From NCBI GenBank assembly GCA_900095095.1, contig FMBT01000318.1, positions 124,001 through 188,000 on the forward strand: a stretch of 64,000 bases of DNA, given 5' to 3'. The stretch is from Fragilariopsis cylindrus CCMP1102 (taxonomy: Eukaryota; Bacillariophyta; Bacillariophyceae; Bacillariales; Bacillariaceae). Positions 1 to 64,000 of this stretch are shown here, in pieces. Within the stretch, counting starts at the first letter, position 1; each line of letters starts with the position of its first letter. A program made the position numbers and the translations under genes. Below the pieces are notes generated by a model. That model was not told the DNA's origin, searched no databases, and saw only the letters and a program-made list of their open reading frames with translations.

Positions 1-661
1 ATCGCATGGTCATTTGGTCTATCATCCAGTCGCTAATATATTATCTATAATTCCTAGTTGTCTCGCCAGCAGTAAGGTTGTTAGTGAAGATTCGATGCAA
101 CTAAGGAAGCGAATTATTGTCGCAACGGCTGGTACGACTGATCTTCCAGTTGCAGAGGAAGCTGCAGTTGTATTGGAAGCTGCAAACTGCAAGGTTGATC
201 GAATATATGATGTAGGAGTGGCTGGACTGCATAGAGTTATTAGAGCCTTACCAAGATTACAATCAAATGAAGTGGGTTGTGTTATTGTTTGCGCAGGTAT
301 GGATGGGGCTCTCCCTAGTGTCATCGGTGGATTGGTTTCTGTTCCTGTAATAGCTGTGCCTACAAGCATTGGCTATGGAGTTTCATTGGGTGGTATCAGT
401 GCCTTAATGACAATGCTTAATAGCTGTGCACCAGGCGTAAGTTAAAGATTTTCTCGTATAATTTGTCATTGTCATTGTCGTGTTCGTCATATATGCCATC
501 TCGTCTTACACAGAGATCCTCTAAATATATACACCCCACCTGCAACGTACCGACGACTTTTCTCTTATTATTATGATCGTTTTTGTTATTCCAAGGTCGG
601 AGTTGTGAATATCGATAATGGATTCGGTGCTGCTGCCCTTGCATATAAATGTATTCTATGA
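1..661 (+). CDS. larB: LarB-type nickel-pincer cofactor carboxylase, 3' part
   Basis: This is the C-terminal half of a LarB/AIR-carboxylase-family protein; the 5' part lies outside the window and the frame is open to base 1. In bacteria LarB carboxylates and hydrolyses nicotinic acid adenine dinucleotide in the first step of the nickel pincer nucleotide used by lactate racemase. Family blocks visible are [46 protein letters not shown] and LNSCAPG. Exon 1 ends at 436 (GTAAGT donor in phase 0). The exon starting at 596 after an AAG acceptor supplies [15 protein letters not shown] and a stop at 659-661, so the intron is 437-595. Eukaryotic LarB proteins are known from algae and fungi but are uncommon. 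The family assignment is firm; substrate and localisation are not shown by this fragment. Confidence 0.85.
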
Positions 662-1338
662 TGAATAAGCTAGATTTAAAAGTATCTGGTCATTCACTAG
701 TTCGAAAGAAACTTTATCTCTAAATTCACTTATTAGAGCTATACTGAAAGACAAATATATTTACGGGGACCTAATGGTTTCAAATTAAAGAAGTACTAGC
801 ACAAATAATCTGCGTAACAAAATATGTCGCTCCGTTGAGACAACTTTGAAAAATAATTAATAGGATATAGAACCACAATTTAGAATGATAAGTAACCTGT
901 CAATCCAACGACGGTGAAATAATCCGGACTGAAAGACAATAGAAGATGACCTTATATTAGCTTTTTGGTCCTACTTCTTTCATTACAGGTTACTATTTTA
1001 TTACTACTATACTACTTCGAGGTAACTAGTATTCGTACAATTTAAATTTAATACAGATCGACTGCCTGTATGATTAATTATTGATCATGTAAATATTATT
1101 TAAGATAACGCGCGAATGAATGAATCGCGCGCGCACTTTCAACTAACGTGATCATTGACACAACATATCTTTATCGGATGATGATGTTTCGATGATGTCA
1201 CATTAATTTGTTTCGTTTTCATTTCACATGCATAACCAAAAGGAGTCACATAATCATCATTGATACACTTCTACATTGTACCGATTTCAAACAAAACTGT
1301 ATTAAAATCTTTTTAAAAAAAACAAGAAACTATCGATA
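662..1338. other. Intergenic spacer
   Basis: This is AT-rich spacer between the LarB gene and the FKBP gene. It has a short alternating GC patch near 1110-1135 (CGCGCGCGC) but no supportable gene or repeat. Confidence 0.5.
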
Positions 1339-2067
1339 ATGCGAGTTCTAGCTATATCTGCTCTTGTTCAATTTTCGTGAGAACGAAAGTGGAAGCCTTT
1401 TCGTTGTCGATGACAACTGAACAGCATGCATCGTCACGACGGGGTTTCATGAACACTGCTGCGGTGTCTGCCGGCGCTTTAGTTACCGCAGTTTCGTTGC
1501 AGCCAACCGTAAAAGCTGATGCTGCTGCTCCTACAATTTACAATCTTAGTAACGGAGTCAAGTATGCAATCACGAAAGACGTCGCGAAAGGTTCATTTCC
1601 TCAAGAGGGGGATATCTGCGCAATCGAGTACACGGGATACCTTTCAAATGGCGCTATTTTCGATGCAACACACGGCGAAGGAAAGAAGTCTGTGCTTCTT
1701 TTCAAATTGGGAAGCTCAGTAGTTAATGCTGGTATTAATTCTATGGTCGGAGAAATGAAGGTTGGACAAAAAGTGCAGGCAATAATTCCACCTGAACTGG
1801 CATTCGGAGACAAAGGTAAGGAAAAGAAGAAATTGAACTGAACTGCTGAATAATAAATACCAACTTTGATGGTCTCATTACATCAAAATTATAAGATATA
1901 TCAGAACACTAATATTGCTTCAAAACTCACACATATTTGTCCTACGTATTTTTTTCTCCTTCCTTTTTTCAGGAATATGCTTGGATGATGGAGAATGCTT
2001 AGTGAAACCCGGCGCAACACTCGTTTACGATATCCTTTTAAAGAAAGCATCGATCCCTCCACCATAA
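1339..2067 (+). CDS. Thylakoid-lumen FKBP-type peptidyl-prolyl isomerase
   Basis: FKBP-type prolyl cis-trans isomerase predicted for the thylakoid lumen. Exons are about 1339-1815 and 1973-2067, with intron 1816-1972 (GTAAGG to TTTCAG), and the stop is at 2065-2067. The FKBP core is visible as EGDICAIEYTGYLSNG, VGEMKVGQKVQAIIPPELAFG and GATLVYDILL. Upstream lies a twin-arginine lumen signal (SSRRGFMNTAAVSAGALVTA) ending in an AxA-like cleavage site, preceded by VEAF, a diatom transit-peptide start. The hydrophobic leader MRVLAISALVQFS encoded from the ATG at 1339 fits a signal peptide but is one frame away from the rest, with the change near 1376. The next in-frame ATG, at 1410, would lose all ER/plastid targeting, so 1339 is preferred. 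A one-base loss would explain the offset. Family certain; start inferred. Confidence 0.85.
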
Positions 2068-2208
2068 AAAAGAAGATGAAGTTGAAAGTTGATGGCTATG
2101 CTATGTAAATCGAGTGAATACTACTTTAGTGAGCACTAACGAATCCCAATCTGAATACAATAATCTAGTATAAATTAAAAGTAGATTTTCTTCAGATGAA
2201 CCTCATCC

Positions 2209-4886
2209 TCACCAACTACCATTCTCTAAGCTTTGTGATCTTGGTCTTTTCGTAGTTTCTGTCCAAGCCTTTGCCTGCAAAAGTTTGATTCGATATGCAT
2301 CGGGTGTCAACTTATCGTTAGGTTCAACAAAGCTTTCTGTTTCCGACAACGCATCGGAATCATCATCATCGTCAGAGTCGTCATCCTCATCATCGTCGTC
2401 GTCGTCGTCAGAGTCGCTTTCCCCGTCAGAGTCTTCGATGCTTTCATCTGTATCAAAAGTGGGATCTCCGTCTCTATAATCTCGTCAATCACGAGGACGT
2501 CCTCCTCTTCAACAGGCCCTTGCCAGTACTTATAAAGAGGCTCGATGAATTCGTGAGATTGACGTAGTAATAGTGGATCAAAAGGAAAGAAGGACTTAAG
2601 AGGATTGGAACCACGACCCAAACCCCAACACCACCAGTCTGTCTGCGGCGTTCCAATGTTGCTGCTGTTGAAATAGAAGACGCCGCTTTCTTGTTGACTC
2701 TACCCGTCGAAAGACGTTTGGCATCTGCCACTAGTTTGTTCAAAATATCTTCATCGATAAGACCATAAAAATGTGCCACATGTAGAAATTCACTCCGCAC
2801 ACTTTCTAAGCAGAATCGAAGTGGCTGCAACGGATGACCACACAAGAATGTCCATCGTTTGCTTTCCAAGTTCATATATTCCAAATCTTCAGAGGTTTCA
2901 TTCGAATCACCGTTATGGATTCCTTTCTCAATTTCTTCTTTACTCGATACGGCCTCCCTATAATATTCAATTGCTTCATTTCCGCGAAAGGACATTATAT
3001 AGAATGCTGCTTGACAAACTGTATAGAATATAGAATGATGTTCACTTTGCTGCCTAGCATCTGAAGCACGGACCGCATAAGGAGGCAATGACCCGATGTA
3101 TGCTTCTGCCCATCTAAGTAACGCGGAGATAGATTCACAAACTGTCTCTACACAAACGAAGGAGGCCCGGCTAACAAAGGAAGCTAAGTAGCATGCACTA
3201 CTTTGTCGTGTAGTAGCTGCTCGGTAAGGATCGACAATAATTTGAAGGAGCTTCGAAACGAATTCACGATATAAAACAGTTTCGTCGTCGTGTTCCGGTG
3301 GACAGTGATGGGTGACTCCTTGGTTCGTTACTCAGGTCATCTTCTTGGGCAAAGCTGTTGTCCTTTCCGATCTGTACCTCTAAGCCGCATGGGATGAACA
3401 TGCAGAATTGAACAAATTTCGATTTATGTGTTGTTAAAATTGTGCTTTCAAATATAGGTAGTAACTCATAATATATTTGTTGTGTACCACCCGCGTAATT
3501 TTTGCACCCGATCTGGATCTGTTCAAATAGTAGTTCCAATAATGCATCAAGTTTGTCTGATAACACGTCAACACTGGTCTTCAACTTAGATTTTTCCTCC
3601 CTCGAAACAACGATTGGATTACTTTCTTCCGCTTCCTTATCATCACCGTTTGTTTGGTTTGTTGTTGTTATTTCGTCGACTATCGCGTCTCCATTATCTT
3701 TGATAAAATATTGACATCAATTTCTACGCATTTGTCAATCAATAGCTCGAATAGTCCTTGACGAATGGTTGGTAAATATTCTAACACCTTAAGGATTGGG
3801 TAGTATACCACACCAATATTTCCTTATCCTTTAACCAAAATGGAAATTTCGATGCTATTATAGGATATAAATCTGAATTGGATCTGGGAACTATTCTCAA
3901 AATGTTACAAAGCATTACATGGATTCGATTGGTTCTGTATTATTCGTCGGATGTAGTGTCGGGATCAAAGAAATGCATAAAAGAGAGAGAGAAGTCAGAA
4001 TGGGGTCAGTCAGATTCAGTGGGTTGTAGTATACGAAATTAATTTAGGATAAAATACATAGGCAAAATTTTTAATTCATTTTTGAATACTTTCTACGTTG
4101 TGTGTGTGAAATATAACATATATATATATATATATATACTTCTTGTACTTACACTCCTTCGTCGCCTATTGGACCGTAACTTGTTAGTAGTTTCCAAATG
4201 GCAGTCAAAATTGGTGCAACGTGTGTTGACTTCGCACTAACTATAGCAAGGAGTAAATTAAAGTGTGCATCACATAGTGAATAATCCTTGTAAACTTGAA
4301 GTTTCTCATCAAGATTTTTCCCTGTCGCCGTTTCTTCGAGTAAGGTATTTATTGGAGGTACTGTCGATACGAACCGGATAACTAAATGTAATAACTGTGC
4401 ATGATTGTCTTTCAATGCCAATAAATTTAATATAGAACCATGTCCAGCAGTCCGTAATGCAAGCAGTACCTTCCATATCAAATTAGGATTTTCATTTGGT
4501 CGTTTTAAAGCATTTAATATAGCTCTATATGCATCTGCATGTGTAGAATGAGATGGATTACGTCGTATTGCTGTGCCATCGTCATCGTTTCGTGGTTCTT
4601 GTGATTGCACTGCATTTGCGACGAACGTTTCTATCGCTGCCATCTCTGAGGCTGGAGGTAATTTACATTTAGGTATTTGATTCAACTTCAGTCGCAAATT
4701 TCCTTCATCATTATTATTATTAATAATAATATTATTCCCCTGATTACTAGTATCCTTCATTATTTCCGCCACCGCCGCCGTCGGGTTCAATATTTTTTGT
4801 GGTTTCATCTCACTTTCAGTTTCACTTTCACTTTCATCATCGTGTGGTAGATCTACAGACACGACAGTTGTATGGTCGTTCTGCAT
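2209..4886 (-). CDS. RRN3: RRN3 / TIF-IA, RNA polymerase I initiation factor
   Basis: Homologue of RRN3/TIF-IA, the nuclear factor that makes RNA polymerase I competent to start rRNA synthesis. Exon 1 is 4886-4153 and intron 4152-3935 (GTAAGT donor, ACAG acceptor) is well supported because it joins GDEGV to TNRIHVMLCNILRIVP. Later family blocks are KLDALLELLFEQIQ, ESTILTTHKSKFVQFCMF, YLASFVSRASF, SIFYTVCQAAFYIMSFRG, CGHPLQPLRFCLESV and PLKSFFPFDPLLLRQS. An acidic tail follows, ending with TGA at 2209-2211. The second exon changes frame near 3790, 3705, 3320-3390 (one or two steps), 2640 and 2480, each resembling a lost base. RRN3 is normally an essential single-copy gene, so either the assembly has errors here or this copy is decaying. 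Identification is secure; integrity is not. Confidence 0.85.
4118..4138. repeat. (TA)n microsatellite
   Basis: This is an uninterrupted TA run inside the RRN3 intron, close to the 5' splice site on the minus strand. Confidence 0.9.
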
Positions 4887-5837
4887 TTCTTAATTGACTT
4901 TCTTCGACTGGACCTTTAGCAGAATTCACAGCTCAAAATTGTTAAGTTACTGTGTGTGGTCGATGCGATAAGCCGTTTGTTCTGTGTTGTGTGTTGTTAA
5001 TTTTTTTTACTTACTCTCTAAATGCCATTCATTTTCCCGGATTTTTTTTACAAAAAGAGCTACTAGAGCATTGCTTCCTCGTACTCCGTACTGGTCCAGA
5101 CCTTCGCGGGTTTTTTTTCCTTTTTAAAGTTTTAGTCCCGGTCGTGATTAAAATACAGTACAATACCGTACATTTTCGATCACCATCAATCAAACAAAAT
5201 TTTAAAATATATTCATTAATATTATTATGTTTTTATGATGCAACATACAACATACCGTATCATATCTTTTCCTAAAGCAGTAACCATATCTTATTAAAGT
5301 GAAAAGGTTAACAGGGTAGATTGATTTGCAAACTTCTTCGCAAAGATTTTCATCCATTCATCCAATTCAATACCGAATGATTCGTTTATTATCAACGCTG
5401 CCATCATATTGTCGCCATCTCGTCCGCTCCAATCCAGTATTTCTTCTACAAGCAAAAGCACATACAAAGCATAGTCTACACATTCACATGCACATGTAAA
5501 CGAACCATCGAGGAGGAGGGAAATGATCCAGTCCTTCGCTACGACAATAAACGATGTACGGTCTGATACGGTAATTACGTCGTGTTGTCAAGAAAAACGT
5601 GGTGGCGGTTTTCAACTGCTACTGGACCAGTCATCCGCAACAAAACGGAGTTTAAATCATGGATTACTTCTACATCAGCAACAGTATCATCATTTACCTT
5701 CCTTTCCTCGAATTATACCCAGATCTGTCATCGACGACGACGAAAATTTCCAACCGAAATTTTTCGACTTTTACCAATGATAATAAAGATGATGATATTG
5801 ATATATTAAAAAGAAAGCTCACCCCGGAAGAAAACAT
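4887..5837. other. Divergent spacer between RRN3 and HA-repeat gene
   Basis: The two flanking genes are transcribed away from each other here. Short open frames exist (for example 4952-5275) but show no protein-like character. Frames at 5523-5780 and 5659-5841 could encode an N-terminal extension of the downstream helicase-associated-repeat gene, but neither reads through to it without a frame change near 5830. Confidence 0.4.
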
Positions 5838-7189
5838 ATGACTGAGTTGCTTATACAATACAAGGTTAAAAACGGAGATTGTCATATACCGACCGGAACG
5901 AGTAAGTACACTCGTCAGGAAAGAGAACGGTTGGGTGTCTCTGATGACCTAGCCAACTGGGCAGTCAGACAAAGAAGACAGTACCGTGGATCGAACAGTA
6001 AAGGAGCTAATATCAGTAGTAACTCACTGTCTACAAGGATAATTATCTTGGAATCGATAGGATTTATGTGGTCGTGCCGTGAGAGTCAGTGGCAACGTTC
6101 TTTTAATAAGCTTGAATTATACGGAAAACGTCATGGGGGAGATTTAACAATCAGAATCCAAGATGATCTTCGGATGTATACGTGGATAGAACAACAACGA
6201 AAGGCATATAAGAAGGGCCTTATGTCGATTGAAAGAGAAGATCTACTTAGAGAGATTGAATTTTCTTTTGATCCGAAAGATGTAAAATGGAGGACAAACC
6301 ATGAAAATCTGTGTCTATACCATGAAGAACATGGAGATACCTTGGTACCATTGATTGACGACGAAGGTAAATCAAATTATTTAGGTCAATGGGTTGCCCG
6401 TCAAAGACGACTATATCATGATGGCGTATTAATGGATGGTCGTATTGAAGCTTTGAATGATATCGGGTTTTCGTGGGAACCCGCCGCTGAATCATGGGAC
6501 AGATATTACACCCAACTTTGTAATTTTTATAAAGAACACAATCATACCAGAGTTCCTCGAAGTATGGGATCACTTTGGATTTGGGTCGATCGGCAGCGAA
6601 GGAGCTATAGAAAACACTTACGCCTTAAAGAACATAATGATGGAACGGAGACGGACGCAGGCTCAGGCACAGATACGACGGATACTACATCGTACGGTAT
6701 ATTAATACCAAAGGGAAAGATAAAAAGTTTATCCAACATTGGATTCGAATGGGAAGATATAGAGGATGACACAAAAATCTTTTCAGAGGATCGAAAGGAA
6801 CGACTTATGAACGTAACATTTGAATTATCTCTCCATGATGAGATCTGGGCAGAAAATTTCAGAAATTAAAAAATTTCCATAAAGAATTCAACCACTTCTC
6901 TGTCCCCACAGATCCTGTTGAATACAAAGAACTGAATACTTGGGTGAGGCATCAACGGTATTTGTACAATGCAAATAAATTACGAAACAATAGAATTAAA
7001 CCATTTGATGATATCGGCTTCCCCTGGACTGCTGAAAGTGCTAGATGGGACCGATTGTATGACGAATGTATGGCATTTTATAAAGAACATGACCATACAG
7101 ATATCCCCACTGCGAATACTGAACTGTATCACTGGACTAAGCAACAAAGAGCGAATATATTAATGGACAATCCTTCTGATGATCAATAG
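5838..7189 (+). CDS. Helicase-associated (HA) repeat protein
   Basis: Protein made almost only of helicase-associated repeats (Pfam HA type), a family greatly expanded in diatoms and of unknown function. About six repeats are visible, each with an N-terminal W, an L about seven residues later, a central VP or IP, a W..RQRR.Y block and a final IGF.W. Clear units include ESQWQRSFNKLELYGKRHG, ESWDRYYTQLCNFYKEHNH and SARWDRLYDECMAFYKEHDH. The first repeat lacks its leading tryptophan, so the true start may lie upstream (5523-5837). The frame changes once within repeat five, at about 6849-6866; the downstream frame continues with KLKNFHKEFNHFSVP and ends at 7187-7189. The repeat keeps its normal spacing across the break, as expected if one base were missing. 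No catalytic domain is seen. Confidence 0.8.
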
Positions 7190-7351
7190 CAAAAAATGGG
7201 AAAAAGGAACGTTTGGATAATCTTAAAAAGATTCTTCTAAAATAATGAAATTACTTGAGACTAAAAATTACACACATGACTAATTATGAATTATACATTT
7301 TATATAGCTTCTCGGATAGGAAGATTCTAGGAAACCCCTATCAACCTTAAT

Positions 7352-9282
7352 TTAAAGCTTCTTTAATATGCTGTCTACATTGTAGGTTTCTACTGTTGGC
7401 GGTGGTTTCTTGAGGGCATCACTGTTAGATAACGATTGTTTGGTAGATGGCGATGGTGCGACTTTCTCCTTTCGAGATATGGCATCTTGAACGTTAGACA
7501 TTAATCCATAATTCGGTACGAGCTCCTTATGGAATAAGATAGAACCGGTCATAGGGCTCTTGTCGCTTGTCTTTAGCCATCGGGCAATGGCACTTCGCTC
7601 GTAAGTATGACCATCAGCCGCTACAACAGGATCCGCCTATTGTTGGTAAATTTTAAAAATGAGGTAAAAGGTATAACGTGAGATCACGATCGATAGTTGG
7701 GTTTTTTTTTTAACAAATATAGTAAAGAGAGGATGATAAAGGTTTTTCTTGTACGATTTGGCAGTGTTGAATATAAATCAATAGTTCATTTTGAAATTCT
7801 GATATTACTTACCATCGGAAATCCTGTGATTGGGCACGGAGGCATATTGGGCAACGCTTCGGCTAGTTGTTTTTCTTGGAACGGGTCCTCTGTATATATA
7901 GTACTATAAGCCTTAGTGTTGTCATTGTTGTCATCGACTAAAGAAGATGATGAGCTGGTAGGACTTTCGAGATCTAATCGTTGACCGATATTATTTTGGT
8001 TGTGACGGCCGTCTATATTTGTAACGTCCTGAATGTCACTAATTATGGTATCAATGCCACCCTTGAACCAGCGATCAAAGATAGAGGCGCTGCCTTTAAC
8101 GATCCCCTCCGCAACTCCCACCAGCCCATCCTCGACAACTCTCTCAACTGTTTCTGTCACGACCGCTACCAATGGAGAAACGGAAAGACGCTCTCCCAGA
8201 GTTTGCAATTCGTCTTGAGCCGTATTTAGGGCGCTGACATGTCTTTCTTCGCATACAAGCATTTTTTTATTAGCTTGAAAGGACATGACCCATCCCTCTG
8301 GACTTTCGTAAGATAAGAGAATAATTTCTCCATTATTGTGAACTTTATCTACTTTGTAGGAACCTCCAGGTTCAAGAGGATATAAATCTTTCGGATGACA
8401 GAATCGATTAAAGCGATAGATATCTCCTGCATTAGGTGGTACGTCACTGAGTTCGTATTCGCATATTATGCGCACCGAAGCCCCTGCTTTCGAAGAGCGA
8501 CCTGTACTACTATCATTACTAGTTCCATGAAGTGGCAACCACTCATCCACTGTTCGTTGGCCCGTCAACAATTGGATCAAATCAATCGAAGCCATACCCA
8601 AGAACGTATCGTCCGAGTCTCCCGATAAAGTTCCCTCGTTATGTAACTTATTATTATTAGGGATTTGTCCCCCCATTTCAAGAGGGGTATGGAAAAGAGC
8701 GACCGTCAAAATCGTATTGTCGGGTTTGTTGTAACCAGAGTAAAGGTCTTCGTTATTTTCATTGATTGGTGACGATGAAGATGAAGATACATGCGCTTCA
8801 CCGTCATAGATTTGATTGTTCGAAGAAGAATGAGTCAACAGAGACAACGGAACTGAGACATCCATGAACATTACCTCATCTCTAGGAAATACAGGATCTA
8901 GACTAGAATATACTTCAGATCCTCGTTGTGTGCTGGTTCCGAATTTAACTGATGCGTACGGATTGATCGTCGCCGACGAGGATGAGGAATTGCGATTAAA
9001 GAAACCTGTAGTCATTCCGCTATAGTTTGGATTCTCGAGTCCTCTCGCAGCTACCACACGAATAATTATCGTCCCTAATATGTATTGTTCTTCTTCATCA
9101 GAGTTCTTCAAAACACCTTTTTTCGAAAATTCGCCTGGCTTAGTAAAATTTGTAGGATCCTTGTCGTCGTCCTCTGGAAACAACACGAAGTTGTCGTCTG
9201 GGTCAGGAAGATCATTAGTTAATGACGAGAGATTTGGGAGGGCAGCAAATCCCGAACTACAGCTGCTACTGGTGTTATCCAT
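7352..9282 (-). CDS. C2 domain plus U-box protein, putative E3 ubiquitin ligase
   Basis: Two exons, 9282-7813 and 7636-7352, separated by intron 7812-7637 (GTAAGT to CAATAG), encode about 584 residues with no frame break. The start is the ATG at 9282; codons upstream in frame lack ATG. An N-terminal C2-like region contains IIIRVVAARGLENPNY, INPYASVKFG, ILTVALFHT and FLGMASIDLIQLL. A middle region with EYELSDVP and PLEPGGSYKVDKV follows. The C-terminal U-box is CPITGFPMADPVVAADGHTY, then RSAIARWL, and is split by the intron after the M. U-box proteins recruit E2 enzymes and ubiquitinate targets; C2 domains bind membranes, often with calcium. A membrane-recruited ligase is therefore the simplest inference. 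The substrate is unknown. Confidence 0.8.
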
Positions 9283-9760
9283 GATCACTGTAGAGAAAAA
9301 CAATGAATTAATCAATTCTTAATACTTTCAACTTTACTTTGTTCTTTGTTCCCACAAACAAACGAAATTTAAAATGATGATGTCGTATTTTAAATTTATA
9401 GGGATTGCCTTTGGGGTGACCGTTTTAGGGTATGGGTGTTGTACCTTCCGCGAGGGGGGGCATAAAATTAATAATAAAAGTACACAAGACTCAATATTAA
9501 TGAGTCACGAACTGTGGGCTACACTACATCTTCATCTCCCCAATAAATAATCATCTACATTAATTTTGAATCTAAAATTGGGATCCTATTCTGTTTTGAA
9601 AGTTCTTGATAGTAAGTACTACTGTAGTACACTAGCAACATACTTTAGTGTTTAGACAAAGTTCAACATGGAATGATTTGAGTGTTGGGTTCTGATTTGA
9701 GAGGAGGGAGGTCGTGTAATAGTAATATTATGTCCCTTACTTCCGCATCATTAATTTAAT
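9283..9760. other. Spacer between two minus-strand genes
   Basis: AT-rich sequence with no supportable gene, holding the promoter of the C2/U-box gene and the 3' flank of the DHFR gene. A short G run (GAGGGGGGG) is at about 9450. Confidence 0.4.
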
Positions 9761-10858
9761 TTAATGTTGTCTAATGATACGTTTATATGTACTATAATTG
9801 AAGCTTGGTTCAATTCTATTTCTTGTCTCCTCTGTTGATGATGAAAATGGCAAGCGTGTTTCAGAAATCTTTTCATAGTTATGATCCCATCTATACTTCG
9901 AAGGAAATCGAGTTACATTCGTTATAGCTGTTGAAGTCAAATCTATCTCCATATCAACAACACAAAGGTGAAGTTCCGATGCTGATCTATGTTTCAATGC
10001 CTCCTCAAAAATCTTCTCTCCTCCTGCAACCCAGCATTGTATCTTATAACTCGATGGTAATAACGATGGAATTTGTTTATTATCATTATCATTATCATTA
10101 TCGTTCTCCTGAACAATATTTTTATATTTTTCATTACTATTCATTTCGATATTCATTGTGATCGACAATTCTCGAGCTAATTCTATTGCGTCATCGAATG
10201 ACCGAGCAAGTTTCAGAATACACCGATCATCATCATCATCATCATCATCATCGTCGTCGTCGTCGTCGTCGTACTCATTATTATCCTTGCCTAATACTAA
10301 CGGCGCAGCAGGTTCTATCGTATCTAGACTTGGAATAGATTTCGATACTACAATACAGTACTTAGCATGACGAATATGATCTAGATTTCCACTTCTTTCT
10401 TCCAAAAGTGTACGTCGTCCAACAATAAGGATTCGATTTCGTGTTAGACGTTCAAAAATCATGCGATCTGTTGGAAGATATTCCCATGGGAGCTTTCCAT
10501 TGATACCAATTATAGTACCACTGCTGTTATTGTTCTTGATACTACTGCTGTTCGTCGTAGGTGAACACGTGGCAGCAACAATTCCAAAATGATCAATTGG
10601 TAGTTTCAATCTTTTGTTGTTATTGTGACCTTTATTATTCGTCATTGACGTTGACGTTGACGTTGACTTTGGTCCATTGTATTGTTCTTTTTGTTGCTGT
10701 TTTTGTTGTTGACGTCGAACTGGAGAATCTTTCGGGGCACACCAAGAGAGTTCTTTTACCGAAAAGGATCTCTCAGCAGGAAATGATAGTGATATTCTTG
10801 TTGCTGTGATATCAAACCAATGAGGAATGGTTTGACTTCTTACTATGTTTGTTCTCAT
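9761..10858 (-). CDS. Dihydrofolate reductase-like protein
   Basis: Single-exon protein of 365 residues with a C-terminal dihydrofolate reductase domain, which reduces dihydrofolate to tetrahydrofolate using NADPH. Family marks are HFGIVAA, GINGKLPWEYLPTD (the D corresponds to the catalytic acid), ILIVGRRTL, CIVVSK, WVAGGEKIFEEAL and RFPSKYRWDHNY. The first roughly 90 residues are basic and Ser/Gln-rich and could be an organelle leader. A run of about 13 aspartates (10226-10271 in DNA) and a DNDNDND stretch interrupt the domain as low-complexity inserts. Diatoms normally carry DHFR fused to thymidylate synthase; no synthase part follows here, so this is a separate and divergent copy. It could instead belong to the wider DHFR/RibD reductase fold. 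Confidence 0.75.
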   Translation of the reverse strand: MRTNIVRSQTIPHWFDITATRISLSFPAERSFSVKELSWCAPKDSPVRRQQQKQQQKEQYNGPKSTSTSTSMTNNKGHNNNKRLKLPIDHFGIVAATCSPTTNSSSIKNNNSSGTIIGINGKLPWEYLPTDRMIFERLTRNRILIVGRRTLLEERSGNLDHIRHAKYCIVVSKSIPSLDTIEPAAPLVLGKDNNEYDDDDDDDDDDDDDDDRCILKLARSFDDAIELARELSITMNIEMNSNEKYKNIVQENDNDNDNDNKQIPSLLPSSYKIQCWVAGGEKIFEEALKHRSASELHLCVVDMEIDLTSTAITNVTRFPSKYRWDHNYEKISETRLPFSSSTEETRNRIEPSFNYSTYKRIIRQH

Positions 10859-11450
10859 TTTTAATTACACGATTTATCACACACACACACACACACACAC
10901 ATGCAGGTGTGACAGGACCACCCCCTTCTTGAGAAATTACCCACAGAGTTATGGTTTGAAGCGACTGCAGATACAGATCTTAGTTAAAAGTTACTTGTGC
11001 TGGGCGCCACAGAAGCATAGAGTACATTGAAGGCATTAACGTTGCCTTTAAAGGAAGTGTTATTGTCGATTGATTTCTTCTTTTGTTTCTTCGTGCTCTT
11101 ATTTTGAATTCAAAAGATCAGATATTTTTGCTTTCGCGCGTCCATCCAATTTTCATTTACTTTTTGTCGAGTTTAAACGCCACACAAAAATTCATTCACA
11201 ACTCACATACATTCGACACAACTATCTCGATAACAACTAACTCATCATACCATTTTTTAACGAATGCTAATAAAGTCAAGTCATCCTTTCCAATAGTTCG
11301 ACAATAGAAAGTAATCGCTTCCAACATTGAGCAAAGCAGAATTTCGTTACACATACTAAATATTAATAATAGTAATTATAATAATAATAATAACAATAAT
11401 AATTCGGTAATACATTACCTTCGATAAAATAATTCGAAAACAACACAATA
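10859..11450. other. Divergent spacer with (AC)n repeat
   Basis: Spacer between the minus-strand DHFR gene and the plus-strand TOM22 gene. It contains an AC dinucleotide repeat at 10878-10901 and an AAT-rich stretch at about 11360-11405, probably in the TOM22 5' leader. No gene is seen. Confidence 0.6.
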
Positions 11451-11774
11451 ATGGCTGGTAATAATAAAGGTGGTGGTATCAAAGGTTTTTTTAATCGTGC
11501 TGGAAACTCCTTTCAACAAGGGTTTCAATTCTCAAAAGAATGGTCCTGGTGGCTAACACAGAAGGGTGGTACTGTTGGTCTATTCCTTGCATCGACGTCA
11601 ATGGTAGTATTGATGCCATTAATATTTGAAATTAATCGAGAAATTCAATCCGTTGCAACAGAACGACTACAAGTTACAGAACTTAGAAATCAAGGTCATA
11701 GTGATAGACAATTACAAGAAATGGGTTTCTTAGAAGTTTCTCTTCATAGTCCAGCAGTAGCGTCTATGAAATAG
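11451..11774 (+). CDS. TOM22-like mitochondrial import receptor
   Basis: Single-exon protein of 107 residues that fits the short TOM22/TOM9 type, a tail-region subunit of the mitochondrial outer-membrane translocase. It has a basic, glycine-rich N-terminus (MAGNNKGGGIKGFFNRAG), an aromatic pre-membrane segment (FSKEWSWWLTQKGG) and one membrane span at about residues 43-62 containing a proline (VGLFLASTSMVVLMPLIFEI). The charged C-terminal tail follows the membrane. Animal and fungal TOM22 have a long acidic cytosolic receptor domain; this one lacks it, as plant TOM9 does. The assignment rests on size, topology and the span with its proline, not on long identity. Confidence 0.65.
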   Translation: MAGNNKGGGIKGFFNRAGNSFQQGFQFSKEWSWWLTQKGGTVGLFLASTSMVVLMPLIFEINREIQSVATERLQVTELRNQGHSDRQLQEMGFLEVSLHSPAVASMK

Positions 11775-12690
11775 TAAGGTTCAAACAATAACAATAATAA
11801 ATCGAACTGATTCTTTTAGTTGATTTATTAAATTTATGAAAGAAACGATTTTGGAGGAGGTTTTTATGTTGGGGATCGATCTTTTTCAAAGTCAATATAC
11901 CTACAGTATTTATTATTGATATGATAAATTTAGATCAATAAGACCCATTCCGACCAATCAAATTTCCATCTTCCGTGTACAAAATAAATAATGTAGCGAT
12001 AATCTTCGCTCAGTATCAGGCAACATTTTTGTGAATTGTCCATTGAGATTGCATTGATGGGAAAAACTAATAATAATAATGATAATACTAACGTTACTTA
12101 ATCAAGTTTTTGGGTTGTTATGCTATTCATAATACTTTTATTTGCTGTTGATTTTGATTTTTATGTTTCAACGATTACACATCATAATATATACTAGCTA
12201 GATTTTGAATTTTGAAGTTGGCTACGTCAACTGCCTACCGGTAGGATAGACAAAGTCGTTAGAATCTTATAGTGCTACAATTCCTTGCTAACTAGAAGTG
12301 GGGGAAATCGCATACAAAAAATCACAAATATTCAATCAAACATTCCAAAACCTAATAGAAATGAGTGTAATCTTCTTATTGAAATGAAACACCTGTGTAT
12401 AGGAAGCTCCAATTCTGCAATGCCTTTGTCACCACCAAACCTTTTCTCAAGTGTTAACAGTACATTATTTTTCATTAGCTTTAATACAACATGGTATGCT
12501 GCTATTAGACAATCTGATGGTGATATCATAGAAGAAGATGTTACTAATATTTCTACTTCTTCTCTATATAATACTATTGACTCTACTACAAAAACCCTCT
12601 ATTACTAATACTACTACAGCAAATGTTGGCAATGGAGCTCCTATTTTACTTTTAGGCTTGTCTACCGATTAGTGATACACCCAACCTATG
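11775..12690. other. Spacer, no recognisable gene
   Basis: AT-rich sequence after TOM22. An open frame at 12285-12608 (107 codons) has no recognisable domain and no clear coding character. It may be part of the repeat debris that follows. Confidence 0.35.
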
Positions 12691-12699
12691 ACGCAATGA

Positions 12700-13840
12700 C
12701 AACTTGGAACATACAGAATAATAATACGGTAGTGTATCTAATGTAGTCATGCCCTTTGCAACAAATTACCTTTGTAACAAGTTATATGGGGTTTTGCTTC
12801 TTGCGCTGTTGTCTGGTCCCTGCTGTTCTTTTTGACACACATCATATGGGCATATGATTATGATTTTGTGCTAAGTTATGCAACAAGTGATCAAAGTGCT
12901 TGTTGGTATCAGCTGTGATGGGAAGTACCTTACGGCGCGCCTTACTGTACAATGTGGAAAATAATGTAGTAATGCATCATTTATTACCTCCTTTCGTCTT
13001 TGTTCAGACTTTTTACCAGTACCATACAGGAAGAAAATATTATACAGTGATGTCTAGCTATAAGAATTCCATCTGCAATTACACAGTCAAATATTCCTTC
13101 CATTGTAATATTGAAACAGAACAGCATGTTCCCGTAGTAGTCTGATGATGATGATGATATTATAAGTTTTAAGAGGAAATTTCTCCAAACAATGGAAAAT
13201 TCAACAAGAAGCCTTCCATGCATTTTACCAATCAATCGTTCCTCCTATCATCATACAAGAGATATGGACAAACAGATGCATAGACAGAAAGACACCAGTA
13301 TATGATTCCCTGTCAACGAAAGTAACTCAGCTGTACTTGATGCGAGAAATGGTAGTGCCAGAAGATGAAACGAAAACATTCAATAAACCACTAGGAACAA
13401 GATTGGAGGACACAAACCAGCAATTAAAGAAGTGTGCAAAGTGTGCAAAGTGGCTATTGAGATGGAGACTGATAGATCACAGTATGAAAAGAGTGAAAGA
13501 GTTAGCACAGGAGAATAATAGCAAACCAATCTGGTAGCATTTAAACAAAAGGCTCAAGGAAAATATCAACAAGAAATCATATAATGCTAAAAAGAATGAC
13601 AAATAATCCACTGGTAAACGTTTACAATTGACTACAGAGGAAATGGTCATCGAGCAGAGCAATAACAGTAACAAAAATCTAATAACACAGATGTGTGCAC
13701 AAAATTGGGGGGAAAGAGGACAACCAGCCAAGACAAAGCAATACTAAGGGTGGAGGAACTCTTCAGTCTTTCTAAGACAGAGAGGAGCAAAGCGGCAGCT
13801 TTTAACTAAGAAATTATACATATATTATAGATAATATCAG
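12700..13840 (+). mobile_element. Retroelement relic, reverse-transcriptase tail region
   Basis: Broken, old relic. The best-preserved part, about 13170-13537, matches the conserved tail that follows reverse transcriptase in a retroelement family common in diatom genomes. It has an F..QW..IQ block, then IIQEIWTNRC, KVTQLYLMREMVVPEDE and WLLRWRLIDHSMKR. A weak upstream piece near 13100 (NIETEQHV) fits the short cysteine/histidine segment that precedes this tail in such elements. No reverse transcriptase core and no terminal repeats are visible, so LINE versus LTR origin cannot be decided. The non-coding stretch after it (13768-13825) has a diverged second copy at 55486-55540. Confidence 0.45.
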
Positions 13841-15391
13841 TTTATAATAATATGTTGTTAAGGGTAGACAGAATGGCAGCTGCTACTATTTAGATGAAAA
13901 GATGAACAACAATGACAAGAGGAAGAAATGAGAAGCAATATAGCAGCAGCATCATGTAGAAGATAATCACAGACAAACAATTAATTGATCTCATCATCAT
14001 GATTCTGATTCCCAGTATCTTTTTAGGCTAGTTTGTGGTGTGATGATGCTGAATGTGATTGTAACAGTGATCATCAATAGTTTTAAATAGATCTGAAAGA
14101 TGTAGTAGTCAACCAAAAATAATGAGCCCCTCTCCTACAGTAAGAAAATTCACAGCAAAGTAAAATCAAAATTGAAGAGTACTAATAGTCAAAACTATAC
14201 CCACCCGTATTATTAACAACCAATCAAATATGTCTCCCAGCTGTTCTTCTTTGTTCTTCTTTAATAGATTATATCATGGATTTGATGATGATAATAATAA
14301 GGTAAAAAGACATCAATTCCATATTGTTTAGAGAACTATACACATTTTTATGTTCATTTTGTACTGTTGCTGGAGGTATTTATGATTAGTTAGAATTTAC
14401 AGTAGGTAGTATATGATACAGAACCACAATGTACCAATCAAAAAATAGATATGATTGGAAATGATAAAAAAGAAAAAAGTAAGTGATGCCAACAACAGAA
14501 AAGAATAATAGGAAGAGATTATGTTGTCAACAACAGAGAGAAAGAGGGAGGGTATCAACAATAATAACGGAGCAAACCTACATCAGCACTTTGTCTAATT
14601 CCAATGCAGTAGCAATCCTAGTTAAAACACTGTAATACGATTTTTGATAATGAGTGTTGAGTTGATTTCTGTCCCTCTCTCTTTGGGGAGGGAATTTCAA
14701 AAAAATTGCTGCACAATTATCCCCCTCGCTCCCCCCCCCATTTTTGTTTCCCTACTTGAATACAGCACGCGCCAAAAAAAGTCGCGTCAACATATCAAAT
14801 AATCATTAAATAACTTTTGTGATTGCTCCCCTTCTAAAAATTTCATTACGTTCTTTTTGTTATAATTTATTTAAGTAAATTGAAGCCAGATGGTGACTAG
14901 ATTTTCTGCGTTTTTCCTTTCATTATTATTTTATGAAACAGATGATTATCATCTGCTTTTCATGGCCATCTGCTTGCACATCCGTCGTCGTCGTCAATAA
15001 TGATTCTTTTCAATCTGTTTTCTTTGAAAAAGCGAAAAAATATGCGTACAATTGTTGTAGTCAGCAGTAAACATTGCATTCTTTAATCACATGTGTGCAG
15101 ATGTATGCATCATCGCGTAACATCAAACATCAGGCCTCGAATGCAACAAAGCAAAGCATACTACTGTAGTTGCGGATCAACATAAAACACTAACATTATT
15201 GACCAACCAACCAACCAACCAACCAACCAGTCACTCTGTATTGTATTGCATTGTAATTGTCAAACAATAACATACTCTTGTGAAATTAACAACATAGTCG
15301 ATCAATATTGAAAAGTCAATTGAAGTAAAGAAAATTGGACCTGAAATATAATAGAAGCCAATTCTAGTCAAGTCACAAAGCTAATACAATC
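13841..15391. other. Spacer upstream of bZIP-PAS gene
   Basis: About 1.5 kb of AT-rich sequence with many short simple repeats but no supportable gene. It includes an (ACCA)n run at 15202-15229 about 160 bases before the bZIP start, and a C run near 14730. Confidence 0.5.
15202..15229. repeat. (ACCA)n tetranucleotide repeat
   Basis: Seven tandem copies of ACCA lie in the probable promoter or 5' leader of the bZIP-PAS gene. Confidence 0.9.
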
Positions 15392-18312
15392 ATGAACCAA
15401 AACGGTCCTTGTGGTGGTGGTGGTGGTGGTGGTAGTAGTAGTATTCAAGAGAACGAGGGTACTACTAGACCATCATTTGCATCTGTACCAACAGCGTCAC
15501 ATCACCAGCAATCGCATCACCAGCATAATCAGCAACATCACCAGCAACTGCAACCTAACACTACAATGTCGGGTATCAATGCATCTCAATTTGCTGCAAT
15601 GGCTGCTGCTGGATCACACCCGTATGCACCGGTGGTGGACCAACACAGCACAGCTGCCTTTATGATGTCTAATGCTGCTGCAACGATAGCCGCTGTAGCA
15701 GCTTCAGCAGTTCAACAAATGAATCAAGCAAATGCAGCAAAAGCTCCTTCTCCTCCGGGATCATCATCATCAGGAGTAGTAGTAGGAACGAATAATAATA
15801 CTGGAACAGCTTCTACAGCAGTGTTATCACCAGCCTTTTATCATGCTGCCTTCCAACAACAGCAGCAACAGCAGCAAGGAAATCATCCACAACATCAACA
15901 GCAACAAGTAGTTTCAACATCACCTCATGTAGCACTTTTGACTGCATTAGCAAATGTTGGAGCTGGACAATCAGTATCTGTACCAGTACAACAACAGCAC
16001 CAAGCGATCGCATCTCCTACATCCGTACCAGGACAGCTGCAACAACAACACCAACACGTTGATGTTAATGCTAATACTAATACTATTATTACTTCCGCTT
16101 CTTCCATGTTACGTCCAAATGCTCCTGTTCTTTCACAACCAACAAGCACATTGGCTTCTCCAGCGTTGCTATCGGATATGCAATCCTGGAATATGCGGCA
16201 ATTAGGTACGAATCAAATCAATCAAGTACTTAATACTGTCTCTACTAAAAATAACCCACCACAACAAAAACAAAAACTCACACTTTTCTCTCTCTCTCAC
16301 GAAATTATTCTTTCTTTTCATTTATTTTAGATCAACATATTACATTGTTACATCAAATGAATCAACCGGTTCCACACTCTGTTGCTATATTGCGCTCCGA
16401 GTCGGAACGAAAAATCAAAAAGAAGAATGACAAGCGTGTTGCAAACCGAAAATCTGCCAGTAATTCAAGAGCACGAAAAAAGGCTTTGGTAGAAGAAATG
16501 ACAAAAACCAATGCTCGTTTGAAAAAACAGGCAATGATTTTAGGTCTCCTTCCCGACTTGGTAATAGCAACAACATAGAGGGGAAATTACCTTTTGTAGT
16601 GCTCAAGCTGAAAGGATCCTACAGTACAAGATAGATGATTTGTCGGGGGCAAAATTGTACAATCTGTTGGTACCATCGTCTAGACATGCACTGAAGTCTC
16701 TCATTGAAGATCTTGTTCATCCTGGTAAGGCCAAGGCCGCTCGGGCTTCTGCCTGGCGAGGCACAAAGCGAACGATAACAAATAAGAAGAATTCCGCTAA
16801 TGGTGGGAACAACAACAATAACAACAGGCAAGTAAGAATAATACAGAAGAAAGTACCACCACCAATAGGAACAGCAGCGCATCTGCACGAGACTCGTCTG
16901 GAGGAAGTGGAGGCGGAAATTCAACCGACGATACTTCCGGTGCAGTTGCTATTGTATCGGAACAGTCATTCCTTTGTCGGTTGTAGAGGTAGAAAACAAA
17001 AGCAAACAACCTTCATCAAGTAACGAAAATCTAGATTCGTCGTCTACAAGCAACGGTGGAGGTAAGTTTTTGTTTTATTTTGTGTTACTGTTGTATACTG
17101 TACATAGTTTTTAAATTGATTTCAGTATGTGTACGTTATGTGATTCATAGAACTAAGTATAATGTATGTTTTCCTTTTTTTATCTATTCAGTATCAATAG
17201 GCTCAGGCGAAGATGATGGACCCGTAACATCGCCACTATCCGAAACGAAGAATTTGGGCGCAAATAACAATCTTGATCGGAACGTTCGTTGGCACAATCA
17301 ACGGATGCTAGAGGGTAACAAGAAAAAAGAGACTGACCATGGCCCCAAGGATGATGTAACTGGTGCTTCTGTAACGGCAAATAATGCTGGTGCACGTCTT
17401 TCTTCTTTGGAGCATTGCCCTAATGCATCCTTTACTAAGAAAAACGACGAGTCTACTCCATATGAAAGCACAGGGGATCAATCTTCTTCGGATGACTCAC
17501 TCTTGACCGGAGTCGAAGAGAAGAAAAAGAATGAGGACGCTTCAGACGATTCGGGGTACAGAGAATCAAACGATTCTCGTGAGGAAAGTTCATCATCGTG
17601 GAGCGATACTTCTAGATCAAACGGTAAGCATATCGATCATCATTGTCTAGCTTCTTCTGGGTTAAATGAAACAATCTCCTTGTCCGAACACATCCGCACA
17701 TATTCTCACATTGTCATTTTTCTCTATTGTTTAGATCATCGGAAGAAACCTCTTGTTCCTACTCGCAGAATGTGTCTGATTCGAGATGATTTGACAACTG
17801 TCTGGTGTGAGGTCACTTCTTCAATTAGAAATAAGTCATCTGACGAGGATACTGGGGATGAAAAGGCCACGGATTCGGAATCTGTTGAAAGTAGTGATGG
17901 CGTTTCCGGAATAAAAATTGAACAAGAGCTACTTTTATGTTTGAGACCTATCCGGAATGGTAAAAAAGTGGATGAGTCGCTACGCTTTGTACCATTGACA
18001 AAACATCAATTCCCAACAACCCCTACCTCTCCCAGAGATTGTACAGAAGCTTGGGTCTCCGCTAGCAGTTACAGCGCGGATACGAGCAAAGACAACTCGA
18101 ACAACAATTCAGAAGCGAGTTTGAAACAAGAGCTTAACAAGAAACGCCCCCCAAAGAAAAGACCTCTCGTTACAGGTGATGATTCGTATAATGATGCTCC
18201 TCCGACTGAGAAACGAACTAAACACGATAGTACTGCTAACAGTCCCGATGCTTCAGAGACAGAAAAAAGTGTTGTTGAGTCGCTTATGTTTTTGAACAAA
18301 TCTTCACAATGA
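15392..18312 (+). CDS. bZIP-PAS transcription factor
   Basis: Transcription factor of the diatom bZIP-PAS class. Exon 1 (15392-16205) encodes a Gly, Gln, His and Ala-rich N-terminus. Exon 2 (16331-17061) carries the basic region (KRVANRKSASNSRARKKALV) and a short zipper leading into a PAS domain (LPDLVIA, then TFCSAQAERIL and LSGAKLYNLLVPSSR). Exons 17192-17623 and 17735-18312 carry a serine-rich acidic region and RRMCLIRDDLTTVWCEVTSS, a block conserved in this class. Introns are 16206-16330, 17062-17191 and 17624-17734. The frame changes about twice near 16575-16590 (within the PAS start), once near 16825 and once near 16970; all fit single lost bases, and the PAS motif reads normally on either side. 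The related aureochromes carry LOV instead of PAS; no flavin-binding NCRFLQ motif is seen here. Confidence 0.85.
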
Positions 18313-18848
18313 TGACCTTGATTTTGTTTCTTCAGAGACATTTTGCGAGAACAAACAAAAATTATCATAGCTTGTTCATTTACACTAGCCATATTGATCA
18401 ACATAATATCTTCACTTCCATTTTTATTTGCCTACAATACATCTATTCATTACTGTTGTAATTCTTAACTTTATCATGCTACATAGTTACTGTGAAGGAG
18501 ACTCCTTTGGGTGAGTCCCGTAGATAGCTGATCTGAATCCCATGGTAATCTGCATAATCTTGTAGAAATAAGTCCTATCTCGTTGAATAGTTACCGCAAG
18601 TAGAACCAAGTAGCAAAAAAGCACGAAAATAGCTCATAATTATTGTCTGGACGAAATCTATTATAAATCCTATTGCTCTCGTTTAGTCGGTCTCAACAAT
18701 TGTACCATATGCAGGAATGATTCCGGGAAACCACGCTTGAGGACCGAAAGTATGTAGTGAAACTGAGATCTTAATACACTATTATAATATGTGAAAAGGA
18801 AATTTTATCTTATGAAACATTCCAGGCGAGGATGAATTTGTAAGATAG

Positions 18849-18879
<31 letters not shown>

Positions 18880-19022
18880 GAAGTGAAGATAAATTTTGGT
18901 TGTGGCTATAAAATGAATGGCGCATCTTTTAGCAATATATATAGTACATTGAATGGTACATTTATTTGACAGGTGATGTTGAAATGAAAAAGTTAAGTCC
19001 CATTTCAAGTAGAAATATTATG
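18313..19022. other. Convergent spacer
   Basis: Region between the 3' ends of the bZIP-PAS and Serinc genes. It holds a TA microsatellite at 18848-18873 and no gene. Confidence 0.5.
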
Positions 19023-20417
19023 TCATGAAAATTCTCGATCAGGGAAGATTCTGGGTGCAATAAGCGTCCAGGTGTAAAGCAAAAGAGCAAACCACTGTGA
19101 ACCAACTAAAATCCACATATTCACCTCACCGATCTGAGGATTTGCCATAGTACCATCAGCGTGGATAGAACCAAAGTCAGTGAGTACCATAGAAAACCAG
19201 CAAGATATTGTTGCTAGAGCAAGGTTCAGTTTCCAATTATTCGAAAATGTGTTGGGGACGTTTTCGCTTAAAGTATGTCCTCCGTCTTCATCTACGCATT
19301 GGTCGTCGTCGTTCGTCGTGGCACTCTGATAGTTATTTGTGACCACACCACTGATTTTTTCCTGCTCCTTGGATGGATTGTCATCCTCTCCTTCGTCGTT
19401 GCCATCATCATCAATATCGTTGTTTTCTCCACCAAGCGCGCTATCGGCAGTGGTTGACCAGCCAACGTAACTTAGACTTACAATTGTTAAGCCTAGTCCG
19501 ATAATAATCGACAGATTGTCATCACCGCCCAATTGTGGATTGCAATCGGAGTTAGGGTTTCGGGTAACTGCATTGTAGCATAGCATTGTAGCATACGCTG
19601 TTATCAGACTACTAGCAAGGAGTGACCCTTCGCTTCCAGATAATTGTGTACCAGTGACCAGTAATGAAAGAATGATGGTTAATGATATGAAGGCAGTATT
19701 AGTAGCACACCCACTAAAGAAATAAAAGAGTAACACCCATCCCACAATAGAAACAAGAAATAGAAATGCAGCGCTGATAACAATAGCGATCAACCATTTT
19801 TGTCCTGAACCACTTTCTTCTGCATCGGCCTTCTCGGATCTATCAACCCATCCATCATTCCAATTATGAGCAATGTCCACAAATATGATTTGTTGAAACA
19901 GAATAAAGAATACTGCACCAACTCTAGCAATATTTATATATATATCCGTGAATAATGGTTCATTCGGTACAAAGCACATGGCAAGGACGAAGAATAGGAA
20001 CAAGATATATTTTGCAGGCCACGCCTCACGATTGGCTGTCCTCTTACATGCAACCGCAACAGCTGCAAGGATGAAGAATACAAACGCTGAGAAACCAGAC
20101 CGATATACACCGGCCTGTCCCGCACAACGTAGTATGAGAGCATCCGTATCGAAGTCAGTACAACCACTCAACCAAGCGTCTGTTATGTAATTACTGATAC
20201 TAATATTTACTATATACTTCGCAACGCCGTATTGAAATGCGAATGCGATAACGATTGCCATACATAATAGTAAAACCGAACGTTTTCTTCCAGACGATGA
20301 ACCAGGTGCAATATTACTTGTTTTGTCATTTCCACAACAGGCACCCATTAAGGATGTTGTCGCTGAACATAAACAAAAAGTCAAACTCGTGACGATGCAG
20401 GTAATAACAGCAGCCAT
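19023..20417 (-). CDS. Serinc (TDE1/serine incorporator) membrane protein
   Basis: Uninterrupted 464-residue polytopic membrane protein of the Serinc/TDE1 family, implicated in incorporation of serine into membrane lipids and in lipid scrambling. About ten hydrophobic spans are visible. The family signature appears in the Cys-rich N-terminus (LCSATTSLMGACCGN), the FVPNEPLFTDIYINIARVG segment, VFFILFQQIIFVDIAHNWND and the C-terminal WFSMVLTDFGSI with NMWILVGSQWFALLLYTWTL. An acidic loop (about residues 335-375) precedes the last two spans. The start is ATG at 20417 and the length matches the family (about 450-470). It is expressed divergently from the acidic surface-type protein at 21154. Confidence 0.9.
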   Translation of the reverse strand: MAAVITCIVTSLTFCLCSATTSLMGACCGNDKTSNIAPGSSSGRKRSVLLLCMAIVIAFAFQYGVAKYIVNISISNYITDAWLSGCTDFDTDALILRCAGQAGVYRSGFSAFVFFILAAVAVACKRTANREAWPAKYILFLFFVLAMCFVPNEPLFTDIYINIARVGAVFFILFQQIIFVDIAHNWNDGWVDRSEKADAEESGSGQKWLIAIVISAAFLFLVSIVGWVLLFYFFSGCATNTAFISLTIILSLLVTGTQLSGSEGSLLASSLITAYATMLCYNAVTRNPNSDCNPQLGGDDNLSIIIGLGLTIVSLSYVGWSTTADSALGGENNDIDDDGNDEGEDDNPSKEQEKISGVVTNNYQSATTNDDDQCVDEDGGHTLSENVPNTFSNNWKLNLALATISCWFSMVLTDFGSIHADGTMANPQIGEVNMWILVGSQWFALLLYTWTLIAPRIFPDREFS

Positions 20418-21153
20418 TGCTTTTTGCTTTCTTTTTCTTTCTTAATATCTACTGTATCTATCTTACTTTTTAGTCTACACGATAACAGGTTACGGTAGGA
20501 TATGTCGCTAAGGATGCAATTTATAGTCAATAGTCCTAGAATATTCTTATTCGGAACGTAATAGTAACTGCTACAGCATGGCGTGCTCCTACAACAGTGT
20601 GACAACGGATAATTGTTCCGTACGACCTATTATCGGGTGAAAATTAACACGCTCAAAAGCACGGAGAGTGCTGATTGATTCGAAAACTTTCAAAATCTCA
20701 TTTTTTTTAAAATTTCCTGTCGATTGGTATATTTAAGGTTTATCGTGCTTTTGCGCGTGTTAATTTCACCATAACCGCTGGCAAAATGTGCAAGTATATT
20801 ATTAATATAGCGACGACGGCGGTCAGACGGACGTCACATGCAAAACTTCCTCTTTGTCGTCGTTTTCAAAGAGAAGAATTCAAAGATAGACAGCGAAGTT
20901 TTCGCTAATATTTTCAGAGAGCGATTATTGTATTAGGTTTCACTATCACTGGTGTGTTCTTATGATGTCGAATATTTAGTACTGTAGGAAGAGGCGATAC
21001 AGTATGTATTGTATTATATTGCAGCAGCTGCAGCTGCAGGTGATATTCCGATATTATCTCTATTTGTAACAATATTCCGTCGTTGGGTCTGAGTAAAACA
21101 AACAAATACATTACCGTAATCATAAAAAAATAATAACATTGATAGTAATAATT
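20418..21153. other. Divergent promoter region with small TIR element
   Basis: Shared upstream region of the Serinc gene (minus) and the acidic surface-type protein (plus). It contains the small inverted-repeat element at 20636-20770. At about 20828-20836 there is GGACGTCAC, which holds TGACGT/ACGTCA, the core reported for CO2- and cAMP-responsive elements of diatoms bound by bZIP factors. A single such hit can occur by chance. Confidence 0.35.
20636..20770. mobile_element. Small terminal-inverted-repeat element (MITE-like)
   Basis: A 28-base arm at 20636-20663 (beginning GGTGAAAATTAACACGC) is the near-exact reverse complement of a 27-base arm at 20744-20770 (ending GTTAATTTCACC), with one substitution and one indel. 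The 135-base unit has no coding capacity. Size, long terminal inverted repeats and position in a promoter fit a miniature inverted-repeat transposable element. No convincing target duplication was seen. Confidence 0.65.
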
Positions 21154-22140
21154 ATGTCATCATTATCATTATCTTCATCATCTCCTTTTACTGGACAACC
21201 AACAATCCTACCGTACTTTGGTGGTGAAGCTGGTGAGGTATGCCGTGTTGGTGTTGTATCAGAATGGGAATTACAAAGTACGACAACAAAATCTGAATTA
21301 CAATTTGTAATGGAAACGGAATTATATCAAAAGGCAAAATCAATGTGTGAACTTGAAATTGAATCATATAATCGTGCATCGGGTATTGTTTGTTTATTAG
21401 AACAAGATGAGAATTACTTTGATGGGAATTTAACATATAATACATTTTGGAGTGAGGAGGGGGGTGGTTTTTACTTTGATGGATCATATGATTTAGCAAC
21501 CATGTTTGCACAAACAACTAATTTTACTGAATTAGGTGCAGGTGCGAACTGCCTAGCTGATTGTTATACTGGATTAGGGCCGGGGTGTAATGAATTGTAC
21601 AGTCAAGGTTGGTTAACTAATTATGGAAAAATTCCCGTTGATCAATACTGTGACGAACAATGGTTTGGTATCGATAATGCATATAATGCAATTAAATTAT
21701 GTGCAGCAAAAGCTATTGGTGGCGATGACGACGACGATGACGATGACGATGACGATAATACTAATTACAACGATGATGATGCGAATCTAACATTATCATC
21801 AGGAGGAGATGACGAGTTAGATGAGAAGTTTCAGCCAACAAAAAAAGATATGGTATCCTATTTTGAACAAATTCAATTTACAGAAGGTCAATGCGCATAC
21901 AACTATTGTAATATACCATTAGCTAACGCAATTGAAGAATTAGTTTGTAATCCAGCAGTGAATGTAAGCGAAATTGTTGTGGCGATTAATACTAGCAGTA
22001 TTAGTGATGTTACTCCATACTACGAGGACGATAAGAATAAAAATGACAGCAGTAGTAGCAAAAGTAAGTTAGGGGGCATTACTATTATTGGTAGTAGTAT
22101 TGTTGGTATTGTGGGATTGATTATTATCACTTTATTTTAA
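21154..22140 (+). CDS. Unknown acidic surface-type protein with hydrophobic tail
   Basis: Single frame of 328 residues from the first ATG at 21154; I do not recognise the family. It is Cys-rich (about ten Cys, such as NCLADCYTGLGPGC and CAYNYCNIPLA), acidic, and has several N-glycosylation sequons (NLT, NFT, NVS, NTS). An aspartate run (about residues 190-200) is encoded by a GAC/GAT repeat at 21721-21755. The C-terminus has Ser/Lys-rich linker then a hydrophobic end (GGITIIGSSIVGIVGLIIIT), which fits a GPI signal or a membrane anchor. No clear signal peptide follows the chosen ATG. The bases just upstream in frame encode KKIITLIVII, so a signal peptide could start in an unseen 5' exon or beyond a frame break. 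Cell-surface location is inferred. Confidence 0.6.
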   Translation: MSSLSLSSSSPFTGQPTILPYFGGEAGEVCRVGVVSEWELQSTTTKSELQFVMETELYQKAKSMCELEIESYNRASGIVCLLEQDENYFDGNLTYNTFWSEEGGGFYFDGSYDLATMFAQTTNFTELGAGANCLADCYTGLGPGCNELYSQGWLTNYGKIPVDQYCDEQWFGIDNAYNAIKLCAAKAIGGDDDDDDDDDDDNTNYNDDDANLTLSSGGDDELDEKFQPTKKDMVSYFEQIQFTEGQCAYNYCNIPLANAIEELVCNPAVNVSEIVVAINTSSISDVTPYYEDDKNKNDSSSSKSKLGGITIIGSSIVGIVGLIIITLF

Positions 22141-24300
22141 TTCTACGAATATGGTATCTGAATATAATCTGAATGCATATGTGTTGTGTGTGGGGATGTA
22201 TGTTGAATGCGTGTGGTTCAATTGGTAAAAGAGTAAGACGATTCGTTTCATTATCGACTTTATTTGTTTCAATTCTACAATTGACAATGATACGAACAAT
22301 TATACTCTTTCAAACGTATTTATCTGAATGAATAAATGAATGAATGTTACACTATAAGTTCCAAAAATGAAATGAAACGAAATTAAGTAAAATACGGCAG
22401 TCTTTTATCCTAACGACGACTGATATAATTAATTGGGATATACGATGGTATTTGTAATGTAAACGCTACAATCTAATTTATACTTTGTGTGTATTGTACT
22501 TTAACTGGGTCTTCTATCTAGTCTTGGTACAAAGATTTGTCATAGTAATGTTTCCTGATGCACACCAGCTTTTTACATGTCATTTTATAGTAGCAGCAAA
22601 GCAGCAGCTGTATTCCAATAGATTCCAATAGGATAACACCACCAATTCTATACCACTGATAACTATAAATTGAATAAATAGCATATCAACACTATGTGAA
22701 CACAACTTAAATCTTGTGTGTACTAGCATGTGTACATTTCCACATGCAAAGTTACTTCTACTTTTGGCTTTAGGCAAAATTATGGAGACAGCTTGTAAAT
22801 ATGTATGTTCTTTTGTTACCTTTTCCTACAGCAGCATCAATGATCTTAGTCCTTCTTGTTTGATTCATAAAGTTTTGTTGTGTTTATCCTTCAAGCAGTT
22901 GGTTTACTCTGCTATCCCTTTGGCTGCCATTCTGGAAACAGCATTTAATTGTCATCTTAATTGTTCTGCAGAAGATGCAAAAAAAAACCATAAAAAACAA
23001 GTAGGGGCGAGCTTATCACTTTTCTTTAGCTAGGTCCTACTACACTATAGAAAAAAACTAGATCCCTAGCCTTTGTTTAACTTTTCCCTGTAGAATTGCA
23101 TTGTCAGCTCAAAACATATCAGGAAAAACTGGTGACTACTTCCAGGAAACCCTTATAATGCAAACAAATTTTTATCATACAATGTACTAAATTGCATGAA
23201 GGCAGTTAGTTGGTGTTGAAAAAGTGAATGCCAAGTTTTGTTTTTTGTGTTGCAAACAATAATACCTACACGTCAGTATCTAAAACAGAACTTCGCAATC
23301 TTGTGAGGAGAAGGATTAGACAACAAGCATTCTTTACCCGCGACAGAAGAAATGCAAATTCAAGAATTTTGTGTTGACACCTAATTTTTGCACCCAATAG
23401 GAATCAATACAAACAGACGAGGTGAAGTCTTCACAGGAGGTCTAAAACATGATTGAACCGTTATTTTACTGTTAACTTGTTATTTCTATTCCTTTTTATC
23501 TTTTTGTGTCGTGCTCTAAAATAATGCACAGCTACTTCTACAAGACACCTTTTCTTTTTAATTAATGCCGCCGCGTGGTACATTAGCACAGATTGTAGCG
23601 ATAATATTTACACAAAAATAAGCAGAATAATACTGCGAACAAGGATCGACCAAATAATGATTCTTGATTCTAATCGTTGAGTCACTCAAACAACGTTTTC
23701 TATATATTCACTGACATACTACAAAATCATTTGGGAGATAGATTGAGGATCAATATCTATTAATAGGAACGAGGACTGACTCTGGCTGTGGCTCTGGGTC
23801 GACGGACCGGAAACAATCAATCCTTTTCGATTCGATTTCTTGGAAAATATCTTTCGAATCAATCAAGCACGCATAACTCCTGGCATCCTAAAATTAGATA
23901 CTATTACCCCAATTATAAATAGTCGTCCTTTTTGTACGTGGACACAAAAGTCCTCGTTCTCCTTCATTTTCACAGGTGACTTCATGATACTGTCACCACC
24001 ATTACACAAACAAAGTGAATTTTTATTTCCAATTTTTTTTTTCGAATCATCTAAAAGAAGTGTCAAATCTCAAAAATCCTACTATATGATATGACACACG
24101 AATATTTTAGTAGAAGCTCCCCGCCCTATCCCACTCGCCCAACAGCATTAGCAATAAGAAAACAAAGCTATATGAACTGTTATAATAATACTAACTCAAG
24201 AACACAAAAGAAAAACATCGAGAAACGAATAAATAGATACAATAAATCCTCAGGACACACAAACAAATATAAGTCATAAATAAATCAAAATCATATCATC
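22141..24300. other. Spacer, about 2.2 kb, no recognisable gene
   Basis: AT-rich region. An open frame at 22716-23033 has a hydrophobic start but no family resemblance and no homologous neighbour. A Cys-containing stretch near 23240-23270 (KFCFLCC) followed by stops might be transposon debris, but I cannot assign it. Confidence 0.35.
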
Positions 24301-26845
24301 ATGGTTAGTTTGGACAAGAACGACATGCAGCTAGGTGCAAGTCGTTCCTCTCCCGATCTGCAACTCTACTTCAGGGATGTGAGACAAGGAAAGAAACGAC
24401 CAATCACAGTCCGGTCTTGGTCTACAATATTGGATGTGAAGAAAGTTATTCAGAAAAAGATACATGTTCCGGTTCAATCACAACATCTTTACTTGGTCCA
24501 CTTTTAACCTCTGGAAAGACACTACCGAATCATCGGTCGTTACATGATGTGGATTTATCGGTCGGGAGAGACAATACTTCTCGATGTGAAAGCTGGTTCC
24601 ACTTCATTATCTTCTCCTTCTTTATCTGCCTTTTCTCCAAGGTACAGAGCAAGTAGTGATATTGATATTTCATCTTCGGTGATTGACTCGACTCCGAGAC
24701 CGTTGCGTGCATTAGTTCAAGAAGCAAGACGAGCGTTGTCGCTCAACCTCAAACCGGAATTTATTTTAGATGGATCTGGAGGAACGTACTTTTTACACAA
24801 TAGTAGAAAGGCGAAGATTGCCGTCTTTAAGGCATCCGATGAGGAACCATACGCAGAGAACAATCCGAGAGGGTACATACAACAACCAGGTCAGGATATG
24901 TTTCTTCGAGAGGGTGTCATTCCTGGAGAAGCATGTATACGTGAAGTTGCTGCCTTTATGTTGGATCACGGTGGATTTAGTGGTGTACCCATGACGACAC
25001 TGGTCGAATGTCGTCACCCAACCTTCAATATTAACGGATCGCGGATGTCGCTCGCTGAAGGTGGAGCGTCCATCGGAGCTCATTCTCTCTGCCTTACATC
25101 TTCACATACTGGTGGTGGTTCATTGTCATCATCATTATCATCATCTTCACCATCTTCTGCTATGCCAAAAAAGGTGGGATCCTTCCAAGAGTTCGTACGC
25201 ACCGATTGCTGCGCTGATGATATTAGTCCTAGTAAGCTCAGTGTTGAGGAGGTACATAAAATTGCTGTACTTGATATCCGCCTTATGAACGCTGATCGCA
25301 ATTCTGCGAATCTATTGTGTAGACGAAAGACCGATAACTCTATCGAACTAGTTCCTATTGATCATGGGTTTTGTCTTAGATCTGTAGCAGATAACTCGTG
25401 GATGGATTGGTGCTGGCTTGATTGGCCCCATTTAAAACAGGTAAGATTGTTGTTGTTGTTGTTTCTATTCTATTCTATTTTATTTCTGTGCTGTATACAT
25501 GTACTGCGATATGCCATGTTTGACCGAAGTACACTTTCGATGTTCCTAGTTGTCGCCTGCTCACCTACCTCCCTTTCCTTTCGAAAACATTTCTCTTTAG
25601 CCGATGAGCCGAAAGACAAAGAAATACATTCTCCACTTGGACATTGCAAAAGATGCGAAAATGCTACGGGAGCGTTTCAACATTTGTGGTGAAGCTCTTG
25701 ATTACTTCTATGCATCTTCAAGTATTCTCAAGGCTGGTACAAAAGCAGGTCTTACCCTATATGAAATTGCAGTGATGTGTTGCCGAAACGACAATTTAGG
25801 AGAAGTTCCATCGAAGCTTGAAGCGTTATTCGGGATGGCTGGAGATCTTGCTGAATCCGCAATTCAAAACGACAGGTGGGATAGCGCAGTCGCTTCTCGG
25901 GCTATTCAAGAGCAGCTTTCTCCTAATGGCGGAAGTCTCCTAACTCCAAATTTAAAGAACAGCTTTGCCAAGAAGGCATCGTCTGCATTTGATTTAACTG
26001 AACTGGCGAGATCGAAAGAAACTAGCGGTATCACTACTATTCCTGGTATGACCCAGTCCGCTGGCTCCGATGAAAGCTCATACTCCGAAAACATCGAAAA
26101 TGAGGACTGTGAAGAATGGGCTGCAGAAATCATTAATGCCGTTACCTTGGATACCAGTACAAGGCTGATGAATGTAAAGTCTCGATCTCCATCAATCGAT
26201 TCAGACACATCCAGTGAAGATGGTGGATTTTGGCATACGAGTCCGAACTATCAGGAAGACTCCTGGAATGGACCAGTCGACGATGAATCAAATGGTGACG
26301 AGGAATTAGTATCATGGAGCCCGTCAGCATCCCCGACCATGGATGTCCTTGGTGTATCGTTCATGAATGCTATGCACGAAAGCCGTGTAAACAGTAATAA
26401 ATTTGACATGAGTTACAATCCAGGAGATCAAGCTAGACGCTCTTCATATCTTCAACAAGAAGAATCAACGACTGAGGGATCGCAAATAAAACAAAACTGC
26501 CGCATAGAACGTCTTCCAGAGTCTCTTTCGCTAATATCAACAACATTGAATTTGATAGAGATATTAAAGAGATAAAAATCACCGTTCCACCCAAGGAATC
26601 GATTTATTAATACCACTATAAATCATGGTATAAAATCACAGATGAAGCGAAGTCGATCCTATTCTGCCTTGTCTTCTACCGTTAACGATACACGTACCTC
26701 AACTAAAGATGATGCGAAGATATCATCAAACCGCACTTCTTTTACAGAAGATCAATATCGTGAATATTATCTGAAATTCGTCGACCTTGTGGTTGTACGT
26801 GAGATAACCGCAGCTGCGGCTGTAGCAAATAATTCGAATCCGTAA
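24301..26845 (+). CDS. Phosphatidylinositol 4-kinase, gamma type, with ubiquitin-like N-terminus
   Basis: Lipid/protein kinase of the plant-type PI4K-gamma group. The N-terminus is ubiquitin-like ([20 protein letters not shown], then [10 protein letters not shown]). The kinase domain shows [53 protein letters not shown] (catalytic D..R...N), [10 protein letters not shown] (metal-binding DHG in place of DFG) and [14 protein letters not shown]. One intron, 25441-25600, joins KQ to [16 protein letters not shown] Ser/Asp-rich C-terminus ends with [15 protein letters not shown]. The frame changes near 24500 (once), 24555-24575 (probably twice), 26520 and 26600-26650, all consistent with lost bases. 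Some plant members of this group phosphorylate proteins rather than lipids, so the substrate is open. Confidence 0.85.
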
Positions 26846-27176
26846 AGAAGTAATCGATCGTTTCCTTCTATTCATACCTTTATTTTTGTAATCATTTCGA
26901 TTAGAAATGTATTCTACATTATCTCGTTGGGAATTTTACTACTATTCTACGAGAGCTATATAATATATATAATATATAATTAATAGAATCTCTTCAATAA
27001 TTTATTTTCTTTTTTAGATCTTTTACTTCTTTTTTTGGTTACAAGATCAATCGACACCAAAGCAATTAAGTACTAGGGTAAATGTATAGTTTCCGCAGTT
27101 ATAATTGCAGTATTTGATTGATGAATATACAAAATTATTTAAAATGTATTTGCTTAATTTAACTTTGTTTAAGAAG
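26846..27176. other. Convergent spacer
   Basis: AT-rich 3' flank between the PI4K and Nudix genes with TATA-type runs near 26960-26985. No gene is seen. Confidence 0.5.
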
Positions 27177-28180
27177 TTAGTTCTGATGATGAAGAGCCTG
27201 TGACACGGTTGCAGTCCATTGCACTTCAAGAAATTTTCCTTCAGCTAATGCTTTCCGTAATTCGGCGAGAGTCAACGATACAAGTTTCTGTTTCTCAGTA
27301 TCAGCAGCTCCAATTTCATTATCTATAAAATCTTGATCCTCCTTATTTTTTTGTTTGGAATTGTTATTATTATTATTTTATTATTATTATTTCTAGTACA
27401 TTGTGTTGCAAGAAATCCATTAAGCCAACCCATACCTCGATTGACATCTGTTCGATAACGTCCTAAAAAATGAAAATTCTTACATATAAGACCGTCCATT
27501 TCTTCTTCGACTTCTCTTCGTGCTGCTGTTTCAGGATCCTCTCCAGGTTCGATAATACCTCCTATTATTGCTAACGATTTCTTCCCCTCCAACGCATACT
27601 TGGTTTGTTCAAAAACTAAGAATCGACGCTCTTCCTCCTCGTCTCGCTGCTCTCCTTTCCCATAATTTTTCTCCATTTGTTGTACTGGTTCGTCCTCAAC
27701 TAATACATTAATTCGATCATGATAATCAATCCACATCCAATCATCATAGGTTATATCACTTCCAGGAAATTTTACAGTATGAAGAGATACCTTTATCCAT
27801 TTAGAGTCGAGAAGACATTTAGGTTCACCGATTGTACCACTATCGACACTATGATATACGGGACCTTTATAGTTTCCGAGACTTATCTCACATGATGATG
27901 CGTTGTCGTTGTTCTTCGTTACTTCTTTGCTACTAGTACTACCCAAAGTATAATAAACTACTACTGTATTATATGAAATGAATAGAATTGGTAGTAGTAT
28001 ACATATCACCAGCAGAATATTTCGTTGGAACGTAAGATTTCTGAAGGTAGCCTGATTTGATGACGAATATGAAACGACTGACGGTAGAGTAAAATTTTCA
28101 TTCTGTTGTTGTTGTTGTTGTTGTTGCTGATCCTTTTGCATAATACCGGTACTTGTATTATTAAACGCCCTACTGCGCAT
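27177..28180 (-). CDS. Membrane-anchored Nudix hydrolase
   Basis: Nudix-family pyrophosphohydrolase. The Nudix box is present as GGIIEPGEDPETAARREVEE followed by EMDG, matching GX5EX7REUXEE with aspartate near the last glycine. A single strong membrane span at about residues 57-82 (ILLVICILLPILFISYNTVV) follows a Gln-rich N-terminus, so the enzyme domain is tethered, probably facing a lumen or cytosol. The start is the ATG at 28180; the frame upstream has no ATG. Within an AAT repeat near 27380 the frame changes once. The other side continues with LVSLTLAELRKALAEGKFLE and VQWTATVSQAL, a normal ending for this group, and stops at 27177-27179. The substrate cannot be told from sequence. Confidence 0.8.
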
Positions 28181-28620
28181 GTTAAAAGTATCTGGATATA
28201 TAAAAGCCAACAAATAATGATAGCAGTTGATGTGCTAATTCGAATAATGTTATTGGTTTTGTCGAGAAGCAAGTAGAAGTGGTTCAAAATCTTGAGCCAC
28301 CATGGTCATCAATGATTATTGTCAGTTTTTCAAGAAAATAAGACAATTTTTTTTTTCGCACAAGATTTTCAGATTTTCAAATTTTCAAAGATTTTGGACT
28401 CAAATCGATGTGGGACTCAATATACCTAAACGTCAGCCCATCATACTTAGTCACCGCACAATCATCACATCCGATCATCAATCAATTTCGAAATACCAAT
28501 ACAAAATAATTCGACGAAAAACAAAAAGGACAACTACAATAACAGAGATATTAAGTTATTCGGATCCACTATATATTCGTTGCGGATATCCCAAGCAAAC
28601 ACCTGAAAGGAAGAAAAAAA
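28181..28620. other. Divergent spacer
   Basis: Upstream regions of the Nudix gene (minus) and chloroplast SRP54 (plus). A plus-strand open frame overlaps the SRP54 start but is not protein-like. Confidence 0.4.
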
Positions 28621-30640
28621 ATGATGTCGGTTTTGGGAGCTTCGTCATTATTGGATGTAGTTTTTCTACTGACGATGATGAGTCTGTGCATAACGATGGG
28701 GACAATTACTGCATTTTCTCCCAGTAATGTACTGACGACGTCATCTTTTACTGGTCGTTCGTCAACTTTGATGGTGGTAGATAGAAAATATCAAGATAAA
28801 CAACGGCGAAACCGATCGTCTCCTCAGTTAAGCATGATGTTCGATCAGCTTTCAAATGCCATATCGAGTGTCGTTAAAGATTTTGGACCGAAACAACGTA
28901 TCACAGAAGAAAGTATTAAGCCCGCCCTTAAAAGTGTTCGAAGAGCACTATTGGATGCCGATGTTAATATCAACGTAGCAGATGCTCTTATTGATGGAGT
29001 TAAAACACGTAGTTTGGGAGAACAAGTCGTTGAGGGTGTAACAGCAGATCAACAGTTTATTAAGGCTATGTACGACGAACTCGTTGATATGATGGGAGGT
29101 GATTCATCATCATCTTCTTCTTCTCCAACACCTAGTGCTCCACCGGCCTCTACATTGGCCATCGGAAGTGCAGGAAATCCTGCTGTTATTTTATTGGCAG
29201 GATTACAGGGTGCTGGTAAAACCACAGCCGCAGGGTAAGTCAATTAAAGATTGGAAGATGCATTTTGTAGCATTTCATATTTATTTAATATTTTAAAAAA
29301 TTCACACACGACAGCCGTATCAGTGCCATTAAATGAACAAAAATAGAATGGATGGTCATGCGAGGGATTTAGTTGACATTTAATTTGTTATCGAATAAAA
29401 TAATACTCAATTTTGTTCCACTCACACCGCCACGATCTTTTACATCTTCCATTCAAAAAACAAAAACATCATCAGGAAGCTTGCACTTTTTTTAAAGGAA
29501 CGAGAGGTAGATTATACTATTGAGCCTGAGGAAAGTGATGATGAAGCAACTCTTACTACTGCTAGGCTCACTAAACGAAATCGTAAGGTACTTATAGCAG
29601 CTGCTGATGTTTATCGTCCAGCAGCGATTTCCCAGCTCGAGATTCTTGGAAAGAGTGTAGGCGTCGAGGTCTTTTCTATGGGTACAGATGCCGATCCGGT
29701 GGATATTGCAGAGAAGGCTCTAGAAAAAGCCAAGAAAGAGGGATACGATACACTGATTGTCGATACAGCAGGTCGTCAAATTATCGATGAAAATCTGATG
29801 GATGAACTCAAGAACATCAAAGAGGCGGTAAAGCCTGACGAAATCTTGTTGGTAGTTGATGCTATGACAGGACAAGAGGCCGCTTCACTGACTGCGTCAT
29901 TTGATTCTGCTGTGGGTTTGACAGGAGCTATTCTAACAAAGACTGATGGAGACAGTCGTGGAGGTGCTGCCGTTAGTGTACGTGGAGTTAGTGGGAAACC
30001 AATCAAGTTTGTCGGAACTGGAGAAAGGACACCAGATTTGGAGCCCTTTTATCCGGATAGAATGGCATCACGTATCCTTGGAATGGGTGATATCTTAAGT
30101 ATCGTCGAGAAAGCTCAAGCAGAGGTATCAGACGAGGAGGCCAGAAGGATGAACGACAAGGTTAAAAATAATGAGTTTGATTTTAACGATTTTCTACAAC
30201 AAGCAAAACTTGTGTCCACAATGGGATCACTTGGAGGGGTCGCTAAAATGATGCCAGGAATGGGAGGTGTTAGTTCAGAGCAAATGATTGCAGCCGAAAA
30301 ACGACTGAAGAAGAACGAGGCCATGATTGCCGTTATGACAGAAGAAGAGCGCTCAAATCCAGATCTACTAATTAAAGATAGCAAAGCTCTAGAGCGTTTG
30401 ATTCGGATCGCTAAATTTTCTGATATGCCCCTGTCAGATGTGAAACAATTTATGAGCGAGTTTCAAAAAATGGGAACAATGATGAGCCGTATGTCCAAGG
30501 CTAATGATAAACAGCAGGATCCCAGTATGGCCGGTTCAAACGGTATGGATATGGCTATGCCTGGAAATAGAGCAGCGCGCAGACAAACCAAGAAAAAGAA
30601 GAAGGGTGGCAAAGGTGGCGGCGGTGGTTTTGGAATGTAA
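28621..30640 (+). CDS. Chloroplast SRP54 GTPase
   Basis: The 54-kDa subunit of the chloroplast signal recognition particle, which targets thylakoid membrane proteins. Exons 28621-29234 and 29476-30640 (intron 29235-29475, GTAAGT to ATCAG, phase 2) give 592 residues with no frame break. The N-terminus is a signal peptide ending TITAFSPS, the diatom plastid cleavage motif. The N domain follows, then the G domain: GLQGAGKTT (split by the intron just after AAG), ADVYRPAAISQL, VDTAGRQ and LTKTDGDSRGG. The methionine-rich M domain includes MGDILSIVEKAQ, MPGMGGV and SDVKQFMSEFQKMG. The tail is RRQTKKKKKGGKGGGGGFGM. The SRP43 partner of green plants is not known in this lineage, so the tail probably has a different role. 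Confidence 0.95.
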
Positions 30641-31083
30641 ACTTCTTTCCTTTTTTATAGTACGATGATATATAAACATTTCTTCAAAAGCTACACAGAA
30701 GAATTCTTTAGTGTAGTTGTTTTTGATATTTCAAGTATAATTTTTACTCCTACTAATACAGGCAAAATGCACTTTCCTGTATGTGTCTTTATTTTATAAT
30801 ATCGGCTTTCTAGTTGGATGAGCTTGTCAATAGAATATTGAGGTACTGTAGTGAAACGAGATAGAAATATCACGTACTTTTGACTTGATAATATTGTGTC
30901 GGATTCTTTCCAGTATAATAGAGACAAATTAAGTCAATAGTTCTTCGTTCTTTGATGTTATCATTTCGTGTTAAAGTAGTTTAATATCTAGTAATTAAGG
31001 ATTAACTAGTAACGTTGGCATTTCGATCTGACGAAGTCGGTCTTACTAGCCGTATTTGTGACTTAATCGTCGACGTTGGGAAT
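30641..31083. other. Convergent spacer
   Basis: 3' flanks of SRP54 and the DUF6816-like gene. Nothing recognisable is seen. Confidence 0.4.
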
Positions 31084-31859
31084 TCAGTTCCTGCTATTCC
31101 ATCCAATACTCGGAAAGTTTTTAAATTTCCAAACCTTCAACAACTCTATTCCCTTGGTCATCAAATGCTCGACGGTACCTTCGTTTGACTTGAATTGCCC
31201 GCGTGGTATTCCATCTTCTACGCGGATTAGCTCGTCAGATCCAAAACCTTTGTCAGTTGGAGGCTCCACCGAGCGTTTACTACTACCAGCTTTACTTTGT
31301 TGTCAAATTCCAAGACATCTGGATTTTCCACATTCCAGCGTAGAGGATTCGTATTCGTATATTTGTATTTGTATGTATTCATACGAGAAGCCACCTCAAA
31401 TCCACGGTCAGCCACGACATAAGAGTCTCCAAATGCCGGCGAAAGAATATACCGTGTTTCGAAGCTTTCGATTTGACCCTGTTGTGGTTGATTCGACTTA
31501 ATGCCGCTCAGGCATCTAAATGCTTCAATCGCCTGGAATGTATTCCCTTCTACTCCAGTAACGGAACGATCACAATGCCATAATCCTTCCATCGACTTTG
31601 GATAACTGGTGTCCTTTTCAGACAATTTCCTTCCCGAGAGGAGATCAAACCCACCACCAACATCAACATCACGCGAGATGGGAGGGAGAGCAGCAAAGCA
31701 GGGACTGCATATAGGCGAAACAACGAAAACGCCGGATGATATTTTAAGAAAATCTCGCCTATTAGACTGCGAGAGTCCGTCACAAGATGAGACTATAGTT
31801 AAAGCAATCACTATAACAGCTTCAAGGCGAATTTTAACCATGCTGAGCTTGTATTGCAT
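31084..31859 (-). CDS. Thylakoid-lumen DUF6816-like protein
   Basis: Predicted plastid lumen protein. A signal peptide (MVKIRLEAVIVIALTIVSSC) is followed by a twin-arginine signal, SNRRDFLKISSGVFVVSPIC, ending SPCFA. The mature part has YPKSMEGLWHCDRSVTGVEG, IESFETRYILSPAFGDSYVV and WNVENPDVLE, typical of a lumenal domain shared by algae and plants (DUF6816-type) whose role is unknown. Near 31285 the frame changes once; the other side continues with EPPTDKGFGSDELIRVEDG and EGTVEHLMTKGIELLKVW and stops at 31084. Either ATG 31859 or 31841 could start the protein. The domain name is from memory and less certain than the targeting. Confidence 0.7.
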
Positions 31860-32194
31860 TCTGGTTAGATCCTTTGATGTTTTTGTTGTTCTTACTTTTT
31901 AAGTAGTGAGGAGTGTTGATGTGATGATCGATGTGATGATGTGATGATGTTGAGATGCGATATTTTTTTTCTCGTTAAACAAAATAAAAAATGTGGACGA
32001 CCACACGTCATCGTTCACGACTGGATAATTCTAGCACGACTGTCACGTAAACTTCATGTTTCTGAAGCACAACAAAGCTACAGTATTAGAACGTGGCTGA
32101 TTGATTTTGAGCCCTAGGTTTGGAATTTATGATTCAACTTTATTACACTTTTGTAAATAAATAGTTACTGTTATTTATTTTTGCTATAATTTTA
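31860..32194. other. Spacer between two minus-strand genes
   Basis: Contains a TGATGTGATGATG-type simple repeat near 31918-31950 and no gene. Confidence 0.4.
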
Positions 32195-33873
32195 TCATAA
32201 GTCTTCAACCATGAGCATCTCTTGTCCTTGTTGTAAACCAGCCTGATTAAGTGTCAATTCAGCCATAACTTATTGTCTGAGTCTGATTTATTGGTTTCTA
32301 TTAGATGTAGTTCTTTTCGAGGATATCTTGTAACCAACTGAAAGCTTCGCTCGTCCCAATTCATCAGGGATGAGGCAAATGCAAAGAGATCTTTGACTTT
32401 TGCTGTATCAATTGAAAAACGTCGCTTGCCGTTACCGCCACTGTATCGAATTTGAACAGTACACACACCATCTTTTTTGTCTATTGGCGGTTCTGGAAGA
32501 AGGGATATCGGTAGCATATTCACACTCGTCTGTTTTAACGCGCCTGCTTCTTTCTCACCCTTATCTTCCTTCAACAACGACGATGTAGTAGTTTTTTTGC
32601 CCGTTCCAAGTCGAAATCCTGTTTCCTCGTTAGTTGCTTTGGATTTGAATTGTTGCTGTTGTTATTATGGATTCTTCGTTTTTTCGCAACATTTTTATCT
32701 TTGTCTCTCCAATTTCTACTTCGATATCTGTATTGATACATGTTACTCCGCGAAAATATGATGGAATGACCTTGGTAACATCTAAATCAAATTTTTTACC
32801 CCGATGCCATGTACTTACTACATCACCAATAGTCAAAGTAGCACGGGTACGAATCAAGGATTGTTCCAATACAATTTTAACATCCTTCAAGCCATAAAAA
32901 TCATTTCTAACGGCCTCTTCAGTAGGAACAAGTGTACAACCTGTTCCCTTGGAAGTTGAACCATAGTAATTTCTAGTTGTACATCTGGAATTTCAAAGGC
33001 TCCCCAGGCAATATGGCCAGGTGTTCGTTCCACTACTTCTTCTTCTTTATTAGTAGCGAAACTGGTATTTTCTACTTGCATTTCTTTTCTTTTTCTGAGT
33101 CATCCTTTGATGGAACAATGGAAGTTGTTGTAACATCGGGAAGAAGAAGAAGCTGGATCTACGGTGATTGTCGTAGGGATTTTTATTTCGCTGCTGGTAG
33201 TCGTTCCATCATGTCGATTTTTTGGATCTAACAACGCTTGAGCAATACGCACTGGAATGCCTATATTGCCCTCTTCTTGTGAAAACTCTACCACTGTGCA
33301 ATGAGTATAAGATATATATTTTCGACTCAACTCTTGCAAAAAAGGTTTCATTTGTTGTTCCTGATATTGTTCCTCGTCATCATCAACTTCGTCCATCATG
33401 TCATCATCATTATCTTCTTCATTTATTGGTGCCTCGAGAGCTTGAACTAATGTCGACGATGGGAATTTATAATTCGGATTAGGAATACCGATTCGAAACA
33501 TCCAGGGATTTCCACCATTCACAGACATCGACTCGTCGTTATTACTTAATGTTTCTAACACTGAAGGTGGAAGCGATAATTTGTCACCATCACCATAAAT
33601 TGACGTAGGTGTTAAGAAAAGCCTCTCATTAATGCTAGCTAAAGATTTTTCTTTTAATAATCGTTGACAATCATGTACATATTTTCGTTGGTATGCTTCA
33701 TTTCGTTTTTTTTGTTCACGTTCTTCACGTAGTCGAGCTTGAATTTTTTTTTGGTACTCAGCTTGTCTTTTCGCCTTTTCTGAGATACCAATTCCGCCCC
33801 TATTATTATTACGACTTCTAATTTTCGATTGGTCTCGTGCCAATCTAACAGCAGCGTCTTCAAAATCCATCAT
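32195..33873 (-). CDS. UFD1-domain protein with C-terminal UBX domain
   Basis: A UFD1-like fold and a UBX domain in one protein, which implies a p97/Cdc48 adaptor for ubiquitin-proteasome substrates. The N-terminus (MDFEDAAVRLARDQ) and a coiled, Lys/Arg/Glu-rich stretch precede the UFD1-type domain: DKLSLPPSVLETLS, WMFRIGIPNPNY, HCTVVEFSQEEGNIGIPVRI, then GHIAWGAFEIPDVQLEITMV, DVKIVLEQSLI and TIGDVVSTWHRG. The UBX domain is CTVQIRYSGGNGKRRFSID, then FQLVTRYPRKEL, and ends with ELTLNQAGLQQGQ. The span is broken by frame changes near 33100 and 33070, 32955, 32640 and 32270, again mostly like missing bases; the final stop is then 32195-32197. Canonical UFD1 has no UBX, so the fusion is real only if all parts are one transcript. 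They are collinear and contiguous. Confidence 0.75.
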
Positions 33874-34248
33874 TGTTGTTTTGCTTGTTGATCATATTTA
33901 TAAAAATTATATAATATTTGTCTTTATTTTGTCACTGAAAAGTTTAATTAAGTGAAATAAAACAAAAACTCGCCGAACAATAAGAAATCGAACAAGAACG
34001 AAACGAAACGAATCGTGCCAAGTAAGGGATTAAGGCTAGGGTTAATTCAATTCGGGGTTTTGAGGTTCAAGGAAGGTTGTTTGCGGTGGATTCAAATCAG
34101 AAAGAGGGGGTGGTTTAAACAACAAACGATCTAATAACTAATAACAAACAACAAACACAAACTAGAAATACGACACCCACCTTAGCAACGTGCTCTACTT
34201 ATAAATAAATTGTACACAACCACTAAAGTCCTACATACAAGTAGTACC
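33874..34248. other. Divergent spacer
   Basis: 5' regions of the UFD1-UBX gene and the LCMT gene, AT-rich, with no gene. Confidence 0.4.
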
Positions 34249-35583
34249 ATGAGTAGTTTAACGCCATCAAATTTGATCTTAGACCGACCCGTGAAAGCCA
34301 CTGCTGACGATGCAATGGTGGCTAAGCTTGCAACTACACATTCTGGATATTATGTCGATCCATTTCTAGATGCTATGATAAGAAATCCGGTGGTTGGTGC
34401 AACGGGGAGAGAACGACCAGCTGGCGCAGCTTTTAATCAGAATATACATATGGGACGAAGGAGAACTATCCAACCAATCATCAAAAGGGGAACACATGCA
34501 AGAGTATGTGTTATGGATAGAGCAATATCTACTTTCTTAAAAACCACAACAACCACTCAAACAAAAAATATCCAAATTGTTAATCTAGGTTGTGGGAAAG
34601 ATACGTCTTATTTTCGGTATCGTAATGGAAATATTATGGGAATGGAACGAGAAGATGAGCAAGATGAAATGAAAATGACATCACCAGAAGAAAAACGTGC
34701 TGCTGCTGCTGCTGCTGCTGCTCAGGAACATATGGAACATGAACATGAATATGAATATGAATATGATAAACAAGTTCATTGGTACGAAGTTGATCACAAA
34801 AGTGTGATAAAAGAAAAAGCATCTTTGATTCAAAATTCTAATCTACTATCATCATACTGTCCCCAATTGATCAAAACAAAAAATGGATACGAATGTAAGA
34901 GTACTACTTCTTCATCTACTTCTTACCATCTTGTTGGGCATGATCTTAGAGAATCGCCAGCCAAACTTCTGGAGAAACTCAAGTTAGATCCAACCTTACC
35001 GACATTATATATCATGGAATGCGTTTCGATGTACGTACCAATATTAGCGAGTAAAAAACTTCTACAAGCGATTTCGGTATCAGCAGATAATACCTTTTTT
35101 GCCTGTTATGAACCTATTCTTGATAGTCACAGCAGCAGTAGTAACAGCAATAATTCTTCTTCTGACCCATTCGGTCGAGTAATGGAACAAAATTTGGTAA
35201 AGATAGGCGTTGCTAGTCCTGAATGTTGTCTTCTACAGACACGGACGCTCCAAGATCAACTTGAAAAATTGATTGAATGTGGTTTTGTTCGTGCAGTTGG
35301 TTGTGATATGTGGTCGGCATATGAAACCATCGTGACCGATGACCAAAGAAAACGTGCCAATCAAAGCGAATTTCTGGACGAGTATGAAGAATGGGTTTTG
35401 ATCATGCGACATTATTGTTTTGTTGTTGCACGAGGAGGACGATCTCCCGACCAACATCAACATAATCAAGAAAATATTATTGATCTGACGACAATCCTTG
35501 ACCATAAAGAGGAAAAATCTTCGTCCTTGGGCTGGATGTTAGGTAAATGTTTAGAATTGGAAAAAAGTCTAAAGAATAAATGA
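34249..35583 (+). CDS. Leucine carboxyl methyltransferase (PP2A methylation)
   Basis: LCMT1/PPM1-type enzyme that methylates the C-terminal leucine of the PP2A catalytic subunit with S-adenosylmethionine. Single exon, about 444 residues from ATG 34249. Family marks are the N-terminal DDAMVAKLATTHSGYYVDPF, RGTHARVCVMDRAI, the SAM loop IVNLGCGKDTSYFR, HWYEVDH, LPTLYIMECVSMYVP, FACYEPIL followed by DPFGRVMEQNLVKIG, and MWSAYETIV. A poly-alanine and EHEYEYEYD stretch (DNA about 34695-34765) is inserted after the SAM loop and is low complexity. Length exceeds the usual 330-380 residues because of such inserts. No frame breaks. Confidence 0.9.
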   Translation: MSSLTPSNLILDRPVKATADDAMVAKLATTHSGYYVDPFLDAMIRNPVVGATGRERPAGAAFNQNIHMGRRRTIQPIIKRGTHARVCVMDRAISTFLKTTTTTQTKNIQIVNLGCGKDTSYFRYRNGNIMGMEREDEQDEMKMTSPEEKRAAAAAAAAQEHMEHEHEYEYEYDKQVHWYEVDHKSVIKEKASLIQNSNLLSSYCPQLIKTKNGYECKSTTSSSTSYHLVGHDLRESPAKLLEKLKLDPTLPTLYIMECVSMYVPILASKKLLQAISVSADNTFFACYEPILDSHSSSSNSNNSSSDPFGRVMEQNLVKIGVASPECCLLQTRTLQDQLEKLIECGFVRAVGCDMWSAYETIVTDDQRKRANQSEFLDEYEEWVLIMRHYCFVVARGGRSPDQHQHNQENIIDLTTILDHKEEKSSSLGWMLGKCLELEKSLKNK

Positions 35584-35902
35584 ATGTGAGACCGATCAAG
35601 GTGATATAGGAAACAAGTTCTTCTTAGTGTGCTATTAGAATACTGCGAACGAAGGTTGATCTTCCTATCGAAAGTTTATAGGTGGCAAATTCAAGTACGG
35701 TTGATACCCTTGTACGATGTAGTAAGCTAAAATTGATAACATCAATATACTTTATTCCGTAGATTAATTACATCTAAACATGCTGGCACTGATACTGAAG
35801 AGATTTCTGCAATATAATAGTTTAATATAATAGTATGGAATTGATCAGTATCATGCTTATGGTCTGGTATTTTTTTTCTTTTTCTATATTTTCATTTATC
35901 CC
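35584..35902. other. Convergent spacer
   Basis: 3' flanks of the LCMT and GGCT-like genes. Nothing recognisable is seen. Confidence 0.4.
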
Positions 35903-36592
35903 TCACCCACTGAATCTTGCTGTCAGGTGAGGGGGTATGTCTACTACGCTAGCCATAACTTCGTCTCCATGGCCGTCGAGATACTCGGCTAGAGTCGTTC
36001 TTCGATCAGCCAAGTAAGTATCTTTCAAAAACGACTCATGTGCAGATCCACCTGCTTTTTCAACAGCCAACAAACAATGTCTTAAGTACATACTGAGAGG
36101 TAAAATACCCGACTCGTATGACCAATTCCAAACGGTTTTTATACTATCAGGGTTTGTAGTTAGGTCTATATCTGTATCCTTCGAAGCAAGACAAATGACA
36201 CCTGCACCGAGTGATTCATCGGATCCATCCCCACATTCTTCTAGGGCATAGAATTCCGTTGTCTCAATTTTGTATTCCGGCTCTCGTTGCAAAAATGCGC
36301 TTCTTTGTGATTCATCCAAAACAACTTCAAATGCTGCCACAACGAAAGAAATCTCGTTCGGAGCTGGTTCAGCCGAAAGGCTGGCAATTTTGAGAGTGCT
36401 TGGATATTCTACAACGCCTTCTTTCAAAAGGAATAGATGCGGATGTGCGAACACTCTACGTAATCCTTGTACTCTGACATGACGAAAGTTGGTCAAATGA
36501 GGGAAAGTCAAACGAGATGACGATTCTGAGAGCAGTGCACCGTATCCCAACATCGTTAAATTGGTAGGTTGCAATGCGGGAGGAAATTTCAT
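35903..36592 (-). CDS. Gamma-glutamylcyclotransferase-like protein
   Basis: Single-exon protein of 229 residues with the GGCT-like fold. The N-terminal MLGYGALLSESSSRLTFP corresponds to the substrate-binding glycine loop of this family, followed by FRHVRVQGLRRVFAH, ISFVVAAFEVVLDESQR and REPEYKIETTEFYAL, where an acidic residue of the active site is expected. GGCT enzymes cleave gamma-glutamyl amines or peptides to 5-oxoproline. No targeting signal is seen, so it is probably cytosolic. The C-terminal part (about residues 150-229) has no known domain. Substrate unknown. Confidence 0.7.
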   Translation of the reverse strand: MKFPPALQPTNLTMLGYGALLSESSSRLTFPHLTNFRHVRVQGLRRVFAHPHLFLLKEGVVEYPSTLKIASLSAEPAPNEISFVVAAFEVVLDESQRSAFLQREPEYKIETTEFYALEECGDGSDESLGAGVICLASKDTDIDLTTNPDSIKTVWNWSYESGILPLSMYLRHCLLAVEKAGGSAHESFLKDTYLADRRTTLAEYLDGHGDEVMASVVDIPPHLTARFSG

Positions 36593-37008
36593 GTTGTATC
36601 GCGACTTCGGATGGAAATTACTATATTCACATTCGTACAGCGTACTCTATTGTTCAGAAGACATGTAACGGTATGTCAATAAGTATTAGTACTGTATATA
36701 CTGAATCCACAGAATACTGAATGAAGATTATCAAGTGTAATACTGTAGTACATTATTACATAATTGGTCATAGATCTTTTTTATTTTTGTAAAGAAAACT
36801 CATGCAGTCGTCTGGACGTCAACCAAAAGATCTCCTGCGACCCATTTTAAAATTTTATTTTTCGACGTTAAAATTTGTTACTGTACCAGGTACAGCATGT
36901 CACGTTCATAAAAAGATTCCCTCTTGGCATTCATATATACTTCATTTCAATATTTAACTTGTATCCTCGCTACTATACAATCACAATCGACAATCGTAAG
37001 AAGCCATC
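36593..37008. other. Divergent spacer
   Basis: 5' regions of the GGCT-like and TGS1 genes, AT-rich, with no gene. Confidence 0.4.
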
Positions 37009-38516
37009 ATGGGACGTAGTAGCAAGCAGAACAAGAAAAGGCAGCACATATCCTCTTCCACTGAGAATAAAAACGACCCTAAGCATAAGCAGAAGCAGAA
37101 GCAGCGGCGTCCTAACAAAAAACAAAAACGAGAACGATTTTGGATTGAGGACTGTAAAGATTCTGCGTTGCCGGAATCGTCGTCTTTGCCAAATGATGAT
37201 GATAACATCAAACAACAAATAACATTAGAAGTACTCATAACGCAAACGCAATTAGTCGATGACTATAGACAAGTACCACAATCGTCGAAGAGTGGTTCTA
37301 CTACAGTTGCAGTTACAGCCGATGAAAAAATTCAGAATGCATTTAACAAGAAAGAAAAAGATTTAGAACTACTGCTGGCTCCTCCTCCACATCGAACCTA
37401 GAAATCAAGACGAACAACGACATTGACAATGCTCAGGAAAAACAACCAAAAGAGGTAAAAAATATTGTCACCACCACCAAGCTGCAAGAGGGGGGAAACA
37501 GCAACAGCAACAATAAAACAGTTTCTAAAGATACAAAACACAATAAAAGTACTGACATAATAAAATCTAAAGATTCTATCATTAAAGATGATATCTCAAA
37601 TGCATTTATATCCATCAAACGCGCTAAGAGCGCAATGAAACACATGGAGGTTACGGGGCATTCTGTAGAGAATTTCCGACCCCTACCAAATGGTGATTGT
37701 GGAGATGGAATATGTAATCCGTATGACAATAATGAAGTACCCGACAAATTCTGGTCACAGAGAAGACGGCTATTCAAACTTTTCGATAAAGGGATTCAGT
37801 TGGATAAGGAATCATGGTTCTCAGTAACGCCAGAAGCTATTGCGAATCATATTAGTTCACATCTCGTTAACAACTGCGAAGATACTATCGTACTTGACCC
37901 CTTTGTTGGTTGTGGTGGTAATGCTATCGCCTTTGCTCGTTTAGACGAGGTGAAATTGGTAGTATGTGTCGATAAGGATCGATCGAAACTACTTAAGGCT
38001 GCGCACAATGCAGCAATTTATGGCATCCCACCAGAGAAGATAGTTTTTCTTCACGACAATGCATTTAATATTCTTTCCTGCTACAAGGATAAAAAATTGA
38101 TTAAGCCACTTATTGAAGGTGATGATAGTCAAATTAGTAAGAACATGTCTACCACCAGCAAAGAATTTAAAATTGGTGGAGTAGAATTGCTTCCAGACAA
38201 TATCGACGTTATTTTCTTAAGTCCTCCCTGGGGTGGAATGGATTATGCAAAAGTAGGAAAGAGAAATTATACTTTAAGATGCATTAAAATTGATGGAATA
38301 GAAGAAAATACTACTCTGGACGGGGATGATCTTTTGAATAAAGCTGCAGATGCTTTGGGAAAAGGAGCACCGATTGGACTATTTCTTCCAAAAAATATCA
38401 ATGGCATTTCTCTTGGTAGGAGTGTACTACGAGCTGGATACGATTGTCCTATGGTAATGGAGAAAAATGTCCTTAATGGAAAGCTAAAGACTGTAACAGC
38501 ATATGTCGGTCTGTAG
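37009..38516 (+). CDS. TGS1: Trimethylguanosine synthase
   Basis: TGS1-type RNA cap methyltransferase that converts the m7G cap of snRNA and snoRNA to trimethylguanosine. The N-terminal 125 residues are Lys/Gln-rich and basic (KQKQKQRRPNKKQKRERF), fitting nuclear or nucleolar location. The catalytic part holds VPDKFWSQRRRLFKLFDKGI, ESWFSVTPEAIANHI, the SAM motif VLDPFVGCGGNAIAFA, VVCVDKDRSKL and the catalytic VIFLSPPWGGMDY. Between the two parts the frame changes once, near 37385; the connecting stretch reads open in the shifted frame (NNDIDNAQEKQPKEV and so on) to the ATG-rich core, so the two frames are one gene. Stop at 38514-38516. Confidence 0.9.
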
Positions 38517-38713
38517 TCTAAGACATAATCACACAGTTCGTGATTTGTTGAAGAGAAGTTCAACTGATTCATCTTATCTACAATCTATCTATAATACGCG
38601 TAGTTTTTTAATGTGTCTTAAATTGAGGGATGCCTCCTAACGCGGTAGTTTCAAATTAGTTGTGAAATATTTCTATGCACTGCTAATGTTATATATTATA
38701 TTGTACTTTTTGT

Positions 38714-40789
38714 CTAAATACAAGCCAAGGGATAACCAACCTCATCGCTGAAGTTAGGTTCGCCAGATGGAGAAATCCAGCTTAAAACTAACTTAGTTGT
38801 ATTCTGCAGGAGTGACTCACTACCTATAGCATTGAAGACTACAACTTCATTCAGATAACCATCTGTTCTTAAGTAGTCGATGGGTAAAAAGTAATATTGC
38901 TGTGAGTACCTGTCAGTTTCGCCTTGAGTGATATTCCAAAAACGACCAAGGTCTTTTCCGTTGAGCCAGAAGTGTCCACGACCAGTTGTTATTTCAAGGA
39001 ACAAGGACTGGAATGTCGGGTCGAACTCAGGTGATTGAAACAAAAACGAAGTCCATATTGCGTTTTGTTGGCTTGGATATTCACTTGCCATTCGTCTCGT
39101 GCTCGCTTCGTAAAAATCCTTCTCTCCATGTAATCCCGGGAAGGATCTCCATTCGCGCCCATCAACAAGACTGACATTTTTCATTTTTTCTCCTCCTGAT
39201 AGTAACACATCACCTGATATCCCTTTCAGTTTTGGTCCGGTCTGAGAGTTGGAAAATCTTCCTATTAGATTTGAGTGGCCCATCGACTCGGACAGTATCG
39301 ATAGTTTGTGTTGACCAATAGGCAAATGCCCAATTTTTACAGCTATGGTCAAGTTTCCTTCAAATATGTGGCTATGATCTTCAGCGGATCCAATAAATGA
39401 ATCGTCCACAAATACGAGCAATCCGTTCGACCTTTGACTTTCTATGAAAAGCGTTGCATCTTTCATACTATTCCCTTCGAGTGTTAAAGATGTTTCATAC
39501 CAAGCATAATCACTCCACACGCTTGATTCTACGTTAAGTTTGGTTTGTTCAAAGGGGACCGTGTCGATCAAAGTCATTGGATCACCTTTTCCTGCACCGA
39601 TTCTTTCAGGCCAAGAAGACCAGCTAAGAAGCGCAGGAATTGAAGACGAATCTGCAAATTCACGTTTGAATGACATCGACTTTGGATCAATGATAGCAGA
39701 ATCAAATTCCAGTACTCCATCAACAACAAGTATAGCAGAAGTCGGTGCTAGAGAATATTGCTGGTATTTCTTGGCCTTTTCGTTGATATTTGGGATTCTA
39801 ATAACAGCTTCTTCGCTAGCGTCATTCTCCACAAATGTAACTTGCTTAAAGCTCTTTGATCGAACAGGAACTGTAGATCCAGTCTCTTTTTGGTTGACAA
39901 AGTACTCAAACATGCGCTGTTCACTCCCAATCACCCACTCCTTTTCCTTGCTCATCACTTCTACAGGTTTTTCATTCCCCAAGGCTGTTTCTGCTGCGAG
40001 GAGTGTGGACGCAATACTGGCGATCACTAGAAATATTGATGAGCATTATACTACGATAGCAATAATAGAACCGAGATGTGTATAGAATAGTTTTTATAGA
40101 GCAAAGAACAATATAAATGAAAACTTACTTTTGTGCAGCGATTGATAGTGATTGAATTTTGGTTGATGTCGCTGCCCCGATGAACACAAAGCTGCATCTG
40201 TGGCGTACTGATTGCTTATCCCCCCTGCGGCTTGTCTTCCTCTGTTGTAGCCACCGAAAAACATATAATAATTAAGGTGCGTACCACTGAAATCAAAGGA
40301 ATATTGGCAAGCAAGTGTAAGAATAGTTAGGAGAGGGGTATTCTAACCAATGGAATGAGAACTAAGGTTATGTACTTACCCACGAGCAAACCATCGTAGA
40401 GCCTCTCTTGTCGCGGCCGCTGCTGTTCGTCCCCAAAAGTAATCATTTGGATGCTCTGGTGTCTCGCCCCAATCCTGGAAGCCTTCCTCAAATTCAGTTA
40501 CTTAGTTTGGTAGGAGTAAAAATTTGTACGAAGTGTTCAGTGTGTAAATAATTGTGAGTATGTGTGTGTGTGAAAAAGTGGAATTGAACATGATAATTCA
40601 TAATGCATTCGAACAAATTTACACTTACAAAGTGGAGGTTGGTCTACCTGTATGCGCCCGTTTCCACCATAACTTTCAAGCCAATCAGCTCCATTATTGA
40701 TAGCGTTGCAAGTATGAATCGTGTTATTGGCCGATAGACCATTACACATCCTTGGAGTGGCAGCAGTAAATCAAGTATTGTAGATAGAT

Positions 40790-40821
<32 letters not shown>

Positions 40822-42146
40822 ATATATATATATATATAAATTCAAAGAACAAACGATGTTAGATGAGATCAGCGAAATCGTTCAGAACTATCGAACTATC
40901 GAGCTACCCCGCCGCAAATAGATGGTAACAATACTCCCCAGATGAATATATAGAATGAAGTAGTAGTAATAACTTACGTCCATGTAACTTGAGGTGCATG
41001 TTTTTCCGCTATCTCGCCGCACCAGTCTGCGTAATCTTGAAGCGTCGCTTTTCGGATTGAACCAATATAAGTGGTTTTTTCTAAGGGATCCACAAACTGA
41101 CCACTACTATTAACATACAACGACCCTTCATGATGCGTATGTGTTGTGACTTCATTTTGATCCTCGCCTTCGCCCAATTCATTTTCGATCTGACTTATTA
41201 TAATCGGCCCCCCTTGGTGCGCCCAAAGCTCATTGTCGCTGACATAATCAATTATTTGTTCTACAAAGGACTCCATAACTACGACAGAAAGGAAAAATCA
41301 TTTGCTGAGAATTCAAACCACAAATCCTTTTTACATCTATTGATTCAGATATTGATACTGATACTACTTACTTTCAAGCCACTCAAAGTTTGGACGTCGA
41401 AGGCGCATGTTAGGATTCTCCACGAGTAACCACTCAGGAATGCCACCATAACTGTATTCAGCACAGTCATATGGACCGATTCGCAAATGAATGAAAAGTC
41501 CCCTATCGGCTGCGGATTGTATGGCAGCAGCAAGGTTCCAATCTTCGCATGATACATCGTCAACTGTATTACGACAAGCCGCGTCCATAACGGGTGAGGA
41601 CCAATCTGGGAATGTCCAATCAATACCTTTGTTCTTAACAGGTTGATGGTCCGACCACATCACATATATTGTGATAAGATTGAGTCCGTTTTGAACAGCT
41701 TCGTCTAAAGCGAGACTCCATGTTTGACGAGTCGCCCTTGCAGGATGCATGCTACCTCCGAGAAAGAAAACACGATCGTCATTAATTTTGAGAGATCTTT
41801 TGTCGTAACTAACGCGAAGTTGTCCACGATGAGCATATTTCAAAAAGGAAGGAAATCCTGGACTCGTTAATGGAACATATATCTTCGACGGTGTGAAACA
41901 TGGAGATCCTTTGCATGGAGAAATTCCGGTTTCGATTATGTTATCCAATGATGCTGACGTATTATTAATAAAATATAGAATTCTATTGCTTAATAGTATA
42001 AATAGTCCTGCAGCAAACATAGCTATAAGGCCAAACAAAACCCGTCTCGAACGATTTTGAAGAAGTCTATGGTCGCGATTTCTTATCAAGTACTGTTGTT
42101 CGTTAGTTGTGGTATCACCCTCGACTGCAGACAACAATGGATCCAT
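38714..42146 (-). CDS. GH35 beta-galactosidase, membrane-anchored
   Basis: Glycoside hydrolase family 35 enzyme; family members remove terminal beta-linked galactose. Six exons: 42146-41372, 41278-40978, 40750-40629, 40500-40380, 40286-40129 and 40026-38714. All use GT-AG introns and the reading frame is intact across them. The N-terminus has a cytosolic basic stretch then a membrane span at about residues 36-60 (RVLFGLIAMFAAGLFILLSN), a type II anchor. Catalytic marks are FFLGGSMHPARATRQTW, GLFIHLRIGPYDCAEYSYGG, GGPIIISQIENELGEG (acid/base E) and the TEFEEGFQDWGE segment (nucleophile E). The C-terminal half has beta-sandwich marks such as HFWLNGKDLGRFWNI. A cell-wall or vesicle-lumen location is inferred from topology. 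Confidence 0.9.
40791..40838. repeat. (TA)n microsatellite
   Basis: Imperfect TA run inside the second intron of the beta-galactosidase gene. Confidence 0.85.
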
Positions 42147-42756
42147 AATCGATATCGGGGTCGAAGAAACGGCGTTGATAATGTCTTCAGGTTGTCATTG
42201 TTAGCTTCCATTATTTAAGTTATTGTCCCTCTCTCTGAGGTTAGGCAACTAGCTAGTAGTAGAGGGAAGTTGAGCAAACCAAATTTTCAGATAGGAAAAA
42301 CAGTCTGATCAGACAAGATATAATAAGCAAGAGCAAGATAGTTGCATATTGCTTTATTATGTGCATGATTAATATATGACGACGGTGTCAGGTGTCATGG
42401 CGTTATTATCAGATCTTGACTATTATATATCTTTGAGTCCCACGCGAATGAATATGAAATAAGAGAGAAAAAACTAAACGAATGTATTAACCTACTAGTA
42501 TATTTATATAGTACATAATATTTTTCTTTCTTACAATATTTGTGTGTGTATGGTATATAATGTGTACTGCTATTAAGTTATTAGGGTGTTAGAAAGGGAG
42601 GCATTACCAAAGATATGCTGCATATGATGTTTTACATTAAAAGCTAGATGTCGTGTTTACCACACATTATTTATCCAAAACATGAAAATACTACTAAAGT
42701 TGTACAGTATAGAAAACTATATTTTATTGTTCATTAGTTCGATTAATTATCGCTAT
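42147..42756. other. Spacer between two minus-strand genes
   Basis: AT-rich; promoter side of the beta-galactosidase gene and 3' flank of the transporter. No gene is seen. Confidence 0.4.
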
Positions 42757-44710
42757 TTATCCTATCATCAGAATGTGAATCTGATAACTCATCTTGAAAT
42801 CCTCTTCTTCTCGAAGAGCCAAATCTTCGTCGTCGTCGTCGTCATCAACCGAAGGATGATGTGCTGGTCCCATATGCGATCCTTTTGTCTCCGGGAGTTG
42901 GGAAACAAAAATAACAGTTACTGCGTGTATTACAAGCATGATGAGACCTTTTTTGACTAATGAGATGTTACCTACTATGAGAAAGGGACTGAACAATGAT
43001 CCTATCCGAGCTACAGCATTAGCGGCTGCATGTCCAGTGGTTCTAACATCTGTCGTAAGGATTTCTGCGGTACTGACCCATGATACGCAGCTACCGGTCA
43101 TTTCAAAGATTCGAGCAGCGAAACCTAAGGCAATTAAGACGGTTCTCTGGGCATTATTTGCTGCTGCCATGTATAAAGAACATACTGATACTCCAGCCAT
43201 GGCATATGCCACCACCTGTAGAGGGATGCGACCAACCGAATCAACGCAAAATATTGCTACAGTTGTTCCCTATTGAATATGATTGAAACAAACGAGTAAC
43301 GAGAAAATTAAAAATATTGGAGAGAGAAGTTTGAGATAATCAGTTGATTTCTTTAGGAAAAATGAAGATGACAAGGGAAAGTCTAGACCGATGATAATGA
43401 TAGAATGCTCCAAACTAAATTATTGGACTAGCAACCGGCCAAACTTACCACCAGTTCTGCAGAACTACTAACAAAGATAGCTCCATAATCAAAGTTGTAC
43501 GTGTTTTTTTGATCTTGAGCATTGGAATCCCCTTCCGAATCGAATATTTCCGTAATCGCCATGATGGTACCGTAATAACCGAATGCAAAAAATCCCCATG
43601 CTGATATATCAAAGAGCAAAAACGACGAATAGAGTAAGAAAGGAGGAACAGTATCAAAGTGAAGAACAGCAAAATAATGTAGTGTACACGCTTTCCCGAA
43701 ATATCATATCATCACTTACTGAACCATAATTTATTGTCGTATATCGCCATCGTGGACTAAACAGCTCACAAACATCAGATTCTTCTTCTTCCTCATGTTG
43801 AAGTTCTGTTCCTTCAGGAAACAATAAATCGACGTCTTTCTATTGGTCTCGGCAGCATGTCTTAGTATTATTAAGGCTTCTTCATATCGCCCCTTCGAAC
43901 AAAGCCATCTTGGACTTTCCGGAACGTAAAAGTATCCAATCAGTACAGAAACCAACATGGAATTGTACAAATTACCACAAATATTCGCCAGCTACCAGCC
44001 TTATTACCATCACCTAATGTATAGTACGCAATACACACCACAAATAAAACTCCAACGGTCCAAAAGTATTCGATCACTAATAGATTCTTCCCTCTTCTAC
44101 TTGCTGGAAGAATCTCTGCTAATATATCAAATGGAACAGTCAAGCCTCCTACACCAAAGCCTACCATAAATAAATAGCTAGAAGGCCCAATAGGAATTTA
44201 CCATAGCAACTGCCACTCCGAAGGAACTGATTATAGAAGCAGCCAACAAAAAGATCGGTTTTCTTCCCTTTTTATCTGCTAATGGTCCCAAGGTTAACGT
44301 GCCAAATATCGCACCAATAAATAGAATCGATGTTATAAATGCTGTCTCTTCGACGTTTAAATTCCATTCAATCCGTAGTACTTCGCTTAGAAAAGATAGT
44401 AATATAACTTGCATCGCGTCGGCAGCAAAACACAAACCTGCTGCAGTCAAGACAACCAGTTGAAAGCGACCTGATCCTAAACGTTCTATGGCATCATCAA
44501 CAGTTATAATAAGGCTTTCATTACAATTAGTATCCAATTTTGGTAATTTTTGTGGTCCAACTGGACCGATTTCCTGTCGTCGCTTGACAGCGGCAAGTCA
44601 AGACTCACAGAATTACTGGTGTCGTCGTCCGTAGTTATTCGTTCATCTTCATTGTCATTTTCTCGCTCTTGCACCGGAACTACGCTGTATGTCTTTGTTG
44701 TGCCCATCAC
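42757..44710 (-). CDS. MFS transporter, SV2/organic-ion type
   Basis: Twelve-span major facilitator of the sugar/organic-ion (SV2-like) group. An acidic N-terminal tail is followed by DDAIERLGSGRFQLVVLTAA, FIGAIFGTLTLGPLADKKGR (MFS motif A), VGFGVGGLTVPFDILAEILP, YFYVPESPRWLCSKGRYEEA, WGFFAFGYYGTIMAITEIF and a C-terminal QLPETKGS. Introns are about 43719-43601 and 43448-43270, with good GTAAGT donors. The last exon is 43269-42757. In the first exon the frame changes near 44540, 44180 (one or two steps), 43960 and 43830, each consistent with lost bases. A 24-base GTAAAT...CTAG segment at the second site is too short to be an intron. The substrate is not predictable. Confidence 0.8.
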
Positions 44711-45108
44711 TATTGCGTTTTATTTCTTTAGAATTCTTGATTTTTTAATATAAAATTGGTCAGTGCAATAATACAGCAAGTGTTGCTGTTTTTCTGAACA
44801 GGGATGGTTATTATCGTTGTTTGTTTATTGTTGATTACTAGAATGTACATTTTGATGTGATTTTGTGATTGATTCGATTCCGATTGTGATAATACGCGAA
44901 GATTGTTGTACGGGATTGGATTTGATTTGATCACGGACAGGCATACCTTTTTCAATTTCAACAAAACAATATTTAAAAAATAATTATAAGGTTTTACACT
45001 CCTAGCTTTGAGTAGTAAGTAACTATCTTCCTAATCATATTTCTTTTGGAACATTCTTCTATAATATATAAATCTGCACCCATTAATTCTTATTAACTGT
45101 TAACCTAT
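44711..45108. other. Spacer between two minus-strand genes
   Basis: AT-rich sequence between the transporter promoter and the aspartoacylase 3' end. No gene is seen. Confidence 0.4.
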
Positions 45109-46308
45109 TTATTCTAGTGGTGTAGTACTACTGCACTGTAACGTAGGTAATTCTTTTGGGATGAGATTGCCCGTTATTAAATCGAATTCATCTTTCAAAG
45201 CGACTGATATACCAGTTCCACTACTTGCGTAGTAGTATCCACCCTCATTAATAAACATCAACAACACGGGTGATCCATGTGATCCATCATAAGGTATTAC
45301 GTCCCCATCTAAGTTCACAAAAAGAGGATCGCCCTTTTTTATTTCTTGAAAGTCTTGATCTTGTACGTCCTTATGGACCAACCATTGAGGGAAATTTTCA
45401 TTATCTGGATCGGATGGCCAAACAAGTTTGGCTGACATTTCTCCTTCTCTTATGGCTGGAGCAGATCGATAGCATGGTATTTTCCCACTAGGATAAAATG
45501 ATTTTAATTCATTCAGTAACTTTTCTGGTTCCTGTTGATTCCGTTGTAAGAATTCTAAAGCGCTGTTCAACGTTTCTTGCATTTCTTCGACTTTATCATG
45601 TCGTAGTACACCCTGTGGGACTGGACCAACTTCTATGGTAAAAGCATGTGGTGCAATCGATGATAAGTTTGGACGGACTTCTCCCGTTTTATGAGTGTGC
45701 ATCATGATACAGACTTTGAAATTCTTCTCTTGACACTTGTGCATTACATATGCAGCCGCCTGCGTTGTGAGAGGATCACCTTGTCCTACAATCAACGCTG
45801 TATGCATGTTGGATGTTGTGGTATGTAAATCTACAATAAAATCGGTGGCAGGTGGTTGATCTTCATTACCAAATTTCGGTCCAAGTAATTGATCTAATTC
45901 CTTTGCTCTTTTTTGTTCTACTGACAAAAAAGCAGGATCGGTATAGGCAGCTGTCGCAGCAGCCATAGTAGCTGCTGAGAATTGTCGATTCAAATCTTCA
46001 TCGACGAATCGTTTGTTTTGTTCGAATGCCACGGGATTACCAATTAACGTGGAAATTCGAAATGGATAGTTTTGATCTCCACCATTTTTTAATTTTCGTT
46101 CCAGAGCCTTAATACAAAACACTCCAGTGTATTCATTTCCGTGTGTTCCACCGATTACAGCTACCGTTCGAACAGCGGATGGTGCTGTAGCTTTTAACGA
46201 CGTCATCATTTTTGGGTTGGTGGTACTACATACAAATGCCAATGGAAAACTATTTATTAGTAAGAAAAAGACTGCAACCAAGAAAGTTCGACAACGCGCC
46301 GAGGTCAT
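45109..46308 (-). CDS. Aspartoacylase-like zinc carboxypeptidase
   Basis: Single-exon 399-residue enzyme of the aspartoacylase/succinylglutamate desuccinylase family (M14-like zinc fold), which deacylates N-acyl amino acids such as N-acetylaspartate. Zinc and substrate motifs are GGTHGNEYTG (His and Glu ligands), VDEDLNRQF, DFIVDLHTTTSNMHT (His ligand) and FTIEVGPVPQGVL (catalytic Glu). The N-terminus MTSARCRTFLVAVFFLLINS is a signal peptide, followed by PLAFVC, which may be a plastid cleavage motif; secreted or plastid location is possible. Length fits the family plus the leader. The C-terminal domain contains GDVIPYDGSHGSPVLLMFI. No frame break. Confidence 0.88.
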   Translation of the reverse strand: MTSARCRTFLVAVFFLLINSFPLAFVCSTTNPKMMTSLKATAPSAVRTVAVIGGTHGNEYTGVFCIKALERKLKNGGDQNYPFRISTLIGNPVAFEQNKRFVDEDLNRQFSAATMAAATAAYTDPAFLSVEQKRAKELDQLLGPKFGNEDQPPATDFIVDLHTTTSNMHTALIVGQGDPLTTQAAAYVMHKCQEKNFKVCIMMHTHKTGEVRPNLSSIAPHAFTIEVGPVPQGVLRHDKVEEMQETLNSALEFLQRNQQEPEKLLNELKSFYPSGKIPCYRSAPAIREGEMSAKLVWPSDPDNENFPQWLVHKDVQDQDFQEIKKGDPLFVNLDGDVIPYDGSHGSPVLLMFINEGGYYYASSGTGISVALKDEFDLITGNLIPKELPTLQCSSTTPLE

Positions 46309-46791
46309 GCTTTTCTTTTAAGTAATCTACTACCGTAACTAGCTAGCGAACTTGTTGCTTTTCTTCTTCTTCTTTTGATGAGGTTTATGAGCGAGAGAAA
46401 ATAGTCGTCCAGTTGTCTGTGTAATTTGTAAAAAATCTGTTAACGTTACCGTACTGTACGTGATCATCGATAGAAATAAATGCTGTTTGTACAAACACAA
46501 TACTACGCGTACGTCTAAAATCGGTGTTTCATTTAACACGTTGTCGTTTCTTTCATTTCAATATTTTTTCGGCCTCGTGCCAGAACTTTGTTAGCACGAC
46601 TGAAAATGGTCTGTCTGTCGTTTGACGCTTTGGATAATAAAAAATAACAAAATAATAATAAAAACTTGTGTAAAGTTGACTTCTTAAGCCATCACAACTT
46701 GAAACTACTAGTAGTACTACAAAAAAATCTTGCAACCTCTAACCACATCTTGTCCCACTCTCTGAAGAGATCATCGTTATATACTTGTAAG
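46309..46791. other. Divergent spacer
   Basis: 5' regions of the aspartoacylase and Obg genes, AT-rich, with no gene. Confidence 0.4.
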
Positions 46792-48664
46792 ATGATGATT
46801 GGCGGAATTCGTATTTTGTCAAGAAGGTACGGTGGTGCTTACGCTTACCATCCGTCGTCAACACGCAATCTGATTTCTACTAGTACTTATTGTAGAACAA
46901 TATGTACCAACAACAACAACAACAACAACAATAAACCTCTAATTTTAAGTGCTACTGATACTGCGACTGATAATGCTACTGATACTTTCCGATACTATCC
47001 GCTGTCATGGTCAACGCTAACGCTAACGCCGCTAATTGGAGGAGGAGATCCTCATAAATATCGACAACGACGATGGATCAATACCGACTCTTCGTCCAAC
47101 AACAACAACAACAACAACACTAATGATGCTAGTCCTACTTACACGCCTTTGCCATCTTCTTCGAGGAAGAAACAGAAAAAAGGAAAAATGAAGAATAAAA
47201 AACAACGAGGAAGAAAATCATATCGATTCGTGGATCGGACACGTTTACAATTATCGGGAGGTAGCGGTGGAAGAGGATGTACGTCGATGTTCCATATCGG
47301 TAGAAAACGAAAAAAGAAGCCGGATGGTGGTCATGGTGGGAATGGTGGATCAATATTGATAATAGCTGATCCAGTTGAACAAAGTCTTCGATGGACCCGG
47401 CCACATGTGACAGCCGAGGCAGGTGCAGCTGGGGGATCTAATGCAAAATATGGACGGAATGGAAAGAACACGATCATACGTGTTCCTTGTGGAGTAGTGG
47501 TACGTCGGATATTAGAACATGATGAATACTTCGATAATGAAACGAAGACAGTTCATACGTTGAGTGTTCCTGTTAGTAGTGGTATCGACGGCGGTGCCGT
47601 CGACGTCGACATCGTCGATAATCCATCAAACGCACTACGGGAGAAAAGAAAAAATGATAATCATGATTCCTTCGAAGTTTCGAACCATAAAAAAGCAGGT
47701 GGATATTTGGCATCGAATGACTATGACAGCGATGATGACGAGGACGACGATTATGATGAGAATAGCAATAACAGCAACGATCATGATTTTAATCATGACA
47801 ATAATAATGAATTTTACCATTACACCGATGATAATACTCATGATGAGATGAAACCAAATATGTCTACTTTCACTGCGTGGGGTGAAAAGGAAAAGATCGA
47901 GATTGCAGATTTAGATAAACCAGGGTCGTATGTTGTTATTGCGAAGGGTGGCGAGGAGGGTATGGAAATATGACCTTTGCTAGTTCAAATGAACCTATGC
48001 CTCCACCTGAAGTCATTGCTGAGTATGCCGAACCGGATCTAGGTGAAAGTTGTAGAATCGAACTAGAATTGAAGTTAATTGCAGATATTGGTTTGGTAGG
48101 TTTTCCGAATGCAGGAAAGTCGAGTCTACTTTCTGCAACGAGTAGAGCACACCATATATTGCTCCGTATCCATTTACAACACTCAATCCCTTAGTTGGTT
48201 ACATAGAATATCGGGATGGGTTCCGAGTATGTGCAGCTGATGTTCCGGGTCTTATTGCTGGAGCTTCTGAAGGAAAGGGAAAGGGACACGACTTCTTAAG
48301 GCATCTGGAAAGAACAAAGGCTCTGCTCTACATTGTAGATGCCGCGGGTATAGATGGTAGAAACCCCATATCAGATTTTGAAATTCTCATGCATGAGTTG
48401 TCAGCCTACGGAGACGGTGATATGTTGAATCGGAGATGTCTTGTAGTGGCTAATAAAATCGACCTGCTGCTAAAAGACGAACGTGAGGAAATTTACACCA
48501 GACTTCAAGAGAAAGCCGAAGAGGCTGGAATCAGAATGGAAACAAATGTTATAGGTATCAGCGCTGGTGCTACAGGTGAAGGTCTACCCTTGCTCACCAA
48601 AGCAATTCGAGACACAGTTACATCTAGTGAAGCAGACAAGCTGAGGGAGGAGCAATATGCTTAA
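46792..48664 (+). CDS. Obg-family GTPase, probably mitochondrial
   Basis: Obg/MTG2-type GTPase of large ribosomal subunit assembly. From ATG 46792 the leader [20 protein letters not shown] is basic and Arg/Ser/Tyr-rich, favouring mitochondria. The glycine-rich Obg fold shows [29 protein letters not shown] and [19 protein letters not shown]. An acidic Asp/Asn insert (about 47720-47830) interrupts it. The G domain has [20 protein letters not shown] (G1), [20 protein letters not shown] (G3) and VVANKIDLL (G4). Frame changes occur near 47962 (the Obg fold continues as [12 protein letters not shown]) and near 48150 (switch I continues as [12 protein letters not shown]). Family spacing is kept across both, as if one base were missing at each. 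Stop at 48662-48664. Confidence 0.9.
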
Positions 48665-48789
48665 TATTAGTATCATTATACTGTACATTATTCAAAAGGA
48701 AGAATTTTTGCAGAATATATAAATTATATCATATTAATTATATTATATCATATCATATTATATTAGTCCTATATTAACGCTTAGCTATA

Positions 48790-51700
48790 TTATGGAATGC
48801 TGTAACATTCAACAGCGTTATCGGGGAGCAGAAATCGCTGGTTCCTCATATTCATTCGATTCAAAATAGGTTGCAAGTGAGCACTGCCATTTTTTAGTGT
48901 TTTAAAGGATCCTAGCACGATCACCTTTTTTTTCGCTCGGGTGAGTGCAACGTTTAATCGCCTTTCATCTTGAAGTAATCGTCCAACGCTGTTTCTTTCA
49001 TTACTGCGTACTAAGGAAATGACGATAGTGGATTTGTCTCTGCCTTGATACTTGTCAATTGTACTCAATTCTAAGCCTCCCTTCTTCAAAGACATAATAG
49101 TTGAACTCTCTTCAAGGACCCTGATTTGAGCACGAAAAGGACTAATCACTCCAATATCGGAGAGTTCATGTCCACACAAATGCAGCGCTTTCACTATGTA
49201 CCGAACCAATGTAGCTTCCGTTCTATTGACAATGCTCCCACCAGCTCTCCCTTCAAGAGCCTCAAATTTGTTATCCTGAGCAGTCGAATCACTAGGATTG
49301 CTATATGGTGGAAGACCAGTCCGAATATTATCAGTGTCGACGAAAATGACAGGACGCTGAGGATCAACGACCGAGTGTAGCCACACGAAGCATGGTTGAT
49401 TAACATTGACTGGCGTCGGTAAAAGAGTAGGATAAGCGGGAAGTTGAAGGAGCTGCAATTTGACGTTATCATTACCACATTTCAATAGGCCGCCATAAGT
49501 AGCTTCGCTACTTATCTGACAAATAGCCTCATTCATACGGTATTGCATCGTCAATTGTGCGATAGCATTGGGATGTGAATCTGCCAGTCTCTTTAGAACC
49601 GAGACCCCATACCCTCCATTCTCTGCAATCGCGCTATTCACTAATGGAGGTAGCTGTTTATGATCACCAACGAGGATAAATTTGTCAGCGCAGCTGATAG
49701 CACCTAAGGTCGCGGGCTCATTCATCTGACCGGCTTCGTCAATTATGACGACATCAAAGATCTCATTTTGTAGTAGAGGAGATCGAGGAAGGGACAAAGC
49801 AGTGATACCTACGATACGGGCGCCTGCAATTACCCCCTTTAACGATACGACTGATGGTTGTTGATCCGAAATATTAGCGTCGCGATCCTCTAGTATTTTG
49901 TCTAATTCTCGCGCTAACTCGGAATGGAGTATTGATTTAACACTTTCGTGGCACGAGCTTCCTTTGCCAATTCGAACAAGGTCTGACGTACCCGATTTCG
50001 GATCCAAAGACCCCATTCCTTCCTCTATTAGCTTTGACATTATATTGTCTACTGCTGAGTGGGTATAAGCAGTAACGAGAACTCGTCGCCCTTGTGCCAT
50101 AAAAAGTCGTGCTAAAAATGCTAGAGTTGAAGTTTTTCCAGTCCCCGGCAATCCTTGAATTAATGTGTAGTCTCTACAACTTATCGCCATCCGCACTGCC
50201 TCTTGTTGGTCATTGTTAAGTTGAGAAAATTCGTCTTTTAGTACCAACAGGTTGCACCCAGAAACTTGTCGATCAATACCATTAAAAAGTGAACTTCGAA
50301 GGTTATCAACAAATTCTGGAGTTTTCAATCTGATGACGATGTCCCGGAGCCGTGATAGTCTCAGTTGTTTGATTCGATCAAGCTCTGTGAATTCTTTTGC
50401 CGTCTCTGGTTTATAATCACAAGTTAAGAAATTGATTAGATTCCACCTCAAAGTTCCCGTGCCAACGGAATTTTTATTCTTGTCAAGTCTGAATAACAAT
50501 GGTTCGGATAGAACCATCGCGCCGTTTGTATATTGTTGATTACCGATGTATCGATCAGTGAGAACCTTCATCTGGTCTAATTCATCACAGGTCGCAGATA
50601 CAAACACTCTATCATCTTCGACACGATCGATATAACCTTTCGTGATATGCTTGTGGTGTCGAAATTTCCTCGTTGGATGAGTCGTTCCAGCAAAGTCATC
50701 AAAAAGTGTTCCGTCTGTGCTCACTATTACTTGGGAACCAGGGGTAAAATTAAGATTATCTAGAGAAGACTGAGAGTACTCCTCGACGTTACGTCGAAAA
50801 CAAATCAATGCACGAGAATGATCAACAGCGTAAGATGCATGCGCATCCATAATGAGCCCTGATATCGATTCTCCGTTATCTCTTTCTCGAAGGCGAGAAT
50901 CGACAAGCCAAGCTGCAGAAGCCGTTGAGTTCGATGAATCCGCTTCGATGTCGATCAGTCTTTCCCATTTATTAAAATAAGCGAGATCTTCTTCCTTCAA
51001 ATGTCCTGTGAACTGCGACAGTATCTCCTGGTGACTATTGACATCAGTTGCTGAGCCACTGGCCGCATAAAGCATACACTCTCGATTACTGAAACACCGT
51101 TTGCAGCTATGTGGATTAGCCAGTTCTGGCAAAGTCGCTGCAGGAATTGGAGGAGATTTTGCCGCTGTATGCTGCTCATCGTCCTCACGGGTTCCCTCCG
51201 CATAAGAAAGGGTGATTCCTCTAGGAGTCGATGCTTTTTTTAAACCGCTTGCAACAACATTCCTCTGGCTCATCAAGGTTTTTATTTCACCTAAGTGAGG
51301 AGCTACATGATTTATCTGTTGTGACTGATGATTCAGATACAAAAGGACACCACCAACGGAGGCAGCAGCAGTCCCCTTCTGAAGACCCGTTTTGGATTGT
51401 GACCCGATTAGTAGGTTACCATCGAGTCGAACTCGAGAACCGTAACGGCTCTGTAGCATAAAAGTATACAGAGACAGCTGAGCCATATGCCCAGCCTGAG
51501 CATTCTGGTTGTGGCCTGTCTTTAGTTCGAAACACATCAAAGACTGTTGTGGACTAGCAGCAGTGTTGGGGTCACAGATTGCATTATTCGGCGAAAAATT
51601 ATTGTGTTTGCGACCAATTACCATTGTCTCGGTTTCCAAAACAGCATCGATTGCTCCTTTTAATCCAAGTTCAGTCGATACTACACTCTCTTCTACGGAA

Positions 51701-54359
51701 TGAACTCCTTTGGCCAGGAGACGAATGTCGGGGTGCAAGCCATTGCCTCCAACTGGTTTACCTATTGGATCTAAAATCATCACATCCTTTCTCAACGTCG
51801 TATACTCTTTCGCGAATTGTTGGATCATAGGGAGCATATTGAGAACTTCGACTTCCATTTCAGCCTCGGAAAGATTGCAGCCTATCAATGCCTCTGCTTT
51901 TTCTCGAATCAATTTCTTGATCACTGGTTGTGCAAACCCTTCATCGAATTCGGCTGTTTTCATACAAGCTTCAAAGAGTGCGTGCCGCATAGTTCCAACA
52001 AAGGCCGCCTTCGACGATAATCCATTCGAACCTATTTTGGATTTCAAAACAGCCCGTCGATTGCAAGAGCTAGTTTCACTTATGACACTCGGTGTCATCA
52101 ACATATCTGGATGTAATACAAGGATCAGGTCATCGATATCAGATCCGGGCGGTGGATAGGTATGTAGAATAATCGGAAGTGCTATGACATCGGTTTGGTA
52201 CCGACCAGTCAACGAACAAACATGAATTACATCACCTGGTTGAACTGGACTGTAGTACCACTCTCCGCAAAGGGTGATTAATCCATCTTTAGCGTACTGA
52301 GAAAAGTTCGAAGTACAACTCGATTTGATCACCTTATAGTCCTTATGGATTTTCTTTTCTTCTTCGTCTGATTTCATCATTGAATTGTCCCAAGCAGCAA
52401 CGGACAATGACTTGGTGTTGCGTTTTTCATCGTCGTCTACTGCTAGTACTTTATATCTTGAAAACTTCATAAAGGACAGTTCTCCACATTTCGGTGGGTT
52501 CGATTTTCGGTTCCGAACGACATTATCCACCATATTTACTCCTACATTCGGTTGACATAGCGCATTGAAGTCGATGTCATCTGGAAAATCTCCAAACTCG
52601 TCCTCCTCCGCTGGTGATGGTGTATTATTTGATTTTGAATCATTTATCTGAACGGTCATCTTCGTAGAAGGCTTAATCCCAGTAGATGGTTCTGAATCAT
52701 CGGTTCTGGTATCACATTGAGTGGTAAGTCTTTGAGTAACGACCTGATCAAGAGCAGTGAAGTCAATGTCATCTGGAAAATCTCCAAACTCGTCCTCCTC
52801 CTCGGTCGGGGGTGATGGCGCGTCGTCTGATTTCGATGCACTCATCTGACCTGTCATCGTAAAAGTTGCAAGTTCTGATGGAAAATCTCCAAACTCGTCT
52901 TTCTCTTCGGATACAAGTATTGCGTGATCATCTTGCTCGTGCTTACGATGATCCACCTGATTCGGTATTATGCTTGAACATAATATATTCTCTTGTCCTG
53001 CCGGTGAAATAGTAGTCCCAGCTTTAGCAGAGGTCGTGATAGCTACTACCTCTTGCTGCGGACGATATGTGGTATGCAATGTTTTGGGTTGATAGGACTG
53101 AGTTGATACTATAGCATCTAATTTGGCTAAGTCTCCATCAGATAAAAAATCACCATATTCGTCAGAGGCATCTTTGATAATTGACGAATGTTCTGTCTTA
53201 TTCGCTTCTGAGGATGAGGTTATTTTGTCAGAGCTCGTGTTATTAAAATCATTGACACTTTCTTGTACGGTTACTTTCGAAGGAACTTGATCTTTTATAT
53301 CTTCTCCGAGATTATTATTTAGACAAAATGATGCAGTGGACTGGCATATTACATTGGACTGTGATAACGTCAGGGAATCAATTGCAGCAATATCGTCTTC
53401 GGAAAATTTAATATCATCGAATTCGTCGTCGTTGTTACGAGATTCGCCATTAGTATTGTCATTCCCCCTACCACAAACTCGATCGCTTGTGTCACTGTCG
53501 TGCTTTTTTGAATCGGTTGTTGGTTGTATCTGACGATGAGTACTATTCGATTGAAAGGTGGAAGCCGCTGGCAGTTGCGGAGATATTATATCATTTTTCA
53601 TTGAACAGTTGAGATCGATATCATTCTCGGATTTTCTAGTAGCATCGGTAAAAGTGTCTTTTAGCTTTTTTGTACAAGAATAATCATCTTTACTTTCTTC
53701 CTTTCCATCTGTCTTTGTCGTTGCTGTTGTATTCTCGTCCACCAAGGCAAGAGGCGACCGTGATAGCTGACTTCCTGTCGATATATTATTTGGTGTCGTG
53801 ATTGCATCGAGTAACACCGCAAAATCATCATGTGCTGATGACGTCGTTGATTTTATATTCTTATTATCGGTAACATTGTTTAAATTATTGATTGCTGGGG
53901 TCGTAAAGACAGTTGTTGAGACTGAGTTCGTGGTGGATGTTACTACATCAATGCTTTGTTCCTTACGCTGCTGACGACCAAACTTTTCATTGTCCGTTGT
54001 ATATTCCGTTGTTCTTCGACGTCGATGACGAAGAGCCAATGAAGTAGAGGAAGATTTTAGTTGTTGGTTGTTTTGGTAATTATGAGTCTTCGGGTGAGTA
54101 TGGTGTCTTCGAAGTTCTCCTTTGGTCAGCTGTTGGTTAGTATTATGCCGTTTCGGTGTCGGCATTAATGAATTAGTCGATAATGGGGACGCCGAAAAAG
54201 CGTATTGCGTTCGAGCATTATTGTTGTTATTGTCATTGTTGAGAGTGCTACTAGTGGTACCGCCTTCCATGTTGAGAACGTCTAGAATACCGTTTATTTC
54301 TGTTTCCGCCTTTTCACTCCTAATTTTTTTACTGTGATCGTTCATATTACTATTATTCG

Positions 54360-54393
<34 letters not shown>

Positions 54394-54735
54394 GGCACTT
54401 GTGATTCCATTTCGACAAAGAGGATCTAATTGGCGTTTGACATCCAAAAATAGTGAGGAATTCGTTGAGGATGCTGACGTGGGAGTGCGTTTCTTTTTTC
54501 CATTACTACTACTGCTACTACGAGTTTTTCGTTTCGTGGTTCCCCTGCTACTACTGCATGATGTACCAGGTGGTGGTTGAGGAGATCTATACATTTGACA
54601 TAAATCCGTATTTTTACTTTCATCCCATTCAATAACATCTTGGGTCATCTCATTTAGGTAGTTGGACTGTTCATCCTCGCCGTTGTCCCCATCGCTGGAG
54701 TCATTATTGTTAATTCCTTGGAGATCTTCGTTCAT
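48790..54735 (-). CDS. DNA2: DNA2-type helicase-nuclease
   Basis: Uninterrupted 1981-residue homologue of DNA2, which processes Okazaki flaps, resected ends and stalled forks with RPA. Nuclease region (about residues 850-1220): CNRRAVL and CKRCFSNREC are the four iron-sulfur cysteines, with GAIDAVLET and CFELKTGHNQNAQAGHMAQL as RecB-type acidic/lysine motifs. Helicase region (about 1500-1960): QGLPGTGKTST (Walker A), VVIIDEAGQMNEPATLG, GDHKQLPPLV, QYRMNEAIC, STIDKYQGRDKSTIVISLVR and RRLNVALTRAKK. The first 850 residues are low complexity with polyAsn (GTT repeat at 54358-54393) and contain at least five acidic repeats of the type DEFGDFPDDIDFTALD. Human and yeast DNA2 are about 1060 and 1520 residues, so the N-terminus is greatly extended. 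Confidence 0.95.
52540..53440 (-). repeat. Repeated acidic-aromatic motif array in DNA2
   Basis: Five units in the DNA2 N-terminal extension: near 53370-53435 DEFDDIKFSEDDIAAIDS, near 53105-53165 DEYGDFLSDGDLAKLDAI, near 52865-52900 DEFGDFPSELATF, near 52745-52800 DEFGDFPDDIDFTALDQ and near 52555-52610 DEFGDFPDDIDFNAL. The last two are almost identical in DNA over about 40 bases, with flanks also alike, which indicates recent tandem duplication. Confidence 0.85.
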
Positions 54736-56139
54736 TATTGAAGAAGAAGCAGAAGTTGAAAATGATCGACACCGAATTTTGTCAAACTGCAGTGCAGTTA
54801 ATATCGAAGCAAATCAAAAACAGCCAATAATATTGATGGAGGAATGAATCACAACAAAAGTGGACAGTATAGTTACAATCCTTGGTGATAGAATGCAATT
54901 CTTAATACAGTATTGGTCGTTTCCATCGAAAGATGCGACGTGGATGGCGGAAGGAAAGTATATATTGAATATGACGTGATGGTGATGTGATAGAACCAAT
55001 CATTAATAAAATTGCTGCCGACGAGTAACTTATTAGTAGTAATTTTGCACAAATTTTAAAAATCGACGAAGAAAGATCGACGTGCTTTTTTTGTCCAGAA
55101 ATTTAGGGTTGTTAACTGACGTACAAACGACGTGATAACCTGGCCCAATGCTTACTTACTTTTAAAATCTATCTGGTGCATGCGCGCTATGCGTATATTC
55201 ATAAAGCAAGCATCATCTCGGGTTTTACGTTGATACAAGTACAAGAAGCAGAACTATACTCTACTCATGGGAACAATGTATTTTGTCTTCTAGACTTAAC
55301 TGCTTCAGTTGGAAATTTAGCTATCAAGCTGACAGTCTACTGTATTTAGTCTGCTGAAGGTGCTGAAGGCATCATATTATGTAACCAATACATCCATCAT
55401 CACCTATTTATCTTACTCTACTACTTCAACATACCAATACTAATATAGAATAATCATAGGCAGGCCAACCGTTGTCTCACTAGCCTTTCTAAGGCGGGGA
55501 GGAGTGACATGACAGCTTTTAAATAACAAATTATATAATTAACACAAACATAGGCAATACTAGAAATCTGAATTTATTCTATCAACATATGTGTTTGTAT
55601 GCAGTACCTTTTATTTGTTTTATGTAACATCTCAACCACATATTGGAATTCATCCCAAAGTGCAAATGTGAGAATAATATAGTACTACTACTACTGTTAA
55701 CAACTACTACTAATAATAATAATATAATGATGATGATGATGTTCTTCTTCACAACACAACGCTACTGCAGCTAGCTGTGATGATGTGATTGAGTGTCTCA
55801 TTTCTTAACATATAATATACTAAACCCAATAGGGAAAGAAGAAATATTGTAATAGCAGATATAATCTAGATGTAAAAGGGATCTCTCTTAATAAAAAGAG
55901 GTCGATCGATATCTACAGCTTGAATCCCGGTTAACATGATTGATTCACGATCTAATAATCACCATTGAAAAACGCTAGCTTGAAAAAGAGATCAATAAAA
56001 CTTCAAATTATTTTTCTGTTTTATTTTTATAAATCACATTCAATATATTAGCTAGAGCTAGATAGAACATCCAAGCTACTTTGAACTTGTAAAAACACTG
56101 TACCGATACGTTTTCTTTATAATTTAACAGTTTAACACA
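54736..56139. other. Divergent spacer, about 1.4 kb
   Basis: Between the DNA2 and ESF1 starts. Simple repeats (ACT, AAT, GATGAT) lie at about 55683-55745. A segment at 55486-55540 resembles 13768-13825 next to the retroelement relic, so part of this spacer is repeat-derived. No gene is seen. Confidence 0.5.
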
Positions 56140-58502
56140 ATGGGAAAGCGAAGCAAACAAAATGATACGAAAAGGGGAGCAAAACCTAGCAAGAAAGATG
56201 ATAACAGATTCGAGAACGACGACGCAATAGAAGAGCGTTTCGCCGCAGCTGAGACTCGTCCTCAATTCCAAGCTCCAAAACAAAATTCCTCAAAAATTGT
56301 TCTTGACGAAAGGTTTTCATCTGTTCTGACTGATTCACGTTTTCAACTTCAAGAAAAGGATAAGTATGGAAGGAAGAAAAAGAAAAATGAACGAGCTGCG
56401 GCGAAGGAGGACCTCGAGTCGTTTTACGTCGTAGAGAATCAAGAGGAAAAGAATGAGAATGGTTCTGACGAGGATAATAAGAAGCCTGAAGCTGATAATG
56501 ATAGCGACGAATCGGATGAATCAGACGGCGAAGACGTAGATGACGGTGAAAAAATTGAAGATCCTGAAAAAATTGAAGACCCTGTTTCGAGAATCGCATA
56601 CCTCACTGCCTTTTCGAGGGGTGAATTAGACGGCTCGTCGTCTTCAGAGGATGATGATTCTCTCAGTCATCCGATGAAGACGAAGATGAAGAAGGGGAGG
56701 ATCCAGTGTACGGAACAGCTGGTGTGTTGGATCCGTCAACGAACAACGAAGAAGGAATAGAATTATCATATGATTCTTCTCCCTACTTAGTTGTCACCAA
56801 TATGGATTGGGAGAACATCCGAGCGGTTGATCTTTTTTCTATTCTTTCTAGCTTTGCCCCTCCTGGAGGTATAAAAAAGGTGCAAATATTTCAGAGCGAC
56901 TATGGTATGGAACAAATGGCGAAAGACAAGGTTCTTGGTCCAACCGGTATCTGGAAAAATAATAAGAAAATTAGTAAGCAAACAGTTTCGCACGATGCCG
57001 ATTCTGGAGAAGATTCCGAAGAAGAACATAGTAGCGACGACGATGATTCAGATAACGAAGATAGTGAAGATAGTGAAGCCGACTCGAATTCTGACGACCA
57101 AAATCTCCCTGACGAATCTGATTTTGATTCAGAAAAACTTCGTTCCTACGAAGCATCCAAATTAAAGTATTATTTCGCCGTGACTGAATTTTCTCATGCT
57201 GATCATGCCGATATAATCTATCGCGAGGTAGATGGAATGGAATTCGAGCACTCTAGTACAGCGATCGACTTGCGAACTCTTCCCAAAGATGATCTAGAGA
57301 GTGTTATCGCTAATCGTCCCATGCGAGATGAAGCTACGTCAGTACCGGGAAAATATGAGCCGCCAGAATTCGTAGTTAGTGCCCTTCAACAAACAAAAGT
57401 ACAATGCACTTGGGATCAGGGAGACAAGGAAAGAGAAAGAAAACTAACTAACTATGGTAGTACTGGATGGGAAGCTAGCTTTGAGGCGGACGACTTAAAG
57501 GCTTACCTTGCATCGGACGGTTCTAGCGATGAGGACTCGGACAGCGATAATGAAGGAAAATCTGATAAAAGATCTCAGATGCGAAAATTGCTGGGTCTAG
57601 AAAATGACAGTGATGATTACTCGAATGGACACAGTCAGTCGTCGAAAGCGTCTAGTGACGACGACGATGACAGTGACGATGAAGAAGAATACGGTGATGA
57701 TGGTGGTGAAGGTGACAAAATGTCCAAAGAACTCAAAATTATACCAGGTAAAAAAGACTTGGAGGAAAGGATCCGGTCCAAATTGAAGCCAAAAGAAGAA
57801 ACGGCAGAGCTTACACCTTGGGAAAAGTACCAGGAGAAACGTAAGCAAAAACGAAAAGACCGACGACAAGCTTCCCGTGGGAATAAAGATGGTTCGACCA
57901 AGGATAGTAAAAATGGAAATACTCGAGTGAAGGATAAAGATGACTTCTTCGCGAACAGCGATGAAAGCGACAATGACGAAAAGTTCCAACCAGAATTGAA
58001 CAAAAAAGAAACGAACAATAAAAATTCTTCATCTAAAGAAGATAAGGCAAAAGCAGAACTCGAATTGTTATATGCCGGCGAGCACGAAGACGAAGAGGCC
58101 AGGGATTATGATATCCGTGGCATTCAACGAATGGAGAAAAACAAGGGAAAGAAACTTACTGGGTCGAGAAAACGAAAGGAAGCTAAGATTGCCGCAGATG
58201 TTTCTGGTTCCAGCTTCAAGGTCGACACTAAGGATAATCGTTTTCAGGCAGTTTTGGATGGAAGTGATGCTCGTTTCGGAATTGATAAAACAGATCCAAG
58301 TTTCAAGGATACGTCTGCAATGCGTGAGATTATATCTGAACAGAATATGAGGCGAAAGAACAAACGCCAGAAGAAAGCTCAACCGATGGAAAATGCGGTT
58401 CCAGATGTTAATGCCGACAGTTCGAAAGGAGTGAAGACAAGTGGAGCAAATGCCTTGAGTTTCCTTGTGCAAAAGCTTAAGTCTCGGGTAGGTAAAAATT
58501 AA
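56140..58502 (+). CDS. ESF1: ESF1-like pre-rRNA processing factor
   Basis: Nucleolar ESF1, needed for 18S rRNA maturation. The N-terminus has the repeated ERFSSVLTDSRFQ and KDKYGRKKKKN blocks, then acidic tracts. The conserved core is YLVVTNMDWENIRAVDLFSI, SSFAPPGGIKKVQIFQSDYG and KLKYYFAVTEFSHADHADII, then DKERERKLTNYGSTGWEASF. The C-terminal NUC153 motif is FKVDTKDNRFQAVLDGSDAR followed by FGIDKTDPSFKDTSAM. Many Asp/Glu/Ser tracts separate the blocks, as usual in this family. The frame changes once near 56640-56670 inside an acidic stretch; both frames encode parts of the same protein (the second continues as EDPVYGTAGVLDPS). Stop at 58500-58502. Confidence 0.92.
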
Positions 58503-59018
58503 ATAGACAAATGATTTGCTGTTGCATATCCAAAAACTAATTTCTATAGATACCAAAGCATCAAAACGATTTTTTTCCTTCTAGTCCTAAAACTAAGGTG
58601 ATGCTCTGAAAAGAACCTCGACATCCTCTCTCTATATATCGTTAATTGGGAACACACTGAAAATGGATTGAAAACACCCGCCTTCAGTAAATTGACTATT
58701 TATCGATGGATATGGATCAAATGATTAGTTCTTGACTTGCAAATATTCAATACGATAACGTTAGATGAGATGAATAATTATTTATAGTTAATAATTCTTA
58801 ATAAATGTTTGATTTAGCAATTATAAGCAAATCATTTTTTCGGATTGGTGAATCTTACTCAGACTTGACTCCCACTATCATAGTATTGAGACGAGAGCAT
58901 TGTCAAAAGTATGTACTAGTATAGTTTCCCACTATTAGCATATTACCAGGTAACACAATGTTGTTACCGTATGATTCTATGGTATTAATGATATCACACT
59001 CGGCTATTGAAGGGGGGG
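58503..59018. other. Spacer before the transposon
   Basis: 3' flank of ESF1, AT-rich. It ends at a run of 13 G at 59012-59024, an unusual homopolymer in this sequence. Confidence 0.4.
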
Positions 59019-59025
59019 GGGGGGT

Positions 59026-59238
59026 CATTGAATTCAATGACTTTTGATTTTTGTTATTTTGCCATAACTACTTAGACGTTGCCTATAACACTGCAACGGA
59101 TAGAAAGCTCTTTGTATGTAGTTTATCAAACACCCTTCCATTGAATTCAATGGTAACGGTGTTGATGTGTTACTAAGTTACTGTATGAAGTACACCCCAA
59201 AACTGAAAAAGTGGCAATCATTGAATTCAATGACCATA
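59026..59238. repeat. Cluster of TTGAATTCAA palindromes, transposon end
   Basis: Three perfect palindromes: CATTGAATTCAATG at 59026-59039, CCATTGAATTCAATGG at 59138-59153 and CATTGAATTCAATG at 59219-59232. The last belongs to the 19-mer ATTGAATTCAATGACCATA (59220-59238), which recurs exactly at 63982-64000. Position just outside the transposase C-terminus suggests subterminal transposase-binding sites. Confidence 0.7.
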
Positions 59239-60209
59239 GGACTTGATTAAGTATCTCAACAAGCAAAACAGATAGCACTTCCAATCAAAGACAACTTTTA
59301 CACAACTTTTGATTCTAAAGAGATCTATACCTTTACTTTTAGCTACATTAGAGTAGAACCATGATTGTATTGTGATCAAATCTAGAAAATCCTGATAGGG
59401 CATGATGAACATGTAACACATGGTATGATGTACAATAGAATGTTCCCGGATCACAGGAATAGAACGTACAAGGCTGCGTTGTACAACCGGTGCTGCAACA
59501 AACCTGTTGATATGAATTTCTACAATTTTTTACCCAATCTTCCCTTACATTCCACTTACTACAATTTTTGGGTGCACTTGTTAATACATGATTGTTTGCC
59601 GTTGCTTGTCTTGGACTTCGTCTCGGCTTGCTGTTTCTATCCTCTACTCCATTCTTTTCATCCTTATTTTTCATTATTTCTATTGACAATCTTCTCCTGA
59701 ATGCATGAAAATACATTATGCCCACTTTATTCCATACCCAATGTCAAAAGCAAAGAAATGAAATGCATTGACTTCAGATGCAGCAAGAAAGAAAGCAAGC
59801 ACACGTGGAACCCATCAGTGTGCTTTCCATGTTTCTTCAATGGACAGCCGCATATTGCACAAGTGATTGTTGTCATCAACACAATGCCAAAAGTCAAGAT
59901 TATCTGCTATTCGAATTCAACTTTGTTACCATTCGCTATCGTCCTCCTTGCTTTCATTCTTTGACGCATAGGGGGGCAGTTACTACCATATGTTGCCATT
60001 ATCTTCATCACATAATCTTCTTCTTTCATACAAAAGATACCATACGATATGCCATCAAGCACCCTATGTAGAACATCTGTCTTTCCAACTTCATAATCAT
60101 AACAAAATTGTTATGAGTAGTATCAACAATAGTTTTTTATTGCTACTGTATACTTAAACCTTATATTAAGATTTAACTATTTTAACTATACAATAGCAAT
60201 GAAAAAGTG

Positions 60210-60230
60210 ATATATATATATATATATATT
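60210..60230. repeat. (TA)n microsatellite at cargo junction
   Basis: A TA run directly abuts the GC-rich Twinkle fragment and marks the junction between transposon sequence and insert. Confidence 0.85.
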
Positions 60231-60620
60231 ATCAAACGGTTGTCGCAGCCTGCCCCTCCAGGTATTGCCCCTCTTGGAGCGATTCGAAAAAATCATTCTC
60301 TGGATGGACAGCGACGAGCCCGGCAAGGAAGGTGCCCAGAAGTTTGCCAAGAAATTGGGAGTCAACCGCACATATATAGTCCATTGCCTCGAGGCGAAGG
60401 ATGCCAACGATGCCCTGCTGATGGGCGACATCGATATGCAGGCGTGTGTCGACGAGGCGGAGTTGCTCCCGCACGACCGAATCGTCACCTTTCGGGATTT
60501 GCGAAAGGACTTTTTGAAAGAACTCCTGGAACCGGACCTGTACTCGGGGACGGCGATTCCGAGCCTTCCGCGGTTTACGCAGCTGATCAAAGGATTCCGT
60601 AGGGGAGAAATCAAAGCAAC
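60229..60620 (+). pseudogene. Fragment of a Twinkle-type mitochondrial primase-helicase gene
   Basis: Reads without interruption as a mid-piece of Twinkle/T7 gp4-like protein: CRSLPLQVLPLLERFEKIIL leads into WMDSDEPGKEGAQKFAKKLG (TOPRIM acidic site), KDANDALLMG, then VTFRDLRKDFLKELLEPDLY and the linker IPSLPRFTQLIKGFRRGEI. It stops exactly where the helicase P-loop should begin and is followed by unrelated sequence (KATNPSR). The N-terminal primase part, the helicase core and a start codon are missing. The 60 bases at 60301-60360 contain 34 G or C (57%), against about 32% just outside the insert. It is a captured gene piece, not a working gene. A single exon of a spliced donor gene would fit its sharp ends. 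Confidence 0.8.
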
Positions 60621-60781
60621 AAATCCATCGAGATGCAAGTCCAACCCCTTACTCAGCAAATCAAACATAACTAGAATTCGTGGGTATATAACGATGGTAC
60701 CGTCTAATGTTGAATTGGTTTGCCTCTATTTATACCCATTGCTTTCGTAGAACTACTTGTATTTAATAGAACCAAACAATG

Positions 60782-62050
60782 TCAGTACCTTATGATATCG
60801 TTCAGTTTCGACGGGGGGACAATATAGGATGGTGCACCAAACAGGGACTGGCCGATCAGGTTGGGAGCAATCCAGTTCGCAAACACCAGTACCAACACTA
60901 CCGAAAGCGTTCCAAACACCAGAGGTAGGTTGGCTTCGAGGTCGTCCTCCGACTGGCCCTCGATGTACATAGGATCCATCATTCCCGGAACCGACCTCCA
61001 TGGCAGCGATTCGGTCACGAGGTCTTCCCAATACTTGTATTGCTGTCGCGCGTTTGTGTTACTGCCATTCAAGGATAGACTATCATTATCGCCATTTCTC
61101 GTGTTCCCTTGCTTCCCTCCACCATCGATCCAATACTCCGGCGGTTTGCGGGCGACCTCCAAAAAGAACTGTAAGTCCCTCGCACACAACCGGTTCGACA
61201 CAGCTCCCCGGTTCAGGTCCTGCGCGTAGGCCAGATCCTCGGTGATGGATTTGATCTTTTTTGTTTTGGTGCAGTTTTCGTCGCCACCATTCTTTTCCTC
61301 GCGAAACTCACAGGTCGCTGTCCCCTCGATACAGGCCAGCGGCACCCTGAGTTTCCCCGTAGCAACCGCATCGGCAAAGAGCCTTCCCAGGGCCGAATAG
61401 GAAAACTTTCGAACCTCGGATACCTTGTCGGTATAGGGTCGAAAATCGGGTGTCCATCCCGGGATGGTTTCCGAAAGGGACACCAACCACGAAACGGACG
61501 GATCGATGTAGGTGACGTTCCACCGCATCAGAAGGGTTGTCGGCGAGACGGTAGTGGATACGGAGGTTTTCAACCGGACCTGTCGCAATCGCAGCGAATC
61601 ATCCTCGTTCGCGTCGATGCCAAAATCATCACCGTCCACTTCGGTTCGGAAATCGCTTTCCCATTGCTCGATGCTACGCTCAAGCTGGTCTCGGCCCACG
61701 ATTCTTGTGCTGGTGGCGCGCTGGAAGAATACGACCTCATCGTCGTATTCAAACGAGGACGGAAGACGGGGAATCATTCCGATGGTTGTGGAGGATACTT
61801 TCGCTCTTGTTTGGGACTGTTGGTATTGGGGTTGTGGTGGCCGAAACGCCGATACACCTCCACCCGTAGCTGCAACAGAGTGGCGGTCAACAGAGTGGCG
61901 GTCAACCGTGTTGATGGTACCACCACAACGGCCGGGACGTTGTGTGTGCAACACCAGTAAACACAGCACAAGCCTTGCTGCTGCCGATACTAGCAATCCA
62001 AAGGACCATGACCGTCGCAAGGACTGGGGCAACATAATCATCGTTGTCAT
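60782..62050 (-). CDS. Predicted plastid-targeted membrane protein, possibly NTF2-like
   Basis: Uninterrupted frame of 422 residues from ATG 62050. The N-terminus has a hydrophobic signal (FGLLVSAAARLVLCLLVL) followed by GVSAFRPPQ, the diatom plastid cleavage motif (here VSA-F). The body contains SFEYDDEVVFFQRATSTRIV, GRDQLERSIEQWESDF, LKTSVSTTVSPTTLLMRWNV and WEDLVTESLPWRSVPGMMDP. The Y.D.VVF..P-like start and the later MRW strand resemble SnoaL/NTF2-like domains (DUF2358 type) of plastid proteins. One membrane span is near the C-terminus (LVFGTLSVVLVLVFANWIAP). The line 61141-61200 has 34 G/C of 60 (57%) and codons are GC-ending, unlike every other gene here. It lies wholly inside the decayed transposon. 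Function unknown; the gene looks intact. Confidence 0.65.
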   Translation of the reverse strand: MTTMIMLPQSLRRSWSFGLLVSAAARLVLCLLVLHTQRPGRCGGTINTVDRHSVDRHSVAATGGGVSAFRPPQPQYQQSQTRAKVSSTTIGMIPRLPSSFEYDDEVVFFQRATSTRIVGRDQLERSIEQWESDFRTEVDGDDFGIDANEDDSLRLRQVRLKTSVSTTVSPTTLLMRWNVTYIDPSVSWLVSLSETIPGWTPDFRPYTDKVSEVRKFSYSALGRLFADAVATGKLRVPLACIEGTATCEFREEKNGGDENCTKTKKIKSITEDLAYAQDLNRGAVSNRLCARDLQFFLEVARKPPEYWIDGGGKQGNTRNGDNDSLSLNGSNTNARQQYKYWEDLVTESLPWRSVPGMMDPMYIEGQSEDDLEANLPLVFGTLSVVLVLVFANWIAPNLIGQSLFGAPSYIVPPSKLNDIIRY

Positions 62051-62095
62051 GTATGATATAGTACGATGGATGAATGAATTATCATTATCAAACAA

Positions 62096-62285
62096 TCATC
62101 TGAGTTGGATTTATTTGAGATTTTCTTTTGTTGATGGATCTGTGGTACGTGTACGGTAGCAGTAGACAAACTCCTACTAGAAGTAGTACGTACGAATAAT
62201 CAATCGGATGAGTCGAACACGCGATCATCAAAAAGAAGTCAGTACTGTACATCTTTTCTTTATGATTGCACCTGCATACAAACCA
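62096..62285. other. Right flank of the insert
   Basis: Upstream region of the intact cargo gene, up to the point near 62285 where the transposase frame (DSGFFVLKAL) resumes. It would hold the cargo gene's promoter. The exact junction is not visible. Confidence 0.4.
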
Positions 62286-63847
62286 CTCCTCTTCAAATTA
62301 ATAAGAGCTTATAGTACAAAAAATCCACTATCTTCTCAGAGTGCCAGATAAATTGTGTCAGTCTTGCTAGTAGTGAACTTGTTTTGCCTTCCTCCTTTTC
62401 ATATTGGTGTACATAATCTTCCAGTGTGTCTTTTCCCATTACAATTTTTTGCATAAAGAATAGTAGTAACGCTGTCAGCAATAGTATGATACTCATTACC
62501 TACTGGATGTGGTTTTCTTGGACAAAAGACATATCCTGGACATGTCCATCATATGTTCCATATTGATATTGATTCATCTAAGCAGCTGACCCAAGATATC
62601 TGTCCTGCATGTTTTCATTCCATGCAGAAATAAGATTTATCATTTTCCAGAAAGGATCGCTTTGATTAGGTGTACTTGTTGTAGTAGTGAGACAACTCAT
62701 AATCTGTTGAAATTGGTACTCGGGCGGGCATGAACTGATTCAATTGATATGGTGCACCTGCCTCTAATGATATTGGTTCAGATGAAAAGAATTCGCTAAA
62801 GCATGACATAAAAAAATTGCAACCAAGGAAGCGCACAAAGTCACCCAACGACAATTGACTGTGTGCTTGTCCTACTAAGGTCTTGCTTGTTTCTATCACA
62901 ATAAGATTCTCGAGATAATTGAAAGGAAAGAACAATAGAAACACATCAAGCTTTGATAACTTTCTAAGATTGTTCTTGGTATAGTCCTTGATTTGAGGTC
63001 TTACATTAGTATGATTTACGGATTTTCGATGACAAGTGCCACCCCATCCCTGCTGGAATGTTTTCTGGTGCAGGTTCGTTATCGTCATCAACATCTAATC
63101 CTTGACTTCAAGCCAAAGCAATGTCTTCACTTCTTGAACCTGAGCCACCCATGTCAAGAAGAGAAGTGTCCATTGGTTTCCACAGATCATCAGGTGTAAA
63201 AGTTGGTGCATTAGTAAAGAGAGGCAAGTCTGTTTGTTTTTGATCAAAGTAGCCATCAGCTTCACCCTCAACCGTAACTTTTGCATATTGTTGAGCACAA
63301 TAGATCAAGTTACCACCGAATGAATCATGCTTCACAACAATACAAACTTTTGGTTTTCTTTTTATATTCCTTATTTCTTGACTCACAACAACACAATCGT
63401 GTAGTTGTTGTTTATGTTCACAACCATTTATAGGTATGACTTGATCAATCTTTTTTGTTGAGGATATAAGTACTTCAATAGAATGCTGCAATGAGTACCA
63501 ACGCCCTGTTGCTTGCGTTTTTTCTGGGGGGGGAATGGCAAAAAAACTATTTTAAAGTTGTGCGTGTTGTACTGCTACATCTATTGCAAAACTATCAAAG
63601 TTGTCAGAGATTGAGCTCATTGTGATTGGGAGACAAATGGGAAGGAGACCTTATATTCAAATATTGGTTCAAAAGCATCAGAACGGAAGGTATGTTGTAT
63701 TTAAACAATTGGCAAGTGTTTCTTTTTTGAATTTTTTGAAATATTACAAATTATGGCGAATTAGTGCGTGCCAATTGCGTAGTTTTTTGTTGACACTATT
63801 ACTATTCAATCACAGTTTATTTAGAAAGGTTCACCTAAAGTAAAAAT

Positions 63848-64000
63848 TGATGAATTCAATTAGAATGTAATTGATGCCAATAGTATGATAGGTATTTGTC
63901 CAAGGAAGAAAGTCATTGAATTCAATTAACTACAGTAGATCTCGAAGTTTTATTTTTCTCCTACATCGATCCGCAAGCAAAATTGAATTCAATGACCATA
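63848..64000. repeat. Second cluster of TTGAATTCAA palindromes
   Basis: CATTGAATTCAAT at 63914-63926 and ATTGAATTCAATGACCATA at 63982-64000, with a related ATTGATGAATTCAATT near 63846-63861. They mirror the cluster at 59026-59238 on the other side of the transposon. The 19-mer is in direct, not inverted, orientation to its partner. Confidence 0.7.

Follow-up and report, generated by a model that had tools for sequence, protein, structure and literature searches.

A block of nuclear-gene DNA, possibly from another diatom, in place of a transposase splice site within a decayed piggyBac-like transposon of Fragilariopsis cylindrus

In the stretch of DNA analysed here (64,000 nucleotides, referred to as the window), an old piggyBac-like transposon is interrupted by a block of DNA that replaces a short stretch of the transposase gene, bears no marks of transposition of its own and is present on two haplotype contigs (Table 1). 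The block holds a fragment of a gene for Twinkle, the mitochondrial primase-helicase, and an intact open reading frame (ORF), both with a codon usage outside that of the sampled host frames. We favour the reading, with slightly better than an even chance, that a break inside the transposon was repaired with capture of DNA from another, diverged diatom; the repair route, the foreign donor and a shared origin of both pieces are what we infer from the observations below.

Table 1. Features of the interrupted transposon and of the block (window positions).
Feature	Position	Strand	Remarks
Decayed piggyBac-like element	59012..63999	-	about 3.0 kb without the block; similarity to siblings and Pfam domain
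Left terminal inverted repeat-like arm GGTCATTGAATTCAAT	59023..59038	+	end of a G run
Transposase gene, 3' part	59348..60110	-	identity to siblings
Putative transposase intron remnant	60111..60231	-	comparison with four siblings
Inserted block	60235..62252		2.02 kb; takes the place of about 45 bp present in siblings, among them the 5' splice site
Twinkle (mitochondrial primase-helicase) fragment	60235..60611	+	377 bp; end of Toprim domain plus linker; cut off mid-exon on either side
Spacer	60612..60781		37.1% G+C
Intact intron-less ORF	60782..62050	-	422 aa from first Met; stop TGA
ORF upstream/putative promoter region, inside block	62051..62252	-	36.2% G+C (measured over 62057-62252)
Transposase gene, 5' part	62253..63551	-	stops and frameshifts; holds DDE_Tnp_1_7 match 62326-62748
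Right terminal inverted repeat-like arm	63982..63997	-	16/16 complementary to 59023-59038

Silicon transporters point to a diatom as the source of the genome, with 27 of 27 exon-level matches over the cut-off; of 14 control genomes one gave a signal, which stayed below the cut-off. The interrupted element is recognised by its transposase domain and by its siblings elsewhere in the genome. The DDE_Tnp_1_7 match (piggyBac transposase; C139:186326-186748 in contig coordinates) scores 29.1 bits against a cut-off of 22.4, and the same domain scores 55.5, 33.1, 31.8 and 30.3 bits in siblings C245, C103, C619 and C78, respectively. The 3' part of the transposase, whose tail we take to be a cysteine-rich one, is 86.9-89.5% identical to C245 and C619 (59968-60110) and to C103 (60010-60109), and 77.5% identical to C78 (59012-60109). 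Sibling matches start at 59012-59025 on the left, and the longest on the right stop at 63994-64010; the outer limits of the element are approximate, as they were placed where this similarity ends. No pair of TTAA sites was recognised in the termini, of which the exact ends are uncertain. The word of 14-16 bp that forms the arms is also found elsewhere within the element, and the ends differ between siblings.

Four sibling places (C78, C619, C245 and C103) match the junction from both sides and run straight through the site without the block, with left-flank matches reaching 60109-60110 and right-flank matches beginning at 62252. This bears out the earlier note, in which the transposase had been described as collinear with its family on both sides of an insert. 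The four places amount to about two independent copies, since C619, C245 and C103 have flanking DNA in common. In two further siblings, C516 and C523, only about 110 and 146 bp lie between the flank matches. The borders had been put at about 60190 and 62285; the split is real, but the right flank begins at about 62253, and the left one can be followed to about 60231, inside an AT repeat. The stretch preceding this point may be read as a transposase intron, given the GTATGT and CAG borders in siblings; its 3' splice site is deleted, and it has gained AT-rich sequence ending in the AT repeat. The replaced stretch (the end of an exon and the 5' splice site) measures 44-47 bp in C619, C245 and C103. 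No target-site duplication was found at the block, the longest word common to both junction neighbourhoods being 4 bp, and the left junction shows at most a short CAAAC/AAAAC overlap. Nor were terminal repeats found at the block ends. The small target deletion, the lack of a duplication and the junctions of end-joining type seen here are marks of break repair.

The only full second copy of the block is allelic (C51:7132-9188) and 100% identical over the 2057-bp query. A genome search with the block gave three matches, none of them in another block-bearing element. C51, a haplotype contig assembled separately, aligns with C139 over about 20.8 kb at 99.7%, a stretch that includes the identical block and its junctions; the two contigs differ by a 24-bp indel, by single-base changes and by a replaced stretch beyond the window. 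Taken together, the uninterrupted siblings, the replacement, the lack of duplication or repeats and a second copy that is allelic only indicate that the block landed in the transposon; there is no sign of its having been moved by the transposon.

The Twinkle fragment claimed in the earlier note is confirmed by matches to Pfam Toprim_2 (28.1 bits, cut-off 22.1) and to the Twinkle structure 8e2l in the PDB (E 4.9e-13). All that is left is the end of the Toprim domain and the linker, with the homology breaking off ahead of the helicase P-loop (GPTGAGK), so this is not a Twinkle gene but a piece of one. As this homology is over at 60611, a join is placed at about 60611/60612. An intron as the cause of this end was considered and rejected: there is no GT donor, and the native exon continues to GPTGAGK. 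Homology thus ends mid-exon and other sequence follows, a pattern also to be expected of one segment that had lost an internal part.

The intact native Twinkle exon, on C88, is 71.5% identical to the fragment in nucleotides. The two align over 125 codons with neither gap nor stop; 98 amino acids are identical and 27 differ, and the 107 nucleotide differences are distributed 24/12/71 by codon position. Synonymous sites are saturated beyond correction (pS 0.78, 66.3 of 84.7 sites), with dN at 0.155. In a neutral null (two sets of 5000 runs) amino acid differences averaged 67, with minima of 55 and 53, and third-position differences reached at most 50-51. The fragment carries a signature of purifying selection, and the comparison with the null indicates that most of its divergence arose in a working gene. 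The reading of the fragment as a decayed native Twinkle was rejected, on the third-position bias, the low number of amino acid changes, the saturated synonymous sites and the GC3 of 71% against 35%. No second Twinkle was found in this genome, nor any remnant elsewhere at E up to 1. The search for parent genes proposed earlier thus had a mixed outcome: the native Twinkle exon is intact but has diverged too far for the fragment to stem from it directly, and for the ORF no parent was found.

The open frame on the other strand is 437 codons long, more than any frame obtained when 60614-62250 was shuffled 500 times with dinucleotides preserved (maximum 256). Its protein begins with a hydrophobic stretch followed by VSAF/RPP, which resembles a diatom plastid-targeting site, and ends with a hydrophobic helix. 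The product is probably a plastid-targeted membrane protein. Of the complete plastid-type gene described in the earlier note, the intact minus-strand ORF stands. The ORF may be expressed, as it is open and has upstream DNA of its own. No family match was obtained in Pfam or NCBIfam; PHROGs gave one match at E 0.34, the best PDB match had E 0.076, and a single-sequence AlphaFold model was weak (mean pLDDT 37.7). Beyond the allele, no homologue or parent of the ORF was found in this genome. The best sub-threshold match, C559:3600-3914 (E 0.23), looks low-complexity and was rejected as a native homologue; a further one on C789 has E 2.9.

Both pieces have a non-host codon usage when set against 31 of 31 sampled host frames, these being stop-to-stop frames from few contigs and not verified genes. 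GC3 is 0.71 in the Twinkle fragment and 0.62 in the ORF, compared with 0.35 in native Twinkle and a mean of 0.34 in the 31 local frames (s.d. 0.06; maximum 0.545, in an esterase frame on C88). Under the host codon model the fragment and the ORF score -1.38 and -1.37 per codon, and the lowest of the 31 host frames, each left out in turn, scores -1.22. A codon usage common to both pieces is partly supported, as it holds in one direction only. The fragment scores -1.11 under the codon table of the ORF, better than under the best of 31 host tables (-1.26) or a uniform table (-1.19); the ORF scores -1.26 under the fragment's table, which is better than with 125-codon pieces from any of the 31 host frames (best -1.31), though a uniform table (-1.25) does better still.

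The block as a whole has 51.1% G+C (51-55% in its 1-kb windows). The mean over 233 half-overlapping 1-kb host windows from C139, C51 and C88, a set in which C51 partly repeats C139, is 39.0% (s.d. 3.2, maximum 49.4%). The distinct GC-rich composition reported earlier holds for the Twinkle fragment (55.4%) and the ORF (54.0%) but not for the non-coding parts, so that the excess resides in coding DNA only. The dinucleotide signature of the block is host-like and uninformative (delta* 0.095; mean of 58 host windows 0.072, maximum 0.185). Spacer and upstream DNA, at 36-37% G+C, resemble host non-coding DNA, an observation that runs against a foreign reading.

How did the block come to lie in the transposon? 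The earlier note had offered the possibility that the element took up gene DNA as cargo and could move it, as Pack-TYPE elements or Pack-MULEs do. The position of the block between terminal-repeat-like arms and the gene fragment in it suit such transduplication, and the loaded element could have moved once, to its present site. The idea nevertheless fares badly, and we regard it as improbable: none of the three genome matches to the block is a non-allelic block-bearing element, 4 of 4 siblings examined at the junction lack the block and C516 and C523 have no room for it, the block has removed the 5' splice site of the transposase, and the Twinkle fragment shows both more divergence and more constraint than a copy of native Twinkle could have. 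A second mobile element, nested within the piggyBac-like one, would account for a discrete 2-kb insertion within a transposon. This is the most improbable of the readings, given that target DNA was lost, that neither terminal repeats nor a target duplication were found, that the two frames of the block have no transposase or reverse transcriptase match, and that there is no non-allelic full copy. Non-host codon usage in so short a block might also raise suspicion of an artefact of assembly or culture, with DNA of a contaminating diatom misjoined into the contig; this we hold to be very improbable, as block and junctions are identical on two separately assembled haplotype contigs that show allelic differences.

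The main rival is relocation of native DNA, by which a scrap of a lost ancient Twinkle paralogue and a single-copy native gene would have been moved by break repair, the original copy of the ORF being lost. A single ORF copy is what a moved native gene should leave, the non-coding parts of the block have host-like G+C, and the codon usage common to both pieces is just partly supported; a GC-rich native gene is conceivable, since one local host frame, the C88 esterase, has a GC3 of 0.545. The cost of this scenario is that both a second Twinkle and the ORF parent must have vanished, the former without a remnant detectable elsewhere at the E-value limit given above, and that both pieces happen to lie outside the codon usage of every sampled host frame. 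We consider it rather unlikely, though a good deal less so than cargo, nesting or artefact. Capture of DNA from a diverged diatom remains the preferred reading. The alternative raised in the earlier note, that a GC-richer segment landed in an old transposon, is the closest to it and fits best, though in part only: codon usage and the selection signature agree with it, but the non-coding DNA is not GC-rich and the block is not one intact segment. Two scans each of IMG/VR and GTDB with short exact peptide patterns, covering viral and prokaryotic rather than diatom collections, found no relative.

Under capture from a diverged diatom, a double-strand break would have occurred in the AT-rich transposase intron of a piggyBac-like element that was old and probably dead by then. 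End joining would then have repaired the break with loss of about 45 bp, free DNA being ligated in as filler. The filler would most likely stem from nuclear DNA of a different diatom, well diverged and GC-rich in its codon usage, and would consist of at least two pieces, the Twinkle scrap and a segment carrying one whole gene together with its upstream region. The scrap would be inert, and the transposon a landing site and not a carrier. It is tempting to go further and to see in a whole foreign gene for a plastid protein, with its upstream DNA on both haplotypes and next to a scrap of the donor's helicase gene, non-selective uptake of raw nuclear DNA between diatom genera; this we advance tentatively, as a possibility with less than an even chance.

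Gene passage between algae has mostly been argued from gene trees. If the preferred reading is true, a DNA scar that still displays its junctions and holds a passenger fragment of no use would speak for a physical route by which free DNA is taken up and end-joined into breaks, with no virus, plasmid or transposon as carrier, and dead transposons would offer foreign genes a safe place in which to land and persist. If the block is native, the case would be one of ordinary gene relocation. Among the matches listed from the literature on diatom piggyBac elements, gene capture, gene transfer, Twinkle and break repair, no title describes such a case.

The host element shares with the piggyBac superfamily (Pfam DDE_Tnp_1_7) a transposase domain above the curated cut-off and inverted terminal-repeat-like arms, and differs in being decayed and in having no recognised TTAA target duplication. 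With Pack-TYPE capture (PMC13317346) it has in common a gene fragment between DNA transposon ends; here, however, there is no close host parent, the transposase gene is interrupted and no mobilised copies were found. Movement of genes for ice-binding proteins between algae, including suggested transfer among diatoms, is described in PMC9756366; the evidence there consists of trees of adaptive gene families, whereas the present case has a physical scar, in which a gene scrap lies next to an ORF, and no tree. A further likeness is to filler DNA, including numts, nupts and mosaic numins. PMC6215612 describes multi-piece end-joining insertions for organelle DNA, and the block resembles such insertions in the small loss of target DNA, the lack of a target duplication, a junction homology that is short at most, and the joining of apparently unrelated pieces. 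In contrast to numts and nupts as portrayed there, the pieces of the block are not organelle DNA but nuclear-gene sequences, probably those of another species, and one of them holds a complete ORF.

The minus-strand transposase is split by a block of 2.02 kb (approx. 60235–62252), of which the transposon is the landing site and not the vehicle, so that on our reading the proposal in the earlier note of an element carrying captured genes was not sustained. The right flank (62286–64000) has at least 34 matches in the genome and the left flank (58503–60200) at least 19; among the matches listed, and the allelic pair aside, six places match both (contigs C78, C619, C245, C103, C516 and C523). In the first four, similarity extends up to the junction on either side, bearing out the collinearity of the two halves. 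Because C619, C245 and C103 (loci L014, L016 and L017) have sequence and flanks in common at 91–100% identity, they probably amount to roughly one locus or segmental duplication (or haplotypes), with C78 as a second. The copies in C516 and C523 have a gap across the junction, their left and right matches standing ~110 and ~146 bp apart, and these therefore show only the absence of the 2-kb block there. The junction comparison covered 14 loci, plus strand only, with L018, L024 and L046 lacking a row for reasons of strand or lack of similarity. No TTAA duplication was recognised at the element ends, whose exact positions are uncertain. A left-end G run of variable length is present in six of the seven copies compared (59012–59024 in the window; L044, L046, L047, L050 and L021), C159 (L045) being the copy without it.

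Features in and beside the interrupted element (right-hand end of window)
Feature	Position	Strand	Remarks
ESF1-like gene	56658–58499		precedes element
Inverted 16-bp arms	59023–59038 and 63982–63997
Twinkle fragment	60235–60611	plus	hits: Toprim_2; two Twinkle helicases of solved structure
Open frame	60785–62095	minus	437 codons
ORF from first Met	Met at 62050, TGA 60782–60784	minus	422 codons
Transposase, DDE_Tnp_1_7	62326–62748	minus	29.1 bits, cut-off 22.4

In related copies, read on the minus strand, the exon end is followed by GTATGT, an AT-rich stretch and CAG, which can be read as donor, intron and acceptor. In the window this putative intron remnant stops in an AT repeat at ~60231 and the exon picks up again at ~62253, with ~45 bp of sibling sequence, donor included, missing (44 bp relative to C619, 46 bp to C245 and 47 bp to C103; C78 is not countable by the same rule). 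A separate change on the acceptor side is the loss of sequence near 60109 together with an additional AT-rich stretch; the extra bases (60130–60205) lie between an imperfect inverted repeat seen by eye (ATTGCTACTGTATA / CTATACAATAGCAAT), possibly a tiny foldback element. The block has no target duplication, the longest word common to both junction neighbourhoods being 4 bp. An overlap of 3–4 bp is possible at the left junction, judging from CAAACGG in the window, AAAACAA in siblings and CGAACGG in native Twinkle.

Contig C51 aligns over 1–17982 with C139, the contig whose positions 124001–188000 form the window, at 99.71% identity (53124–71084 from window start, reaching beyond the window end at 64000), and a further aligned piece extends to C51:20854. 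It looks like a real second haplotype because its differences from C139 include an indel of 24 bp, changes of single bases and a replacement around 71084–71141, where ~57 bases on C139 correspond to ~16 on C51:17982–17999. Both contigs carry the block, identical over a 2057-bp query and with the same junctions; a left-flank search of the genome found no allele without it among the matches listed.

The Twinkle fragment announced in the earlier note is present, and its best match is one exon on contig C88; no further Twinkle sequence was found in the assembly (67.9 Mb, 818 contigs). Silicon transporters gave 27 exon-level matches in the same assembly, each above cut-off (best 757 bits), and in the control set one of 14 genomes gave a signal, below cut-off; the window most likely belongs to a diatom. 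Both fragment ends fall mid-exon relative to the C88 exon, and the 125 aligned codons contain no gap or stop, with 98 amino acids identical. Differences at codon positions 1/2/3 number 24/12/71, with pS of 0.78 (66.3/84.7 sites, beyond correction) and dN of 0.155. In a dead duplicate receiving 107 random changes ~67 amino acids would be altered (two sets of 5000 runs, minima 55 and 53; 2.5% and 10% of runs stop-free), against 27 observed, which means that the source gene diverged mostly while working and was cut late relative to that divergence.

The other strand had been credited with a complete plastid-type gene. Its 422-codon ORF is indeed intact (longest frame in 500 shuffles of the region, ≤256 codons), but it has no family in Pfam or NCBIfam and no useful match in PDB or PHROGs. 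Its N-terminus, a hydrophobic stretch and then VSAF|RPP, looks similar to the bipartite plastid presequence of diatoms. A perfect 15-bp tandem duplication in this region (61873–61902, CAACAGAGTGGCGGT) adds five in-frame residues. Searching the genome for intact parents recovered the diverged native Twinkle exon but none for the ORF: the allele is the sole match of the full protein at E up to 0.001, and a 239-aa core has only two beyond it (E 0.23 and 2.9), the former rejected as a homologue for low complexity.

Codon usage of both pieces is non-host. Under a model from a small sample of 31 local stop-to-stop frames (≥250 codons each, not verified as genes), the ORF scores −1.37 and the fragment −1.38 per codon, while in leave-one-out scoring none of the 31 host frames came below −1.22 and their mean was −1.11; GC3 is 0.62 in the ORF, and 0.71 in the fragment versus 0.35 in the native Twinkle stretch. 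The fragment scores −1.11 under the ORF table (best of 31 host tables −1.26, uniform −1.19), and the ORF −1.26 under the fragment table (best of 125-codon pieces from the 31 host frames −1.31, uniform −1.25). As the latter loses to the uniform table, a common source is supported from one side only.

That the block came from a foreign diatom has, in our estimate, about an even chance. The codon scores speak against native relics, which we consider a less likely origin. The host-like G+C of the spacer (37.1%) and ORF upstream region (36.2%), comparable to host non-coding DNA, the ordinary dinucleotide bias of the block, and one sampled host frame with GC3 of 0.545 all count against a foreign source. 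That frame (an alpha/beta-hydrolase/esterase, L010:7823–9049 on C88, separated by ~750 bp from native Twinkle sequence, one exon) is the strongest codon-usage outlier of the 31 and may in turn have been acquired, or be highly expressed. The suggested segment from a GC-richer genome fits the codon usage of the two pieces but not the G+C of spacer and upstream region. Viral and prokaryotic scans revealed no relative.

Insertion of the foreign or native block would have proceeded by end joining with captured DNA, a pattern to which the small loss of target DNA, the lack of duplication and the joining of apparently unrelated pieces conform. Transfer among polar algae, with diatoms suggested too, is argued from trees in one study (PMC9756366). 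Another describes organelle DNA inserted by end joining as several pieces (PMC6215612).
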